Notes under the pieces: generated by a model | Seen by the model: the letters and a program-made list of their open reading frames with translations, nothing else | Databases searched by the model: none | What the model was told of the DNA's origin: nothing | Shown here: one piece after another, positions 1 to 64,000 of the stretch | How positions within the stretch are numbered: the first letter of the stretch is position 1 | Layout: each line of letters starts with the position of its first letter | Program-made: the position numbers and the translations under genes | NCBI RefSeq assembly: GCF_001642805.2 | Contig: NZ_CP016948.1 | Span: forward strand, 4,526,001 to 4,590,000 | DNA: 64,000 bases | Source of the DNA: Serratia surfactantfaciens | Lineage (GTDB): Bacteria; Pseudomonadota; Gammaproteobacteria; Enterobacterales; Enterobacteriaceae | Direction of reading: 5' to 3'

Positions 1-222
1 AGGCGGTGGTGAGTTTGCCGGTTTGGCTGAGGAAGGCTCTGCGGCCCGGTTGTTGAGGGTTTTCCACGTTCGGTTCCTTAATCCAGAGGTGAGGTGGGTG
101 AAAACATCCCCCAATTTAGGAGAGGAAGCGGTCGGTTGGCAGCGACATTTGCCACTGGTGACTATTCGATTTGGTAATGACCGGCGCCCATCGGTTGAAT
201 GGCTTTCCTGGTTTGCTCTTTC

Positions 223-260
223 GTAGCTTTAATGGCTACATTTGTAGTTATTAAAGCTAC
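223..260. promoter_or_regulatory. 38-bp palindrome, probable autoregulatory operator
   Basis: The arms GTAGCTTTAAT (223-233) and ATTAAAGCTAC (250-260) are perfect inverted repeats, and the inner bases GGCTAC and GTAGTT nearly continue the symmetry. The palindrome ends 15 bases before the start codon of a protein with a winged-helix DNA-binding domain, so it is probably that protein's operator. The symmetry is seen; the operator role is inferred. Confidence 0.6.
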
Positions 261-275
261 ATTGAGGTTAGCGTG

Positions 276-896
276 ATGCACGATCCGATGCTCGAACTGC
301 TGTTCAGCGAATACCGTAGAAAAGTGCTAAGCCTGCTGTTTATTGAGCCCGGGCGAGCGTTTCACGTGCGGGAAATTGCGCGGCGTACCGCAACTCAGGC
401 CGGTACTTTACATAAAGAGTTGAGCAGGCTGGCTGAGGGGGGCATTTTGCTCAGGCAGCGGCAGGGCAATCAAATTTGCTATCAGGCCAACGTTGATTGC
501 CTGATTTTCCCAGAGCTGGCGGCTATTTTCCGCAAGGCTTGCGGGCCAGTGGAGCGCTTAAGGCAGACATTGGCAGAGTTTGGTGCAGCTATTGAACGGG
601 CCTTTATTTTTGGTTCAGTCGCCAGTGGCAAAGCGACGGCGGCCAGCGATATCGATGTGTTGATCGTTGGCAAACTGTCTTTTTCGCAGGTGATTCAGGC
701 TATTTATCCGCTGCAGGAAACGCTGGGACGGGAAATTAACCCCAAATTTTACTCGCCGGAAGAGTGGCGGGCGGCTTTGGCCGAGAACTCCGCGTTTATA
801 CAGGACATTATGCAGAAACCCCAACTCTGGATTGCGGGAGACAAGGATGACGCTGGACAATCTGGTCGGGCTGGGACTGGAGGTGATAACGCCTGA
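276..896 (+). CDS. Winged-helix / MNT nucleotidyltransferase fusion, probable antitoxin
   Basis: A 206-aa protein with two parts. Residues 1-80 are a winged-helix domain of the ArsR/MarR kind (VREIARR, then a recognition helix and a wing near RQRQGNQICYQ). Residues 95-180 are a minimal nucleotidyltransferase with the hallmark FIFGSVASGK followed by SDIDVLIVG, which supplies the two metal-binding aspartates. MNT proteins paired with HEPN proteins act as antitoxins that modify the toxin with nucleotides. Here the DNA-binding part is fused to the antitoxin, so it could both repress the operon and neutralise its partner. I chose ATG 276 over GTG 273 because TGAGG at 263-267 is 8 bases upstream of it. 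The downstream gene overlaps by 50 bases in another frame. The DNA is less GC-rich than the core genes that follow. Confidence 0.8.
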   Translation: MHDPMLELLFSEYRRKVLSLLFIEPGRAFHVREIARRTATQAGTLHKELSRLAEGGILLRQRQGNQICYQANVDCLIFPELAAIFRKACGPVERLRQTLAEFGAAIERAFIFGSVASGKATAASDIDVLIVGKLSFSQVIQAIYPLQETLGREINPKFYSPEEWRAALAENSAFIQDIMQKPQLWIAGDKDDAGQSGRAGTGGDNA

Positions 897-1287
897 CTCG
901 GGAGCGATTAAAAAATTGCTGGCCGCCGCCGCGCGCAACCGCCGTGATGCGGGTATCACTCAGCTCAGCAATGAGAGCCGTTTCGACACGGCATATAAGG
1001 CGGTCATGCAAATGGCTAATGCCGCTTTGCAAGCCAAGGGGTACCGTACGCTGACCAGCAAACCCGGTCATCACCAGACCATGATCCAAACGTTGCCGCT
1101 CACCGTAGGGTTGCCGCGCGAGGCAATGATCTGCCTGGATGCATTGCGAAAACAGCGCAATGTGGCGGATTACTCCGGCGATTTGGTGACGGATGCGGCG
1201 GTACAGGCTTGCCTTGAGCAGACCGACGCGCTGTGGGTACGGATTATCGACTGGCTACAGCGCGAATATCCGCAGATATTGGCGTAA
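847..1287 (+). CDS. HEPN-like protein, probable toxin partner of the MNT fusion
   Basis: A 146-aa, mostly helical protein. It overlaps the upstream nucleotidyltransferase gene, which indicates tight co-translation. ATG 847 follows GGGAG at 836-840 with 6 bases between; a TTG at 832 is the alternative. The partner type, the length and the C-terminal motif RKQRNVADYSG suggest the HEPN fold. Classical HEPN ribonuclease toxins carry R-x4-6-H; here the position that would be histidine is aspartate (RNVADY). It may therefore belong to a HEPN subfamily that is not an RNase or works by another mechanism. The assignment rests on gene context and this motif, not on strong sequence identity. Confidence 0.65.
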   Translation: MTLDNLVGLGLEVITPDSGAIKKLLAAAARNRRDAGITQLSNESRFDTAYKAVMQMANAALQAKGYRTLTSKPGHHQTMIQTLPLTVGLPREAMICLDALRKQRNVADYSGDLVTDAAVQACLEQTDALWVRIIDWLQREYPQILA

Positions 1288-1293
1288 CCGATC

Positions 1294-2148
1294 TCACTTC
1301 AACCCGCAAAACACCGTCAGTCGCTGGGCCAGTGCCAGCGTGGCGGCGGGGGCGCCGTCGCGGTAGTAGAGCGCCAGTTCGAAGCTGTCTATCGGCGGCA
1401 ATCCTTCGGCCGCGCCCAGCACCCGGTGCGTGGGCAGACGGCAGCCGGCCGGCAGCAGGGTGACGCCCAGCCCGGCGGCGGAAGCGGCGGTCAGCGCCGC
1501 CAGGCTGGCGCTGCTGTAACCGATACGCCAGCGTTTGCCGAGGTTGTCCAGCGCCTGGCACAGCTCGTCGCGGTACAGGCCGTTGAGTGGAAATACCGCC
1601 AGCGGCACCGGCGATTGCTCGATAGCCGGAAAGGCCAGGCTGTCCAGCCACAGCAGCGGTTCCGGCCGCGCGGCGCGCGGCGGTTGCTGGCGGCGCTGCT
1701 TCACCAGGATCAGATCCAGCTCTTCACGTGCGTAGGCGCTGTGCAGATCGGCGCTCAGGCCGCTGGCTACGTCCAGCCGCAGGTGCGGGTGCTCGCGGCT
1801 GAATTCCGCCAGCAGCTCGGTGGTGGGCACGGCGAAATCTTCCGGCATGCCGATCCGTAGCACGCCGTCGCGCCAGATGCCGGTCAGCGCGTCGTGGGCT
1901 TCTTCATTCAGCGCGATGATGCGGCGCGCGTAGCTTAACAACTTGACGCCTTCTTCAGTCAGCAGCACCTGATGCGAGGAGCGTTCAAACAACGGTTTGC
2001 CCAACATCTCTTCCAGCCGACGCACCTGCTGGCTGACGGTGGACTGCGACAAAAACACCCGCTCTGCGGCGCGGGTGAAGCTGTTGCTGTCGCACACGGC
2101 GACGAAGCTGAGCAGCAGCTGCGGATTGAACATCGGGTAGCGATTCAT
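1294..2148 (-). CDS. LysR-family transcriptional regulator
   Basis: A 284-aa LysR protein with an N-terminal helix-turn-helix (NSFTRAAERVFLSQSTVSQQVRRLE, about residues 20-45) and a C-terminal periplasmic-binding-like effector domain. It is transcribed divergently from the CynX-like transporter at 2275, with 126 bases between the two starts. In LysR families this usually means that it controls the divergent gene and itself from the shared region. The effector is not evident. It converges with the HEPN-like gene, leaving only 6 bases between the ends. Confidence 0.88.
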   Translation of the reverse strand: MNRYPMFNPQLLLSFVAVCDSNSFTRAAERVFLSQSTVSQQVRRLEEMLGKPLFERSSHQVLLTEEGVKLLSYARRIIALNEEAHDALTGIWRDGVLRIGMPEDFAVPTTELLAEFSREHPHLRLDVASGLSADLHSAYAREELDLILVKQRRQQPPRAARPEPLLWLDSLAFPAIEQSPVPLAVFPLNGLYRDELCQALDNLGKRWRIGYSSASLAALTAASAAGLGVTLLPAGCRLPTHRVLGAAEGLPPIDSFELALYYRDGAPAATLALAQRLTVFCGLK

Positions 2149-2274
2149 TTTCCCACTGTTGGCTATTTTATTATTTAATTTCCCAATACTAGCGGCGTTG
2201 CCTACAGTAACGCAACGCTGCGGCGATCGCGCTGTGACGCCGCACTCTTCATTTCGCAGTGCCAGGAATATATC

Positions 2275-3474
2275 GTGTTAAATCATTCTGTTAATTCACC
2301 TTCTCCACGTCGCTGGTTCAACCCCCTGTTGCTGGCGCTGGTGTTGATCGGCCTGAACATGCGGCCGCTGTTGACCTCGATCGGCCCGTTGCTGCCGACG
2401 CTGCGCCAGGCCACCGGGCTGAGCTTTGGCGGCGCGGCGCTGTTGACCACGCTGCCGGTGCTGATGATGGGGCTGATGGCGCTGGCGGGCGGCGCCATCA
2501 ATCGGCTGTTCAGCGAACGCAGCGCCGTGACGTTGAGCCTGCTGGCGATCGGGCTGGGCGCGCTTTGGCGCGAACTGGCCCCCGGCAGCGTGCAACTGTT
2601 AATGAGCGCGGTGCTGGGCGGGCTCGGCATCGGGGTGATCCAGGCGGTGATGCCCGGCATCATCAAGCATCACTTCCTCAAAAGCATGGCGCTGGTGGCC
2701 GGGCTGTGGTCGGCGGCGCTGATGGGGGGCGGCGGTCTGGGGGCGGCGATCACCCCATGGCTGATGAGTACGGGGCGCGACTGGCACAGTGCGCTGGCCT
2801 GGTGGGCGTTGCCGGCCCTGGTGGCGCTGCTGGCCTGGTGGCCGGTCAGCCGCGGGCTGTCTCGCCTGGGCGCGGCGGGAGAACACCGCGGCCCAAGCCT
2901 GCTGCGCAACCGGCGCGCCTGGCTGCTCGGTGCCTATTTCGGCCTGATCAACGGCGGCTATACCAGCCTGATCGCCTGGCTGCCGCCGTATTACATGCAG
3001 CTCGGCTGGCAGCCGCAGGCCAGCGGTTCGCTGCTGGCGCTGATGACCTTCGGCCAGGTGATGGGCGCGCTGCTGCTGCCGGCGCTGGCGCGCAATCATG
3101 ACCGGCGGCCGCTGCTGTTGCTGGCCTTGATGATGCAACTGATCGGCTTTATCGGTCTGATTTACCTGCCGCAGACGCTGCCGTGGCTGTGGGTGTTGGT
3201 TTCCGGGCTGGGGCTGGGCGGCGCGTTCCCGCTGTGCCTGGTGCTGGCGCTCGATCACCTGCACCAGCCGGCGGCGGCCGGGCGGCTGGTGGCCTTTATG
3301 CAGGGCGTCGGTTTTCTGCTGGCGGGCGTGACGCCCTACCTCTCCGGCCTGCTGCGCGACTACAGCGGCGGCTTCGTGCTGGACTGGCAGATCCACGCGC
3401 TGCTGGTGGTGGTGCTGATCGCCATCACCTGGCGCTTCCACCCGCACAGCTACCGGCGGGCGTTCGCCGAATAA
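2275..3474 (+). CDS. CynX/NimT-family MFS transporter
   Basis: A 399-aa polytopic membrane protein with about 12 hydrophobic segments. The segment LALVLIGLNMRPLLTSIGP near the N-terminus is typical of the cyanate permease (CynX) / 2-nitroimidazole exporter (NimT) branch of the major facilitator superfamily. The start is GTG 2275, preceded by CAGGAA about 8 bases upstream. No cyanase gene lies nearby, so cyanate transport is not supported; export of a small toxic organic compound under the divergent LysR regulator is the more likely role. The substrate is unknown. Confidence 0.85.
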   Translation: MLNHSVNSPSPRRWFNPLLLALVLIGLNMRPLLTSIGPLLPTLRQATGLSFGGAALLTTLPVLMMGLMALAGGAINRLFSERSAVTLSLLAIGLGALWRELAPGSVQLLMSAVLGGLGIGVIQAVMPGIIKHHFLKSMALVAGLWSAALMGGGGLGAAITPWLMSTGRDWHSALAWWALPALVALLAWWPVSRGLSRLGAAGEHRGPSLLRNRRAWLLGAYFGLINGGYTSLIAWLPPYYMQLGWQPQASGSLLALMTFGQVMGALLLPALARNHDRRPLLLLALMMQLIGFIGLIYLPQTLPWLWVLVSGLGLGGAFPLCLVLALDHLHQPAAAGRLVAFMQGVGFLLAGVTPYLSGLLRDYSGGFVLDWQIHALLVVVLIAITWRFHPHSYRRAFAE

Positions 3475-3549
3475 TATTTCTGTCATTGCCGCTCCCTATA
3501 GTGACGTTGCTTTTACTTCTGGGCGATAACAACGAAAAGGGACAATGAC

Positions 3550-4893
3550 ATGCACAACACCAAAACCCGGCTGGCGCTGCTGGTCGGCTGCATGGCGCTG
3601 AGCGCCAACCTGTGGGCCGAGGCGCAGCCGGTGCAGGCGACGCTGGCCGGGCATGCGCTGCTGCCGGTAAAATCCGCCGTTTCCACACCGAAGGATGCAC
3701 CGAGCGATCTGCAACAGAGCGGCAAATACACCAGCGGCAAACGCGTCACCGAGCTGGGCAGCGTGGCGGGCAAATCCGCCGATCGCCTGACCGGCCTCGG
3801 CCTGCCGATCAACGGTCAGCCGCTGCAGGGCCACTCCGGCATCAAGCACATGACCGACGGCACCTACTGGGTGCTGACCGACAACGGCTTCGGCAGCAAA
3901 GCCAACTCCCCGGATGCCATGCTGTACCTCAACCACTACAAGATCGATTTCAAAGACGGCACGGTTGCGCCGCTGAAGACGGTGTTCCTGCACGATCCGG
4001 ATAAAAAGGTGCCGTTCCATATCATCAATGAGAGCACCGAGAAGCGCTATCTGACCGGCAGCGATTTCGACCCGGAAAGCTTCCAGTTTGCCGACGATGC
4101 CTTGTGGATCGGCGAAGAGTTCGGGCCTTACCTGATCAAGGCCGACCTGAACGGTAAAGTGCTGGCGGTGTTCGACACTCAGGTGGACGGCAAGGTGGTG
4201 AAATCGCCGGACAACCCGACGCTGACCCTGCCGGGCGCGCCGGACGGCAAGCAAAACTTCCAGGTGGCGCGCTCCAAGGGCTTTGAAGGCATGGCCGCCT
4301 CGCCGGACGGCAGCAAGCTGTACCCGCTGCTGGAAGGGGCGCTGTGGGACGGCGAGCAGTTCGAGAACGTCGGCGGCAAACGCTACCTGCGGGTGCTGGA
4401 GTTTGACGTCAAACGGCAGGCCTGGACCGGCCGCAGCTGGCAGTATGTGCTGGAAGACAACCAGAACGCTATCGGCGACTTCAACATGATCGACGCCACC
4501 CACGGGTTGGTGATCGAGCGCGACAACGGCGAAGGCACGCCGGACAAAGCCTGCGCCGCCGGTGCGCCGACCGACAACTGCTTCAGCCTGGTGGCCAAGT
4601 TCAAGCGGGTATATAAAATCGCCTTCTCGGACGCCAACGTCGGCAAACCGGTCGAAAAACTGGGCTATATCGACCTGATGAACATTCAGGATCCGAACAA
4701 GCTGGCGCGCAAGCCGCTGAACGACGGCGTGCTGACCTTCCCGTTCTTCACCATCGAGAACGTGGACGTGGTGGACGCCAACCACATCATCGTCGGCAAC
4801 GACAACAACTTCCCGTTCTCCTCCAGCCGCCAGCCCAATATGGCGGATGACAACGAGTTCATCCTGCTGGACGTGAAGGATTTCCTGAAGTAG
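3550..4893 (+). CDS. Secreted esterase-like protein of the phytase family
   Basis: A 447-aa protein with a Sec signal peptide: charged MHNTKTR, hydrophobic LALLVGCMALSANL, and cleavage near WAEA. The mature part carries motifs of the esterase-like activity of phytase family (PF13449): GLGLPINGQPL, GIKHMTDGTYWVLTDNG, and FEGMAASPDGSKLYPLLEGAL. Members are predicted beta-propellers in the periplasm or outside the cell that may hydrolyse phosphate esters. The substrate is unproven. The gene appears monocistronic. It is the last core gene before selC and the island. Confidence 0.82.
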   Translation: MHNTKTRLALLVGCMALSANLWAEAQPVQATLAGHALLPVKSAVSTPKDAPSDLQQSGKYTSGKRVTELGSVAGKSADRLTGLGLPINGQPLQGHSGIKHMTDGTYWVLTDNGFGSKANSPDAMLYLNHYKIDFKDGTVAPLKTVFLHDPDKKVPFHIINESTEKRYLTGSDFDPESFQFADDALWIGEEFGPYLIKADLNGKVLAVFDTQVDGKVVKSPDNPTLTLPGAPDGKQNFQVARSKGFEGMAASPDGSKLYPLLEGALWDGEQFENVGGKRYLRVLEFDVKRQAWTGRSWQYVLEDNQNAIGDFNMIDATHGLVIERDNGEGTPDKACAAGAPTDNCFSLVAKFKRVYKIAFSDANVGKPVEKLGYIDLMNIQDPNKLARKPLNDGVLTFPFFTIENVDVVDANHIIVGNDNNFPFSSSRQPNMADDNEFILLDVKDFLK

Positions 4894-4899
4894 CCCCCC

Positions 4900-4921
4900 G
4901 GCCGCCGAATCGCCGGCGGCC
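4900..4921 (+). terminator. GC-rich hairpin after the phytase-like gene
   Basis: GGCCGCCG (4900-4907) pairs with CGGCGGCC (4914-4921) around a 6-base loop, starting 7 bases after the stop codon. Only a short ATTT follows, so this is a weak intrinsic terminator or an mRNA 3' stabiliser. Confidence 0.55.
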
Positions 4922-4988
4922 GCCATTTCCCGCTTAGCGCAGCGAACGAACTGCGCTATAATCAGCGCCTTGCTTCCCTCTTCTCCAA

Positions 4989-5083
4989 GGAAGATCCTCG
5001 TCCCCGGTGGGGCGGCCGGACTTCAAATCCGGTTGGGGCCGCCAGCGGTCCTGGGCAGGTTCGACTCCTGTGATCTTCCGCCA
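4989..5083 (+). tRNA. selC: tRNA-Sec (UCA anticodon)
   Basis: A 95-base gene starting GGAAGATC and ending GATCTTCCGCCA, with the anticodon-loop context GGACTTCAAATCC, the long variable arm typical of selenocysteine tRNA, and an encoded CCA end. It matches the known enterobacterial selC closely along its length. The acceptor stem pairs fully (GGAAGATC with GATCTTCC). selC is a classic integration hotspot for pathogenicity islands, and here an integrase gene begins 245 bases downstream. The tRNA remains complete on the left side of the inserted element. Confidence 0.97.
5062..5075 (+). repeat. attL core: left copy of the island end repeat
   Basis: CGACTCCTGTGATC lies in the T-arm and acceptor stem of selC. 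The same 14 bases occur at the right end of the island in the same orientation, as expected of a tyrosine-recombinase attachment core. Strand exchange can occur anywhere within the shared bases. Confidence 0.88.
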
Positions 5084-5195
5084 TTCGATGTCTCTCAAAC
5101 TCTCCTGAATTCAACTAAAACCCCGTGTATACTGGCTTTAAGCCATGATTCTGTCTACAGAGCTCAACCGAACTCAACCCACATCAAGTGATATC

Positions 5196-5215
5196 TGGGG
5201 GTCCTTTAGGGGGTT
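5196..5215 (+). repeat. Left paired GGGGGT motif, candidate integrase arm-binding sites
   Basis: TGGGGGT at 5196-5202 and GGGGGTT at 5209-5215 lie 13 bases apart between selC and the integrase gene. An inverted copy, ACCCCC, is at 5240-5245. The same pair with the same spacing occurs near the right end. Tyrosine integrases of the P4 type bind short repeated arm sites in such positions; binding here is inferred. Confidence 0.6.
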
Positions 5216-5327
5216 CAAAAATGCATGCTATTTTCTGGCACCCCCGTAGGCATGTTGTAACCCCTTTTTATCTGGTTTGGCAGTACCTCGCTTGAGGCCA
5301 CTGCCCATATCTATCAATGGAGATGCT

Positions 5328-6542
5328 ATGCCACTAACGGACATAAAAGTGAAAACGGCCAAGCCGATGGAGAAAGCCTACAAGTTGGCTGACGGCGGTG
5401 GCATGTATCTGCTGGTCAAACCCAATGGCTCAAAGTACTGGCGCTTGAAGTATCGCTTTGCTGGTAAAGAGAAGATGCTTTCTATCGGCGTGTATCCCGA
5501 TGTCTCATTGGCTGATGCGCGCGAGAAAAGAAAGGAAGCACGCAAAACGTTAGCCTCTGGTGGCGACCCCGGAGAAGTGAAGAAGGCTGAAAAGCTGTCG
5601 CAAAAGCTTTCTATCGCAAACACCTTCGGAGCTATCGCCCGCGAATGGCATCAGCATAAGGCCGACCGTTGGTCGTTACGTTACCGTGAGGAAATTATCG
5701 ATACCTTCGAGAAAGACATTTTCCCTCATATCGGCAAACGCCCTATTGCTGAGATCAAGCCGATGGAGTTGCTGGAAACCTTACGACGGATGGAGAAACG
5801 TGGGGCATTGGAAAAAATGCGCAAGGTACGGCAGCGCTGCGGGGAGGTTTTCCGCTACGCCATTGTTACCGGGCGTGCTGAGTACAACCCCGCGCCTGAT
5901 TTGGCGACAGCATTGGCAACTCCGAAAAAGACGAATTTCCCTTTTCTTAGCGTTGAAGAGCTACCTCATTTCCTCAAAGATCTCGCTGGGTACACCGGTA
6001 GCATCATCACCAAAACTGCAACGCAAATCATCATGCTGACAGGGGTTCGTACTCAGGAGCTGCGTTTTGCTCGTTGGCAGGATATCGACTTCGAGAAACG
6101 GCTTTGGGAAGTCCCCCCTGAAGTGATGAAGATGAAGCGGCCCCACATCGTTCCGTTGTCTGAGCAGGTAGTGAATTTGTTCTTGTCACTGAAACCTATC
6201 ACGGGTGCATACTCATTGGTGTTCATTGGGCGAAATGATCGTACGAAGCCGATTTCAAAGGAAAGCGTTAACCAGGTGATTGAGTTGCTTGGTTACAAGG
6301 GAAGGCTGACGGGCCACGGCTTTCGCCACACGATGAGCACGATTTTACATGAAAAGGGCTACAACTCGGCTTGGATTGAGACGCAGCTTGCTCATGTGGA
6401 TAAGAACGCGATTCGTGGAGCTTACAACCATGCGCAGTATCTGGATGGCAGGAGAGAGATGATGCAGTGGTATGCGGATAATCTTGAATCAATGTTGGAT
6501 AGTGAAATGTTACCACGCAGATCATTCAGCAAGAGCGCATAA
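5328..6542 (+). CDS. int: P4-type tyrosine recombinase (island integrase)
   Basis: A 404-aa integrase. The N-terminal MPLTDIKVKTAKPMEKAYKL and GGGMYLLVKPNGSKYW are the P4-integrase arm-binding domain (DUF4102 type). The catalytic domain shows R241 (TGVRTQELR), H330-x2-R333 (HGFRH), H356 (LAHVDK) and the nucleophile Y366 (GAYNHAQ), so all active residues are present. It catalyses integration into and excision from selC. ATG 5328 is preceded by GGAG 5 bases upstream and fits the family N-terminus; the in-frame start at 5277 adds 17 unrelated residues. The gene reads away from selC, the usual arrangement for this class. Confidence 0.95.
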   Translation: MPLTDIKVKTAKPMEKAYKLADGGGMYLLVKPNGSKYWRLKYRFAGKEKMLSIGVYPDVSLADAREKRKEARKTLASGGDPGEVKKAEKLSQKLSIANTFGAIAREWHQHKADRWSLRYREEIIDTFEKDIFPHIGKRPIAEIKPMELLETLRRMEKRGALEKMRKVRQRCGEVFRYAIVTGRAEYNPAPDLATALATPKKTNFPFLSVEELPHFLKDLAGYTGSIITKTATQIIMLTGVRTQELRFARWQDIDFEKRLWEVPPEVMKMKRPHIVPLSEQVVNLFLSLKPITGAYSLVFIGRNDRTKPISKESVNQVIELLGYKGRLTGHGFRHTMSTILHEKGYNSAWIETQLAHVDKNAIRGAYNHAQYLDGRREMMQWYADNLESMLDSEMLPRRSFSKSA

Positions 6543-6861
6543 AAATCGCAGAGCACAAAAAAATTTGTGCATGTTCCAGTTTATGACAACAGTGGCATAT
6601 TTTTAATTAAAATCAACAAATTAAGAATTTATGGAGATATGAAACATTTAATTTTTTGCAGATGGAACACGCCAGCTTTGCTCTGTAGCGCTGCTACTGC
6701 ATTTTTTTAGGTTTACATTCTTGTTTTTTTGTTTGATTATAGCTTCACCGCACCACTTTTAACTCTGTACGATAACTACAGAACTTAGTGATGAAGGTGC
6801 GACAGGTTGCAGCCTGTCGCGTTGACTCAAACCCAAACGTCTAAATTAGGAGATCAAATCT
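6543..6861. other. AT-rich gap after int with one hairpin
   Basis: No credible gene is seen here. The stretch is AT-rich with several T-runs. GCGACAGG (6799-6806) and CCTGTCGC (6813-6820) form an 8-bp stem with a 6-base loop, 42 bases before the next start codon. It could be an operator, or the end of the int transcript. A promoter for the defence operon probably lies here but none is clear enough to call. Confidence 0.45.
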
Positions 6862-7128
6862 ATGCCAGCTTATCAAATTTCTTACGATCTGCGGAAGCAG
6901 AAAGATTATGCCTCACTCATTGAGCGTATTAAGTCCTATGGGACCTGGTGCCATCCTCTCGAATCAACCTGGGTTATCGTCACCACTCAAACAGCAACTC
7001 AAGTTCGCGATTATCTCAAAGCTGTTATGGATAACGATGATGGTTTACTCATCACTGGTTTGCGGGGAGACGGTGCGTGGTATGGGCTTTCCAACAATAT
7101 CTCTCAATGGCTTAAAAACAACTTATAA
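6862..7128 (+). CDS. Small Cas2-like (SinR/GhoS-type) protein
   Basis: An 88-aa protein beginning MPAYQISYDLRKQKDYASL. This matches small proteins annotated as SinR family, which have the Cas2-like ferredoxin fold. The first strand ends in YDL with Asp9, the position of the metal-binding aspartate in Cas2. The Cas2-like antitoxin GhoS cleaves toxin mRNA, so an RNA-cleaving or dimeric scaffold role is possible. AGGAG at 6847-6851 gives a strong ribosome site. There are no CRISPR repeats or cas1 in the window. The gene is 55 bases upstream of a half-size specificity subunit and may belong to the restriction operon. Function not established. Confidence 0.7.
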   Translation: MPAYQISYDLRKQKDYASLIERIKSYGTWCHPLESTWVIVTTQTATQVRDYLKAVMDNDDGLLITGLRGDGAWYGLSNNISQWLKNNL

Positions 7129-7183
7129 TCGTCACGCTTAAGAATAGATGCGCCAAGGATGGCGCAATGAATCAGGGGCCCGT

Positions 7184-7762
7184 ATGCCAACATCTTTAAA
7201 ACAGTTAGGCCAAATTGCAGGCATCCGTTCAGGCCACACTCTGAGGGGAGCAATCACGCCTGATCCTGAAGGAGATGTACGTCTGTTACAGATTAAAGAC
7301 CTCGATCAGGACTGGCAGTTCGATCACAAAGTACTATCTACTGTTGTATGGGAACAACGAATCGCTCCCCCATTTCTTGAACTGGGGGAGATTGTCGTTG
7401 CGGCCAGAGGGAATCGTAATCTGGCAGTTGTCTATCGTGGCGAGGTTCCTGTGGTTGCTACCAGCCAGTTCCTGATTGTTAGCCTCAGAAGACAAGAGCG
7501 TGAGATTGTCCCCGAATACCTGTGCTGGCTGTTAAACCATCCGATGATTCAGCAAGAGTTTCATCGGAGTGGTACCAATATTCAGTTAATAACTAAATCA
7601 GCGCTGCTGGATGTCGCTATCCCGGTTCCACCTCTTGAAACTCAATTACAGCTTATCGAGCTCCAACGTGTATGGCAGACAGAAGATCAACTTATCAATA
7701 AGTTACAGAAAAATCGCCATCAGCTTGAGCTTGGTATTTTGCAAAAACTACTTAAGGATTAA
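7184..7762 (+). CDS. Half-size type I specificity subunit (single target-recognition domain)
   Basis: A 192-aa HsdS-like protein with one target-recognition domain (about 1-145) and one conserved coiled-coil region (PVPPLETQLQLIELQRVW, then a leucine-rich helix to the end). Complete HsdS proteins carry two of each. Half subunits can dimerise or replace half of a full HsdS, recognising a symmetric sequence. ATG 7184 follows AGGGG, and the in-frame 7148 start lacks a ribosome site. A TGCGCC/GGCGCA hairpin (7149-7166) precedes it. hsdM starts 6 bases after the stop. Its recognition domain is not a copy of either half of the full HsdS downstream. Confidence 0.82.
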   Translation: MPTSLKQLGQIAGIRSGHTLRGAITPDPEGDVRLLQIKDLDQDWQFDHKVLSTVVWEQRIAPPFLELGEIVVAARGNRNLAVVYRGEVPVVATSQFLIVSLRRQEREIVPEYLCWLLNHPMIQQEFHRSGTNIQLITKSALLDVAIPVPPLETQLQLIELQRVWQTEDQLINKLQKNRHQLELGILQKLLKD

Positions 7763-7768
7763 CTTGTT

Positions 7769-9292
7769 ATGAGCAATATGATCGATCAAGACCGCATCAA
7801 CCGCGTGCTATGGGGCGTATGTGACACTTTCCGTGGCACCATCAGTCCTGATACTTACAAAGATTTTATTCTTACTATGCTGTTTCTGAAGTACATCTCG
7901 GATGTCTGGCAGGATCACTATGATGGCTACAAAGCCCAGTATGGCGATGAACCAGAACTGATTGAAGAGATGATGAAGAATGAACGCTTTGTGCTTCCGC
8001 GCAATGCCAGCTTTTATGCACTTTATGCTCGTCGCAATGAGCCAGGTAACGGGGAGCGCATCGACCAGGCATTGCACGCAATCGAAGAAGCCAATGGAAC
8101 TAAGCTGAAAGATGGCGGGAAAAGCGTGTTCCAGGACATTTCTTTTAACACTGACAAGTTGGGCGAAGAAAAACAAAAGAACTCTATTCTTAAGCAGTTG
8201 CTTGAAGACTTTACTGACCCTGAGTTGAATTTAAAACCAAGCCGCGTTGGCGGTCTGGATGTAATTGGTAATGCTTACGAATACTTAATCGGTAGATTCG
8301 CTGCTAACAGCGGCCAAAAAGCGGGCGAGTACTACACACCACCAGAAGTGTCAGATCTGCTCGCTGCATTGCTTGACCCACAGCCAGGGGAATCTATCTG
8401 CGATCCAACCTGTGGTTCTGCTTCACTACTGATGAAGTGTGGTAAGTGGGTGGCTCAACAGCACCATAGCAAGAACTATGAGCTTTACGGGCAGGAAGCG
8501 ATTGGTTCAACCTGGTCGCTGGCTAAAATGAACATGTTCCTGCACGGCGAGGATAACCATAAAATCGAGTGGGGTGACACGATCCGCAACCCCAAATTGC
8601 TCGATAAAAATGCCAATCTGATGCTGTTTGATGTGGTTACCGCTAACCCACCTTTCTCACTGGAGAAGTGGGGAATTGATGATGTATCTGATGATCACTT
8701 TGGTCGGTTCCGCCGCGGTCTGCCGCCTAAGGCTAAGGGCGACTATGCGTTTATCCTGCATATGATCGAAACTATGAAGCCGAAAACTGGACGCATGGGC
8801 GTTGTGGTTCCCCACGGTGTACTATTCCGTGGTTCTAGCGAAGGTAGAATCCGTCAGAAGCTGATAGAGGAGAATCTATTGGATGCTGTGATTGGGTTAC
8901 CGGAAAAGCTTTTTTTTGGCACAGGTATTCCCGCAGCGATTCTGATCTTCAAAAAGCACAAGGTTGACGATAACGTGCTGTTTATCGATGCCAGCAGTGA
9001 GTTTAAACCGGGTAAAAATCAGAACCAGCTGAGCGCAGGTAATATTGCCAAAATAGTAAAAACCTACCGCACTGGCGATAATGTTGACAAATATTCTTAT
9101 CTCGCTAGCCTGCAAGAGATTCGCGAAAACGACTACAACCTGAACATTCCCCGCTATGTCGATACTTTCGAAGAAGAAAAAGAGATCGATCTGGTAATGG
9201 TGCGTGCTGAACGTGATCAGCTTAAAACACAGTTGGTTGAGCTGGAAGTTGAAATGGCTAAATATCTGGAGGAACTAGGTTATGGTGCCTGA
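7769..9292 (+). CDS. hsdM: Type I restriction-modification DNA methyltransferase subunit
   Basis: A 507-aa N6-adenine methyltransferase subunit. The N-terminal helical HsdM domain (MIDQDRINRVLWGVCDTFRG) is followed by a SAM-binding motif DPTCGSASLLM (from residue 212) and the catalytic NPPF tetrad at 293-296 (TANPPFSLEKWG). With HsdS it protects host DNA; with HsdR as well it restricts unmodified DNA. The length is normal and no defect is visible. The last 11 bases overlap the start of hsdS, which implies translational coupling. Confidence 0.96.
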   Translation: MSNMIDQDRINRVLWGVCDTFRGTISPDTYKDFILTMLFLKYISDVWQDHYDGYKAQYGDEPELIEEMMKNERFVLPRNASFYALYARRNEPGNGERIDQALHAIEEANGTKLKDGGKSVFQDISFNTDKLGEEKQKNSILKQLLEDFTDPELNLKPSRVGGLDVIGNAYEYLIGRFAANSGQKAGEYYTPPEVSDLLAALLDPQPGESICDPTCGSASLLMKCGKWVAQQHHSKNYELYGQEAIGSTWSLAKMNMFLHGEDNHKIEWGDTIRNPKLLDKNANLMLFDVVTANPPFSLEKWGIDDVSDDHFGRFRRGLPPKAKGDYAFILHMIETMKPKTGRMGVVVPHGVLFRGSSEGRIRQKLIEENLLDAVIGLPEKLFFGTGIPAAILIFKKHKVDDNVLFIDASSEFKPGKNQNQLSAGNIAKIVKTYRTGDNVDKYSYLASLQEIRENDYNLNIPRYVDTFEEEKEIDLVMVRAERDQLKTQLVELEVEMAKYLEELGYGA

Positions 9293-10511
9293 TGGATGGA
9301 AGAGAGCGCCACTTAAAACAGTTGCGGAAGTAAGGTCTGGTGTAGCAAAAGGTAAATCAGGGCTGAGAGATCCAATTGCAGTGCCATATCTAAGAGTTGC
9401 TAATGTTCAAGATGGGCATATCAACCTCGATGAGGTGAAGGAGATTGAAATCGAGAGTCATCAGCTTGAGCGTTACGCACTCAAGTTTGGTGATGTTCTT
9501 ATGAATGAAGGTGGAGACTTTGACAAGTTAGGCAGGGGCGATGTTTGGTTAGCACAAATTACACCTTGCTTACATCAGAATCATGTTTTCGCAGTAAGGC
9601 CAATGCCGGAGAAAGTAGACTCATTTTTCCTCGCTGCTTTAGCTGCAAGTAGCTATGGAAAAAAATATTTTCTTAGCTGTGCAAAGCGGAGTACTAATTT
9701 AGCAAGTATTAATTCTTCGCAACTAAAAGAATTCCCCGTACTTATTCCACCACTTCCGGAGCAAAAGAAAATCGCCCAGATCCTTTCTACCTGGGATAAG
9801 GCGATCACAACAACTGAGCAACTGCTTACCAATAGCCAACAGCAGAAAAAAGCAATTTTGCAACAATTGCTTACTGGTAAGAAACGTTTTTTGAATTTTA
9901 GCAGAGAGTGGAAAGAAGTCCCTTTAGGAAAGCTTTTTTGTCGTGTGATGAAAAAGAATTCTGGATGCAGTACCAATGTCGTCACAATATCTGGACAACA
10001 AGGTTTGATACGGCAGGATGAATTTTTTAAAAAAACTATAGCCTCAGATATATTGGATGATTACTTCTTGATAAAGAAAGGTCAATTTGCATATAACAAG
10101 AGCTACTCAATCGGCTATCCCATGGGGGCTATCAAGAGGCTTAATCGTTACGAGCACGGTGTTGTTACGACATTATATATCTGCTTTGAACTAAGTGATC
10201 TTGATAATGCAGATAGTGACTATTTTGAACATTATTTTGAATCAGGGATGCTGAATAGAGGGTTAACAAAAATTGCCCACGAAGGAGGTAGGGCACATGG
10301 GTTATTAAATGTTAAACCGTCTGATTTCTTTTCTTTGAGTGTTTTTTTGCCTCCAATTGATGAGCAAAAAAAAATAGCTAGAGCTTTAACCATAGCAGAT
10401 TGTGAAATTACAACCCTGCAACAAAAACTCAGCTACTTAAAACAAGAAAAAAAAGCCCTGATGCAGCAACTGCTTACCGGTAAACTCCGAGTGAAAACGG
10501 AGGCCGCATGA
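9282..10511 (+). CDS. hsdS: Type I restriction-modification specificity subunit
   Basis: A 409-aa protein with two target-recognition domains, each followed by a related conserved region: PPLPEQKKIAQILSTWDKAI (about residue 160) and PPIDEQKKIARALTIADCEI (about 360). Both end in a helix with QQLLTGK. The two domains set the bipartite DNA target, which cannot be read from sequence alone. The second recognition domain (about 9950-10350) is noticeably AT-rich, which fits the domain exchange common in hsdS. The stop overlaps the start of rhuM (ATGA). Confidence 0.94.
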   Translation: MVPDGWKRAPLKTVAEVRSGVAKGKSGLRDPIAVPYLRVANVQDGHINLDEVKEIEIESHQLERYALKFGDVLMNEGGDFDKLGRGDVWLAQITPCLHQNHVFAVRPMPEKVDSFFLAALAASSYGKKYFLSCAKRSTNLASINSSQLKEFPVLIPPLPEQKKIAQILSTWDKAITTTEQLLTNSQQQKKAILQQLLTGKKRFLNFSREWKEVPLGKLFCRVMKKNSGCSTNVVTISGQQGLIRQDEFFKKTIASDILDDYFLIKKGQFAYNKSYSIGYPMGAIKRLNRYEHGVVTTLYICFELSDLDNADSDYFEHYFESGMLNRGLTKIAHEGGRAHGLLNVKPSDFFSLSVFLPPIDEQKKIARALTIADCEITTLQQKLSYLKQEKKALMQQLLTGKLRVKTEAA

Positions 10512-11554
10512 CGGATAAACTCTTACCTCAACCACCAGCAGGTGAATTCCTGCTGTTCCAAAGCGAGGATGGTCGCGCACGCGTTGAGTGTCGCTTTCAG
10601 TCAGACACTCTTTGGCTCACCCAGGCATCCATGGCTGAGCTATACGATAAGGATGTTCGTACCATCAACGAGCATCTGATCAACATTTTTTCCGAAGGTG
10701 AACTTGGTCAAAATTCAACTATCCGGAAATTCCGGATAGTTCGCCAGGAAGGAAAACGTCAGGTTTCCAGAGAGATAGAGCACTACAGCCTCGAAGCCAT
10801 ATTGGCCGTAGGCTATCGTGTTCGCTCAGTTCGGGGGACTCAGTTCCGCCAGTGGGCCACGCAAACCCTACAGGAATATCTGATTAAAGGGTTTGTGATG
10901 GATGACGAGCGGCTGAAGAATCCGCCCGTTGGCTCTTCTGTGGTGCCCGACTACTTTGACGAGATGCTGGAACGTATCCGCGATATTCGAGCCAGCGAGC
11001 GGCGCGTCTATCTGCGTGTGCGGGAGATTTTCGCGCTGGCTGCTGACTACCAACCATCTCTGAAAGAGACTACCCTTTTCTTTCAGACCATCCAGAACAA
11101 GTTGCACTTTGCCTGCACCGGGCATACAGCTGCTGAGCTGATCCACCAGCGGGCAGATGCCAGCCAGCCTTATATGGGGCTCACCAGCTATAAAGGCAAT
11201 GACGTGCGAAAAGGCGATGTCACGGTTGCTAAGAATTACCTGATCCAAAAAGAGGTCAGTGAGCTGAACCGTGTGGTGAATATGTGGCTGGACTATGCCG
11301 AAGATCAGGCATTGCGTCGCCAGCAGGTCTTTTTGCAGGACTGGCAGGAGAAGTTGGATCAGTTCTTGCGGTTCAACGACCGTAATGTGCTCCAGGGCGC
11401 GGGCACTGTCAGTAAGAAAATAGCGGATGAAAAAGCTCAGGGTGAATATGCACGATTTGCAGAGCAGCGGCGTTTGTTAAAAGAGGCCGAGGGTGAGAAG
11501 GATATTACCGAGCTACTGCACTGGAAAGCCGACAAAGATAAGGGAACATCATGA
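10508..11554 (+). CDS. rhuM: RhuM family protein
   Basis: A 348-aa protein of the RhuM family, first named from Salmonella pathogenicity island 3, which is also inserted at selC. Recognisable features are the N-terminal DTLWLTQASMAELYDKD, the KRQVSREIEHYSLEAILAVGYRVRS block (about residues 78-102), and RGTQFRQWAT, which belong to the DNA-binding virulence RhuM superfamily. The biochemical role is not established. It sits between hsdS and hsdR with 4-base ATGA overlaps on both sides, so it is made with the restriction enzyme. The context suggests an accessory or regulator of the type I complex. Confidence 0.88.
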   Translation: MTDKLLPQPPAGEFLLFQSEDGRARVECRFQSDTLWLTQASMAELYDKDVRTINEHLINIFSEGELGQNSTIRKFRIVRQEGKRQVSREIEHYSLEAILAVGYRVRSVRGTQFRQWATQTLQEYLIKGFVMDDERLKNPPVGSSVVPDYFDEMLERIRDIRASERRVYLRVREIFALAADYQPSLKETTLFFQTIQNKLHFACTGHTAAELIHQRADASQPYMGLTSYKGNDVRKGDVTVAKNYLIQKEVSELNRVVNMWLDYAEDQALRRQQVFLQDWQEKLDQFLRFNDRNVLQGAGTVSKKIADEKAQGEYARFAEQRRLLKEAEGEKDITELLHWKADKDKGTS

Positions 11555-14500
11555 GCATGCAGATCGCGCCAAAATTCCAGGAAGAGTACAGCGCCAAGCT
11601 TCCGGCGCTGGCCCTCCTGAGTAATTTAGGCTGGACCTATATTTCACCTCTGCAAGCCTTGTCTGCGCGAGCAGGCAAGGTAGATCAGGTGGTCCTAAAC
11701 CAGATTTTGCGTGAACAGTTAGCCAAGAGGACATTTATCTTTGCCGGTAAAGAGCATGCCATTTCTGACAAAGCGATTGATAGCCTGATTGCCGAAGTTA
11801 ACAGTCCTGCATTAAACCAGGGATTGATTACTGCCAATGAGCACTTGTACAACCACCTGTTGTACGGCATTTCCGTGACGGAATTTATCGATGGCAAACG
11901 GGCTAACCCGACTATATCGCTGATCGACTGGAACAATCCGCAAAACAACAGCTTTGTTTTCACCGAAGAGTTCAGCGTGACACGTGCTAACGGCATTGAG
12001 GCACGCAGGCCCGATATTGTCTGCTTTGTGAATGGTATTCCGTTGGTCGTTATCGAGGCTAAGCGCCCGGACGGCAATGCTAAAAAAGGGCCGACTATTG
12101 ACGAAGGGATATCTCAAAGTCTGCGAAACCAGCGCCATGATGAAATTCCACGACTGTTTGCCTACAGCCAGATTTTATTGTCGATAAACGGCCATGATGG
12201 ACGTTACGGGACTTGCGGAACACCGACCAAATTTTGGGCTACATGGCGGGAAGAAGATATCACCGATCTTGAGATGCTAGCCTTAAAAAACCGCAAGCTT
12301 ACTGCGCAGCAGATTGATTCAATCTTTAGCCATCGTCCGGGTGCATGCCTGGAATGGTATAAGAAACTGATTGCAGCGGGTGAGCTGGCTTTAACGGGCC
12401 AGGACCAGCTGCTTATCAGCCTGTTGTTACCCGAACGTCTATTGGATATGGCTCGTTTCTTCACTCTGTTTGATAAGAAAGCCGGTAAGGTCATTGCCCG
12501 ATATCAGCAGGTATTTAGTATCAAACGGCTGCTACAGCGTATCGAAACGAAGAATCCTGATGGTAGTCGCAACGGTGGGGTTATCTGGCATACCACAGGT
12601 TCAGGTAAGTCACTGACGATGGTTTTCCTGAGCAAAGCGCTGATTCTGAGTGAAAATCTCAAGCAGTGTCGCATCGTAGTGGTGACCGATCGCATCGATT
12701 TGGAAAACCAGCTCAGTCGCACCTTTATCTCAACGGGGGAACTGACCGGTAAAAGGGATAAAACCGATGCCATCGCCACCTCTGGCAAACGTCTGGCCGA
12801 ACAAATAGGCAAGGGGGCTGAGCGCATTCTCTTCTCGTTGATTCAGAAATTTAACACGGCCACCCGCCTGCCCGAGTGCGTGAATACCAGCCCCGATATC
12901 ATTGTGCTGATTGATGAAGGCCACCGCAGTCACGGCGGCGAGAGTCACCAACGCATGAAGCTAGCTCTACCTAATGCGGCATTTGTTGCTTTCACCGGTA
13001 CCCCATTGCTGAAAGATGATAAGACCACGAATAAATTTGGTCCCATCGTTCATGCTTACACCATGCAGCGTGCGGTGGAGGACAAGACCGTCACTCCACT
13101 TCTCTACGAGGAGCGCCCGCCCGAGCTGAACGTGAATGAACGAGCGATAGATAGCTGGTTTGACCGTATCACCGAGGGGTTAACGGATAAACAAAAAGCC
13201 GATTTGAAGCGTAAGTTTGCTAATAAAGGGCAGGTTTATAACGCTGACGATCGCATCCACCTTATTGCGCTGGATATCGCCAACCATTTTGTCAAAAACA
13301 TCGACGATGGCCTGAAAGGGCAACTCGCCTGTGACAGTAAAGCAGCAGCGATAAAATACAAAAAGTATCTTGATGAAGCCGGGTTGTTTGAGTCTGCAGT
13401 GGTGATTAGTTCGCCTGACACGCGTGAAGGGAATACCGAGGTGGATGAATCTGGTATCCCTGATGTGACCAAATGGTGGCAAGATAACGTAGGCTCTCAG
13501 GATGAACAGGCTTACACACGTAATGTCATCGATCGTTTTGATAAAGATGATTCGCTGAAGCTACTTATTGTGGTTGATAAGTTACTTACCGGATTTGATG
13601 AACCCAAAAATGCCGTGCTTTACATCGATAAGCCTCTAAAAGGGCATAACCTGATTCAGGCAATAGCCCGTGTTAACCGCCTCCACCCTAAGAAAAAATT
13701 TGGTCTGTTAATCGATTATCGGGGCATCCTCAAAGAGCTGGATACCACCATTGAGGATTATCAGAAACTGGCATCCCGCACGCAGGGCGGTTTTGATATT
13801 GACGATCTGGTGGGGCTGTACGGCCAGATGAGTACGGAGTATAAGCGCCTTCCACAGTTGTATAAAAATTTGTGGGCGATTTTCGTCAGTGTAAAAAATA
13901 AAAACGATATTGAGCAGCTTCGTCAGGTGCTGGTGCCACGAACGGAAGAAAAGTACGGCGAAATGGTTGATGTTCATCTTAAAGTCCGTGAAGACTTTTA
14001 TGAGGCTCTCACACAATTTGCCAGCTGCCTAAAAGTGGCGTTGCAATCGGCTACCTTCTTTGAGGATAAGAGTTTCAGTGAAGAAGACCGCCAGCATTAT
14101 AAAGAGACGCTGAGGCAATTTACCAGCTTGCGCCAGCTTGTAAAGCAGGATGCCGGAGAAACGGTAGATTATGATCAGTACACCGAACAGGTTAAAAAGC
14201 TGCTGGATAAACATGTTGTTGGCGTAGAAGTCCGCGAGCCAGATGGGGTGTATGAAGTCAGCAAAATGGGACAGCGGCCCGAAGAGTGGAGCGAGGATAA
14301 AACCCGCAACGAAACGGATATTATCAAAACCCGCGTAACCCGCATGATTGAGCAGGATTTACGTGATGATCCTTATGCCCAGGAAGCCTTCTCGAAGTTA
14401 CTACGTCTGGCTATTGAAGAGGCGGAAAAACTGTTTGATCACCCTCTCAAGCAGTACATGCTATTTCGTGAGTTTGAGGAGCAAGTACAAGATCGGCGGC

Positions 14501-14829
14501 TGAACGAAATACCTGATGTGTTTGCCGGTAATCATCATGCGCAAGCTTACTTCGGCGTGTACAAAAAAGTGTTACCGGAGGTTTTTGCCGTTACCGATTC
14601 TCAGGTTATCGATAAATGGGTGAAGCTTGCTTTTGAAGTAGACCAGGCTGTTGATATCTCAGTGGCTGAGAACTCGATCAATCCGCAAAATATTGAGGCT
14701 GATATCCGCAAGAAGCTTCTACCGATGATGTTTAAAGAGTGTAAGGCAATCGGTGGCGGAATGGATCAGGCGAAAAAGATCGTGGAAATGATTGTCCAGA
14801 TTACCCGTGTAGGGCTGAGCGGAGTGTAA
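11551..14829 (+). CDS. hsdR: Type I restriction enzyme endonuclease / translocase subunit
   Basis: A 1092-aa HsdR. The N-terminal nuclease has a PD-(D/E)xK core with D155 (RRPDIVCF) and E169-x-K171 (VIEAKRP). The superfamily-2 motor has Walker A TGSGKS with K353, DEGH at 455-458, and helicase motif VI QAIARVNR near 710. It translocates DNA and cleaves at a distance when HsdS finds an unmethylated site. All catalytic residues are present, so it is probably active. It begins in a 4-base overlap with rhuM and ends 3 bases before the metallopeptidase gene. Confidence 0.96.
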   Translation: MSMQIAPKFQEEYSAKLPALALLSNLGWTYISPLQALSARAGKVDQVVLNQILREQLAKRTFIFAGKEHAISDKAIDSLIAEVNSPALNQGLITANEHLYNHLLYGISVTEFIDGKRANPTISLIDWNNPQNNSFVFTEEFSVTRANGIEARRPDIVCFVNGIPLVVIEAKRPDGNAKKGPTIDEGISQSLRNQRHDEIPRLFAYSQILLSINGHDGRYGTCGTPTKFWATWREEDITDLEMLALKNRKLTAQQIDSIFSHRPGACLEWYKKLIAAGELALTGQDQLLISLLLPERLLDMARFFTLFDKKAGKVIARYQQVFSIKRLLQRIETKNPDGSRNGGVIWHTTGSGKSLTMVFLSKALILSENLKQCRIVVVTDRIDLENQLSRTFISTGELTGKRDKTDAIATSGKRLAEQIGKGAERILFSLIQKFNTATRLPECVNTSPDIIVLIDEGHRSHGGESHQRMKLALPNAAFVAFTGTPLLKDDKTTNKFGPIVHAYTMQRAVEDKTVTPLLYEERPPELNVNERAIDSWFDRITEGLTDKQKADLKRKFANKGQVYNADDRIHLIALDIANHFVKNIDDGLKGQLACDSKAAAIKYKKYLDEAGLFESAVVISSPDTREGNTEVDESGIPDVTKWWQDNVGSQDEQAYTRNVIDRFDKDDSLKLLIVVDKLLTGFDEPKNAVLYIDKPLKGHNLIQAIARVNRLHPKKKFGLLIDYRGILKELDTTIEDYQKLASRTQGGFDIDDLVGLYGQMSTEYKRLPQLYKNLWAIFVSVKNKNDIEQLRQVLVPRTEEKYGEMVDVHLKVREDFYEALTQFASCLKVALQSATFFEDKSFSEEDRQHYKETLRQFTSLRQLVKQDAGETVDYDQYTEQVKKLLDKHVVGVEVREPDGVYEVSKMGQRPEEWSEDKTRNETDIIKTRVTRMIEQDLRDDPYAQEAFSKLLRLAIEEAEKLFDHPLKQYMLFREFEEQVQDRRLNEIPDVFAGNHHAQAYFGVYKKVLPEVFAVTDSQVIDKWVKLAFEVDQAVDISVAENSINPQNIEADIRKKLLPMMFKECKAIGGGMDQAKKIVEMIVQITRVGLSGV

Positions 14830-14832
14830 ATC

Positions 14833-15570
14833 GTGGATGAAAGAGTAATGAGCTTCATTTACGGTGATGAACGCATTACCTTCGAGTGTAAACCCCGATC
14901 GTTGGTGAATGGGCGCATTCTGATAAAAGTTCACCCCGACTGCCGGGTTGTGGTATCCGCGCCGCAGGATACCGATGACCAACAGATTCTGAATGCTGTT
15001 GAAAAGCGTGGGCGCTGGATCTATCAGCAGCTGAGGGATTTCCGTAAGCAGCTGGAATATATCACGCCACGACAGTATATCAGTGGCGAGAGCCACTATT
15101 ACCTGGGCAAACAGTACATGCTTAAGGTGATAGTGGCTCCCTATGAAGTTCAGGGCGTAAAAATGTTGCGCGGTAAGCTGGAAGTCACTTTACGCCATAA
15201 GAGTGCTGAAAAGGTCCTGCAGCTGCTGACTGACTGGTATAAGGCCCGTGCACGGGAAGTATTCGCCAGAAGGCTGACCGCTATGCTGGAGCAAGCGCTA
15301 TGGGTCAGTGACTCACCTCCATTGCGCATCCTCACCATGCAAACTCAGTGGGGGAGTTGCTCTCCTAACGGTCGGCTCACCCTTAACCCAAACCTGGTTA
15401 AAGCTCCCCGGGAATGCATCGACTATGTGATTTTGCACGAGCTCTGCCATCTAGCCGAGCATAACCATAGTGAACGGTTCTACCGGCTAATGGGGCAGGT
15501 GATGCCGGAGTGGGAAATTGTAAAAACGCGTCTGGATGAAATGGCGGGGATGATATTTTCTGATTTATGA
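14833..15570 (+). CDS. YgjP-like zinc metallopeptidase in the restriction operon
   Basis: A 245-aa protein of the YgjP/DUF45 (M48-related) family. The zinc motif HELCH has H202, E203 and H206, followed by AEHNHSERFYRLM with a further potential ligand, and the family signature TQWGSCSPNGRLTLNPNL precedes it. GTG 14833 follows GGAGTG of the hsdR end; ATG 14848 is the alternative. Peptidases of this group are repeatedly found beside type I hsdR. A plausible but unproven role is turnover of the restriction subunit, which would limit self-damage. It closes the operon; mrr begins 166 bases later. Confidence 0.87.
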   Translation: MDERVMSFIYGDERITFECKPRSLVNGRILIKVHPDCRVVVSAPQDTDDQQILNAVEKRGRWIYQQLRDFRKQLEYITPRQYISGESHYYLGKQYMLKVIVAPYEVQGVKMLRGKLEVTLRHKSAEKVLQLLTDWYKARAREVFARRLTAMLEQALWVSDSPPLRILTMQTQWGSCSPNGRLTLNPNLVKAPRECIDYVILHELCHLAEHNHSERFYRLMGQVMPEWEIVKTRLDEMAGMIFSDL

Positions 15571-15736
15571 TGTGGGGAGTGATATTTTCCCATAGTCAGT
15601 AAAATTGATGACAATGGTGTACATACTCACTTCCCATCGCGAGATGGAAGTACGCCAGAGTTGCTTAGCAACCAACTAATTTATAGATGGTTGGTTTAAC
15701 AATCGATTCACCAAAAACTTTATCAGGGATGTTTCT

Positions 15737-16651
15737 ATGGCCGTTCCGACTTACGATAAATTTATTGAACCTGTACTCCGCTTCCTGGCTGGTAAACCTG
15801 ATGGCGTTCCGGCTCGCGATGCGCACGAAGCGGCCGCTGACGCACTTAATCTTGATGATAATCAGAGAGCTGAAGTGATTGCCAGCGGTCAGTTAGTTTA
15901 TAAAAATCGGGCTGGCTGGGCACATGATCGTCTGAAGCGTGCAGGGTTATCGCAAAGCTTATCCAGAGGAAAGTGGTGCTTGACGCCAGAAGGAATCAAC
16001 TGGGTACAAGCCCATTCCCAGCCACTGACTGAAAATGAAGTAAACCATCTGGCGTTTGATTTCATGAATGTTAAGTTAAAGCAGCAACCAGATGCTGTTG
16101 ACCTTGATCCAAAACCATCATTACCGAATCAGGAAGAGTTAGCAAAGAGCAGCCCGGACGATCGTCTTGATCAGGCGCTAAAAGAGCTACGTGACTCTGT
16201 TGCTGACGAACTGTTAGAAAATCTGTTGCAAGTTTCCCCGGCACGTTTTGAGGTTATCGTTCTGGATGTTTTGCATCGTCTGGGTTATGGCGGGCACCGG
16301 GATGACCTACAACGCGTGGGGGGCACTGGAGATGGCGGTATAGATGGTATTATTTCGCTTGATAAACTCGGCTTGGAAAAGGTTTATGTGCAGGCCAAAC
16401 GTTGGCAGAACACGGTTGGCCGCCCGGAACTTCAGGCGTTTTATGGCGCGCTAGCCGGTCAAAAAGCCAAGCGTGGAGTGTTTATCACAACCTCCGGTTT
16501 TACTTCGCAGGCAAGAGATTTTTCCCATTCCGTCGAGGGTATGGTACTGGTTGATGGTGAGCGTTTGGTTCATTTGATGATTGAAAACGAAGTCGGCGTT
16601 TCCTCCCGTTTGGTTAAAGTTCCTAGGCTGGACATGGATTACTTTGAGTAA
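15737..16651 (+). CDS. mrr: Mrr family type IV restriction endonuclease
   Basis: A 304-aa protein, the same length as E. coli Mrr. The N-terminal half is a winged-helix Mrr_N domain (PTYDKFIEPVLRFLAG). The C-terminal half is the Mrr nuclease: RFEVIVLDVLHRLGYGG, then D203 (DGGIDGI) and Q219-x-K221 (VQAKRW), the PD-QxK form of the active site. E. coli Mrr cuts DNA with certain foreign methylation and responds to stress. Next to a type I system this resembles the immigration control arrangement of E. coli, where mrr and hsd genes are neighbours. The 166-base gap suggests its own promoter. Confidence 0.93.
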   Translation: MAVPTYDKFIEPVLRFLAGKPDGVPARDAHEAAADALNLDDNQRAEVIASGQLVYKNRAGWAHDRLKRAGLSQSLSRGKWCLTPEGINWVQAHSQPLTENEVNHLAFDFMNVKLKQQPDAVDLDPKPSLPNQEELAKSSPDDRLDQALKELRDSVADELLENLLQVSPARFEVIVLDVLHRLGYGGHRDDLQRVGGTGDGGIDGIISLDKLGLEKVYVQAKRWQNTVGRPELQAFYGALAGQKAKRGVFITTSGFTSQARDFSHSVEGMVLVDGERLVHLMIENEVGVSSRLVKVPRLDMDYFE

Positions 16652-16665
16652 CGGGTTAATCCGAG

Positions 16666-16683
16666 CCGGAGCGACAGCTCCGG
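16666..16683 (+). terminator. Hairpin after mrr
   Basis: CCGGAGC (16666-16672) pairs with GCTCCGG (16677-16683) over a 4-base loop, 15 bases after the mrr stop. The following TGATTTG is only moderately T-rich, but the hairpin is placed to end the rightward transcript. Confidence 0.65.
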
Positions 16684-17040
16684 TGATTTGTTCGAAGTGC
16701 TTTCTTTCTGAGGGTTGGTCTTCGTGCTTCTGAGTTTTTTATCCTTTGTATACTGCCATGTGTCTACCAGCCGCTGTAGTTGGTTATTTCGTATGTGCAA
16801 GGTGAACTCAGTTTGTTAATCGTTAGCCTCAACGACATTCTGCTTCTGCATCTTCTTATCCGCTTCAGCAAGAGACCTCATGCGCAAACGAATGACTTAG
16901 GTAGCGGAATGACGGAAACGGATTATGGTGCGTCTGCACCATATTCAATATCAAAATGTGCGGAAGCCTCTGGTGCGTTATCGCCGCTGAGACTCCAGAG
17001 CCGATGTACTTCCAGTACCTTAATGACGTCATCAATGCCT
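16684..17040. other. Non-coding gap between convergent defence units
   Basis: No convincing gene is seen. Short open frames here lack ribosome sites and family signatures. It separates the rightward mrr unit from the leftward HNH unit, so terminators for both are expected. The 8-bp palindrome TGACGTCA occurs near 17025. Confidence 0.4.
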
Positions 17041-17946
17041 TTACAGAGCCAGTTCCATCGGAAACAGCGCCTTGAATTCTGTTTCCAGGATGGCCAGGTG
17101 CAGATTGATATACGCTCGTGACATGGCTGACCATTCTCCCTGGCTGTCCTCATAAGCTGTTAATGACGCGATTTCAGCAACAAAATGGGCTTCAAGGGCA
17201 TGTCGTTCTGTCGGTTTGACTTGCGCAAGGCTGGAGGCGAGCCGACGAATACTTGTTACTTTTAAATTAATATCGACCAGTTTCTTTTTTCGTTTTTCCA
17301 GCAGCCGCTTGCGATTCAGCCCACACAGACTGATGGTCGTTTTTGCCCTCTCATCCAACGGTATAAGAAAAGGATAACCCAGTTGTGTAAAAATCCATTT
17401 TAAATGCCTGACAGGATTATCTTTGCACGGGTTCAGAAGTAAGGGGTGTTCAAGCTTTAATTTATGGCTGGGTCTGGTACACCGCACAGAGCCTTGCACT
17501 AACGGAAAATGATTCTGCTTCCCGCTTAATTGTTTTTCTTTTTCCAGATAAACCTGACCATCTGACGTAATGGCGTAATGTTGCTTTTTACGATGACTGT
17601 TACAGTCGCTGCAGCTGGGTAATAAATTATCCCAGTCAGCCGCAAGCCACCAATATCCAGGGTGTTTCGAAGAGTCGGTAACACCGCCTTTAGGACGATA
17701 GTGTTCAACGGCCATCGGCTGAGAGGCCGAGTAATCGGTTTCACAGTAGGCACATTTGTTGTGAAAGAGGGTATCTAATGCTTCAACAACATCAGGCGCT
17801 TTATAGACAGCAAAAGGGTAGACCGGTGTATCAGACGTCTTCTGGCGATAATAGGCTTTTGCTTTTTTTAACTCTGTCGCAGCAGCCGACTGGCTTCCTC
17901 TCAACGATGCCGGCTTTCTAACAAGATGCTTTTCAACAAAAATCAT
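17041..17946 (-). CDS. HNH endonuclease, PtuB-like partner of the ATPase fusion
   Basis: A 301-aa HNH protein. The zinc/HNH core has C65-x2-C68 (CAYCE), E81-H82 (VEHYRPKGG), N107 (ADWDNLL) and C112-x2-C115-N116 (CSDCN). This is the TIGR02646-like, PtuB-type HNH arrangement found with ATPases in Septu and some retron defence systems. The start overlaps the stop of the upstream HNH-ATPase gene by ATGA, so the two are translationally coupled. In Septu, PtuB supplies nuclease activity and the ATPase controls it. DNA as the target is inferred. The HNH block is clearly related to the one fused to the ATPase, so this locus carries two such nucleases. Confidence 0.85.
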   Translation of the reverse strand: MIFVEKHLVRKPASLRGSQSAAATELKKAKAYYRQKTSDTPVYPFAVYKAPDVVEALDTLFHNKCAYCETDYSASQPMAVEHYRPKGGVTDSSKHPGYWWLAADWDNLLPSCSDCNSHRKKQHYAITSDGQVYLEKEKQLSGKQNHFPLVQGSVRCTRPSHKLKLEHPLLLNPCKDNPVRHLKWIFTQLGYPFLIPLDERAKTTISLCGLNRKRLLEKRKKKLVDINLKVTSIRRLASSLAQVKPTERHALEAHFVAEIASLTAYEDSQGEWSAMSRAYINLHLAILETEFKALFPMELAL

Positions 17947-20087
17947 CGCTGCGCCTCCTGCAACCTTTTGACAATCATTCTTACCGCATCTTCATGAAGT
18001 TTCTCGCGTTCCAGAGGAGTCTGGCGTGCCTGTTCAACATAGCGAGCAATACCTTCTGCAATAGCGCGTTGCGCCGGATTTCCTGACAATGCCCTGTATT
18101 GGCTCAGTTCTCGCTCAATATCATGGATTAATTCCTGCTGTCGGGACGTTTGTTGTATTGTGCGCTCGTAACGATTGAGCAGATTTTCAAGCGTACCGTC
18201 CAGAGTGCTCAATAGTCCGAAATAGTCAGAGGTTAACAATTGTTCAATGTCCATACCCTGCACAAGAGGCAATTCACTCAATTCGACGACCTGCTGACTA
18301 GGATCCCGGAAAAGCACGCGTACTTCATGCTGGGTCAGACCTCGAAGGCACAGAGGATCATGTGTGGAAAAAATGAATTGGACACCTGGCATCGCCCGGC
18401 GTAATGCCGACACGACCTGAATCTTCCACCGGGGATGAAGATGCGTTTCAATTTCATCAATCAGTACGACCCCATGCGCAGCCTCAAGGCTTCCCCAGTA
18501 ATGGGTCATTCTGAACATTATATCGAGGCTCATGGCAAACAAGGACTGGTACCCGTCGCTCATCTTGCTGAGCGGCGTATCACGGCCATGAGCGCGAACC
18601 AGAATATTGCGATGAATGTCCCGTAGGAGAAACTCCCCCTGTTCTAGTGACAGGATTTCTTTCATTGCACGGGCAATAGAGGCAAAGAATTCATCATCTT
18701 TGTCCGCTAATTCGCTCGTCACATCCCGTAGCAGAGCTGTGGGATAAAACAGTGACTTCCCTACGGCAGTACCCCGGGTTCGTTCACAGAAATACCGGCG
18801 TGCACCGTAAGCGAGAACCATAAAGTCAGGCCAGTCATTGTCAGCAGACACGAGCCCTTCATCTGAAATCGTCAACATGCGCGTATCGCCTCCCTCCAGG
18901 TTGAGAGTAATGCTGGCAGATTTCATGTGGCTACGTTGCCAGCCTTCACGATCGCGTTGCAGGTAATTTTCGTAATCCAGGCGCAATCGAGTCCGTTGCT
19001 GTCGACTCATCAGCGTCAGGCAAATTCCCTGTAAAATACTGCTTTTCCCAGTGGAGTTTTCTCCCACTAATGCTACACAGGGGGCTAAGTCTTTTGGGGG
19101 GCTAATATTGGTAAAATCAAGAGTAAAATCTTCAAAACTCTTGAAATTTTGTAGTCTGATACCAGTTACGAATTGTGAGGCCAGACTACGACGCTTCTCC
19201 TTATTCGCCACGTTTGCCCAGTCTATTTTTTGCTTTGTCTCAGGAAGGGGGAAGGAAAAGTCAGACCAGAGGCGCATAAGTTCGTCGGCCGACAATGAAG
19301 AGTCCAGAACAGCATCAAAGGCTCGGGCAAACGTCGGAAGTGGTTTAAAGCGTAGATTTGTGTACTCACCAGCAACGATCCGCAACAGTGTATTGAGAAA
19401 GATCATTGTTACACCGGGGCGTTTCGTTTGTATGAAATAATATTCTGACGAACGAGCCTTTATGCACTGATCAAGTTCAGCGATTATATCTATCATTTCA
19501 TTTTCACGCTCATACCGCAGTGGTGCCCGGTTAAGCTGTAAAATTTCAATGGTGGTATGACCTTTCTCCGTGAGAGGTAACAATAAACCATCATGGCGGA
19601 TGCTTAGATGCTCACAGGGGTTATCGGCTGAGGGGTTCAGGAGTAACGTTTTTTCAGTTCTTTGCGCCTCTGACCAGGTACACTGGATCTGAGCCGGATG
19701 TCCATGCAGGGGAAACCAGTTTGATTTTGCCCGATTACATTCCTTACAGACCAACAACAGATTTTGCCATTGATAGGCGAACCATCCGTAATAATCTGGG
19801 GCTACTTGACGGTCAATACCAAACTGTGCCCCTCCGCGGGGTCGGTAATGTCCAATTTCATGAGTGTCAATAAGTTGTTCACACCAGGCACAACGTCCCT
19901 GAAATTCACGCGTCAACCTCAGGTGCACCTCGCTGTTATATAATAGTTCAGGATCAAACGGTGGGCGGGAAAGCATTCGTTCTGCGGGCAGTTGTTTGTA
20001 GTAATCTGCCAGCTTGCGTCGCTGTTCCCGGATTCTGGACGCTCTTAATGCTTCAGGTGGCACTCTGGATCTGACGATTTTTCTCAT
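17943..20087 (-). CDS. HNH-AAA ATPase fusion, Septu-like defence protein
   Basis: A 714-aa two-part protein. Residues 60-120 form an HNH domain: C66-x2-C69 (CAWCE), H80 (IGHYRPRGG), N109 (YQWQNLLL) and C114-x2-C117-N118. From about 300 onward it is an ABC-type ATPase of the PtuA/OLD/RecF kind: Walker A GENSTGKSS with K348, signature-like MSDGYQS near 510, Walker B LIDEIETHLHP with D544-E545, and the switch STHDPL. A C-terminal helical tail follows. PtuA proteins normally lack an HNH domain; here one is fused and a second is encoded separately. ATG 20087 (MRKIVRSRVPP) fits the family; GTG 20123 is an alternative. No retron reverse transcriptase is nearby. Confidence 0.88.
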   Translation of the reverse strand: MRKIVRSRVPPEALRASRIREQRRKLADYYKQLPAERMLSRPPFDPELLYNSEVHLRLTREFQGRCAWCEQLIDTHEIGHYRPRGGAQFGIDRQVAPDYYGWFAYQWQNLLLVCKECNRAKSNWFPLHGHPAQIQCTWSEAQRTEKTLLLNPSADNPCEHLSIRHDGLLLPLTEKGHTTIEILQLNRAPLRYERENEMIDIIAELDQCIKARSSEYYFIQTKRPGVTMIFLNTLLRIVAGEYTNLRFKPLPTFARAFDAVLDSSLSADELMRLWSDFSFPLPETKQKIDWANVANKEKRRSLASQFVTGIRLQNFKSFEDFTLDFTNISPPKDLAPCVALVGENSTGKSSILQGICLTLMSRQQRTRLRLDYENYLQRDREGWQRSHMKSASITLNLEGGDTRMLTISDEGLVSADNDWPDFMVLAYGARRYFCERTRGTAVGKSLFYPTALLRDVTSELADKDDEFFASIARAMKEILSLEQGEFLLRDIHRNILVRAHGRDTPLSKMSDGYQSLFAMSLDIMFRMTHYWGSLEAAHGVVLIDEIETHLHPRWKIQVVSALRRAMPGVQFIFSTHDPLCLRGLTQHEVRVLFRDPSQQVVELSELPLVQGMDIEQLLTSDYFGLLSTLDGTLENLLNRYERTIQQTSRQQELIHDIERELSQYRALSGNPAQRAIAEGIARYVEQARQTPLEREKLHEDAVRMIVKRLQEAQR

Positions 20088-20427
20088 GAGGTAATTATCA
20101 TTAAAAATGACAGGGTAATACACCGCGTGAGAGGTGTAAATCAGAGCTTGTACATTACCCCGGGTTCTGATAGATGAGCTTCCTCAAAAGCAGATCCAGA
20201 TCACATGCGGAATTCAGAAAACAATGAGAAAACTGAAATGTTACTGATCTGAGAAAGGTAGTGTCTGTAACGGTAACCTACGGTGAGCTCTGAGATAAAT
20301 AAAAGATCTACAGATGAACTGCGACATCTGATGCTGTTGATACCCACTGCGCAGAGGTAAAAGACTGAACATGCGACTTGCTAAGATTATCAGTGGTAAA
20401 TATTCCGCCGTGTATTGTATTTTCATA
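20088..20427. other. Non-coding gap upstream of the HNH-ATPase operon
   Basis: No credible gene is seen. The promoter of the leftward HNH operon and the end of the alpA transcript should both lie here. No retron-like inverted repeats or reverse-transcriptase remnants were recognised. Short open frames have no ribosome site or family motif. Confidence 0.4.
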
Positions 20428-20649
20428 TCAGTTAGTTCCACGTGAATCCGCGATACGCTCATACATCCAACTCTCCACCTCACTTTTCAGCCAGCGAGAG
20501 CTACGTCCTAGCTTAATTGGCTTCGGGAATTTGCCGTCTTTAATTAATTTGTAGAACCACTTGTCGCTCATGCCAGTATAGGTAGTGATGAAAGTCATGT
20601 CGATAAGCGGGTCTTCTGCGCAAAGGACGGATTTATTAGTAGTAATCAT
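20428..20649 (-). CDS. alpA: AlpA-family phage/satellite transcriptional regulator
   Basis: A 73-aa protein with the AlpA/MerR-like helix-turn-helix: FITTYTGMSDKWFYKLIKDG, then FPKPIKLGRSSRWLKSEVESW. These small activators control excision and integrase genes in P4-like satellites and islands. ATG 20649 is preceded on its strand by GGGAGAG at good spacing; the longer reading from 20706 adds an unrelated leader. In this island it probably regulates excision or the neighbouring Gp2-like gene. It lies about 14 kb from int rather than beside it. Confidence 0.92.
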   Translation of the reverse strand: MITTNKSVLCAEDPLIDMTFITTYTGMSDKWFYKLIKDGKFPKPIKLGRSSRWLKSEVESWMYERIADSRGTN

Positions 20650-20814
20650 GAAATCTCTCCCTCTGAAAATAAATAACGGGAGGACTCCGGCATGGCTAAA
20701 TGACACTGCACGCCGGAACTCCTTCAGAGGATTGGGATTGCCAGTAAAAAAATACCTGAGTGCCTTACAGAGAGGAATCAGATAGGCTGAGGTGAATCGT
20801 GAAATGGGGAGATA

Positions 20815-21384
20815 TCAGCGTTGGCTGCATCCAAAGTTACGTTCTCCATCACCAGTGACTTTGGTATGGTCTTTTGCAAGATATGAAGCCCGTACCAATG
20901 CCTCCTGTAGTTGCTCATTATTCCCTCGGTCAATCCAGTACACAGGGCTTTCCGGAAAATGTGCCAGTGTTGAATACTCTTGGGTACTCACTCGTAAGGC
21001 GCTACACCATGCCTGTTTGATTAACCCTGCTAGTGAAGCCGGATCGTTATAGTTACCTGCGGAACACCAGACTTCGCGATTAAGTAACAACACCACGTGG
21101 TAGTGCTTTTTACCGTTGCACTCTCCATATTCCCTTGCCCAGACATAACGCAAGTCGGTCATGCGTTTTCGGTTACCCTCGCGATGTTTACGTAGCAGGT
21201 ACGCTGTGATCTTTACTTTAAGGGAATCTATAAAGCGAGAGATAACAGCAGCATCTGAAGCTGCTTGAATATCGGGTAGTCGTAGGTCAACCCTCAGCAT
21301 TAATACTCGCGGATAAGCCTCAAGGGCATTCAGAAAAGTGTCGGTAATACGTTGTTGCCAGAAAGGATTAAAGGTGTAATTCAT
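20815..21384 (-). CDS. Inovirus Gp2 family protein
   Basis: A 189-aa protein of the inovirus Gp2 / YagK-YfjJ family, common in P4-like satellites and cryptic prophages. It has NPFWQQRITDTFLNAL at the start, RVDLRLPD, and a HxH-type motif in KKHYHVVLLLN that resembles the HUH replication-initiator signature. It ends with the family-typical YLAKDHTKVTGDGERNFGCS. ATG 21384 has GGAG upstream; the 21414 start has none. A replication role is suggested by the HUH-like motif but not shown. It is followed by alpA on the same strand. Confidence 0.88.
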   Translation of the reverse strand: MNYTFNPFWQQRITDTFLNALEAYPRVLMLRVDLRLPDIQAASDAAVISRFIDSLKVKITAYLLRKHREGNRKRMTDLRYVWAREYGECNGKKHYHVVLLLNREVWCSAGNYNDPASLAGLIKQAWCSALRVSTQEYSTLAHFPESPVYWIDRGNNEQLQEALVRASYLAKDHTKVTGDGERNFGCSQR

Positions 21385-21881
21385 TGTGTAAATCTCCAGT
21401 GGCTTGTTGTTCATATCAATGACTGGAGCTGTAAAAAAACACTCTAAAGAATAAGGTTTCAGGTAATAAAAACTGAGTGATGATTTTTCAGCCTGCCGAG
21501 ACTAAATCGTTTCTGATTACAAAAGGATTATGAAGGTAGATCCTATAGCTTTAAGCGTAATAGAGAGGAAGATGTGTCAGACATATATTACCAATCCGAC
21601 AGTCAGTGCTACGTACTGTGTATGCATATCTGGTCTATGTACCATCAATGCACTTCGGGCAGACCGCTCAGGCACTCTGGAGTTATCGTTTTATGTCAGT
21701 ACAGTTGGCTTATGTCATGAAAATGTCCTGTACCCCTCTAATGTAGAGGGTGGTTGTGTCATTTAAGGAACGTTTTTTCCATGTTTTTTCAGCTTTATTA
21801 CGTCATTTTTTCACGAAAAAACTTCATTAAAACTTGTTTTTACACTATCCTGAAAGGAAGGTTTCTAAAGGGAGAGGTGAT
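21385..21881. other. Regulatory gap between divergent Gp2-like and unknown genes
   Basis: No convincing gene is seen. CCCTCTA (21734-21740) and TAGAGGG (21744-21750) form a compact inverted repeat that could be an operator. The bases after it are AT-rich and precede the divergent gene at 21882. A 78-codon open frame at 21530 has no ribosome site and an unconvincing composition. Confidence 0.4.
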
Positions 21882-22877
21882 ATGAATTATGAACGTAATA
21901 TGATTTTAAAAAGGATGGAAATTAAATCTTCGTTGGAACTGGCGGGAGATAACCCAATGCTGGTAAAGGAATATCTTTCAACCTTTCCACTGCCCATTCT
22001 TAGGCGCGTATTAATTTATATCAACATGGCAGCAGCAAACTCTGCCTTCCCTAAGATAGCCGATAGCGCCCCGAAATTAATAGATTTCATTTTTTCTGGA
22101 GTTATTTCTGAGGAAATTAAATCTTCTTTCAATAAAATAGATAAACTTGTAAAAGCTGCAGAAGGTGACATTTTCTCTGAGGATTGTATTGCATGGCTGA
22201 AAAATGATATCGAGGCATGCCATTATTTCTGGTGGGGTTTAATACATCTCGAATGGAAGGGTTTGTTTAATTTGCTCAGGGCGGATAATATACATTGCTA
22301 TAGTGGTGTGGAGGACAAACAACGAGAGGTGTACGTTTCTGATACATTTGGCCTGCCCTGGCTTATAGCAGGACATAAGGAGCGCTATAAATCAATTTTG
22401 ATGTTGTTAAATTTGTTGCCATTTAAAAATACTGAAATAAATATTTTGGTTTCACATTTATCTTATAACTACAAAAAGTGCAAGGAAATATGCAAGGGTA
22501 AGGTAAATATCACCTCTTTGATAAAAAACAAAGAATCCGTTTCTTTTTCAATTAGCTACTTAAAGAAAAAGAATATATTCCTTCCTGATTTAGAATCTCT
22601 CACTGAACTTGATAATAAATATGCATTAATCACACAGCTTTATCTTCTGAGTGGAGGGGCTAAATTTAAAGAATTAGTCACCTCGCTGACTAAAGCCTGG
22701 TCACAGAAAAAAGTTCGTGAGAAAAGAAAAGAGGCGGATAAAAAACAGCCCGCCGAATTTCCCAGCCTGAGTAAAGAAAGTATAAGAATGCTTAAGCTCT
22801 TATCTAAAAAGCATAGTATGAGCCACGCTGAACTTATGGATCTGGCTGTGCTCTCCTTGTTCGAAGAACTTCGGTGA
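21882..22877 (+). CDS. Unrecognised 331-aa island protein
   Basis: I do not recognise this protein. ATG 21882 has GGGAGAGG 7 bases upstream. The codon use is AT-rich and unlike the core genes. It is soluble in appearance, with no signal peptide or clear membrane segment. The middle is rich in leucine, lysine and aromatic residues (HYFWWGLIHLEWKGLFNLL). A lysine-rich linker near 280-300 (KKVREKRKEADKKQP) joins to a C-terminal helical segment, LSKESIRMLKLLSKKHSMSH, which resembles a small DNA-binding or oligomerisation motif. It stands alone between the satellite genes and the YaaW cassette. Some kind of cargo or regulator is possible, but I infer no function. Confidence 0.75.
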   Translation: MNYERNMILKRMEIKSSLELAGDNPMLVKEYLSTFPLPILRRVLIYINMAAANSAFPKIADSAPKLIDFIFSGVISEEIKSSFNKIDKLVKAAEGDIFSEDCIAWLKNDIEACHYFWWGLIHLEWKGLFNLLRADNIHCYSGVEDKQREVYVSDTFGLPWLIAGHKERYKSILMLLNLLPFKNTEINILVSHLSYNYKKCKEICKGKVNITSLIKNKESVSFSISYLKKKNIFLPDLESLTELDNKYALITQLYLLSGGAKFKELVTSLTKAWSQKKVREKRKEADKKQPAEFPSLSKESIRMLKLLSKKHSMSHAELMDLAVLSLFEELR

Positions 22878-23095
22878 TTGATCTAAGAATCAGATATATA
22901 TCATCATAATGGATGACGGATAGCGAAAGCTCCAGGCTACTGTGTATGTCTTAGTCGCAGGCGGTACGGGTTTTTCATGACACTCAGTGTCGCATTTAAT
23001 CCCGTTAGCACAAAAACTCACCGTTTCAGATGACATATCCGTGCAACAGCCCCCCTTACAGTGTGACCTCTCACTACACTGACTGAGGAAGAACA

Positions 23096-23824
23096 ATGGC
23101 TGTCTACCGTAATGACCCCGATTTAAACCTGCTGGGCCAGTGCAGCAATGAAGAGCTGCAGCTACTGGTTTCTATTCTGACCACTGACCCTCGTGACGGC
23201 GACACCCGCTGGACAGAGAGCCTGACCTGCACCCCGGAATACCGTCTGCTGGCACCGGAACATCGGCGCTACTGGCAACTGATAGCGGCTGAGCTTCAGC
23301 GTTACGGGGCTAATACGCTGGTAAGTCTGATGAGGCTGGGGCAGGGCGTGACCTACCGGGAAATCCTCGGTGATGTTTGCGATAAACTTGATGTGAACTA
23401 CAACCTGAAAAGCACCACCGAGGCCATTGAGTTGTGCCTGCTGACGAAGGTGCTGGAGAAAAGCCTGGACCAGATGACACCGGAAGAACTGGCTACCTTT
23501 TCCCGCAATATGCAACTCGACCTCACCAATCCCACTCCTCAGCTCATTTTGATGGCAGTACAGGCCGCCATACGTACCTCCTCTCTAGCAGCACTGGAGC
23601 TCGCCACCGTACTGTCCGCCAGCGTCATTACCTCACTGGGGGGGATTGCCACCTGGGGCACGGTGGTGGTGGCATCGCGGGCGCTGTCCGTTATCGCTGG
23701 CCCCGCTGCCATTGCGCTTAGTTCGGCGTGGATGATTTCCGACATTGCCGGCCCGGCTTACCGGGTCACCATACCGGCCTGCATCATCGTAGCCTGGCTC
23801 CGGCAGCAACGTCTTTCTCGTTAA
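23096..23824 (+). CDS. YaaW-like (UPF0174/DUF3944) protein
   Basis: A 242-aa protein resembling E. coli YaaW. It starts with YRNDPDLNLLGQCSNEELQLLV (DUF3944), continues with EHRRYWQLIAAELQRYGANTL and YREILGDVCDKL, and ends with a hydrophobic region and AYRVTIPACIIVAWLR. The C-terminal 90 residues contain two or three likely membrane helices. No biochemical function is known for the family. It heads a same-strand run with a WYL regulator and two exported proteins. The ribosome site is GAGGAAG just before ATG 23096. The 218 bases upstream probably hold the promoter. Confidence 0.85.
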   Translation: MAVYRNDPDLNLLGQCSNEELQLLVSILTTDPRDGDTRWTESLTCTPEYRLLAPEHRRYWQLIAAELQRYGANTLVSLMRLGQGVTYREILGDVCDKLDVNYNLKSTTEAIELCLLTKVLEKSLDQMTPEELATFSRNMQLDLTNPTPQLILMAVQAAIRTSSLAALELATVLSASVITSLGGIATWGTVVVASRALSVIAGPAAIALSSAWMISDIAGPAYRVTIPACIIVAWLRQQRLSR

Positions 23825-23884
23825 TCCATTTTTTCACTGCCAGCAGATGACTGGTACCAATATTTTCTGCTGGGAGCACACACC

Positions 23885-24562
23885 ATGCCTGAACAGGGAC
23901 ACCGCTATGATCGGTTGGCCAGCCGTCTCGCCATACTGGTAAGTCGCCTCTTTATGGGCGAATCACTAAGCGTCAGACAACTGGCTCAGGAGTTTGGCGT
24001 CTCTGAGCGTACCGTTCAGCGCGACCTGCGTGAGCGCCTGCGTTATCTCGACACCGAATATTCCAGTGGAAGCTTCCGGCTTCTGGATGCTCGAGGTCCC
24101 TTTCGCACCAACAGCGACATTCTCCGCTTTGCCCGGATAACCAGCGTGGCGCATTACTTTCCTACTCTGGATCCCAGACTGCTATCGGTGTTGCTCGACA
24201 GCGGTCAGGATTCCCCCTGTATCATCTGGAATGCCCCACCACGTCAGGCACCTGCGTTGTTTGGCGGTTTCCAGGTCATCGTTCAGGCCATCATCCGTAA
24301 CCGCCGTATTCACTTTCTGCATCAGGGTCATCAGCAATCTGCTGTGGCCCCTTACCAGCTTATCTGTCTGGACGGGGAGTGGTACCTGGTGGCCGTATCG
24401 AAAGATCGCATTCAGGTATTCACCCTTTCAGCCATCACCGATGTGGTGATGACCCTCAGCGGTTTTGTGCGAAACAGCCATATCACTCGCATTTTTCAAG
24501 ACCCGAGGTTCATTCAGGCCCTGCCGCATTATCAATATATCAGCGGGCTCATCACGGAATAA
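23885..24562 (+). CDS. HTH-WYL transcriptional regulator
   Basis: A 225-aa regulator. Residues 10-60 form a DeoR-like helix-turn-helix (ESLSVRQLAQEFGVSERTVQRDLRERL). Residues 130-210 form a WYL ligand-sensing domain (VAPYQLICLDGEWYLVAVSK, with the WYL triad). Family members often bind nucleotides or nucleic acid fragments and repress defence or mobile-element genes. Position suggests control of the neighbouring yaaW-like gene and the downstream exported proteins. Confidence 0.9.
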   Translation: MPEQGHRYDRLASRLAILVSRLFMGESLSVRQLAQEFGVSERTVQRDLRERLRYLDTEYSSGSFRLLDARGPFRTNSDILRFARITSVAHYFPTLDPRLLSVLLDSGQDSPCIIWNAPPRQAPALFGGFQVIVQAIIRNRRIHFLHQGHQQSAVAPYQLICLDGEWYLVAVSKDRIQVFTLSAITDVVMTLSGFVRNSHITRIFQDPRFIQALPHYQYISGLITE

Positions 24563-24618
24563 GCCCGAATTCCCGTCCGTCAGGACAACTTGTTTTTACT
24601 CACAAAAGGAATGCATCC

Positions 24619-25083
24619 ATGAATAAATCATCACTCAGCGTGTTGGTACTGGTCTGTGGCCTGGTTCCGGTCATGGCGCAGGCTTTCGGAAATAAGGACA
24701 CCTGGTCCAGTGGTTGGGGCCAAGGCGTATCAGAGTTTGTTATCAAGGGGAAAGGTCAGTCGCAGTTATATCTATCCTGTGAGAATTATGGTTCACAGCC
24801 GGCCACGGTCATATTTACGGACGCTAATGGGCATGAAGTCAGTATGGATGAGGATAAAAACCTTCAGGTCAGAATTGACGGTGGAGAGCCCATTGACATC
24901 AGTGAGTCTGACAGTCGTGTCGGCAGTAATAACCTGGTGCTGGCCTGGACACAGTTGCGTAACGGCAAACAGGTCTCGGTATCCGGTGAGGGGGTTAAGC
25001 CAGCCATCTTCACGCTAGCCGGGGCGGCGAAGGTGCTGCCTGAGTTTGGCACACACGGCTGTGTGGCAAAAGCTTCACTCTGA
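24619..25083 (+). CDS. Small exported protein, unknown
   Basis: A 154-aa protein with a clear signal peptide (MNKSSLSVLVLVCGLVPVMAQA, cleavage near residue 22). The mature domain is rich in strand-forming residues and has two cysteines (LSCENYG and THGCVAK) that could form a disulphide in the periplasm. I do not recognise the family. AAAGGAATG lies before the start. It belongs to a same-strand run with the WYL regulator and another exported protein. Confidence 0.75.
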   Translation: MNKSSLSVLVLVCGLVPVMAQAFGNKDTWSSGWGQGVSEFVIKGKGQSQLYLSCENYGSQPATVIFTDANGHEVSMDEDKNLQVRIDGGEPIDISESDSRVGSNNLVLAWTQLRNGKQVSVSGEGVKPAIFTLAGAAKVLPEFGTHGCVAKASL

Positions 25084-25169
25084 TTTATACCTGTATTTAC
25101 TGTCTGTTGCTGGTAACGAATGATGATATTCGTGTTCCGGCGATACGTTACTCTTGAAAGGAATACGCT

Positions 25170-25529
25170 GTGAAAATCAAACAATGGTTGATACCCGCAC
25201 TGTTTTTACTGTCTGCTCCGGCGTTGGCCGAGCCAACTTCCCCAATAAGAGTGGAGACCAGTGATTATGTTCATCCTGCCGGAACACGCTATGCCACAGT
25301 AGTGGTCACCTCGCTGGATGACAGTGTGAAAGTTGAAAATATTGACGTTAATCGGGGTAATTGTCGCATCGACAACAAAAAGTTTATGTCCTCCGCTAAC
25401 AAGGAAACCATTCTGCCGATCACTCTGCGCTACGGGCAGTCTGTCAAAGTGAATTTTTATAATGATTGCGTGGCTTCGGAAGTGGTAGTCACCACCGACA
25501 AAGGGGCGTGGCGTTACACCTATAACTGA
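25170..25529 (+). CDS. Small exported protein, unknown
   Basis: A 119-aa protein with a signal peptide (MKIKQWLIPALFLLSAPALA, cleavage before EPTSP). The mature part has two cysteines (GNCRID and NDCVAS) and alternating strand patterns, suggesting a small disulphide-bonded beta domain. The start is GTG, with AAAGGAA about 9 bases upstream. It follows the other exported protein by 86 bases. Both look periplasmic and their functions are unknown. They may act together, but that is inference from adjacency. Confidence 0.72.
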   Translation: MKIKQWLIPALFLLSAPALAEPTSPIRVETSDYVHPAGTRYATVVVTSLDDSVKVENIDVNRGNCRIDNKKFMSSANKETILPITLRYGQSVKVNFYNDCVASEVVVTTDKGAWRYTYN

Positions 25530-25610
25530 GTAGTCTCTCTGTTTCATCTCCCTCCATAAAGGACATCACATCACCAACGGGCTGCCGTCAGGCAGCCCGG
25601 AGCAGACCCT

Positions 25611-25823
25611 ATGATTTTTCTGAAAATGCTGGTAACCGCTCTAGGTCAGGTTCTGACCTGGTACGGCGGACAGCAGGCCCGGCAGTTTATTGAAATCCGA
25701 TTCCGTCAGGCCGGTCACGATGACGACAGCATAGATGCAGCCAGAGAAGCAGTCACGCTGCTGGTGACTGCGCTGATAACGGCCCTGATGGCGCAGATAT
25801 TACGGATTCTGGACAACTACTGA
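25611..25823 (+). CDS. Small protein with C-terminal membrane helix
   Basis: A 70-aa protein. The C-terminal REAVTLLVTALITALMAQIL is one likely membrane-spanning helix, and the N-terminal MIFLKMLVTALGQVLTWYGG is a second hydrophobic stretch. It is unrecognised. It lies between the exported proteins and the DUF932 gene on the same strand. An upstream hairpin (GGGCTGCC near 25579 with GGCAGCCC) may separate it from the preceding gene. Small membrane proteins beside toxin modules can be effectors, but nothing here shows that. Confidence 0.55.
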   Translation: MIFLKMLVTALGQVLTWYGGQQARQFIEIRFRQAGHDDDSIDAAREAVTLLVTALITALMAQILRILDNY

Positions 25824-25923
25824 GCCGCCGTCTGCTGCAACGACCACTGAACCTACACATCGCCCCTGTCTCCTCACGGAGCAGGTTTTTTTGTTTTATG
25901 CCCTAAAATCTAAGGAAATTGTC

Positions 25924-26742
25924 ATGAAATTAGCCAGCCGCTTCGGAGCGGTAAACCTCGTTCGCCGTGACCGACCACTAACCCGTGATGAACTGGCGCA
26001 CTATGTACCGAGCGTATTCAGCGAAGAAAAGCATGCATCCCGCAGTGAACGCTATACCTACATCCCGACGATTACCCTGCTTGATAACCTAAAACGTGAA
26101 GGTTTTCAGCCGTTCTTTGCTTGCCAGACCCGCGTGCGCGATCAGAGCAAGCGAGAGCATACCAAACACATGCTGCGTCTGCGCCGCGAAGGCCAAATTA
26201 CCGGCAAGCAAGTGCCGGAAATTATTCTGCTTAACAGCCATGATGGTTCAAGTTCATACCAGATGCTGCCAGGTCTATTTAGATCGGTTTGCCAAAATGG
26301 ACTGATTTGCGGTGAGAGTTTTGGTGAGGTGCGCGTGCCGCATAAAGGCAATGTGGTGGAGAAAGTGATTGAAGGGGCTTACGAAGTACTGGGGATATTT
26401 GATCGAGTGGAAGAGAAGCGCGATGCCATGCAATCAATGATGTTACCACCACCGGCTCAACAGGTGATGGCGAAAGCGGCATTAACCTATCGCTTTGGTG
26501 AAGAACATCAACCGGTGACGGAATCGCAGATCCTTTCCCCACGTCGTTGGCAGGACGAGAGCAACGATCTCTGGACCACGTACCAGCGAATTCAGGAAAA
26601 CCTGATTAAAGGCGGGCTGTCGGGGCGAACGACCAAAGGTAAGCATGCTCATACTCGCGCCGTCAAAGGTATCGACGGGGATGTGAAGCTCAATCGTGCT
26701 CTGTGGGTGATGGCCGAGAATATGCTGCAGCTTGCTTCATGA
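25924..26742 (+). CDS. DUF932 domain protein
   Basis: A 272-aa DUF932 (phage/plasmid-related) protein: FGAVNLVRRDRPLTRDEL, YIPTITLLDNLKREGFQPF, HKHMLRLRR-like segments and LLNSHDGSSSYQML. It is standard in enterobacterial islands upstream of radC-cbeA-cbtA modules. ATG 25924 has AAGGA 7 bases upstream; the earlier frame start at 25891 lacks one. The function is unknown; some relatives are linked to recombination of mobile elements. It is 70 bases from radC. Confidence 0.88.
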   Translation: MKLASRFGAVNLVRRDRPLTRDELAHYVPSVFSEEKHASRSERYTYIPTITLLDNLKREGFQPFFACQTRVRDQSKREHTKHMLRLRREGQITGKQVPEIILLNSHDGSSSYQMLPGLFRSVCQNGLICGESFGEVRVPHKGNVVEKVIEGAYEVLGIFDRVEEKRDAMQSMMLPPPAQQVMAKAALTYRFGEEHQPVTESQILSPRRWQDESNDLWTTYQRIQENLIKGGLSGRTTKGKHAHTRAVKGIDGDVKLNRALWVMAENMLQLAS

Positions 26743-26812
26743 ATCTTTTAATCCTCACTCCCTTCAAGCCCTGTCGATAAACCGGCGGGGCTTTATATTT
26801 TAAGGAACTGAT

Positions 26813-27286
26813 ATGTCTGCACTTCATCTATCTCCCGTATTCCCTGCAAACGAGCAGCGCGTTATCCGGCGAGCTCTGAGCTTGCTGGAGAAATATCAGC
26901 GCCAGCCGGGTGAACAGTTTACTGCCACTAGTTTTGCTAAAAGCTGGGTGCAATTACAGTTGGCTAGCCAAGAGCGGGAAGTATTTCTCGTAATGTACCT
27001 TGATAACCAGCATTGCCTGTTGGGGCACGAAACGTTGTTTATGGGCTCCATCAGCCATACCGAAGTACATCCCCGTGAGCTGGTGAAAGCGGCTTTGCGC
27101 CACAACGCTGCTGCAGTGATTCTGGCGCATAACCATCCATCGGGTACGATGGAAATCAGCCAGCAGGACAAATATATCACTCAGCGGATCGTAAAAGCGT
27201 TGGCACTGGTGGAAGTGCGCGTGCTGGATCATCTTGTGGTTGGGGGCAGCGATGTCGTTTCTTTTGCCGAGCGAGGCTTGTTGTGA
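26813..27286 (+). CDS. Short RadC-like JAB/JAMM-domain protein (YeeS type)
   Basis: A 157-aa RadC-family protein consisting mainly of the JAMM domain: [21 protein letters not shown] and the metal motif [14 protein letters not shown]. It lacks the longer N-terminal helix-hairpin-helix of chromosomal RadC, as is usual for the island YeeS type. JAMM proteins can be zinc-dependent isopeptidases, but RadC's activity is unproven. It lies 30 bases upstream of cbeA; the small DUF987 (yeeT) gene that usually sits between them is absent. Confidence 0.9.
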
Positions 27287-27316
27287 ACTGGATAATATAA
27301 AACCAGGGAGGTTTTC

Positions 27317-27649
27317 ATGTCATTAACACCATCCCATGAATGGGGACTACAAAGCAATATCACCCCACGGTTTGGCGCAAGGCTGGTTCAGGAGGGTAAT
27401 CGCCTACATTACTTGGCTGACAGGGCCAGTTTGAATGGGAGTTTTACACCAGAACAGCTTCAGGGGCTGGATCAGGCTTTCCCGCTATTTATAGAGCAAC
27501 TGGAAACTATGCTCAGCTCCGGTGAGCTAAATCCACACCAGCAACATCAAGTAACCAGCCAGCTTGCGGGTTTGACCTGCATAGCTGATACCCGTGGTAG
27601 TTACGGCTACGTTTACATTGCTATTTATTCTCAGTCAGCTACCAAGTAA
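27317..27649 (+). CDS. cbeA: Type IV toxin-antitoxin antitoxin, CbeA/YeeU family
   Basis: A 110-aa antitoxin beginning [26 protein letters not shown], characteristic of CbeA/YfjZ/YafW. It ends with [20 protein letters not shown]. In the type IV mechanism CbeA bundles and stabilises MreB and FtsZ filaments and so opposes the toxin without binding it. The toxin gene follows after 37 bases. It is full length with no visible defect. Confidence 0.94.
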
Positions 27650-27686
27650 CACCCTCTCAATTCTTCTTTTATCAGGACTTCAACTC

Positions 27687-28007
27687 ATGCACATTTCATC
27701 TGTACCGGCCTCGGTGCCGGTTGCGTCACGCCTGTCGCCCGTACAGGTCTGGCAGCAACTGTTAACGTATCTGCTGGAACATCATTACGGTCTGACGCTT
27801 AACGATACTCCTTTCCATGAAGATGCGGCCATCCAGGAGCATATTGAAGCTGGCATTACACTTGCTGATGCGGTGAATTTCCTGGTGGAACGCTATGAAT
27901 TGGTACGCACTGACCGCAAGGGGTTTACGTGGCAGGAGCAGACGCCATTCCTTACCGCTACCGATATTCTCAGAGCTAGGCGTGCCACCGGGCTGATGAA
28001 TACGTAA
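27687..28007 (+). CDS. cbtA: Type IV toxin CbtA (YeeV/YkfI family)
   Basis: A 106-aa toxin: [45 protein letters not shown] and [17 protein letters not shown] are the family blocks. CbtA inhibits assembly of MreB and FtsZ, stopping cell division and shape maintenance. ATG 27687 has AGGA 9 bases upstream; a longer frame reading starts inside cbeA and is unlikely. With cbeA it forms a complete pair that can stabilise the island or act in phage defence. Confidence 0.94.
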
Positions 28008-28120
28008 ATTTTTCGAGCCTCATTCCTGATTTTTACCTCTGCACTTTCCACTCTTTTTATTCATCGCATAATGCGCCTGCTACTCTCGGCAGGCGTGTTT
28101 GCTTTTATGGACGAATAATC

Positions 28121-28984
28121 ATGCAAAAAGAACCTGACTTAATTACAGAACATACCGAACTGATCAACTCAACTAGCATTGAGCGCCTTGTTGCTGGGCG
28201 TAATTCTGCATTAACGCAGATAAAGCAATTGATTAGTCAGGTGGATTCTATTTCGCGTCTGACTGCCGAAATCGGTGGGGGGACGGCAGAAGATTGGGCG
28301 ATGAAGTTCGGGCACCGCTATGGCAGTTGGCTAACTGAAAAACCAGAGAAAGCCATGCCAGCGGTCACACGTAATATTGATCGCAGTCTCTGGCGTGACT
28401 TAATGCTCAAATCCGGAATGCTATCGCTGATGGATGCGCAAGCTCGCGACCAGTGGTACGAGAGTCTGGAGGAAGGTGATCTACCAGCCATTAGTGAAGC
28501 CAACATTCTTAGTACTTTTGAACAGTTAAATCAGAGCAAGGCTGAGGTGTTCGAGCGAGGAATCCTTAATGTGTTTAGGGGACTGTCCTGGGATTACAAA
28601 ACCAATAGCCCCTGCAGTTTCGGTAGGAAGGTCATTATCAGTAATCTGGTGAGTCACAATCGCTGGGGATTCAGTTTGACCTGGGGCTGGAGACGCGACC
28701 AATTAATTGATTTGGAAAGAATGTTGCATCTGTTGGATAGTAAGCCTATCCCTGACAATCGTGGGGATATATCAGTGCGTCTAATGGAGCATGTTCGAGA
28801 TAACCCTCGTCTGCAGAGTTACGAGGATGATCTCTTTAGTATTCGCTATTTTCAGAAAGGTACAGCACATGTGATATTCAAGCGTCTGGACTTGGTAGAG
28901 AAGATGAACGATATCGTGGCAAAGCACTATCCAGGAATGTTAGCTCGGGAAGAGTGTGCTCTCTATATCGTTTTAACTCGGTAA
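28121..28984 (+). CDS. DUF4942 domain protein
   Basis: A 287-aa protein matching the DUF4942 family that regularly follows cbtA in enterobacterial islands. Recognisable parts are the N-terminal LVAGRNSALTQIKQLISQVD, RSLWRDLMLKSGMLSLMD and the C-terminal FQKGTAHVIFKRLDLVEKMN. The function is unknown. It is the last island gene; the right-end integrase-site motifs and attR follow within 180 bases. ATG 28121 has no strong Shine-Dalgarno, but the frame is full length. Confidence 0.88.
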   Translation: MQKEPDLITEHTELINSTSIERLVAGRNSALTQIKQLISQVDSISRLTAEIGGGTAEDWAMKFGHRYGSWLTEKPEKAMPAVTRNIDRSLWRDLMLKSGMLSLMDAQARDQWYESLEEGDLPAISEANILSTFEQLNQSKAEVFERGILNVFRGLSWDYKTNSPCSFGRKVIISNLVSHNRWGFSLTWGWRRDQLIDLERMLHLLDSKPIPDNRGDISVRLMEHVRDNPRLQSYEDDLFSIRYFQKGTAHVIFKRLDLVEKMNDIVAKHYPGMLAREECALYIVLTR

Positions 28985-29083
28985 CTGAGCCTGTTTGCAG
29001 CGTCGAAAATGGAGTAAAGTATACAGGGCACACAAACCACTTTCTGCTTGTTTTTCTTACAGAAAATTGCAAGCAAAAGTATT

Positions 29084-29103
29084 TGGGGGTACTTGTGGGG
29101 GTT
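29084..29103 (+). repeat. Right paired GGGGGT motif, candidate integrase arm-binding sites
   Basis: TGGGGGT at 29084-29090 and GGGGGTT at 29097-29103 repeat the left-end pair with identical 13-base spacing and a shared CTT in the spacer. They lie 57 bases inside attR, in non-coding DNA after the last island gene. Confidence 0.6.
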
Positions 29104-29159
29104 ACTCAATTATCCATATTAAATAATTCCTTTTTTATCATGTGATTGATGCTCTTATG

Positions 29160-29173
29160 CGACTCCTGTGATC
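29160..29173 (+). repeat. attR core: right copy of the island end repeat
   Basis: This is an exact copy of 14 bases from the selC 3' half. The following bases GCCA differ from the TTCCGCCA of selC, so only a partial tRNA segment was duplicated. The next gene starts to read like high-GC core DNA immediately afterwards. Confidence 0.88.
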
Positions 29174-29186
29174 GCCAATAACCCCC

Positions 29187-30089
29187 TCACTCCCGCTGCA
29201 AAAAGAACTGCTTGATGGTCTGCCGCAGCCAGCGGTGCGCCGGGTCGCGATCCAGGCGCGGGTGCCAGGCCTGGACGATAAACACCGACTCCAACTCGAG
29301 CGGCAGCTCGATCTCCGCCAATGGCAGGTGGATGTTGCTCACCCCCTGCAGCACGTGGCGCGGCAGCGGCAGGATGAAGTCCGATTTCATGGTCAGCATC
29401 ATCGCTGAATGGAAGCCCGGCAGGGTCAGAGCGACGTTGCGCTGCAGGCCGAGATCGCGCAGCGCATCGTCGATCGGCCCCTGCGTGCGCCCGCGGCGGG
29501 AGACGCTGATATGCGGGTAATGGGTCAGGGTTTCGGGTGTTACCCGGCCGATGATCGGGTGCCCCGGCCGCACCAGCGCCTGAAAGGTGCTGGTGAACAG
29601 GCTCTGCGTCTTGATTTCCGGGTGCCAGTCGCGTGAGGAACCGATCACCAGATCCACTTTGCCGCTGCGCAGCGCGTCATCCTCGCCGTCGCTTTCGGCG
29701 ATGAATTTCAGGCCGCTCAGCGGCGCCGATTCCCGCAGCGTCTCCAGCAATCCGCCCGCCAGCGCGCCGATAAAGATGTCGTTGGCGCGAATGGTGAAGG
29801 TTCTGGTCAGCCTGCCGGGTTCGAACGCATCATTCGGTGCGATCAGCGCGGCGGCCTGTTCGATGATCTCGCCGAGCTGGCGTTTCAATTCCAGCGCGCG
29901 CGGCGTCGGCACCAGATGCTTGCCGGCCCTGACCATGATCGGATCGTCGAACTGCCGGCGGATGCGCCCCAGAATGCGGCTCATTGCCGGCGCGCTCAGG
30001 TTCATCTTTTCGGCGGCGCCGCTCACGCTCCCTTCTTCCAGCAGCAGATTCAGCGCATAGATCAGATTGAAATCAATTTTTTGCGGCAT
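29187..30089 (-). CDS. LysR-family regulator divergent from the efflux operon
   Basis: A 300-aa LysR protein starting MPQKIDFNLIYALNLLLEEG, with a helix-turn-helix at SVSGAAEKMNLSAPAMSRILGRIR and a full effector domain. ATG 30089 has GGAGAGG just upstream on its strand; the longer reading starts at a weak TTG. It is transcribed away from the MFS exporter gene, sharing a 140-base control region. It probably regulates that operon in response to an exported or toxic compound. It is the first core gene after the island. Confidence 0.9.
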   Translation of the reverse strand: MPQKIDFNLIYALNLLLEEGSVSGAAEKMNLSAPAMSRILGRIRRQFDDPIMVRAGKHLVPTPRALELKRQLGEIIEQAAALIAPNDAFEPGRLTRTFTIRANDIFIGALAGGLLETLRESAPLSGLKFIAESDGEDDALRSGKVDLVIGSSRDWHPEIKTQSLFTSTFQALVRPGHPIIGRVTPETLTHYPHISVSRRGRTQGPIDDALRDLGLQRNVALTLPGFHSAMMLTMKSDFILPLPRHVLQGVSNIHLPLAEIELPLELESVFIVQAWHPRLDRDPAHRWLRQTIKQFFLQRE

Positions 30090-30229
30090 GGCCTCTCCGG
30101 TCGTGACGTGCGTACTGGATTGCGTTTTGTGCAACTAGTTAATTACATGATTTCATTTTAAACAATCGAAATAAGTCCGGATACTGCCCACGACAACAAA
30201 GATTGAGGCTGAAACAGCAGGAGTAGGGA

Positions 30230-31765
30230 ATGGTTGAGGTGTCTGTTACGCCGCACCACAAAAATCGATGGCTCGCCAGCGCCGGTGAAATCAACGGCCG
30301 CACCTGGCTGGGGCTGTTCGGCGTGTTTTTGGCGGTGATGGCCAGCGGCGTGGGGGAAAACGCCAGCAAGTTCGCGCTGGCGGACATACAGGGCGGCATG
30401 CTGCTGAGCTTCGATGCCGGCAGCTGGCTGACTACCTGTTACGTCACCGGTTTTGTGATCGGTTCCGGGTTCACGCCCTGTTTTTGGCCGACTTTTTCGC
30501 TGCGCCGGGTGGCGTTGACGATGTGCGGCATTTATCTGGCCGGCGGGCTGCTGATGCCCTGGCTGGGAGAACAGTATGGCGCGCTGTTGGCGGTGCGCAG
30601 CCTGCAGGGCTTCGCCGGCGGCGCGTTGCCGCCGATGCTGATGACGGTGGTGCTGCGTTTTATGCCGCCGCTGATCAAGGTGCTGGGGCTGGGCGCCTAC
30701 GGCTGGGTCTCGGCCTGGAGCGCCACGCTGGGCGCCACCGCCGCCGCCTTCGCCTTCCACTGGGGCTGGAGCGGGTATTTCTACTGGAACCTGCCGCTGA
30801 TGGCGATCGCCGCCTTGTGCATCGGCTACGGTCTGCCACAGGATCCGCTGCGGCTGGAGCGCCTGCGGCAGTTCAACTGGCGCGGCCTGCTGCTCGGCGG
30901 CATGGCGCTCGGCATGCTGACGGTGGGCATTTCACAGGGGGAGCGGCTCGACTGGCTGAATTCGCCGCTGATCTACGTTTTATTATTGGGCGGCGGCGGA
31001 TTATTGGCGTTATTTCTGATTAACGAATGGTACCACCCGCTGCCCTTTTTTAATTTACAGCTATTAAGCAAAAGGAATTTGTCTTTCTCCTTAATTACGC
31101 TGGGGGGCGTGCTGTTAATTATGGTGTCGCTGGTTAATATCACGTCGGGATATTTAGCCGCGATTCAGGGTTATCGTCAGGAACAAACTTCCGACTTAAT
31201 GCTGTGGGTGGCGTTGCCGCAATTAATTACGCTGCCGATCGTCGCCATAATTTGCAATACGCCGCGGGTGGATTGCCGCTGGGTGCTGGCGATCAGCCTG
31301 CTGTTGATGGCCACCGCCTGCGTGCTGGCGGCTCAGCTGACGCCGGAATGGAATGGCGACACGTTCCGCGTCATCGCGCTGTTGCAGGCGGTCGCTCAAC
31401 CGATGGCGATCATCCCGTTGCTGATGCAGGCGACCGGTGGGCTGTTGCCGACCGACGGGCCGTTTGCGGCGGCCTGGTTCAACGCGGTGAAAGGCTTCGC
31501 GGCCACCGCAGCCGGCGGCGCCATCGCGTTGCTCAGCCGCCAGCGCGGGGATTATCACGCCGGCACGATCGCCGACGGTTTCGGCTCGGCCTACAGTAGC
31601 GCATCGGGCGGTGCGGAACAGCTGGCGCAGCTCGCCGCCCGGCAGAGCCACGTGCTGGCCAGCGCCGATCTTTATCTGTTGGTTGCCGGCCTGGCGTTAT
31701 TACTGACCGCGCTGATTTTATTTATGCCGACCCGTATTTATCCGCCGCGATCGGTCGCCGCCTGA
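30230..31765 (+). CDS. DHA2-family MFS exporter (EmrB-like)
   Basis: A 511-aa protein with about 14 membrane segments, typical of DHA2 drug:H+ antiporters. RSLQGFAGGALPPMLM matches the conserved motif after segment 4. AGGAG lies 7 bases before ATG 30230. Together with the following HlyD-like and outer-membrane genes it forms a tripartite pump that moves substrates across both membranes. The downstream siderophore-interacting protein suggests that siderophores or catechols may be among the substrates. Part of the gene (about 30985-31260) is locally AT-rich, but the frame is intact. Confidence 0.9.
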   Translation: MVEVSVTPHHKNRWLASAGEINGRTWLGLFGVFLAVMASGVGENASKFALADIQGGMLLSFDAGSWLTTCYVTGFVIGSGFTPCFWPTFSLRRVALTMCGIYLAGGLLMPWLGEQYGALLAVRSLQGFAGGALPPMLMTVVLRFMPPLIKVLGLGAYGWVSAWSATLGATAAAFAFHWGWSGYFYWNLPLMAIAALCIGYGLPQDPLRLERLRQFNWRGLLLGGMALGMLTVGISQGERLDWLNSPLIYVLLLGGGGLLALFLINEWYHPLPFFNLQLLSKRNLSFSLITLGGVLLIMVSLVNITSGYLAAIQGYRQEQTSDLMLWVALPQLITLPIVAIICNTPRVDCRWVLAISLLLMATACVLAAQLTPEWNGDTFRVIALLQAVAQPMAIIPLLMQATGGLLPTDGPFAAAWFNAVKGFAATAAGGAIALLSRQRGDYHAGTIADGFGSAYSSASGGAEQLAQLAARQSHVLASADLYLLVAGLALLLTALILFMPTRIYPPRSVAA

Positions 31766-31806
31766 CATTTCATCATCAGAAATACCTATTATATGGAGTC
31801 ACTTTT

Positions 31807-32847
31807 ATGGCTAATAAGAAAGTCGCCATTGCCGTATTGGCGGTCGCCGCCATTACGCTGGGATTATTAATCAATAAATTCTTTATTAAAGATACACAGC
31901 AACACACCAACGATGCCTATATTCGCGCCGATATTTCGCGTATTTCTCCGCAGATCGCCGGTGAAATTGCACAGGTGTTGGTCAAGGACAACCAGTGGGT
32001 CAAGCAGGGGGAGTTGCTGGCGGTGATCGACCCGCGTGAGTTCAACGTTGCCCTGGCGCAGGCGACGGCGCAGGAGCAATCGGCCCGCGCCCGGCAGGAC
32101 GACGCCAGGGCTAACCTCACCCGGCAGAGTGCGCTGATCGCCGCCGCGCAGGCGGAGCGGCAGGCGGCGCAGGCGGAGCTGGCGTTTGCGCGCCAGGAGC
32201 AGAACCGCTACCAGCGAATGGCCAGCAGCGGCGCGGGTTCGCAGCAGGCGGCGCAGCAGGCGACGACGCGGGTGCACACGCTTTCCGCCAATGTGGCGCA
32301 GGCGGAGGCGACGCTCAAAGCGGCGAAAAATATGGAGCAGGTGCTGCAGGCCAAGCTGGCGGACAGCGATGCCGAACTGATGTTGGCGCAGGCGAAGAAA
32401 GCGATGGCCGAACTGAACCTGTCTTATACCCGCATCACCGCGCCTATCGGCGGCGTGGTCGGCAAGAAAAGCCTGCGGGTCGGGGAGTTCGTCAAACCGG
32501 GCGATGCGCTGCTGGCCATCGTGCCGCAGGACAAGCTGTACATCATCGCCAACTACCAGGAAACCCAGTTGGAAAACATTGCGCACGGGCAGTCGGTAGA
32601 CATCCATATCGATACCTTTCCCGGCCAAACGCTGAAAGGGCAGGTGGACAGCATCGCGCCAGCTTCCGGCGTCAGTTTCTCGGCCGTGGCGCCGGAAAAC
32701 GCCACCGGTAACTTCACCAAGATCGTCCAGCGCATCCCGGTGAAGATTGTGTTTGATATCAACAAGGAGCACGCCGCTTTGCTGAGCGCGCTGCGCGTCG
32801 GCATGTCTGCGGACGTCAGCATCAATACGCTGGACGGGGGGCTGTAA
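31807..32847 (+). CDS. HlyD/EmrA-family periplasmic adaptor
   Basis: A 346-aa membrane-fusion protein. It has one N-terminal membrane anchor (VAIAVLAVAAITLGLLI), a lipoyl-like half motif (TNDAYIRADISRISPQIAGE), a long alanine/glutamine-rich coiled coil (about 85-200), and the second lipoyl half (YTRITAPIGGVVGKKSLRVG). It links the inner-membrane exporter to the outer-membrane channel. The stop and the next start overlap by one base (TAATG), so the genes are co-translated. Confidence 0.93.
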   Translation: MANKKVAIAVLAVAAITLGLLINKFFIKDTQQHTNDAYIRADISRISPQIAGEIAQVLVKDNQWVKQGELLAVIDPREFNVALAQATAQEQSARARQDDARANLTRQSALIAAAQAERQAAQAELAFARQEQNRYQRMASSGAGSQQAAQQATTRVHTLSANVAQAEATLKAAKNMEQVLQAKLADSDAELMLAQAKKAMAELNLSYTRITAPIGGVVGKKSLRVGEFVKPGDALLAIVPQDKLYIIANYQETQLENIAHGQSVDIHIDTFPGQTLKGQVDSIAPASGVSFSAVAPENATGNFTKIVQRIPVKIVFDINKEHAALLSALRVGMSADVSINTLDGGL

Positions 32848-34292
32848 TGAACAGAGCCGTGATACCGCTCTTGCTGATTGCGCTGAGCGGCTGCCGGGCG
32901 GTGGGGCCGGATTATGCTCAGCCACAGAACACATTGCCCGAGAGCTGGGGTCAGCAGGCCGGCGGCGGGGCATTGCCGGTGGCCTGGTGGTCGATATTCA
33001 ACGATGCGCCGCTGTCGCAGCTGGCGCAGCGCGTGGCGGCCGGTAACCTGGATCTGCAGCTCGCCACGGCGCGCCTGCAGCAGAGCCGCGCCCTGCTGGG
33101 GGTGACGGAGGCGGCGCTGATGCCGGATCTGAGCCTGGACGGCGCTTATCAGCGCCAGCGCGCTACCTCGGTGGGCAGCATGGATCCGTCCGGCAACGGC
33201 GGAGAGGCGGATTATAACCTCTGGCGCGGCGGCTTCAGCGCCGCCTGGGAGCTGGACATGTGGGGCAAGCTGCGCCGCGCGTCGGAAAGCGCGCGCGCCG
33301 GCTTCGCCGCTTCGCAGGAGAATCGGCGCGCACTGCTGACGTCGGTGACGGCGGAGGTGGCGAGCAACTATCTGCGCCTGCGCGCCACGCAGCAGCAGCT
33401 GGCTGTGGCGCAGGAAAACCGCGCCACCGCGCTGCGCACGCTGCAGCTGACGCAAAGCCGTTATCAAAGCGGCGCGGGCAACGAACTGGATATCGATCAG
33501 GCGCAGGTGCAGTTGGCGCAGGTGGATGCTCTGCTGCCGACGTTGGCCGATCGGCAGGAACGCTTGATCAACGCCATCGGCCTGTTGCTGGGCGAGCGGC
33601 CGGGCGCGCTGAAGGCGATGTTGTCGCCGCCGGGGCCGCTGCCGACGCTGGCGCGCGCGGTGCCGATGGGGGTGCCGTCGGATCTGGCGCTGCGCAGGCC
33701 GGATATTCGCGAAGCGGCGGAGCGTTTGCATCAGGCCACCGCCGAGATAGGCGTCGCCACCGCCGACTACTACCCACGCATTACGCTGACCGGCAACGCG
33801 GGCTACCAGGCATTGGCCTTGTCGGATATGGGCAGCTGGTCCACGCATACCTTCGCCATCGGCCCCGTTTTGTATCTGCCGTTGTTCGACGGAGGGAAAA
33901 TCACCCAGCGGGTACGCCTGAGCGAATATCGCCAGCAGGAAATGGCCATCGCCTACCAGCAAACGGTGCTGCGCGCCTGGCACGAGATCGACGACGCGCT
34001 TTCCGGCTATCGCGCCCAACAGCGCCGCCAGACGTACCTGGCCGAGGCGCTGGCCGCCAACCGGCACGCGTTTGCGCTGGCGCGCGACAGCTATCTGAAC
34101 GGCGCCAGCGATTTTATCCACGTTCTGAGCACGCAGCGCGCGCTGCTGGATCTGCAGTCCGCGCAAATTGTTTCAGAGGAGGAGACGGCGATCGCCGTGG
34201 TGAATATCTATCGAGCGCTGGGCGGCGGCTGGGAACTCACCTACCCGTCTGCGGCGCCACAGGAGAAGGCTGATGCACAACACGCTGAATAA
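32847..34292 (+). CDS. NodT-family outer-membrane efflux lipoprotein
   Basis: A 481-aa TolC-like outer-membrane factor of the RND/NodT type. The signal peptide ends in a lipobox, LSGC, so the mature N-terminus is lipidated. GPDYAQPQ follows, then two repeats with NLDLQLATARLQQSRA and the LALRRPDIREAAERLH motif typical of the family. It forms the exit duct of the pump. Its last 20 bases overlap the next gene. Confidence 0.93.
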   Translation: MNRAVIPLLLIALSGCRAVGPDYAQPQNTLPESWGQQAGGGALPVAWWSIFNDAPLSQLAQRVAAGNLDLQLATARLQQSRALLGVTEAALMPDLSLDGAYQRQRATSVGSMDPSGNGGEADYNLWRGGFSAAWELDMWGKLRRASESARAGFAASQENRRALLTSVTAEVASNYLRLRATQQQLAVAQENRATALRTLQLTQSRYQSGAGNELDIDQAQVQLAQVDALLPTLADRQERLINAIGLLLGERPGALKAMLSPPGPLPTLARAVPMGVPSDLALRRPDIREAAERLHQATAEIGVATADYYPRITLTGNAGYQALALSDMGSWSTHTFAIGPVLYLPLFDGGKITQRVRLSEYRQQEMAIAYQQTVLRAWHEIDDALSGYRAQQRRQTYLAEALAANRHAFALARDSYLNGASDFIHVLSTQRALLDLQSAQIVSEEETAIAVVNIYRALGGGWELTYPSAAPQEKADAQHAE

Positions 34293-35046
34293 GATGGTCG
34301 ACGAGATGCTGGAAAGAGATACCCGCCGCAAACGGGAGGCGCGGGTGAGCGCGGTGCGGCAAGTTAGCGCGCGGATCAGGCGCATCACGTTGAGCGGCGA
34401 CGATGTGGACAAGTTTATCGCCGCTCCGCGCGCGCAGGAGCCGGCCAGCTGGGTCAAGGTGTTCTTTCCGTGGCGCGACACGCTGGCCGGGCGGGCTTAC
34501 ACCCTGAGCGGCATCGATAAACTCGCCCGCACCTTCGATATCGACATGGTGCTGCACGGCGAAGGCCCGGCGTCGAACTGGGCGCGCGACGCGATGCCGG
34601 GCGACAAGCTGGGGTTCGCCGGCCCTTGCTCCGGTGGCTTTCGGCTGCTGCCGCAAACCCGCTGGCTTTTGTTGCTGGGCGATGAGACCGCGTTGCCTGC
34701 CATGCGCACCATCCTCGCCTCGCTGTCCGATCCGTTGCCGGTGCTGTGGTTCGCCGAAGTGGGCGATGCGCAGGAGATCCAGGACGTCGATTGCTCCTTT
34801 TTGCAGGTGAACAGCTGGCAAATACGCACCCGGCATTTTGACAGCGTGATGAACAGCCCGCTGGTGCAGGCCGTCAGCCACTGCGAACTGCCGGCCGGGG
34901 AAGGGCAGGTGTGGCTGGCCTGCGAACACCAGGTCGCTGCGTATCTGAAGGCGCGTTTTATCAACGAAATGGGCATCTCCCGCGCCGCCTTGTTTGCCAA
35001 AGGTTATTGGAAAAAGGGCGAAGCCAATTTCAAGGGCGCGATTTAA
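34273..35046 (+). CDS. Siderophore-interacting protein (SIP, ViuB-like flavoreductase)
   Basis: A 257-aa NAD(P)H-dependent ferric siderophore reductase-like protein. The FAD-binding stretch is RAYTLSGIDK, the dinucleotide region has LLLGDETALPAMRTIL, and the C-terminus contains GYWKKGEANF, conserved in the ViuB/YqjH group. These cytosolic enzymes release iron from siderophores by reduction. AGGAG precedes ATG 34273 within the end of the efflux lipoprotein gene. That coupling is unusual and suggests the pump and the reductase act on related molecules. Confidence 0.88.
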   Translation: MHNTLNKMVDEMLERDTRRKREARVSAVRQVSARIRRITLSGDDVDKFIAAPRAQEPASWVKVFFPWRDTLAGRAYTLSGIDKLARTFDIDMVLHGEGPASNWARDAMPGDKLGFAGPCSGGFRLLPQTRWLLLLGDETALPAMRTILASLSDPLPVLWFAEVGDAQEIQDVDCSFLQVNSWQIRTRHFDSVMNSPLVQAVSHCELPAGEGQVWLACEHQVAAYLKARFINEMGISRAALFAKGYWKKGEANFKGAI

Positions 35047-35067
35047 CTCGGTCGAATGAGGATGGTT

Positions 35068-35511
35068 ATGATTGAGAGAGTGTTATTGGCGGTGGACTGC
35101 TTTGAACACAGCGGCAACGCCCTGGAGTTTATGGCGCGTCTGCAAGGCAGCATCGGCGGCGTGATCGTGCTGACGGTGGTGGACAATGCCTTCACGCTTA
35201 GCCGCAGCGGCCTGCGTTTCGACAGCGACGAGCGCGAAGAATATCCCGCCGCCCAGCGCGAAGAGGCGCTGGCGGAAAAGCAGGTCGGGCAGGTGACGCG
35301 GGCGTTGAAACAGATGGGCTTCAACGCCCAGGGCCTGCTGGCTGCCGGGGCGCCCATCGAGGTGATCCCGGAGCAGATGGCGCTGTTCAACTGCGATCTG
35401 TTGATCATCTCGCACCGCCACCTGTCTTCGTTGGAGCGCTGGCTGAACGCCTCGGTCACGCGCGGCCTGCTGGATGAGATTGGTCAACCGGTATTGGTGA
35501 TCCCGCGCTAA
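35068..35511 (+). CDS. Universal stress protein
   Basis: A 147-aa UspA-family protein starting MIERVLLAVDCFEHSGNALEF and ending with the nucleotide-binding G-x9-S-like region LERWLNASVTRGLLDEIGQPVLVIPR. ATG 35068 has GAGG 6 bases upstream; an upstream ATG at 35056 is less well placed. It is probably the last gene of the efflux/siderophore operon, 21 bases after it. The cellular trigger is not evident. Confidence 0.88.
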   Translation: MIERVLLAVDCFEHSGNALEFMARLQGSIGGVIVLTVVDNAFTLSRSGLRFDSDEREEYPAAQREEALAEKQVGQVTRALKQMGFNAQGLLAAGAPIEVIPEQMALFNCDLLIISHRHLSSLERWLNASVTRGLLDEIGQPVLVIPR

Positions 35512-35582
35512 GCTATGGGGAAGGGCAGCCGCATGCGGCGGCGCGCGTTCGGCGACGAAGGCCACACATACCGGAGGTCAAC

Positions 35583-36095
35583 ATGCGAAGTCTGGAAGAT
35601 CAACTTGCCGCTTATGCCGCCTATCATCGCGATGCGCGCAATATCGCCACACATTTTATCGGCATCCCGCTGATCGTCGTCAGCCTGTTGGCGCTGCTCT
35701 CTCGGCCGGCATGGGGGGCGGGATGGCTGCCGTTCTCGCCGGCCTGCGCGCTGGTTATCGTCTCGGCGCTCTATTACCTGCGGCTGAATCTGCGTCTTGG
35801 CGTCATGATGTTGGCGTTGCTGGTGCTGTGCCTCGGGTTCGGCGCCTGGGTGGCGTCGCTGTCGACGGCGGCGTGGCTGAGCGTCAGCCTCGGCGGTTTC
35901 GTGATCGGCTGGCTGTTTCAGTTCGTCGGGCATTTCTGGGAGGGGCGAAAACCGGCGTTTATGGACGACGTGGCGGGCCTTATCATCGGCCCGCTGTTCG
36001 TGCTGGCGGAAGCCTGCTTCCTGGCCGGCGGGCTGCCTGAGCTGGCGCGGAATATCGAAATGCGTGCGGGCAAGGTGCGCCGCGGGAGGGCCTGA
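35583..36095 (+). CDS. Mpo1-like (DUF962) membrane protein
   Basis: A 170-aa membrane protein of the Mpo1/YGL010w (DUF962) family. The histidine-containing motifs are YAAYHRDARNIATHFIGIP and QFVGHFWEGRKPAF. About four hydrophobic segments lie between and after them. Yeast Mpo1 is an iron-dependent dioxygenase in fatty-acid alpha-oxidation. The bacterial role is unproven. It has its own ribosome site (GGAGG before ATG 35583). Confidence 0.85.
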   Translation: MRSLEDQLAAYAAYHRDARNIATHFIGIPLIVVSLLALLSRPAWGAGWLPFSPACALVIVSALYYLRLNLRLGVMMLALLVLCLGFGAWVASLSTAAWLSVSLGGFVIGWLFQFVGHFWEGRKPAFMDDVAGLIIGPLFVLAEACFLAGGLPELARNIEMRAGKVRRGRA

Positions 36096-36328
36096 GGTGG
36101 CGTTGATTCCACGCTCATGACAGACGTCTTCCGGCCCGATACTCGGGCCGCCATGCCTTATCCCCGTCCGGGTGACGGATGCCGATAGCCTTCCCTTCCC
36201 GCCGCACTTTTAACAAAATCGCAAAAGTCTTTTAGCCTTCCGCCGGCTTATCTTTGCTGTGACCAATGTCATACTTTCGGCATCTTAACTGTTCCCGCGC
36301 TTCGGCAGCGGTAAACCGGAGTTGTTGC

Positions 36329-37495
36329 ATGAAAGTGAATTATCCCTTGTTAGCCCTGGCGGTGGGGGCGTTCGGTATCGGCACCACCGAGTTTTCCCCC
36401 ATGGGGTTGCTGCCAACCATCGCCAAAGGGGTGGACGTTTCCATTCCGATGGCCGGCATGTTGATCAGCGCCTACGCTGTTGGCGTGATGGTCGGCGCAC
36501 CCTTGATGACGCTGCTGCTGTCGCACCGGGCGCGCAGAAGCGCGCTGATCTTCCTGATGGCGATCTTTACCCTCGGTAACGTGCTGTCGGCCCTCGCGCC
36601 GGATTACACCACCCTGATGCTGTCGCGCATCATCACCAGCCTGAACCACGGCGCTTTCTTTGGCCTCGGGTCGGTGGTGGCCGCCAGCGTGGTGCCGAAG
36701 GAGAAACAGGCCAGCGCCGTGGCGACCATGTTTATGGGCCTGACCATCGCCAATATCGGCGGGGTGCCGGCCGCGACCTGGCTGGGTGAAACCATCGGCT
36801 GGCGCATGTCGTTCCTGGCTACCGCAGGGTTAGGCGTGGTAGCCATGCTGGGGCTGTGGTTCTCGTTGCCGCAAGGCAGCGCCGGGGCGCGGCCCGATGT
36901 GAAACGCGAACTGTCGGTGCTGGTGCGGCCGCAGGTATTGACCGCGCTGCTGACCACCGTGCTGGGCGCGGGCGCGATGTTCACGCTCTATACCTATATC
37001 TCGCCGGTATTGCAGCACATCACTGAGGCGACGCCGTTGTTCGTGACGGTGATGCTGGTATTGATCGGCGTTGGTTTCTCCATCGGCAATTACCTCGGCG
37101 GCAAATTTGCTGACCGCTCCGAAAGCGCGACGCTGAAAGGCTTCCTGCTGTTGCTGGCGGCCATCATGCTGCTGATCCCGTTGCTGGCGCGCAGTGAAAT
37201 CGGCGCGGCGGTCAGCATGGTGATTTGGGGGGCGGCGACCTTCGCCGTGGTGCCGCCGCTGCAGATGCGTGTGATGCGCGTCGCCAGCGAAGCACCGGGC
37301 CTGTCGTCTTCGGTCAATATCGGCGCTTTCAACCTGGGCAATGCGCTCGGTGCCGCCGCCGGCGGCGCGGTGGTCTCCGCCGGGCTGGGATACAGCTTCG
37401 TGCCGGTGATGGGGGCGATTATCGCCGGGCTGGCGCTGCTGTTGGTGCTGTTTACCAGCCGCCGAGCCGAAAAGGTGGCCTACGCCAACGGCTAA
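36329..37495 (+). CDS. ydhP: MFS transporter YdhP (AraJ-related, DHA1 family)
   Basis: A 388-aa transporter with about 12 membrane segments. MKVNYPLLALAVGAFGIG, TEFSPMGLLPTIAKGVDVS and the long central conserved segments match E. coli YdhP nearly throughout. The substrate is unknown; relatives export sugars or drugs. ATG 36329 has GGAG 7 bases upstream; the longer frame reading from 36266 adds an unrelated cysteine-rich leader. The gene stands alone. Confidence 0.92.
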   Translation: MKVNYPLLALAVGAFGIGTTEFSPMGLLPTIAKGVDVSIPMAGMLISAYAVGVMVGAPLMTLLLSHRARRSALIFLMAIFTLGNVLSALAPDYTTLMLSRIITSLNHGAFFGLGSVVAASVVPKEKQASAVATMFMGLTIANIGGVPAATWLGETIGWRMSFLATAGLGVVAMLGLWFSLPQGSAGARPDVKRELSVLVRPQVLTALLTTVLGAGAMFTLYTYISPVLQHITEATPLFVTVMLVLIGVGFSIGNYLGGKFADRSESATLKGFLLLLAAIMLLIPLLARSEIGAAVSMVIWGAATFAVVPPLQMRVMRVASEAPGLSSSVNIGAFNLGNALGAAAGGAVVSAGLGYSFVPVMGAIIAGLALLLVLFTSRRAEKVAYANG

Positions 37496-37503
37496 AAACG
37501 ACA

Positions 37504-37532
37504 GCGTGCGGCGGGTTTTACCCGTCGCACGC
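37504..37532 (+). terminator. Hairpin after ydhP
   Basis: GCGTGCGGCGGG (37504-37515) pairs with CCCGTCGCACGC (37521-37532) with one G-U pair and a 5-base loop, starting 8 bases after the stop. There is no T-run, so it may stabilise the mRNA end rather than terminate by itself. Confidence 0.55.
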
Positions 37533-37688
37533 CGTTAGCCGCATAAAACATAAACGCTTATCCACTCCCGCCCCCATTTATCTGTTCGGCATCTAGTCTT
37601 AGCCGCTATCATTACCCATGTATATGCATGGTGGCCGCTAGCACGGCACCTCTGGGATAATGAAAGACCTGCCTAAGGAAAGATCCAC

Positions 37689-37925
37689 ATGAGAAATATC
37701 TTCTTCTTCGATGCGATGCTGACGCCAAAAATCATCACCGCCGTTTACTGGCTGGCGCTGTTGGGCGTGTTGATCAGCGGTATTGGCATGATGTTTTACG
37801 GCGAGTTCTTCCGCGGACTGTTCGGCATCATCGTCGGCGGCGTGTTCGTGCGCGTGGCGTTCGAGATGATCATCATTGCGTTTAAAAATAACGAATATCT
37901 GCGCAAAATCGCCGAAAAACCGTAA
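37689..37925 (+). CDS. DUF4282 small membrane protein
   Basis: A 78-aa protein with two membrane helices (ITAVYWLALLGVLISGIGMMF and GIIVGGVFVRVAFEMIIIAF) and the family ending FKNNEYLRKIAEKP. The function is unknown. A ribosome site, AAGGAAAG, precedes ATG 37689. The gene stands alone in a short gap between ydhP and the convergent oxidoreductase. Confidence 0.88.
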   Translation: MRNIFFFDAMLTPKIITAVYWLALLGVLISGIGMMFYGEFFRGLFGIIVGGVFVRVAFEMIIIAFKNNEYLRKIAEKP

Positions 37926-37980
37926 TTTCCCGCCAGGCGCCGGGTTCTGCCCGGCGTTGTTCTCTCCCCCTTGCCGCCTG

Positions 37981-38742
37981 CTACTCGAAACCGAGCAGGC
38001 TGAACGCATCGTCCTGCGGGTAGTAACCGAGCAAACGGCTGGTCTCTTCCAGCGATAAACGTTTGTAGCGGTTATTGGAAACCCCGTGCACCACCGCATA
38101 TTGCACCTCTGCGACACGAATGCAGCGCTCCAGCAGATCGGCGGCGTCGCGATGGCTGAGAAACGCGCTCATGTCGCGGGCGCTGAGGCGATCGCCCGGG
38201 CTCAGGGCCGTGAAGTTGGCGATGCGCACCGACAGGGCGGAAAGCCCCTCCTGGTGGGCGAAATAGGCGGCGATGCCTTCGCCGAATGCCTTGCTGGCGC
38301 CGTACAGGTTTTTCGGTTTCGGCGCGTCATCCGGGCGGATTTGGTAATCGAGCGGATAACCTTCCACCGCCTGTGCGCTGCTGGCGAACACTACCCGGCG
38401 GCAGCCGGCATCTTTCGCCGCGCGGAAGATATTGAAGGTGCCGAGAATGTTGTTGTCCATCAACGAACTGCAAAAATCGGCGTCGGGAGCCGGATCGGCG
38501 GCCAGGTGCAATACGGTGTCGATGTTGGCGCAGGCTGCGCGGCAGGCGTCGAGATCGGCAATGTTGAAGCTGATGATCTCATCGCCTGGCAGCCGATCGC
38601 TCAGCAGGCTGATGTCGCGTTCCGCCAGGCGCAGCGCGTAGCGATCGCCCATGGCCTGACGAAACGCCGTGGCGACCCGGCCGCCGGCGCCGGTAATCAA
38701 AATCCGTCCTACATCAGTACGCAACACCATGATGATGGTCAT
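37981..38742 (-). CDS. NAD-dependent epimerase/dehydratase-family oxidoreductase
   Basis: A 253-aa short-chain, extended-type Rossmann protein. It has the nucleotide-binding ILITGAGGRVATAFRQ, the acidic residue region NIADLD, LHLAADPAP, and the catalytic YGASKAFGE (Y-x3-K). The overall pattern resembles uronate dehydrogenases. The substrate is not determined by context. An alternative start is the ATG at 38730. Confidence 0.82.
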   Translation of the reverse strand: MTIIMVLRTDVGRILITGAGGRVATAFRQAMGDRYALRLAERDISLLSDRLPGDEIISFNIADLDACRAACANIDTVLHLAADPAPDADFCSSLMDNNILGTFNIFRAAKDAGCRRVVFASSAQAVEGYPLDYQIRPDDAPKPKNLYGASKAFGEGIAAYFAHQEGLSALSVRIANFTALSPGDRLSARDMSAFLSHRDAADLLERCIRVAEVQYAVVHGVSNNRYKRLSLEETSRLLGYYPQDDAFSLLGFE

Positions 38743-38823
38743 CCCTACTCTCGATTAAGCGTTGACCAGTAATAATCCCCTGCGTGACTTTTGTCCAGTA
38801 TTTATATTAGTTGCGCTGATGGT

Positions 38824-39687
38824 TTATGCCGGCAATGGGCACGTTTTACCGAGCGTCTCGACCAGGAAAGTCATCACTGCGCGCACGGCGGCGGTACGCG
38901 CCAAATCGGGATACGTCACCAGCCAAAGCTCGCGCGTTGGCGCGGCGCTCGCCGTGGGCAACGGCACCAGATCCGGATCGTTATCGGCGACAAACGTCGG
39001 CAAAACGGCGGCACCCAACCCTGAACGTGCCGCTTGTTGCAGTGAAAACAGATCGCTGGCCTGAAAGACCACCGGCCGCCCCTGTAACAGCTGCTGCAAC
39101 CATTGTTGATGCGGCTGCTGTCGGTAGTGAGGGTCATAGGCGAGAAAGCGGCGCGCCGCGTCGGGCAGTGCGGCATGCTCAGGCGCGGCGTACAGCGCGT
39201 AGCGCATCATGCCGATACGCTGTGCCAGCAGCTCCGGCTGCTGTGGGCGCACCATGCGCACGGCGATGTCCGCTTCGCCGCGATCCAGCTCCGCGAGCGC
39301 GGATTCACCCGCCAGCGTCACGACGATTTGTGGGAAAGCCTGATTAAATTCGGCAATGCGCGGCGCGAGAATATGCGCGGCGATCGACGGCGGCGCGCTG
39401 ATGCGCACGCTGGCCTGTGGCGTTGCGCCGGCGCTGCGCGCATGGCGGATAATGGCCTGGCTCTGCGCGTCGATCCCGGCCGCCAGTCCGGCGATGGCCA
39501 GCCCGTCCTGGGTCAGCGGGGTGCTGCGCGGGTGACGTACGATCAAACGCAGGCCGAGCGCCTGTTCCAGCGCTGCTACGCGCCGCCCGACGGTGGCGTG
39601 ATCGCAGCCCAATTCCCGCGCCGCCGCCGACAGCGAACCGGTGCGCGCCAATGCCACGAAGTGTTTTAAATCCTGCCAGTCAAACAT
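38824..39687 (-). CDS. LysR-family regulator divergent from an SDR gene
   Basis: A 287-aa LysR protein: MFDWQDLKHFVALARTGSLS and a helix-turn-helix AAARELGCDHATVGRRVAALE, with a complete effector domain. The start at 39687 fits the family; the longer reading adds six residues. It shares a 114-base control region with the divergent short-chain dehydrogenase gene and probably controls it. Confidence 0.9.
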   Translation of the reverse strand: MFDWQDLKHFVALARTGSLSAAARELGCDHATVGRRVAALEQALGLRLIVRHPRSTPLTQDGLAIAGLAAGIDAQSQAIIRHARSAGATPQASVRISAPPSIAAHILAPRIAEFNQAFPQIVVTLAGESALAELDRGEADIAVRMVRPQQPELLAQRIGMMRYALYAAPEHAALPDAARRFLAYDPHYRQQPHQQWLQQLLQGRPVVFQASDLFSLQQAARSGLGAAVLPTFVADNDPDLVPLPTASAAPTRELWLVTYPDLARTAAVRAVMTFLVETLGKTCPLPA

Positions 39688-39801
39688 CGGTGAATTCCTG
39701 CACATTAACGATGCGGTTTTCAGGAATATTCACACGGATAGCGTCGTGATTCAATGTGCGAACACATCCTTTTAAATTGAATTATTCAATTAGGTTTTCT
39801 T

Positions 39802-40560
39802 ATGAATTTGCAATTACAGCAACGCACGGCATTGGTCACGGGAGCCAGCGAAGGGATCGGTGCCGGCATGGTCAGGGTGCTGGCCGCTCAAGGGGTCACG
39901 GTAGTGGCCACTGCGCGACGCGGCGATCGGCTGCAGGCCTTGGCGGATGAGGTGGAACGGCAAGGCGCTGTGCGCCCGTGGGTCGCCGTTGCAGACGTTA
40001 CCGACCCCGAAGCGTTAACCCAACTGGCGGCGCAGGCGCTGCGTCAGCTGGGGACCGTCGATATTCTGATCAACGCGGTCGGCGCATTTCACCCCACGGC
40101 GCTGGACGAAAGCGATCGCGGTTGGGAAGAGGCTTTCGCTTTGAACTTCACGCCGGCCCGGCGGTTGACTCAGGCGCTGTTGCCGGCCATGCAGGCACAG
40201 GGCTGGGGGAGGGTTATCAACATCAGCGGCTCGATGGAGCCGCGCAGCCTGAGCGCCGCCAGCGCCGCCAAGGGCGCGCTGCATCTGTGGGCCAAGGGGC
40301 TGGCCGGCGACGTGGCTGCGCAGGGGATTACCGTCAATACGTTACAGCCGGGGCGCATTAACAGCGAACAGATCCGCGAGCGCTTATACGCATCCGATGA
40401 AGCGCGCCAGGCGTTCATTGCGCAACATATCCCGATAGGCTACTTCGGCGAGCCGGAAGATATGGCCTATCTGGCGGCGTTTCTTTGTTCCCCGCTCGCG
40501 CGATATATCACCGGCGCAGTGATCCCGGTAGATGGCGGCATGCATTATTTCGCGCATTGA
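39802..40560 (+). CDS. Short-chain dehydrogenase/reductase
   Basis: A 252-aa classical SDR: TALVTGASEGIGAGM (TGxxxGIG cofactor motif), NAVG after strand 4, INISGSMEP with the catalytic serine, and a C-terminal ITGAVIPVDGGMHYF. The usual Y-x3-K motif is altered: the region reads SAASAAKGALHLW, so the tyrosine is replaced (S/A-x3-K). Activity may be reduced or use another residue. The substrate is unknown. It is controlled most likely by the divergent LysR protein. Confidence 0.86.
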   Translation: MNLQLQQRTALVTGASEGIGAGMVRVLAAQGVTVVATARRGDRLQALADEVERQGAVRPWVAVADVTDPEALTQLAAQALRQLGTVDILINAVGAFHPTALDESDRGWEEAFALNFTPARRLTQALLPAMQAQGWGRVINISGSMEPRSLSAASAAKGALHLWAKGLAGDVAAQGITVNTLQPGRINSEQIRERLYASDEARQAFIAQHIPIGYFGEPEDMAYLAAFLCSPLARYITGAVIPVDGGMHYFAH

Positions 40561-40658
40561 GGCCGTTTTGCCCCCACGATCACAGTTCGAGAATTTGCCG
40601 CCGCAAAGCCTTGCCCCGGCAAAATCCGCGGTGGTAACGTCATAACTCAACCGATTTA

Positions 40659-40682
40659 GGGTTGTTACTGCTGCGGCAGGCA

Positions 40683-40687
<5 letters not shown>
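40659..40687 (+). promoter_or_regulatory. RAT site: BglG/LicT-type ribonucleic antiterminator
   Basis: GGGTTGTTACTGCTGCGG followed by CAGGCAAAACC is nearly identical to the ribonucleic antiterminator of the E. coli bgl operon. A BglG-family protein binding this RNA hairpin prevents formation of the overlapping terminator. Its 3' bases AAACC are also the 5' base of the terminator stem, exactly as in known cases. This makes the downstream genes inducible by a beta-glucoside. Confidence 0.93.
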
Positions 40688-44106
<3,419 letters not shown>

Positions 44107-44113
44107 CCCTTCA

Positions 44114-44134
44114 GCCCGGCGGCAAACGCCGGGC
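44114..44134 (+). terminator. Intergenic hairpin between bglB and the porin gene
   Basis: GCCCGGCG (44114-44121) pairs with CGCCGGGC (44127-44134), followed by ATTAACCTTTATT. It may terminate part of the transcripts, giving less porin than enzyme, or protect the bglB message. Confidence 0.5.
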
Positions 44135-44226
44135 ATTAACCTTTATTCGCTGCTGTTCATGATGGGAAATTCTCTCCCAGGGAATGCTGTTGCCCGCAGT
44201 CAGCCGTTATGCGGAGAAATATAATA

Positions 44227-45624
44227 ATGATGAAAAGCTTATTACCTCGTTCTATGACTCTGGCGGCGCTGGCGCTGTGGTGCAGCCAGGCGCAGGCGGA
44301 AACGCTGCAGACCGGCAAGGACGTCGAAGCCCCCACCGCCAAATGGGAAGGGGTGGCGCTCGGTTTTGAACCGCCGCAGCCTGGGCTATTGGGGGATATG
44401 CTGGGGATCAGGCCGATCCTGGAGGATCACGGTTTCCACTATAATCTCGGTTACCTCAGCCAGCTGTCGTATAACGCCGGCGGCGGTTACAACCACGATA
44501 AGCAGGCGTCGTACATCGACCAATTTTCGCTGACCTTCAGCCAGGATCTGCAGGCGCTGACCGGCATTCCGGACGCGGCGATCGAAGGCAATATCGTCAA
44601 CCGCAACCATGACAACAGCCTGACCCGCGATCGGCTGCAGGATCCGCGCGTCGGCCTGACCGATCTGTCGCAGGAGAGCTTTGGCGGGCAGTCGATTACC
44701 CGCCTGGGCTGGTTGACCTTCAGCCGTTCCTTCCTCGACAGCCGGTTGCAGTGGCGCATTGGCATGATGAACAAGGTGCAGGATTTCGATCAGATCATCC
44801 CCTGCGACTTCCAAACGCTGACGCTGTGCGGCGGCAAGTCCGCCAACTCGTTGACCTGGTACAACTGGAACGTGCATTACTGGGGCACCACGCTGCAGTA
44901 CAAGCTGACCGACGGCCTGACGCTCAAGGGCGGCGTGATGGAACAGAACCCGAGCGCCCCCAGCCGCAGCCACGCCTGGAGTTGGTCCACCAAGGGCAGC
45001 AAAGGCTTTCTGTTGCCGATGGAGCTGGAGCTGAAAACCCACGCCGTCAACCAGCTGCCGGGGGTGTATAACCTGGGCGTGCTGTTCACCAACGCGCGCC
45101 AGAGCGATCTCTATGAAGGGGTATCCGGCGGGCCGGGCGCCAGCGATCCGCAGGGCTATCGCAGCCACGATCGCACCTGGTTCCTGTACACCGGTTTCAA
45201 CCAGCAGGTGACGCGCCATGCGGATGATGCCAACCGCGGTCTGAGCGTGTTTTACAGCCTGGGGCTGGGGGATCAGCGCAGCAACTACCTGCACTGGTCC
45301 ACCTCGACCGGCATCCGTTACCGCGGGCTGTTCGATGCGCGGCCGGACGACTGGCTGGGGCTGGGTGTCTCGGTAGTGAAGCTGAGCGATCGCTATAAAG
45401 ACAATCAGCGCTATCTCAACCAACTCAACGGCGTCAGTGATTATCACGATCCGAACTACCGGCCGGTACCGGGCCATTCGGTGACGGCGGAGCTCTATTA
45501 TCGGGTGAACGTCACGCCGTGGCTGCAGCTGCAGCCGGGCCTGCAGTATTGGCATCACCCGGCGGGCGTCAGCGAGACGCAGGACGCCTGGGTGACGGCG
45601 TTGAAAACGGTAGTGACCTTCTGA
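44227..45624 (+). CDS. Carbohydrate-selective outer-membrane porin (OprB family)
   Basis: A 465-aa outer-membrane protein with a signal peptide (MMKSLLPRSMTLAALALWCSQAQA). The mature part shows the OprB pattern: GLLGDMLGIRPILEDHGFHY, alternating amphipathic strands, and C-terminal WVTALKTVVTF with terminal phenylalanine for Bam recognition. It probably admits beta-glucosides to the periplasm, completing the operon, like BglH in E. coli but of another family. ATG 44227 or 44230 follows GGAG by about 10 bases. Confidence 0.9.
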   Translation: MMKSLLPRSMTLAALALWCSQAQAETLQTGKDVEAPTAKWEGVALGFEPPQPGLLGDMLGIRPILEDHGFHYNLGYLSQLSYNAGGGYNHDKQASYIDQFSLTFSQDLQALTGIPDAAIEGNIVNRNHDNSLTRDRLQDPRVGLTDLSQESFGGQSITRLGWLTFSRSFLDSRLQWRIGMMNKVQDFDQIIPCDFQTLTLCGGKSANSLTWYNWNVHYWGTTLQYKLTDGLTLKGGVMEQNPSAPSRSHAWSWSTKGSKGFLLPMELELKTHAVNQLPGVYNLGVLFTNARQSDLYEGVSGGPGASDPQGYRSHDRTWFLYTGFNQQVTRHADDANRGLSVFYSLGLGDQRSNYLHWSTSTGIRYRGLFDARPDDWLGLGVSVVKLSDRYKDNQRYLNQLNGVSDYHDPNYRPVPGHSVTAELYYRVNVTPWLQLQPGLQYWHHPAGVSETQDAWVTALKTVVTF

Positions 45625-46224
45625 TCAGGCCGCGTCGCTCTCGCGGTAGCGCCGGCGGGCATGATCGAACCAGCTGGCCGGCACGTTGTGCGGCGGCTGC
45701 TGCAGTCTGAGCAGCCCCTGTTCGACGATATGGCTGGCCTGGCGCCACAGCGTCGGGTCGCCTTCGGTCAGTACCTCCAGCAGGCGCTGCTTCTCGATCA
45801 GGTAGGTCTGGGCGAAGTGGCTGTCGTAGTCCAGCAGCGAGCGGGTGTTGTCGATCAGATCCGCCAGCTTGATGGTTTTGGCCTGTGGCGATGCGCTTGC
45901 GCTGTGGCGCCGATCGCGGTTTTTGCGCTCGAAGCGGTTGCCGTCCTCGGCGTGGCTGACATTGGTCAACATCCGCACCAGCTCCGCTACCTGCGGCCCA
46001 AAGTGGCTTTCGATATCGCCGAGGGTGGTGGGCGTGTCTTCCACCGTGTCATGCAGCCAGGCGGCCGCCAGCATCTCTTCGGTATGCGGCACGCTACGCA
46101 CCAGTTCCATGACCGCCTGCGGGTGGACGATGTACGGATCGTCGGTGTATTTGCGGCGCTGATCGATGGCCGCATGCGCCTTGGTGGCGTAGCGGCGCGC
46201 GCGTTCTGCAAGCGTGTTCGTCAT
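45625..46224 (-). CDS. HD-domain phosphohydrolase (SpoT/MESH-like)
   Basis: A 199-aa protein with an HD metal motif: [18 protein letters not shown], then [16 protein letters not shown], typical of the hydrolase half of RelA/SpoT homologues. It lacks a synthetase domain, so it is a small alarmone hydrolase candidate. ATG 46224 follows GGAGGGAAAGGAA; the longer reading to 46350 would run into the ohrR promoter. It is divergent from ohrR with 97 bases between. Confidence 0.85.
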
Positions 46225-46285
46225 TTCCTTTCCCTCCGGGCTTCCTCTGCATGAAAAAAATGTAGCACACCTCACAAAAAATAGC

Positions 46286-46303
46286 TTGCGATTACATCGT
46301 GCG
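46286..46303. promoter_or_regulatory. Candidate OhrR operator upstream of ohrR
   Basis: TTGCGATTACATCGTGCG resembles the motif GCGATTTAATCGC found between ohrR and ohr. It lies 19 bases before the ohrR start, where an autoregulatory operator is expected. Binding is inferred from the shared sequence. Confidence 0.45.
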
Positions 46304-46321
46304 CTATCTATATTCACACAC

Positions 46322-46786
46322 ATGAAAAGCACCGATACCGAACAATTCAAGGCGAAGAATCTGCTGCAGCTCGATCAGCAGCTCTGTTTCGCGCTGTACT
46401 CCGCCAACCTGGCGCTGCACAAAGTTTACCGCAAGCTGTTGAATCAGCTCGAACTCACCTACCCGCAATACCTGGTGATGATGGTGCTGTGGGAACGCGA
46501 TCGGGTGACGGTATCGGATATCGGCGAGCGGCTGTTCCTCGATTCCGCCACGCTGACGCCGCTGCTGAAACGGCTGGAAACCGCCGGTTTGCTGGTGCGC
46601 TATCGCGCCACCACCGATGAACGGCAGGTGATCATCGCGCTCACCGAAGCAGGCCGCGCGCTGCGCGAGCGGGCGCAATCGGTGCCCGAGGCGGTGATGT
46701 GCGCCACCGACTGCAGCCTGGACGAGATCGTTTCGCTTAAACAGCAGCTGGAAAAGCTGCGCGGCAGCCTGATCGATCAGATTTGA
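46322..46786 (+). CDS. ohrR: Organic peroxide-sensing MarR-family repressor
   Basis: A 154-aa MarR-family protein. [19 protein letters not shown] carries the redox-sensing N-terminal cysteine characteristic of OhrR. The winged helix-turn-helix is [20 protein letters not shown]. Oxidation of the cysteine by organic hydroperoxides releases it from DNA. The ohr gene follows on the same strand. ATG 46322 is the family start; the frame extension upstream overlaps the divergent gene's control region. Confidence 0.93.
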
Positions 46787-46858
46787 CCCGTCGCCGCCGA
46801 ACGCAAGAACGGCGCGGGTGGTCTACACTGGTTAATAAGTGTCAAAAATAAGTAGTGC

Positions 46859-46871
46859 GCGATTTAATCGC
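46859..46871. promoter_or_regulatory. Candidate OhrR operator upstream of ohr
   Basis: GCGATTTAATCGC is a palindrome with one central mismatch, 75 bases before the ohr start. A similar sequence precedes ohrR. OhrR operators are AT-centred palindromes of this kind. Confidence 0.55.
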
Positions 46872-46946
46872 AAAAGATAAATATGTGACCGGTTTTCCCT
46901 CGTGGAAGCCGTAGTCATCTCGCCAACCAGCAAGAAGGAATGAACG

Positions 46947-47372
46947 ATGTCTATTGAGAAAGTGGTTTACCGCGCTCACGCCACCGCAACCGGCGGCCGC
47001 GACGGCCGAGCGACCTCCTCCGACGGCGTGTTGGACGTGAAACTGGGCGTGCCGAAAGAGATGGGCGGCGCCGGCGGCGAAGTCACCAACCCCGAGCAGC
47101 TGTTTGCCGCCGGTTATTCCGCCTGCTTCCTCGGCGCGCTGAAGTTCGTCGCGGCGAAAGAAAAGGTTAAAATTCCGGCCGAAGCGAAGATCGACGGCAC
47201 CGTCGGCATCGGTGAAATCCCGAACGGCTTCGGCATCGAAGTGCAGTTGGATATTTCGCTGCCGGGCATCGAACGCAGCGTGGCGGAAGATCTGGTGAAA
47301 AAGGCGCACGTGGTGTGCCCGTATTCCAACGCGACTCGCGGCAATATCGACGTCACTCTGAACGTTAAGTAA
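46947..47372 (+). CDS. ohr: Organic hydroperoxide resistance peroxidase
   Basis: A 141-aa Ohr/OsmC-fold peroxidase. The active cysteines are in [12 protein letters not shown] and [14 protein letters not shown], the Ohr-specific VCPYS motif. It reduces organic hydroperoxides using a lipoyl thiol donor. The start matches the family ([20 protein letters not shown]). It has its own promoter region and is under ohrR control. Confidence 0.96.
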
Positions 47373-47394
47373 GATTTTCGCCGACACCTTGGAA

Positions 47395-47421
47395 AAAATG
47401 GAGGGTTTATCCCTCCATTTT
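47395..47421 (+). terminator. Intrinsic terminator after ohr
   Basis: AAAATGGAGGG (47395-47405) and CCCTCCATTTT (47411-47421) form an 11-bp stem with a 5-base loop and a T-run at the end. Confidence 0.85.
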
Positions 47422-47597
47422 CATGTCCGTCCCGCCTGAAAACAGTTCACGTAAATGGCAAAAAATGTCCGTTTTGTGAGAATTCTCTTGATTGTTGCCT
47501 GCCAAATCACGCTTATTGCCGGTTGGCTGAACCTGCAGCCGCATTGACTGTCTGAAAAACTCAGAACTGCTATCGCCCTCCGGAGCCACCGCACTAC

Positions 47598-49292
47598 ATG
47601 AACAAAATAAAATCGCTATCGCAGCAGAATTTATCGTTATTGTTAGCGATCTATATCGGCATCTTTTTAAACCTGTCCGTTTTTTATCGCCGTTTTGACT
47701 CGCTCGCGCACGGCATTCAGGGAATTAAGCTTATTTCGGCGGTGACGGAAGTGATCGCTATCGTTTTGTTCACTTTCTTTATCATGCGGTTGGTGTCGCT
47801 CGGCGGCCGTTTGTTTTATCGCATTGTCGCCTCGCTGCTGGTGCTGATTTCGGTTGCCGCCAGCTACTACATGACGTTTTTCAATGTGGTGATCGGCTAC
47901 GGCATCGTGGTGTCGGTGATGACCACCGATATCGATCTGTCGAAAGAGGTGGTCGGCTTGCACTTCGTGCTGTGGATGATGGCGCTCAGCGCCTTGCCGC
48001 TGCTGCTGATCTGGAAAAACAGCCTGCGCCACACCCTGATAGAGCAGCTGAAAACCCCCGGCCACCGCATCAAGCCGCTGCTGGTCTTGCTGGCGGTGGT
48101 GGCATTGGTATGGCTGCCGCTGCGTATGCTGGACGATGAACAAAGCGTGCAGGAGAAGCTCGCCAACGTCGATCTGCCGAGCTACGGCGGCGTGGTGGCG
48201 CATTCGTACCTGCCGTCCAACTGGCTGTCGGCGCTGGGGCTGTTCGCCTATACCCGCTATGACGAAAGCCAGGATCAGAGCACGCTGTTCGATCCGGGCA
48301 AACATTTCACCTATGTACCGCCGGCCGACATCGACGATACCTATGTGGTGTTCATCATCGGCGAAACCACCCGCTGGGATCACATGGGCATGCTGGGCTA
48401 CGAGCGCGATACCACGCCGCGGCTGTCGAAAGAGAAGAATCTGGTGGCGTTCCGCGGCGAGTCGTGCGACACCGCCACCAAACTGTCGCTGCGCTGCATG
48501 TTCGTGCGTGAAGGCGGCGCCGAGGACAACCCGCAGCGCACGCTGAAAGAGCAGAACGTGTTTGCGGTACTGAAAGAGCTGGGCTTCTCTTCCGAACTGT
48601 TCGCCATGCAGAGCGAGGTGTGGTTTTACAACAACACCGAGGTGAACAACTATTCGTTCCGCGAGATGATCGCGTCCGAGAAGCGCAACGACGGCAAGGC
48701 GGTCGACGATATGCTGCTGGTGGATGAAATGAAGGAATCGCTGGCGCGTTATCCGAAGGGCAAACACCTGGTGATCCTGCATACCAAAGGCTCGCACTAC
48801 CTGTACTCGCAGCGTTATCCGCGCAGCTATGCGCGCTATCAGCCGGAGTGTATGGGGGTGGATGACTCCTGCACCAAGGCGCAGCTGATCAACGCCTTCG
48901 ATAACACCGTGTTGTATACCGACAGCTTTATCAGCAACGTGATCGATCAGGTGCGCGACAAGAAGGCCATCGTGTTCTACGCCGCCGATCACGGCGAATC
49001 GATCGGCGAGAATACACACCTGCACGGCACGCCGCGCGAAATGGCACCGCCGGAGCAGTTCCGCGTGCCGATGATAGTGTGGGCGTCGGACAAGTACCTC
49101 GAGAATCCGCAGCACCTCAGCGCCTTTGAGCAGCTGCAGGCGCAGCAGCGCATCGGCAGAACGCACCGCCACGTCGAGCTGTTCGACACCATTCTCGGCT
49201 GTCTCGGCTACACCTCGCCGAACGGCGGCATCGTGGATAAAAACAACTGGTGCCATGTGCCGCAGCCGAAAGCGGCGCCCGCCCGCCTGTAA
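47598..49292 (+). CDS. eptB: Kdo2-lipid A phosphoethanolamine 7''-transferase
   Basis: A 564-aa inner-membrane enzyme, nearly the same length as E. coli EptB. Five N-terminal membrane helices (about 12-170) precede a periplasmic sulfatase-like domain. The catalytic region is VVFIIGETTRWDHMGMLGY with the metal-binding glutamate, CDTATKLSLRC with the nucleophilic threonine, and YAADHGESIGE. It adds phosphoethanolamine to the Kdo of lipopolysaccharide. In E. coli eptB also lies close to a proline tRNA and dppA, so the neighbourhood is conserved. Confidence 0.93.
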   Translation: MNKIKSLSQQNLSLLLAIYIGIFLNLSVFYRRFDSLAHGIQGIKLISAVTEVIAIVLFTFFIMRLVSLGGRLFYRIVASLLVLISVAASYYMTFFNVVIGYGIVVSVMTTDIDLSKEVVGLHFVLWMMALSALPLLLIWKNSLRHTLIEQLKTPGHRIKPLLVLLAVVALVWLPLRMLDDEQSVQEKLANVDLPSYGGVVAHSYLPSNWLSALGLFAYTRYDESQDQSTLFDPGKHFTYVPPADIDDTYVVFIIGETTRWDHMGMLGYERDTTPRLSKEKNLVAFRGESCDTATKLSLRCMFVREGGAEDNPQRTLKEQNVFAVLKELGFSSELFAMQSEVWFYNNTEVNNYSFREMIASEKRNDGKAVDDMLLVDEMKESLARYPKGKHLVILHTKGSHYLYSQRYPRSYARYQPECMGVDDSCTKAQLINAFDNTVLYTDSFISNVIDQVRDKKAIVFYAADHGESIGENTHLHGTPREMAPPEQFRVPMIVWASDKYLENPQHLSAFEQLQAQQRIGRTHRHVELFDTILGCLGYTSPNGGIVDKNNWCHVPQPKAAPARL

Positions 49293-49299
49293 TCCCCCT

Positions 49300-49322
49300 G
49301 CCGGGCGCCATGTGCGCCCGGC
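49300..49322 (+). terminator. Intrinsic terminator after eptB
   Basis: GCCGGGCGC (49300-49308) pairs with GCGCCCGGC (49314-49322), then TATTT. It is placed 8 bases after the stop. Confidence 0.75.
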
Positions 49323-49410
49323 TATTTCACCTAATACATTCTCTTCATCAATTATTCCGGTGTGTGCATACGGTATACTTGCGCACTTTCCCTGCTAACC
49401 GGAGATTTCC

Positions 49411-50001
49411 ATGACCCTGCGCGTGGCGTTTATCGACGATCATGACATTGTGCGTTCGGGCTTTGTGCAGCTGCTGTCGCTGGAGGCCGATATTCAGGTG
49501 GTGGGCGAATTCAGCAGCGCGGCGCAGGCGCGTGCCGGCCTGCCGGGGCTAGAGGCGGAAATCTGCATCTGCGATATTTCGATGCCGGACGGCAGCGGCT
49601 TGGATCTGCTGGCGGACATTCCTTCCGGCATTCGCGTGGTGATGCTGTCGATGCACGATAACCCGGCGCTGGTGGAAATGGCGCTGGAGCGCGGCGCCAG
49701 CGGCTTTCTCTCCAAGCGTTGCAAGCCGGAAGATCTGATCACCGCAGTGCGTACCGTCGCCGGCGGCGGCGTCTACCTGATGCCGGAAATCGCCCAGCAG
49801 CTGGCGCGGGTGAAGGTGGATCCGCTCACCCGCCGCGAGCGCGAGATCGCGCTGCTGTTGGCGCAGGGGCAGGAGGTGCGCGAGATTGCCGCCGCGCTGG
49901 GGCTGTCGCCGAAGACGGTGCATGTGCATCGCGCCAACCTGTTCGCCAAGCTGGGCATCAATAACAACGTCGAGCTGGCCAGACGGATGTTGAATCTGTG
50001 A
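49411..50001 (+). CDS. uhpA: Response regulator UhpA
   Basis: A 196-aa NarL/FixJ-type response regulator. The receiver has acidic D9-D10 and the phosphorylated D55 ([10 protein letters not shown]). The LuxR-type helix-turn-helix is at [22 protein letters not shown]. In E. coli UhpA activates uhpT in response to external glucose-6-phosphate. It overlaps uhpB by GTGA. No uhpT is seen next to the operon. Confidence 0.94.
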
Positions 50002-51542
50002 CGCAGCGCCTGATCACCCAGCTGGCGCTGTTTTTCATCTATGCCGCCAGCGCGTTTTGCCTGTGGGGCATCGGCACCGCACTGATCGATCCGCCCTGGC
50101 AGGCGCTGTTGCTGTTCCCGTTCGGCCTGCGCATGGGCATTCTGCTGCAGAGCCCTTACCGTTTCTGGCCGGGGATCCTGCTGGCTGACCTGCTGCTGAT
50201 GGCGCTGCTGGCGGATCAGTTCGGCTATGGCCCGGCGCTGTGGGCATCGGTGGCGGTGCTGGTACTGACGGTGCTGCTCAGCCTGCTGGCCTCGCCGTGG
50301 TTGCTGCGCCATCAGCAGAGCGACAGTGAATGGCGTTGGCCGCTATTGCAGGGCGCGGTGGTGGCCGCTGCCGCTTTATTGCAGGCGCTGGTGTGGCAAC
50401 TGGTGAGCGGCGAGGGCGCGCGCGCGCTGCTGCTCGGCCTGACCGGCGGTTTCACCATCGCGCCGACCTGCCTGCTGCTGTGGCACTATCTGGCGCGCCA
50501 AATCTGGGTGCCGCTGGAGCCGGGGCTGATCCACAAACCGGTGGAGTTGCGCCTGGGTCACCTGGCCAGCTATCTGCTGCTGTTTGCGTTCAGCATCTGG
50601 CTGCAACAGCAGGTTAACGCCGCCGAGCTGCGCCGTTTCGCGCCTTTCTGCCTGGCGATCCCAATCGTGTTCATGTCTTATCGCTACGGCTGGCAGGGGG
50701 CGCTGTTGGCGACGCTGCTCAACGGCGTGGCGCTGATGGTCAACGAGCCGCCGCAGCCGGAGTCGCACCGCGATCTGCTGTTGTCGTTGCTGGTCCAAAG
50801 CCTGACCGGGTTGCTGCTGGGGGCCGGCATTCAGCGCCAGCGCGAGCTGAATCAGCAACTGAGGCTGAGGCTGGAAGAGAATCGGCAGCTGGCGCGGGCG
50901 CTGGTGACGGCGGAGGAACAAACCCGGCGTGAGGTGGCGCGCGAGCTGCACGATGAAGTGGGACAGACCATTACCGTTATTCGCACTCAGGCCAGCATCG
51001 TCAAGCGCCTGGCGCCGGAGCCGGCGGTGATCGGCTGCGCCGACGCCATCGATACGTTGGCGCTGCGGGTCTACGACGGGGTGCACGATGTGCTGACCCA
51101 GCTGTGGCCGGCGGCGCTGAACAACCTGCCGCTGTCGGCGGCGGTGGCGGCGATGCTGCGGGAGTCGCTGCCGCAGGACGCGTCGCTGGTGAGTAGCATG
51201 CAGTGGCAGGTACCGGACGAACTGCTGGATGAAACGCTGAAAATCACGCTGTATCGGGTGTGCCAGGAAGGCGTGACCAATGTGTGCCGCCACGCCGGCG
51301 CCAGCCGCCTGGAGCTGGACGCGCGCCTGCAACCGCGCAAAGGCGCCGCGCCGCAGATCGTCCTAACCATCCGTGACAACGGCGTGGGTTTTGCTGCGGA
51401 TAATCATCAGCCGGGATACGGCCTGCGCGGTATGCAGGAGCGTATCAGCGCCCTCGGCGGCAGCCTGCGGCTCACCTCTGAGCGGGGCGCCTGTTTGAGT
51501 GTGATCTTGCCCACAGTTTCGCCGGCGCAGGCGCAAAACTAG
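49998..51542 (+). CDS. uhpB: Sensor histidine kinase UhpB
   Basis: A 514-aa membrane kinase with eight or so N-terminal hydrophobic segments (MASE1 type). The HisKA_3 dimerisation region [20 protein letters not shown] carries the phosphorylated histidine, and an HATPase_c domain follows ([30 protein letters not shown]). It phosphorylates UhpA when UhpC reports external hexose phosphate. The start is GTG 49998, overlapping uhpA, as expected for tight coupling. Confidence 0.93.
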
Positions 51543-51555
51543 GAAAAACTCCTAG
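51539..51555. promoter_or_regulatory. Perfect inverted repeat between uhpB and uhpC
   Basis: CTAGGA and TCCTAG flank a 5-base spacer at the end of uhpB. NarL/FixJ-family regulators such as UhpA bind short inverted repeats, so this could be a UhpA site for uhpC; a small mRNA hairpin is the alternative. Confidence 0.35.
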
Positions 51556-51637
51556 CCGCATCGGGAATCCGGCGTAAGCTCCGCGCGCGCGCGAGGAGCA
51601 TCATAGCGGCACTTTATTCAATCCTCTGAGGTTCCAC

Positions 51638-52969
51638 ATGTGGTCTTTCCTTAAAAGCCGCCCGGACGCGCCGCAGGTCACCGATCAACGGCAGATCGAC
51701 GCCAGCTACAAATACTGGCGCATCCAGCTGATGTGCACCATGTACATCGGCTACGCCGCGTTTTACTTCACGCGCAAAAGCTTCAACTTCATCATGCCGG
51801 CGATGCTGAGCGATCTGGGCCTGACGATGTCTGACGTCGGCATTCTCGGCACGCTGTTCTACATCACCTACGGCTGCTCGAAATTCATTTCCGGCATGAT
51901 CAGCGATCGTTCCAACCCGCGTTACTTTATGGGCCTGGGCCTGATCATGACCGGGGTGCTGAATATCTTCTTCGGCCTCAGCTCGTCGTTGATGATGCTG
52001 GGCACGCTGTGGATCCTCAACGCCTTCTTCCAGGGCTGGGGCTGGCCGCCGTGCTCCAAAATCCTCACCAGCTGGTATTCGCGCTCCGAGCGCGGCAGCT
52101 GGTGGGCGATCTGGAACACGTCGCACAACGTCGGCGGCGCGCTGATCCCGCTGCTGGTGGGCTTTATCTCGCTGCACTTCAGCTGGCGTTACGGCATGAT
52201 CATTCCCGGCATCATCGGCGTGGTGCTGGGCCTGCTGATGTGCTGGCGCCTGCGCGACAAGCCGACCAGCATGGGGCTGCCGAGCGTCGGCAAATGGCGC
52301 AACGACGCCATGGAGCTGGTGCAGGAGTCGGAAGGTCAGGGGCTGAGCAATCGCGAGATCATCAAGCGCTACGTGCTGACCAACAAGTACATCTGGCTGC
52401 TGGCGGTCTCTTACGTGCTGGTGTACATCGTGCGTACCGCGATCAACGACTGGGGCAACCTCTATCTGACGCAGGAAAAAGGCTATTCGCTGATGACCGC
52501 CAACTCGGCTATCTCGCTGTTTGAAGTGGGCGGCTTTATCGGTTCGCTGGTGGCCGGTTGGGGTTCCGACAAGCTGTTCCGCGGCAACCGCGGCCCGATG
52601 AACCTGATCTTCGCTATCGGTATCTTCCTGTCGGTAGCCGCGTTGTGGCTGATGCCAGGCGTCACCTACCTGCTGCAGGCCTGCTGCTTCTTCGCCATCG
52701 GCTTCTTCATCTTCGGCCCGCAGATGCTGATCGGCATGGCGGCGGCGGAGTGCTCGCACAAGGATGCGGCGGGCGCGGCGACCGGTTTCGTCGGCCTGTT
52801 CGCCTACCTGGGCGCGGCGCTGTCTGGCTATCCGATCGCGCGGGTGATGGAAATCTGGCATTGGAACGGCTTCTTCGTGGTGATTTCCATCGCCGCCTGC
52901 CTGTCGGCGCTGTTCCTGCTGCCGTTCCTGCGTGCGCAGACGCCGGCGCTGAAAACCGCCAAAGCCTGA
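51638..52969 (+). CDS. uhpC: Hexose-phosphate sensor/transporter UhpC
   Basis: A 443-aa organophosphate:phosphate antiporter-family protein. It matches UhpC rather than UhpT: MWSFLKSRPDAPQVTDQRQIDASYKYWR, GYAAFYFTRKSFNF, SKFISGMISDRSNPRYFMG, and FGPQMLIGMAAAECSHKDAAGAATGFVG. UhpC senses external glucose-6-phosphate and activates UhpB. It ends with a hairpin and is followed by tRNA-Pro, so uhpT is not in its usual place after it. Confidence 0.92.
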   Translation: MWSFLKSRPDAPQVTDQRQIDASYKYWRIQLMCTMYIGYAAFYFTRKSFNFIMPAMLSDLGLTMSDVGILGTLFYITYGCSKFISGMISDRSNPRYFMGLGLIMTGVLNIFFGLSSSLMMLGTLWILNAFFQGWGWPPCSKILTSWYSRSERGSWWAIWNTSHNVGGALIPLLVGFISLHFSWRYGMIIPGIIGVVLGLLMCWRLRDKPTSMGLPSVGKWRNDAMELVQESEGQGLSNREIIKRYVLTNKYIWLLAVSYVLVYIVRTAINDWGNLYLTQEKGYSLMTANSAISLFEVGGFIGSLVAGWGSDKLFRGNRGPMNLIFAIGIFLSVAALWLMPGVTYLLQACCFFAIGFFIFGPQMLIGMAAAECSHKDAAGAATGFVGLFAYLGAALSGYPIARVMEIWHWNGFFVVISIAACLSALFLLPFLRAQTPALKTAKA

Positions 52970-52975
52970 GCATCC

Positions 52976-53003
52976 TGCGCTGCGCAACCCCCGGCGCAGC
53001 GCA
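52976..53003 (+). terminator. Hairpin after uhpC
   Basis: TGCGCTGCGC (52976-52985) pairs with GCGCAGCGCA (52994-53003) with an 8-base loop, 7 bases after the stop. A clear T-run is absent. Confidence 0.65.
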
Positions 53004-53089
53004 TTATGGCGCTTTTATCACCACTTGAAATACGGGGGAAAAAAAGTGATTGACGCCTATAACCGCCAGCAGTAAGATGCGCCCCGCAT

Positions 53090-53166
53090 CGGCGAGTAGC
53101 GCAGCTTGGTAGCGCAACTGGTTTGGGACCAGTGGGTCGGAGGTTCGAATCCTCTCTCGCCGACCA
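53090..53166 (+). tRNA. proM: tRNA-Pro (UGG anticodon)
   Basis: A 77-base tRNA starting CGGCGAGTAGCGCAGC and ending TCTCGCCGACCA, with anticodon loop TTTGGGA read as UGG. The stems pair normally. The sequence matches enterobacterial proM. In E. coli the tRNA-Pro next to dpp is proK (CGG anticodon), so this position holds a different isoacceptor. A terminator follows after 8 bases, and then a copy of its 3' end. Confidence 0.95.
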
Positions 53167-53221
53167 CCATTCGAAAAACCTGCTTTTTAAAGCAGGTTTT
53201 TTTTCGCCTGCAGTTTATGAG
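53148..53221 (+). repeat. First copy of duplicated tRNA-Pro 3' end plus terminator
   Basis: These 74 bases (tRNA 3' end from AATCCTCTCTCGCCGACCA through the terminator to GTTTATGAG) recur 165 bases downstream with only three mismatches (53169, 53211 and 53212). Confidence 0.93.
53175..53204 (+). terminator. Intrinsic terminator of tRNA-Pro
   Basis: AAAACCTGCTTT and AAAGCAGGTTTT form a 12-bp stem with a 2-base centre, extended by a T-run to 53204. It is also present as a copy at 53340-53369. Confidence 0.92.
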
Positions 53222-53228
53222 GATGAGT

Positions 53229-53310
53229 ACCTCCGCAGGAGGTTCGAGCCTCGCGAAGCGAGACAACGTTGCTTCAGCAACGGCCCGCAGGGCGCGCATC
53301 AAGGATGCGC
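53229..53310. repeat. Array of five tandem perfect small hairpins
   Basis: Five back-to-back inverted repeats: ACCTCC-GCA-GGAGGT (53229-53243), CTCGC-GAA-GCGAG (53250-53262), CGTTGC-TTCA-GCAACG (53267-53282), GCCC-GCA-GGGC (53283-53293) and GCGCATC-AAG-GATGCGC (53294-53310). All stems are perfect. The array fills nearly the whole space between the tRNA terminator and the duplicated tRNA 3' end. It resembles neither a REP element nor a CRISPR. Confidence 0.88.
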
Positions 53311-53312
53311 GT

Positions 53313-53386
53313 AATCCTCTCTCGCCGACCACCCTTCGAAAAACCTGCTTTTTAAAGCAGGTTTTTTTTCGCCTGTCGTTTATGAG
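53313..53386 (+). repeat. Second copy of duplicated tRNA-Pro 3' end plus terminator
   Basis: It begins AATCCTCTCTCGCCGACCA right after the hairpin array and contains a full second copy of the terminator (53340-53369). There is no 5' tRNA part, so it does not encode a tRNA. It looks like a scar of site-specific integration and excision or a segmental duplication. Confidence 0.92.
53340..53369 (+). terminator. Second copy of the tRNA-Pro terminator
   Basis: This is identical in stem and T-run to the terminator at 53175-53204. It would end any transcript that reads through the hairpin array. Confidence 0.88.
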
Positions 53387-55458
<2,072 letters not shown>

Positions 55459-55474
55459 TCGGTTGCAGTGCGTT

Positions 55475-55506
55475 GCCGGGGGATATCCTTTCGCCCCCGG
55501 CTTTTT
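55475..55506 (+). terminator. Intrinsic terminator of chiA
   Basis: GCCGGGGG (55475-55482) pairs with CCCCCGGC (55494-55501) and TTTTT follows. It is 17 bases after the stop. Confidence 0.88.
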
Positions 55507-56023
55507 CGCCGCCGAAAGTTTTTTTACGCCGCACAGATTGTGGCTTTGCCCCGAGCAAAACGCGGTCATCGGACTCACCCTTTTGGGTAATCCTTCAGCA
55601 TTTCCTTCTGTCTTTAACGGCGATCACAAAAATAACCGTTCAGATATTCATCATTCAGCAACAAAGTTTTGGCGTTTTTTAACGGAGTTAAAAACCAGTA
55701 AGTTTGTGGGGGTCAGACCAATGCGCTAAAAATGACCGCTTAGCATAAATTTTCATGCTGGAACTGTTAACAAAAGGTTTTTTTTATGTTTGTTTGCTGT
55801 TTCTCACAGTCTGCGTAAATCCCCACTGGTTATATTGACGACACCCCAAACAGTTGGCAACTTGATAGCCTCAGGGATAAGAGCGAGAGTTGTTTGAGTG
55901 AATTCCACGCGCTCAGACGTCCCCGCCGCGATGCGTTCCATCCGGCATTCTCTCCTCTTATACCTTCTGCCTTCGGGCACCGACCGCACAGGCCACGCAA
56001 TAAAAAATACAGGTCTGGCGGCA
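55507..56023. other. Long upstream region of dppA
   Basis: About 520 bases without a supported gene. Parts are AT-rich (near 55770-55800), where the dppA promoter probably lies. Short open frames here lack family features, and the frame that runs into dppA from 55898 is an unlikely extension because ATG 56060 has the signal peptide and ribosome site. Confidence 0.45.
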
Positions 56024-56047
56024 ATTACACACATCACATCACACAAT
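56024..56047 (+). promoter_or_regulatory. CA-rich leader, candidate GcvB sRNA target
   Basis: The leader just before the dppA ribosome site contains the repeated pattern TTACACACATCACATCACAC. In E. coli and Salmonella the GU-rich R1 region of GcvB sRNA pairs with CA-rich leaders, including that of dppA, and represses translation. The tract is seen; its use here is inferred. Confidence 0.65.
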
Positions 56048-56059
56048 GGAGCACTAACG

Positions 56060-57667
56060 ATGACACGTTCCTTGGGTAAATCGGGGGTTCTGAAATTCGG
56101 CATTGGGCTGATCGCGCTGACCGTGGCGGCCAGCGTACAGGCCAAGACGTTGGTTTACTGTTCTGAAGGTTCCCCGGAAGGGTTCAACCCGCAGCTGTTC
56201 ACCTCCGGCACCACCTACGACGCCAGCTCGGTACCGATCTACAACCGTCTGGTCGAATTCAAAATCGGCACCACCGAACTGCAGCCAGGTCTGGCGGAGA
56301 AGTGGGACGTCAGCGAAGACGGCAAAACCTACACCTTCCACCTGCGCAAAGGCGTGAAGTGGCAGAGCAGCAAAGATTTCAAGCCGACGCGCGATTTCAA
56401 CGCCGACGACGTGGTGTTCTCCTTTGAGCGCCAGTTGGATGCCAACAACGCCTATCACAAGGTGTCCGGCGGCAGTTACGAATACTTCGAAGGCATGGAC
56501 ATGCCTAAGCTGATCGCCAAGATCGAAAAAGTCGACGACAACACCGTGCGCTTCGTGCTGAACCGCCCGGAGGCGCCGTTCCTGGCTGACCTGGGCATGG
56601 ACTTCGCGTCCATCCTGTCCGCCGAATATGCTGACGTGATGATGAAAGCCGGCACGCCGGAGAAAGTCGACCTGAATCCGATCGGCACCGGCCCATTCCA
56701 GCTGCTGCAATACCAGAAAGACTCCAAGATCCTGTACAAGGCGTTCGACGGTTTCTGGGGCACCAAGCCGAAGATCGATCGCCTGGTGTTCTCCATCACG
56801 CCTGACGCCTCCGTGCGTTACGCCAAACTGCAGAAAAACGAATGCCAGGTGATGCCGTATCCGAACCCGGCCGATATCGCCCGCATGAAGCAGGACAAGT
56901 CCATCAACCTGATGGAACAGCCGGGCTTGAACGTGGGCTATCTGTCGTTCAACGTCGAGAAAAAGCCGCTGGATAACCTGAAGGTACGTCAGGCGTTGAC
57001 CATGGCGGTCAACAAGCAGGCGATCATCGATGCGGTCTATCAGGGCGCGGGCCAGGCGGCCAAGAACCTGATCCCGCCGACCATGTGGGGCTATAACGAC
57101 GCGGTGCAGGATTACGCTTACGATCCGGCCAAGGCGAAAGAGCTGCTGAAAGAAGCGGGCATGGCCGACGGTTTCAGCATCGATCTGTGGGCGATGCCGG
57201 TACAGCGTCCTTACAACCCGAACGCGCGCCGCATGGCGGAAATGATCCAGGCCGACTGGGCCAAGATCGGCGTGAAAGCCAAAATCGTGACCTATGAGTG
57301 GGGTGAATACCTCAAGCGCGCCAAAGCGGGCGAGCACCAGACGGTGATGATGGGCTGGACCGGCGACAACGGGGATCCGGACAACTTCTTCGCCACGCTG
57401 TTCAGCTGCGCGGCGGCGAAAGACGGCTCCAACTACTCCCGCTGGTGCTACAAGCCGTTTGAAGATCTGATTCAACCGGCGCGCGCCGAATCCAACCACG
57501 ACAAGCGTATCGAACTGTACAAACAGGCGCAGGTGGTGATGCACGATCAGGCTCCGGCGCTGATTGTCGCACACTCCACCGTGTATGAGCCTGTGCGTAA
57601 GGAAGTGAAAGGCTACGTCGTGGATCCGCTCGGTAAGCATCACTTCGAGAATGTCTCTGTAGACTGA
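56060..57667 (+). CDS. dppA: Dipeptide ABC transporter, periplasmic binding protein
   Basis: A 535-aa protein, the same length as E. coli DppA. The signal peptide is MTRSLGKSGVLKFGIGLIAL... ending ASVQA. The mature start KTLVYCSEGSPEGFNPQLF and the solute-binding family signature near AEKWDVSEDGKTYTFHLRKGVKW follow. It binds dipeptides (and haem in some species) and also serves peptide chemotaxis. ATG 56060 has GGAG 8 bases upstream. A long hairpin follows the gene. Confidence 0.96.
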   Translation: MTRSLGKSGVLKFGIGLIALTVAASVQAKTLVYCSEGSPEGFNPQLFTSGTTYDASSVPIYNRLVEFKIGTTELQPGLAEKWDVSEDGKTYTFHLRKGVKWQSSKDFKPTRDFNADDVVFSFERQLDANNAYHKVSGGSYEYFEGMDMPKLIAKIEKVDDNTVRFVLNRPEAPFLADLGMDFASILSAEYADVMMKAGTPEKVDLNPIGTGPFQLLQYQKDSKILYKAFDGFWGTKPKIDRLVFSITPDASVRYAKLQKNECQVMPYPNPADIARMKQDKSINLMEQPGLNVGYLSFNVEKKPLDNLKVRQALTMAVNKQAIIDAVYQGAGQAAKNLIPPTMWGYNDAVQDYAYDPAKAKELLKEAGMADGFSIDLWAMPVQRPYNPNARRMAEMIQADWAKIGVKAKIVTYEWGEYLKRAKAGEHQTVMMGWTGDNGDPDNFFATLFSCAAAKDGSNYSRWCYKPFEDLIQPARAESNHDKRIELYKQAQVVMHDQAPALIVAHSTVYEPVRKEVKGYVVDPLGKHHFENVSVD

Positions 57668-57681
57668 TTTCGACCGCTTTA

Positions 57682-57746
57682 CCGGAGACGCACGAATGGA
57701 CTTGCAGGGGCGCAACAGGTTTGCGCCTCTGCTGACCAGTCTCCGG
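57682..57746 (+). terminator. Long nested hairpin between dppA and dppB
   Basis: CCGGAGAC (57682-57689) pairs with GTCTCCGG (57739-57746), enclosing a second stem GGGGCGCAA (57707-57715) with TTGCGCCTC (57721-57729). This probably stabilises the dppA message and limits read-through, so that the binding protein exceeds the membrane subunits. Confidence 0.75.
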
Positions 57747-57837
57747 CGTATGGCCGTCGAATCGTTCAAAGGCATGTGAGCGTTAATAAGCCTGGCGGAC
57801 GATGAGCTGCCGGGCATTGATACAGAGAGTTCGGGAT

Positions 57838-58857
57838 ATGTTGCAGTTCATACTCCGACGTTTGGGGTTAGTTATCCCAACGTTTATCGGCATTACGTTG
57901 CTGACTTTTGCATTCGTCCATATGATCCCCGGCGACCCGGTGACCATCATGGCCGGGGAACGCGGTATCTCCGCCGAGCGCCACGCGCAGCTGATGGCGG
58001 AAATGGGGCTGGACAAGCCGCTTTATCAACAATATTTCTCCTACGTGTCCAACGTGCTGCACGGCGATTTGGGCACCTCACTCAAAAGCCGCATCTCCGT
58101 CTGGAGCGAGTTCGTTCCGCGCTTCCAGGCTACGCTGGAGCTGGGTTTCTGCGCGATGCTGTTCGCGGTGCTGGTGGGCATCCCGGTCGGGGTGCTGGCG
58201 GCGGTCAAACGCGGCTCGGTCTTCGATCACACCGCGGTGGGCATCTCGCTGACCGGCTATTCGATGCCAATTTTCTGGTGGGGCATGATGCTGATCATGC
58301 TGGTGTCGGTGCAGCTTAACCTGACGCCGGTATCGGGGCGCATCAGCGACACGGTATTCCTCGACGACAGCCATCCGCTGACCGGCTTCATGCTGATAGA
58401 CACCCTGATCTGGGGCGAGCCGGGCGACTTTATCGATGCCGTGATGCATATGATCCTGCCGGCCATTGTGCTGGGCACTATCCCGCTGGCGGTGATCGTG
58501 CGCATGACCCGCTCCTCGATGCTGGAAGTGCTGGGCGAAGACTATATCCGCACCGCGCGCGCCAAGGGCGTGAGCCGCATGCGGGTGATCGTCGTTCACG
58601 CGCTGCGCAACGCGCTGCTGCCGGTGGTGACGGTGATCGGGCTGCAGGTCGGCACCATGCTGGCCGGCGCCATTCTGACTGAAACCATCTTCTCCTGGCC
58701 GGGGCTCGGCCGCTGGCTGATCGACGCGCTGCAGCGCCGCGATTACCCGGTGGTGCAGGGCGGGGTGTTGCTGGTCGCCTGTATGATCATTCTGGTTAAC
58801 CTGCTGGTAGACGTGCTCTACGGCGTGGTCAACCCGCGTATTCGCCACAAGAAATAA
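57838..58857 (+). CDS. dppB: Dipeptide ABC transporter, permease DppB
   Basis: A 339-aa permease, the length of E. coli DppB, with six membrane segments and the inner-membrane-component signature near EDYIRTARAKGVSRMRVIVVHALRNALLPV (the EAA loop). ATG 57838 (MLQFILRRLGLVIPTFIG) is the family start; the reading from 57802 adds 12 residues. Confidence 0.96.
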   Translation: MLQFILRRLGLVIPTFIGITLLTFAFVHMIPGDPVTIMAGERGISAERHAQLMAEMGLDKPLYQQYFSYVSNVLHGDLGTSLKSRISVWSEFVPRFQATLELGFCAMLFAVLVGIPVGVLAAVKRGSVFDHTAVGISLTGYSMPIFWWGMMLIMLVSVQLNLTPVSGRISDTVFLDDSHPLTGFMLIDTLIWGEPGDFIDAVMHMILPAIVLGTIPLAVIVRMTRSSMLEVLGEDYIRTARAKGVSRMRVIVVHALRNALLPVVTVIGLQVGTMLAGAILTETIFSWPGLGRWLIDALQRRDYPVVQGGVLLVACMIILVNLLVDVLYGVVNPRIRHKK

Positions 58858-58868
58858 GGGGCGCTCTC

Positions 58869-59771
58869 ATGTCTCAAGTCACTGAGTCTGCAGTTAAAGG
58901 TGCGCCGAAGCCGATGACCCCGTTCCAGGAGTTCTGGCACTATTTCAAGCGCAATAAAGGGGCCGTGGTCGGCCTGGTGTATATCGTTCTGATGCTGGTG
59001 ATCGCGCTCGGTGCCGGGGTGCTGGCGCCGCATGCGCCGGCGGACCAGTTCCGCGACGCGCTGCTCAAGCCGCCGGTGTGGCAAGAGGGCGGCAGCTGGC
59101 AATACATTCTCGGCACTGACGACGTCGGCCGCGACGTGCTGTCGCGCCTGATGTACGGCGCGCGCCTGTCGCTGCTGGTCGGCTGTCTGGTGGTGGTGCT
59201 GTCGCTGATCATGGGCGTGGTGCTCGGCCTGCTGGCCGGTTACTTCGGCGGCGCGGTGGACGCGGTGATCATGCGCGTCGTCGACATCATGCTGGCCCTG
59301 CCGAGCCTGCTGCTGGCGCTGGTGCTGGTGGCGGTCTTCGGGCCGTCGATCGTCAACGCCTCGCTGGCGCTCACCTTCGTCGCCCTGCCGCACTATGTGC
59401 GTCTGACGCGCGCGGCGGTGCTGGCGGAAGTGAACCGCGATTACGTCACCGCCTCGCGGGTGGCGGGCGCCGGCGCGCTGCGCCAGATGTTCGTCAATAT
59501 TCTGCCTAACTGCCTGGCGCCTTTGATCGTTCAGGCTTCTCTCGGTTTCTCGAACGCCATTCTGGACATGGCCGCTCTCGGCTTCCTGGGCATGGGCGCG
59601 CAACCGCCGACGCCGGAGTGGGGCACCATGCTCTCCGACGTGCTGCAGTTCGCGCAAAGCGCCTGGTGGGTCGTGACCTTCCCCGGTCTGGCGATCCTGC
59701 TGACGGTTCTGGCATTTAACCTGATGGGGGACGGCTTGCGTGATGCTCTCGACCCCAAACTCAAGCAGTAA
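58869..59771 (+). CDS. dppC: Dipeptide ABC transporter, permease DppC
   Basis: A 300-aa permease, the length of E. coli DppC. The family features are an N-terminal soluble stretch (TPFQEFWHYFKRNKGAVVGL), ILGTDDVGRDVLSRLMYGAR, and the EAA loop VNRDYVTASRVAGAGALRQ. It pairs with DppB in the membrane. It lies 11 bases after dppB. Confidence 0.96.
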   Translation: MSQVTESAVKGAPKPMTPFQEFWHYFKRNKGAVVGLVYIVLMLVIALGAGVLAPHAPADQFRDALLKPPVWQEGGSWQYILGTDDVGRDVLSRLMYGARLSLLVGCLVVVLSLIMGVVLGLLAGYFGGAVDAVIMRVVDIMLALPSLLLALVLVAVFGPSIVNASLALTFVALPHYVRLTRAAVLAEVNRDYVTASRVAGAGALRQMFVNILPNCLAPLIVQASLGFSNAILDMAALGFLGMGAQPPTPEWGTMLSDVLQFAQSAWWVVTFPGLAILLTVLAFNLMGDGLRDALDPKLKQ

Positions 59772-59786
59772 CAGAGGACGAGAGAG

Positions 59787-60763
<977 letters not shown>

Positions 60764-60767
<4 letters not shown>

Positions 60768-61753
60768 GCCAGAATCAACCTTTACTGCAGGCGATCGACC
60801 TGAAGAAGCATTACCCGGTGAAAAAGGGCCTGTTCGCGCCGGAGCGGCTGGTCAAGGCGCTGGATGGCGTCTCCTTCACCCTGGAGCGCGGCAAAACGCT
60901 GGCGGTGGTCGGCGAGTCGGGCTGCGGCAAATCGACGCTCGGCCGCCTGCTGACGATGATCGAAGTGCCGACCGGCGGCGAGCTGTATTACCAGGGGCAG
61001 GATCTGCTGAAGCCGGACGTTTCCGCCGAGAAGCTGCGCCGCCAGAAGATCCAAATCGTGTTCCAGAATCCTTACGGATCGCTCAACCCGCGCAAGAAGG
61101 TCGGGCAGATCCTCGAGGAGCCGCTGTTGATCAACACGCCCCTCAGCGCCGCCGAGCGGCGGGAAAAAGCGCTGGAGATGATGGCGAAGGTCGGCCTGAA
61201 AACCGAGCATTATGACCGTTACCCGCACATGTTTTCCGGTGGCCAGCGTCAGCGTATCGCCATCGCCCGCGGGCTGATGCTGAACCCGGACGTGGTGATC
61301 GCCGATGAGCCGGTGTCGGCGCTGGACGTGTCGGTGCGCGCTCAGGTGCTGAACCTGATGATGGATCTGCAGCAGGAGCTGGGGCTGTCCTATGTGTTTA
61401 TTTCGCACGATCTGTCGGTGGTGGAACACATCGCCGACGAGGTGATGGTGATGTACCTCGGCCGCTGCGTGGAAAAGGGCAGTAAAGAGGCGATCTTCAA
61501 CAACCCGCGCCATCCGTACACCCAGGCGTTGCTGTCGGCGACGCCGCGGTTGAATCCGGATATGCGCCGCGAGCGCATCAAGCTGACCGGCGAACTGCCC
61601 AGTCCGATGAACCCGCCGCCGGGCTGTGCGTTCAACGCCCGCTGCCGCCGCGCCTTTGGCACCTGCGTGCAGCTGCAGCCCCAGCTCAAACAGTACGGTG
61701 AGCAGATGGTAGCCTGTTTTGCGGTCGATCAGGACGAACATCCGGGAACGTAA
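60764..61753 (+). CDS. dppF: Dipeptide ABC transporter, ATP-binding protein DppF
   Basis: A 329-aa ATPase with Walker [20 protein letters not shown], signature FSGGQRQRI, Walker [13 protein letters not shown] and H-loop ISHDL, plus the C-terminal [15 protein letters not shown]. It forms the motor heterodimer with DppD. It ends the operon; a terminator follows. Confidence 0.96.
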
Positions 61754-61779
61754 GGCGCTCGAGGTCACTGCGTAAACCC

Positions 61780-61805
61780 ACGCCGGCATAACGCCGGCGT
61801 TTTTT
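61780..61805 (+). terminator. Intrinsic terminator of the dpp operon
   Basis: ACGCCGGC (61780-61787) pairs with GCCGGCGT (61793-61800) over a 5-base loop, then a run of T to 61805. Confidence 0.93.
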
Positions 61806-62004
61806 ATTATTCAATCAACGGGTTAATCATTAAACTATCTTCATTACCCGCGATTTAACGACTTTCTTGCTGTAAGTCGGGCGATCGTTATTTTTTTTAA
61901 GAATCTTCGCATGGCAATAATTATCGGATAATAGAATTTAACGGTTTGTTGTTAATAACATTTTGTCGGTCGATCGGCTTAACTATTTTTATTATAAAAA
62001 CCAA

Positions 62005-62031
62005 ATAAAAAAGCACGCCGCCGGCGTGCTT
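62005..62031 (-). terminator. Intrinsic terminator of the bcs transcript
   Basis: On the minus strand AAGCACGCCG pairs with CGGCGTGCTT (62011-62031) and is followed by a T-run. It ends the transcript from bcsG. The 200 bases between this and the dpp terminator are AT-rich, with no gene seen. Confidence 0.85.
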
Positions 62032-62050
62032 TGAGTTGCTGAGGCCGTAC

Positions 62051-63706
62051 TTATTGCGGATAGGGCACCCAGTCGCCGCCGTTCAGGCGAATGTAGGGCT
62101 TGCCCTGATACTGCATCACGATGGCGTTGTCGTTTTCGGAGATGACCGGGGTCTGCGGCAGCCCCTGCGTCAGCGCCTGCCAGTCGACGCTGGATTCGCT
62201 GAAGACTTTGCCGTCCACCAGGCGCGACACCAGTTCAGACAGCGCCAGATAGCTGCTCGGCGTTTTGATCTGCAGCGGGCTGCCCTGATGCGGCGCCTTC
62301 ATGCCCACCAGTTTGATGCCGACCGGCGTATGGGTGATGTTCGGGCTGGGAATGTCGCGCAGGCCGGACATCTGCATCTTGTCGCCCACCAACGCCGCGC
62401 CGTGTTCAGGCACGATCACCACCACCACTTTGCGGCCGGATTTCTCCAGCTGGTCGAGGAAGGTGTTCAGCTGATCGAACAGCTTCTGCGCGCGCGGCTG
62501 GTAGTCGGCGCTCTTGTTGGAGCCGACAAAGCGGTTGCCGTCGTGCAGCGGAATGATGTTGAAGAAGGTGGCGGTGCGGCCGTCGCCGCCTTTTTGCTGC
62601 TGATCCAGCCAGCGGCTCAGCAATTCGAGATCGTTATAAATCGGCTCGCCGTCGAACGATGTCAGCTCGTTGCCGATGCCGGCCTGCGACATCAGCGGCG
62701 CCTGCATGTCGCCCTGTTCGCGCAGCTCTTTCAGGAAGTTGCCGAATACCCCGGAGTGATCGAGCATCAGCTGTTCCTTGAAGCCGAGCTTCGCCAGATT
62801 GTCGAACAGGTAACACTGCTGGTTCACCGGCTGATACAGATCGTGATGCGAAAGCTGCCCGCAGCTGGCGCGCAGCAAGCGGATGGCTGCCGGGCCGCTG
62901 TAGGCAGTAGCCGAGTTGAAACTGTCGAACATGATGTCCATTTTCGACCACAGCGGATGATTCTGCAGATTGACTGCCTCCATATCGGCCCAGGCCAGCG
63001 AACAGATGTTGATCACCAGCAGATCGAACGGCTGGGCGTCGGCGGGCAAGGTGGCCGGAAACGCGGTGGCGCGGCCTTTTTCCCGCTCGTAGAACTGATT
63101 GAGGTAGGCCGTCAGGTTGGCGCTGGTCGGCGGCAGGCTGTCTGCCGGCGCGGCGTCCCCGGCCGCCGGCGCAGAGGTGGCCGGTGCATTGGCTCCGCCG
63201 CTTGAGGCCGTGGAGGTGGCGGGCAGCAGTGAGACCGCCGGCCCGGCGATGTTGACGATATTGAGCCACACCAGCGCCGCTACGGTGAACACCGTGACGC
63301 GCACCCACTGGGCAACGAACAGGTAGGCGATAAGCAGCACGAAGGCGGCGCCGACCATCTGCCAGTTGATGAAGCGGTTGACCAGCTCCAGCAGATACTG
63401 GGCGCTGAAGCCGGTCAGCTGCGAGCCCTGGCTGAGAATGCTGTTGATGCCCGGCAGCCAGGTGTCGTGATAGAACAGCGCGATGCCGATCGGGATGGCA
63501 AGGTAATGGCGCCAGCGGTGCAGGCGTTGCGAGGGGATCGGCATCAGCAGAAACGCCATGAACACCAGGTTTGGCAGCGCATGGAAGTTCAGATAGCCGA
63601 ACCACAGCAGGGCGAATTTGGCCAGAAAGTAGAGGTTCCAGCCGCCCAGCCCGCGCCAGTAGCGCCACAGTGCGTTATCGGATTGCGTATTCGAGTTTGA
63701 ATTCAT
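62051..63706 (-). CDS. bcsG: Cellulose phosphoethanolamine transferase BcsG
   Basis: A 551-aa membrane enzyme. Five N-terminal membrane helices (NLYFLAKFALLWFGYLN onward, to about 175) precede a periplasmic alkaline-phosphatase-like domain with DLLVINICSLAWADME, LRASCGQLSHHDLY containing the catalytic serine, and VVVVIVPEHGAALVGD. It transfers phosphoethanolamine to cellulose in the E. coli-type (class II) cellulose system. It overlaps bcsF by 4 bases (ATGA). Confidence 0.95.
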   Translation of the reverse strand: MNSNSNTQSDNALWRYWRGLGGWNLYFLAKFALLWFGYLNFHALPNLVFMAFLLMPIPSQRLHRWRHYLAIPIGIALFYHDTWLPGINSILSQGSQLTGFSAQYLLELVNRFINWQMVGAAFVLLIAYLFVAQWVRVTVFTVAALVWLNIVNIAGPAVSLLPATSTASSGGANAPATSAPAAGDAAPADSLPPTSANLTAYLNQFYEREKGRATAFPATLPADAQPFDLLVINICSLAWADMEAVNLQNHPLWSKMDIMFDSFNSATAYSGPAAIRLLRASCGQLSHHDLYQPVNQQCYLFDNLAKLGFKEQLMLDHSGVFGNFLKELREQGDMQAPLMSQAGIGNELTSFDGEPIYNDLELLSRWLDQQQKGGDGRTATFFNIIPLHDGNRFVGSNKSADYQPRAQKLFDQLNTFLDQLEKSGRKVVVVIVPEHGAALVGDKMQMSGLRDIPSPNITHTPVGIKLVGMKAPHQGSPLQIKTPSSYLALSELVSRLVDGKVFSESSVDWQALTQGLPQTPVISENDNAIVMQYQGKPYIRLNGGDWVPYPQ

Positions 63707-63909
63707 GGCTGCTTCTTATCACGTTTAATCTGAGATGAGGCGCCTGTGCGCACCCACAAACCGGCGGATTTCAAATAGCGCGGCGATAACAACAGGTTTT
63801 GCCAGTATTGGCGCAAATGTGGAAAACGCCGATGAAAGGCGTAGCCCAGCGGAATGAAGATCAGCGCGCACAGCAGGATCAGTTGCACGATGTCGTTAAG
63901 GTTCAGCAT
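63703..63909 (-). CDS. bcsF: Cellulose biosynthesis small membrane protein BcsF
   Basis: A 68-aa protein with one N-terminal membrane helix (IVQLILLCALIFIPLGYAF) and a basic cytoplasmic tail. BcsF recruits the cyclic-di-GMP-binding BcsE to the membrane in the class II cellulose synthase. ATG 63909 has GGAGG just upstream. It overlaps bcsE by 14 bases and bcsG by 4. Confidence 0.93.
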   Translation of the reverse strand: MLNLNDIVQLILLCALIFIPLGYAFHRRFPHLRQYWQNLLLSPRYLKSAGLWVRTGASSQIKRDKKQP

Positions 63910-64000
63910 GCTTTTCCTCCTGCGGGCCGAGCGGCAGCGTGAAGGCGACCGGCTGGCGCCGTTCTGTGGGCTCTGCGCTGGCCGCCACGTTCGGACGCGG
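63896..64000 (-). CDS. bcsE: C-terminal end of BcsE, cut by the window edge
   Basis: Only the last 34 residues are inside the window. They end in FTLPLGPQEEKHAEP and a TAA stop that lies within the start of bcsF. The position directly upstream of bcsF and the reading frame open to the edge support BcsE, the cyclic-di-GMP-binding regulator of cellulose secretion. The piece is too short for domain evidence. Confidence 0.75.
   Translation of the reverse strand, partial: PRPNVAASAEPTERRQPVAFTLPLGPQEEKHAEP

What the first reader, a model, noticed from the sequence alone, without database searches (positions are those of the whole stretch)
17041..20087. Two-gene defence-like operon with a tandem pair of related HNH nucleases, one fused to an ABC-type ATPase
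The 714-aa protein joins an HNH domain (C66-x2-C69, H80, N109, C114-x2-C117) to a complete ABC-type ATPase (K348, D544-E545). A second HNH protein of the same type (C65-x2-C68, H82, N107, C112-x2-C115) is translated by ATGA coupling. Known Septu has one ATPase (PtuA) without HNH and one HNH protein (PtuB). A fused plus a free copy suggests a distinct architecture in which two nucleases are controlled by one ATPase. The position in an integrase-bounded island beside hsd and mrr supports a defence role.
Basis: partly seen in the sequence, partly recalled or inferred. Interest (0 to 1): 0.85.

Follow-up and report, generated by a model that had tools for sequence, protein, structure and literature searches.

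The report
Septu defence with fused pseudo-nuclease
A two-gene bacterial anti-virus system of the Septu type in which the ATPase carries an extra, mostly worn-out copy of the nuclease that its partner gene supplies intact, so it probably has one working cutter and one built-in stand-in, not two cutters.

Summary
In detail: genes, coordinates, motifs and the ATGA overlap all check out. The pair is a Septu (PtuA/PtuB) relative. Model residues 305-696 superpose on E. coli PtuA from its residue 1, so residues 1-304 are an extra PtuB-like domain. The 301-aa protein has the PtuB fold. PADLOC's PtuA1 profiles already include the fused form, so the layout is catalogued, but I found no paper describing it.

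The 'two nucleases' reading is not supported. In 28 of 28 loci with an intact fused gene a free HNH gene follows directly, and the free copy keeps Glu-His-Asn-Asn in 28 of 28. The fused copy keeps its four zinc cysteines in 28 of 28, but acid, His and last Asn together in only 3 of 28. The window's copy has Gly79 instead of the acid. The fused domain is nevertheless under purifying selection, also where the His is lost (dN/dS 0.07-0.10). ATPase and free nuclease diverge together (Mantel r 0.88).

Best reading: a rare, horizontally moving Septu variant with one active nuclease and a fused, selected, largely non-catalytic HNH paralogue as docking or regulatory half. New variant of a known kind.

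The parts
17943..20087 (-). gene A: fused PtuB-like HNH domain + PtuA-type ABC ATPase, 714 aa
   Evidence: AlphaFold2 mean pLDDT 81.7; best PDB folds are PtuA
19188..20087 (-). fused HNH (PtuB-like) domain, about residues 1-300, zinc Cys4 kept, acid replaced by Gly79
   Evidence: canonical PtuA starts at model residue 305
19848..19853 (-). codons of Gly79-His80: the acid of the HNH motif is absent in the window copy
18228..19175 (-). ABC ATPase head, about residues 305-620 (Walker A GENSTGKS with K348, D544-E545)
   Evidence: Pfam AAA_21/AAA_15
17041..17946 (-). gene B: free HNH nuclease of PtuB type, 301 aa, catalytic E81-H82, N107, C115-N116 intact
17943..17946 (-). ATGA stop/start overlap, translational coupling
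   Evidence: overlap of 4 nt in 13 and of 1 nt in 7 of 28 intact loci
17954..17959 (-). AGGAGG Shine-Dalgarno-like site of gene B inside the end of gene A
   Evidence: sequence
5062..29173 (.). genomic island at selC carrying the pair: integrase, type I R-M, RhuM, mrr, alpA, cbtA
   Evidence: 14-nt repeat 5062-5075 / 29160-29173; lower G+C

Best explanation
A Septu-type anti-phage system in which the nuclease part is shared between two HNH paralogues. The ATPase subunit (PtuA-like head, residues 305 on) carries at its N-terminus a PtuB-like HNH domain that keeps its zinc fold but is mostly non-catalytic. The free 301-aa PtuB, made by coupled translation, is the catalytic nuclease. As in Septu, ABC heads would assemble and hold PtuB inactive until infection changes nucleotide or nucleic-acid state; PtuB then cuts phage DNA or a tRNA. 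The fused pseudo-HNH most likely provides the docking or pairing half that positions or restrains the free HNH. Shown: homology, folds, layout, residue asymmetry, purifying selection, joint divergence of the two genes. Inferred: defence function, nuclease activity of the free copy, loss of activity of the fused copy, the docking role, trigger and target.
Against: In the window's nearer relatives the His itself is kept in 24 of 27 fused proteins and all three residues in 6 of 27, so some fused HNHs may still cut. The window's two closest loci (L004, L005) have the full set. No complex was modelled, so docking of the free HNH on the fused one is untested. Several dN/dS pairs have saturated dS. 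No phage data.
Confidence: 0.6

Rival explanations
1. Two active nucleases under one ATPase: fused and free HNH both cut, for example opposite strands or different targets.
For: Zinc Cys4, N109 and, in the window, H80 and N118 are kept; L004, L005 and L014 keep the full set, as do 6 of 27 database proteins.
Against: Catalytic set broken in 25 of 28 fused copies but 0 of 28 free copies; window lacks the acid.
Confidence: 0.15
2. The fused HNH is a sensor or decoy: a nuclease-shaped domain that binds nucleic acid or a phage inhibitor and triggers the ATPase, rather than a dock for the free nuclease.
For: Selected, mostly non-catalytic domain that is less conserved than the free HNH, as a domain that meets phage factors might be.
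Against: No direct evidence for binding; joint divergence with the free HNH (r 0.84) fits a protein-protein contact at least as well.
Confidence: 0.2
3. The fused HNH is a decaying leftover of a gene fusion with no role.
For: Loss of catalytic residues in many loci.
Against: dN/dS 0.056-0.241 in 8 of 10 pairs and zinc residues in 28 of 28. Of 35 loci examined, one (L054) has a fused-clade-type ATPase without the HNH part, beside an IS element.
Confidence: 0.05
4. A housekeeping DNA-repair ATPase with nuclease partner, not defence.
Against: Rare and patchy: 3 of 295 family, 2 of 394 order, 1 of 369 class, 5 of 398 phylum genomes, own genome included each time (lower bounds, few candidates were scored per genome); lies on islands and plasmids, several with defence genes; the strong DNA similarity to two relatives covers the operon and stops at its ends.
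Confidence: 0.04

Closest known systems
Septu, E. coli PtuA/PtuB (PDB 8eea, 8ee4, 8sux)
   Same: ABC ATPase gene with adjacent HNH gene; both folds match
   Different: the PtuA chain starts where the window's residue 305 lies; it has no HNH domain, so one HNH per system instead of two
PADLOC Septu models PtuA1 PDLC00288/00291/00292 and PtuB1 PDLC00328
   Same: match the window's proteins nearly end to end; one of the three is the best match of 9 of 9 fused relatives tested, in 7 of 9 as one stretch over most of the protein; at 726-773 positions they include the fused HNH
   Different: filed together with unfused PtuA; the passages of the PADLOC paper that I read (PMC8565338) do not mention the fusion
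Retron type I-A effectors PtuA/PtuB (Ec78/Eco7, Ec83; PADLOC Septu type II)
   Same: same ATPase and HNH families, folds match as well as those of Septu
   Different: work with RT and msDNA; no RT domain among 20 island proteins scanned; NCBIfam PtuA/PtuB cut-offs missed by far
ptuXYZ (PMC11980606)
   Same: PtuA-like ATPase with nuclease partners
   Different: DUF262 protein and PIN-YoeB partners; the paper says PtuX does not resemble PtuB (passages read)

Membership tests
Septu in PADLOC's sense (type I) | PtuA1-type ATPase profile | tested here: met
Septu in PADLOC's sense (type I) | adjacent PtuB1-type HNH gene | tested here: met
Septu in PADLOC's sense (type I) | anti-phage activity | not testable with these tools
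   only context: defence neighbours
characterised Septu as solved for E. coli (8eea) | PtuA is an ATPase without a nuclease domain | tested here: not met
   model residues 305-696 align to PtuA residues 1-462; residues 1-300 are a PtuB homologue
characterised Septu as solved for E. coli (8eea) | PtuB with intact H-N-H catalytic residues | tested here: met
   free protein E81-H82, N107, N116; 28 of 28 loci
characterised Septu as solved for E. coli (8eea) | PtuA:PtuB oligomer (6:2 in the table of PMC12948488) | not testable with these tools
   no complex prediction available
Retron type I-A (Septu type II) | reverse transcriptase beside ptuAB | tested here: not met
   no RT Pfam domain in 20 island proteins scanned, the pair included
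Retron type I-A (Septu type II) | NCBIfam PtuA/PtuB equivalog cut-offs | tested here: not met
   114.5 of 500 bits and 46.3 of 150 bits

The most novel reading that the evidence does not exclude
An anciently duplicated, selected pseudo-nuclease fused to the ATPase forms an obligate HNH:HNH pair with the active free PtuB and gates it: a pseudoenzyme-controlled Septu subtype found from Bacillota to Enterobacteria, in which the ATPase carries one inert half-site per subunit and only the second gene brings the cutting half.
Probability: 0.35. Interest if true: 0.65.

Novelty: new variant of a known kind. Interest (0 to 1): 0.5.

Why it matters
Solved PtuA:PtuB complexes have fewer PtuB than PtuA subunits (2:1 and 4:2 by PDB titles; 6:2 in PMC12948488), and how the nuclease is held in check is central to these systems. 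Here a mostly disarmed PtuB is tied to every ATPase subunit and kept under selection, so the non-catalytic roles of PtuB (docking, restraint, pairing) can be tested apart from cutting. It also shows that profile-based defence catalogues merge architecturally different systems under one name.

Tried and rejected
Similar DNA in complete E. coli genomes: none, megablast and blastn. Genome-contig scan with the window protein: only two close loci. Viral-contig scan with the alignment: three loci, two of them alike in coordinates and scores. Class-wide search: only the own genome, 1 of 369. Phage records: 7, only ATPase fragments, at most 24% of the query covered. Viral structure library: the named rows among the 50 listed are mostly ABC, SMC, MutS or other ATPases. 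The second-look alignment of the fused model listed no PtuB chain; its residues 1-180 were barely tested there. Single origin of the fusion: fused ATPases lie on one side of a branch against 8 unfused ones with support 41 and, with longer unfused sequences, against 7 with support 63, so not shown. HNH tree: fused and free copies separate only weakly, unfused PtuB fall on both sides, and the fused HNHs of L023 and L024 stand apart with support 100. Literature: no description of a PtuB-PtuA fusion or pseudo-HNH in Septu seen in the listings of searches, nor in the passages read of six papers; the primary papers on Septu and retron-Septu structure and on retron classification are not held, so absence in print is not established.

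Rows dropped before the 28-locus count: of 35 loci given, two with a split fused gene (L020, L032), one truncated without partner (L046), one ATPase without HNH beside an IS630 (L054) and three without a fused HNH (L051, L053, L057); L015 left out as near-copy of L013. Of 101 plasmid records matching, 40 were listed and 25 fetched. I first called all 7 weaker free-HNH places unfused from short flanks; on refetching longer flanks 6 are, and one (G428) is cut by the contig end.

Full report
What is there. On the minus strand, 17943-20087 encodes 714 aa and 17041-17946 encodes 301 aa, joined by ATGA with an AGGAGG site 7 nt before the second start. Most homologues start at the equivalent of the ATG at 20087 rather than the upstream GTG. 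The pair sits in a 24-kb island with lower G+C between the selC tRNA and a 14-nt repeat of a selC stretch, with a tyrosine integrase, hsdM/hsdS/hsdR with a RhuM gene between hsdS and hsdR, mrr, alpA, a YagK/YfjJ gene, a WYL regulator, a RadC-like gene, cbtA and DUF4942.

How widespread. The fused form is rare and patchy: 3 of 295 genomes of the family (E up to 1e-40), 2 of 394 of the order (1e-50), 1 of 369 of the class (1e-50) and 5 of 398 of the phylum (1e-60), the window's own genome counted in each and one of the five (G524) truncated. These are lower bounds, as few candidates per genome were scored. Intact copies lie on plasmids of Rhizobium, Sinorhizobium, Sphingomonas, Gluconobacter, Janthinobacterium, Roseovarius, Paracoccus, Phaeobacter, Klebsiella and, in Bacillota, Priestia. 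The nearest relatives are in Serratia, Klebsiella, Enterobacter and Citrobacter. In two of them (L004 Serratia, L005 Enterobacter) DNA similarity of 84-85% covers the operon (17020-20252) and stops there; stretches similar to the window's alpA and other island genes lie elsewhere in both loci, the alpA-like one about 1.5 kb upstream. This fits a moving cassette in related islands.

Layout and co-inheritance. I gave 35 loci to the paired analysis. In 28 the fused gene is intact, and in 28 of 28 a free HNH gene follows at -62 to +8 nt, counted from the first possible start codon: 4-nt overlap in 13, 1-nt overlap in 7. The 7 others are two split fused genes, one truncated one without partner, one ATPase beside an IS630 without the HNH, and three without a fused HNH. 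Identities between loci in the ATPase and in the free HNH correlate at r 0.88 (0 of 2000 permutations as high), so the pair travels as a unit. Conversely, the free-HNH profile in 398 genomes found 12 places: 4 free partners, 1 fused copy, and 7 other HNH genes beside PtuA-like ATPases. With longer flanks 6 of these 7 ATPases are free of an HNH domain (one of them split in two frames, one with another N-terminal stretch) and one is cut by the contig end. All 7 HNH proteins keep acid, His and last Asn.

The asymmetry. Aligned on the window's residues, the free copies have Glu81, His82, Asn107 and Asn116 in 28 of 28. The fused copies have all four zinc cysteines and N109 in 28 of 28, but an acid in 13, His in 10 and the last Asn in 12; all three in 3 (L004, L005, L014). 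In 27 database fused proteins His is kept in 24, acid in 14, all three in 6; 30 of 30 free-type proteins keep all (the sets overlap partly). So in the window's own neighbourhood it is mainly the acid and the last Asn that vary, while in the ten-row group of the ATPase tree that holds most Rhizobium, Paracoccus, Roseovarius and Phaeobacter rows the His is Arg in 8 of 10, Tyr and Leu in the others. The window has Gly79-His80. That the acid before the His and the last Asn bind the metal in HNH enzymes is recalled knowledge, not a result here. The His state needs 3 changes on the ATPase tree.

Selection. Pairwise dN/dS of the fused HNH is 0.056-0.241 in the 8 of 10 pairs where it could be computed; dS was very high in some of these. 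In the group without the catalytic His two pairs with moderate dS give 0.101 and 0.072 (L028-L055, L055-L056), as low as the free HNH there (0.117, 0.093). A domain that has lost catalytic residues and is still under purifying selection most likely has another job.

Defence context. Besides the window's R-M and mrr genes, PADLOC or Pfam find a Mokosh MkoC and an MmeI-like enzyme at the G144 locus (L047), HerA and a type IIG enzyme at L004, a type I methylase beside the pair at L005, and E1-E2 and SAVED proteins at L050. Against this, at L048 the tested neighbours were an integrase and a PIN protein, and at L049 the two tested had no Pfam hit. Not all neighbours were tested. On plasmids, record annotations name a Shedu nuclease (L017), a retron RT (L030), a ThiF protein with a nucleotidyltransferase (L033) and others near the pair, while some loci have ordinary metabolic neighbours (L016, L022).

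Mechanism. Septu EcB88 needs the Walker residues of PtuA and the H-N-H of PtuB and cleaves tRNA-Tyr (PMC13096335, passages, and the start of its abstract); [quoted passage not shown] In PDB titles PtuA outnumbers PtuB (2:1, 4:2). The fused variant adds a PtuB-like domain to every PtuA. I think it holds or pairs with the free, active PtuB; a sensor or decoy role is the main rival. Neither was tested.

Novelty. PADLOC's three PtuA1 profiles of 726-773 positions cover the fused clade, so the genes would already be called Septu. I saw no text that describes the fusion or the pseudo-HNH (searches; passages), but key papers are not held.

Noticed in passing
L021, L028, L031, L032, L055 (downstream of the pair): A patatin-like phospholipase gene follows the free HNH gene within 12-33 nt on Rhizobium and Paracoccus plasmids: a possible third component.
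   Followed up: no
L053:1-5495: Ruegeria pomeroyi megaplasmid: CHAT-domain gene, then a 992-aa protein whose PtuA-like ATPase match lies in its second half, then a PtuB-like HNH gene; no PADLOC hit at E 1e-60 for the 992-aa protein.
   Followed up: partly
L023:3830-6142, L024:3830-6115, L052:3827-6136: The fused HNH of this Rhizobium group scores 198-242 bits on the free-type profile, against 33-115 for the other intact fused HNHs: a possible replacement or second fusion.
   Followed up: partly
L030:6964-7977: A retron St85-type reverse transcriptase gene lies next to the fused/free pair in Priestia megaterium, on the opposite strand.
   Followed up: no
window 7148-7762: A short extra HsdS-like ORF (204 aa) precedes hsdM, and a RhuM gene (PADLOC PDC-S05) lies between hsdS and hsdR.
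   Followed up: no
L054:2563-5428: Mesorhizobium: IS630 transposase just upstream of a PtuA-like ATPase that lacks the HNH part, free PtuB-type gene following.
   Followed up: no
L062:2939-4585: An unfused PtuA-like ATPase with some 110-170 extra N-terminal residues that are not HNH, beside a PtuB-type gene.
   Followed up: no
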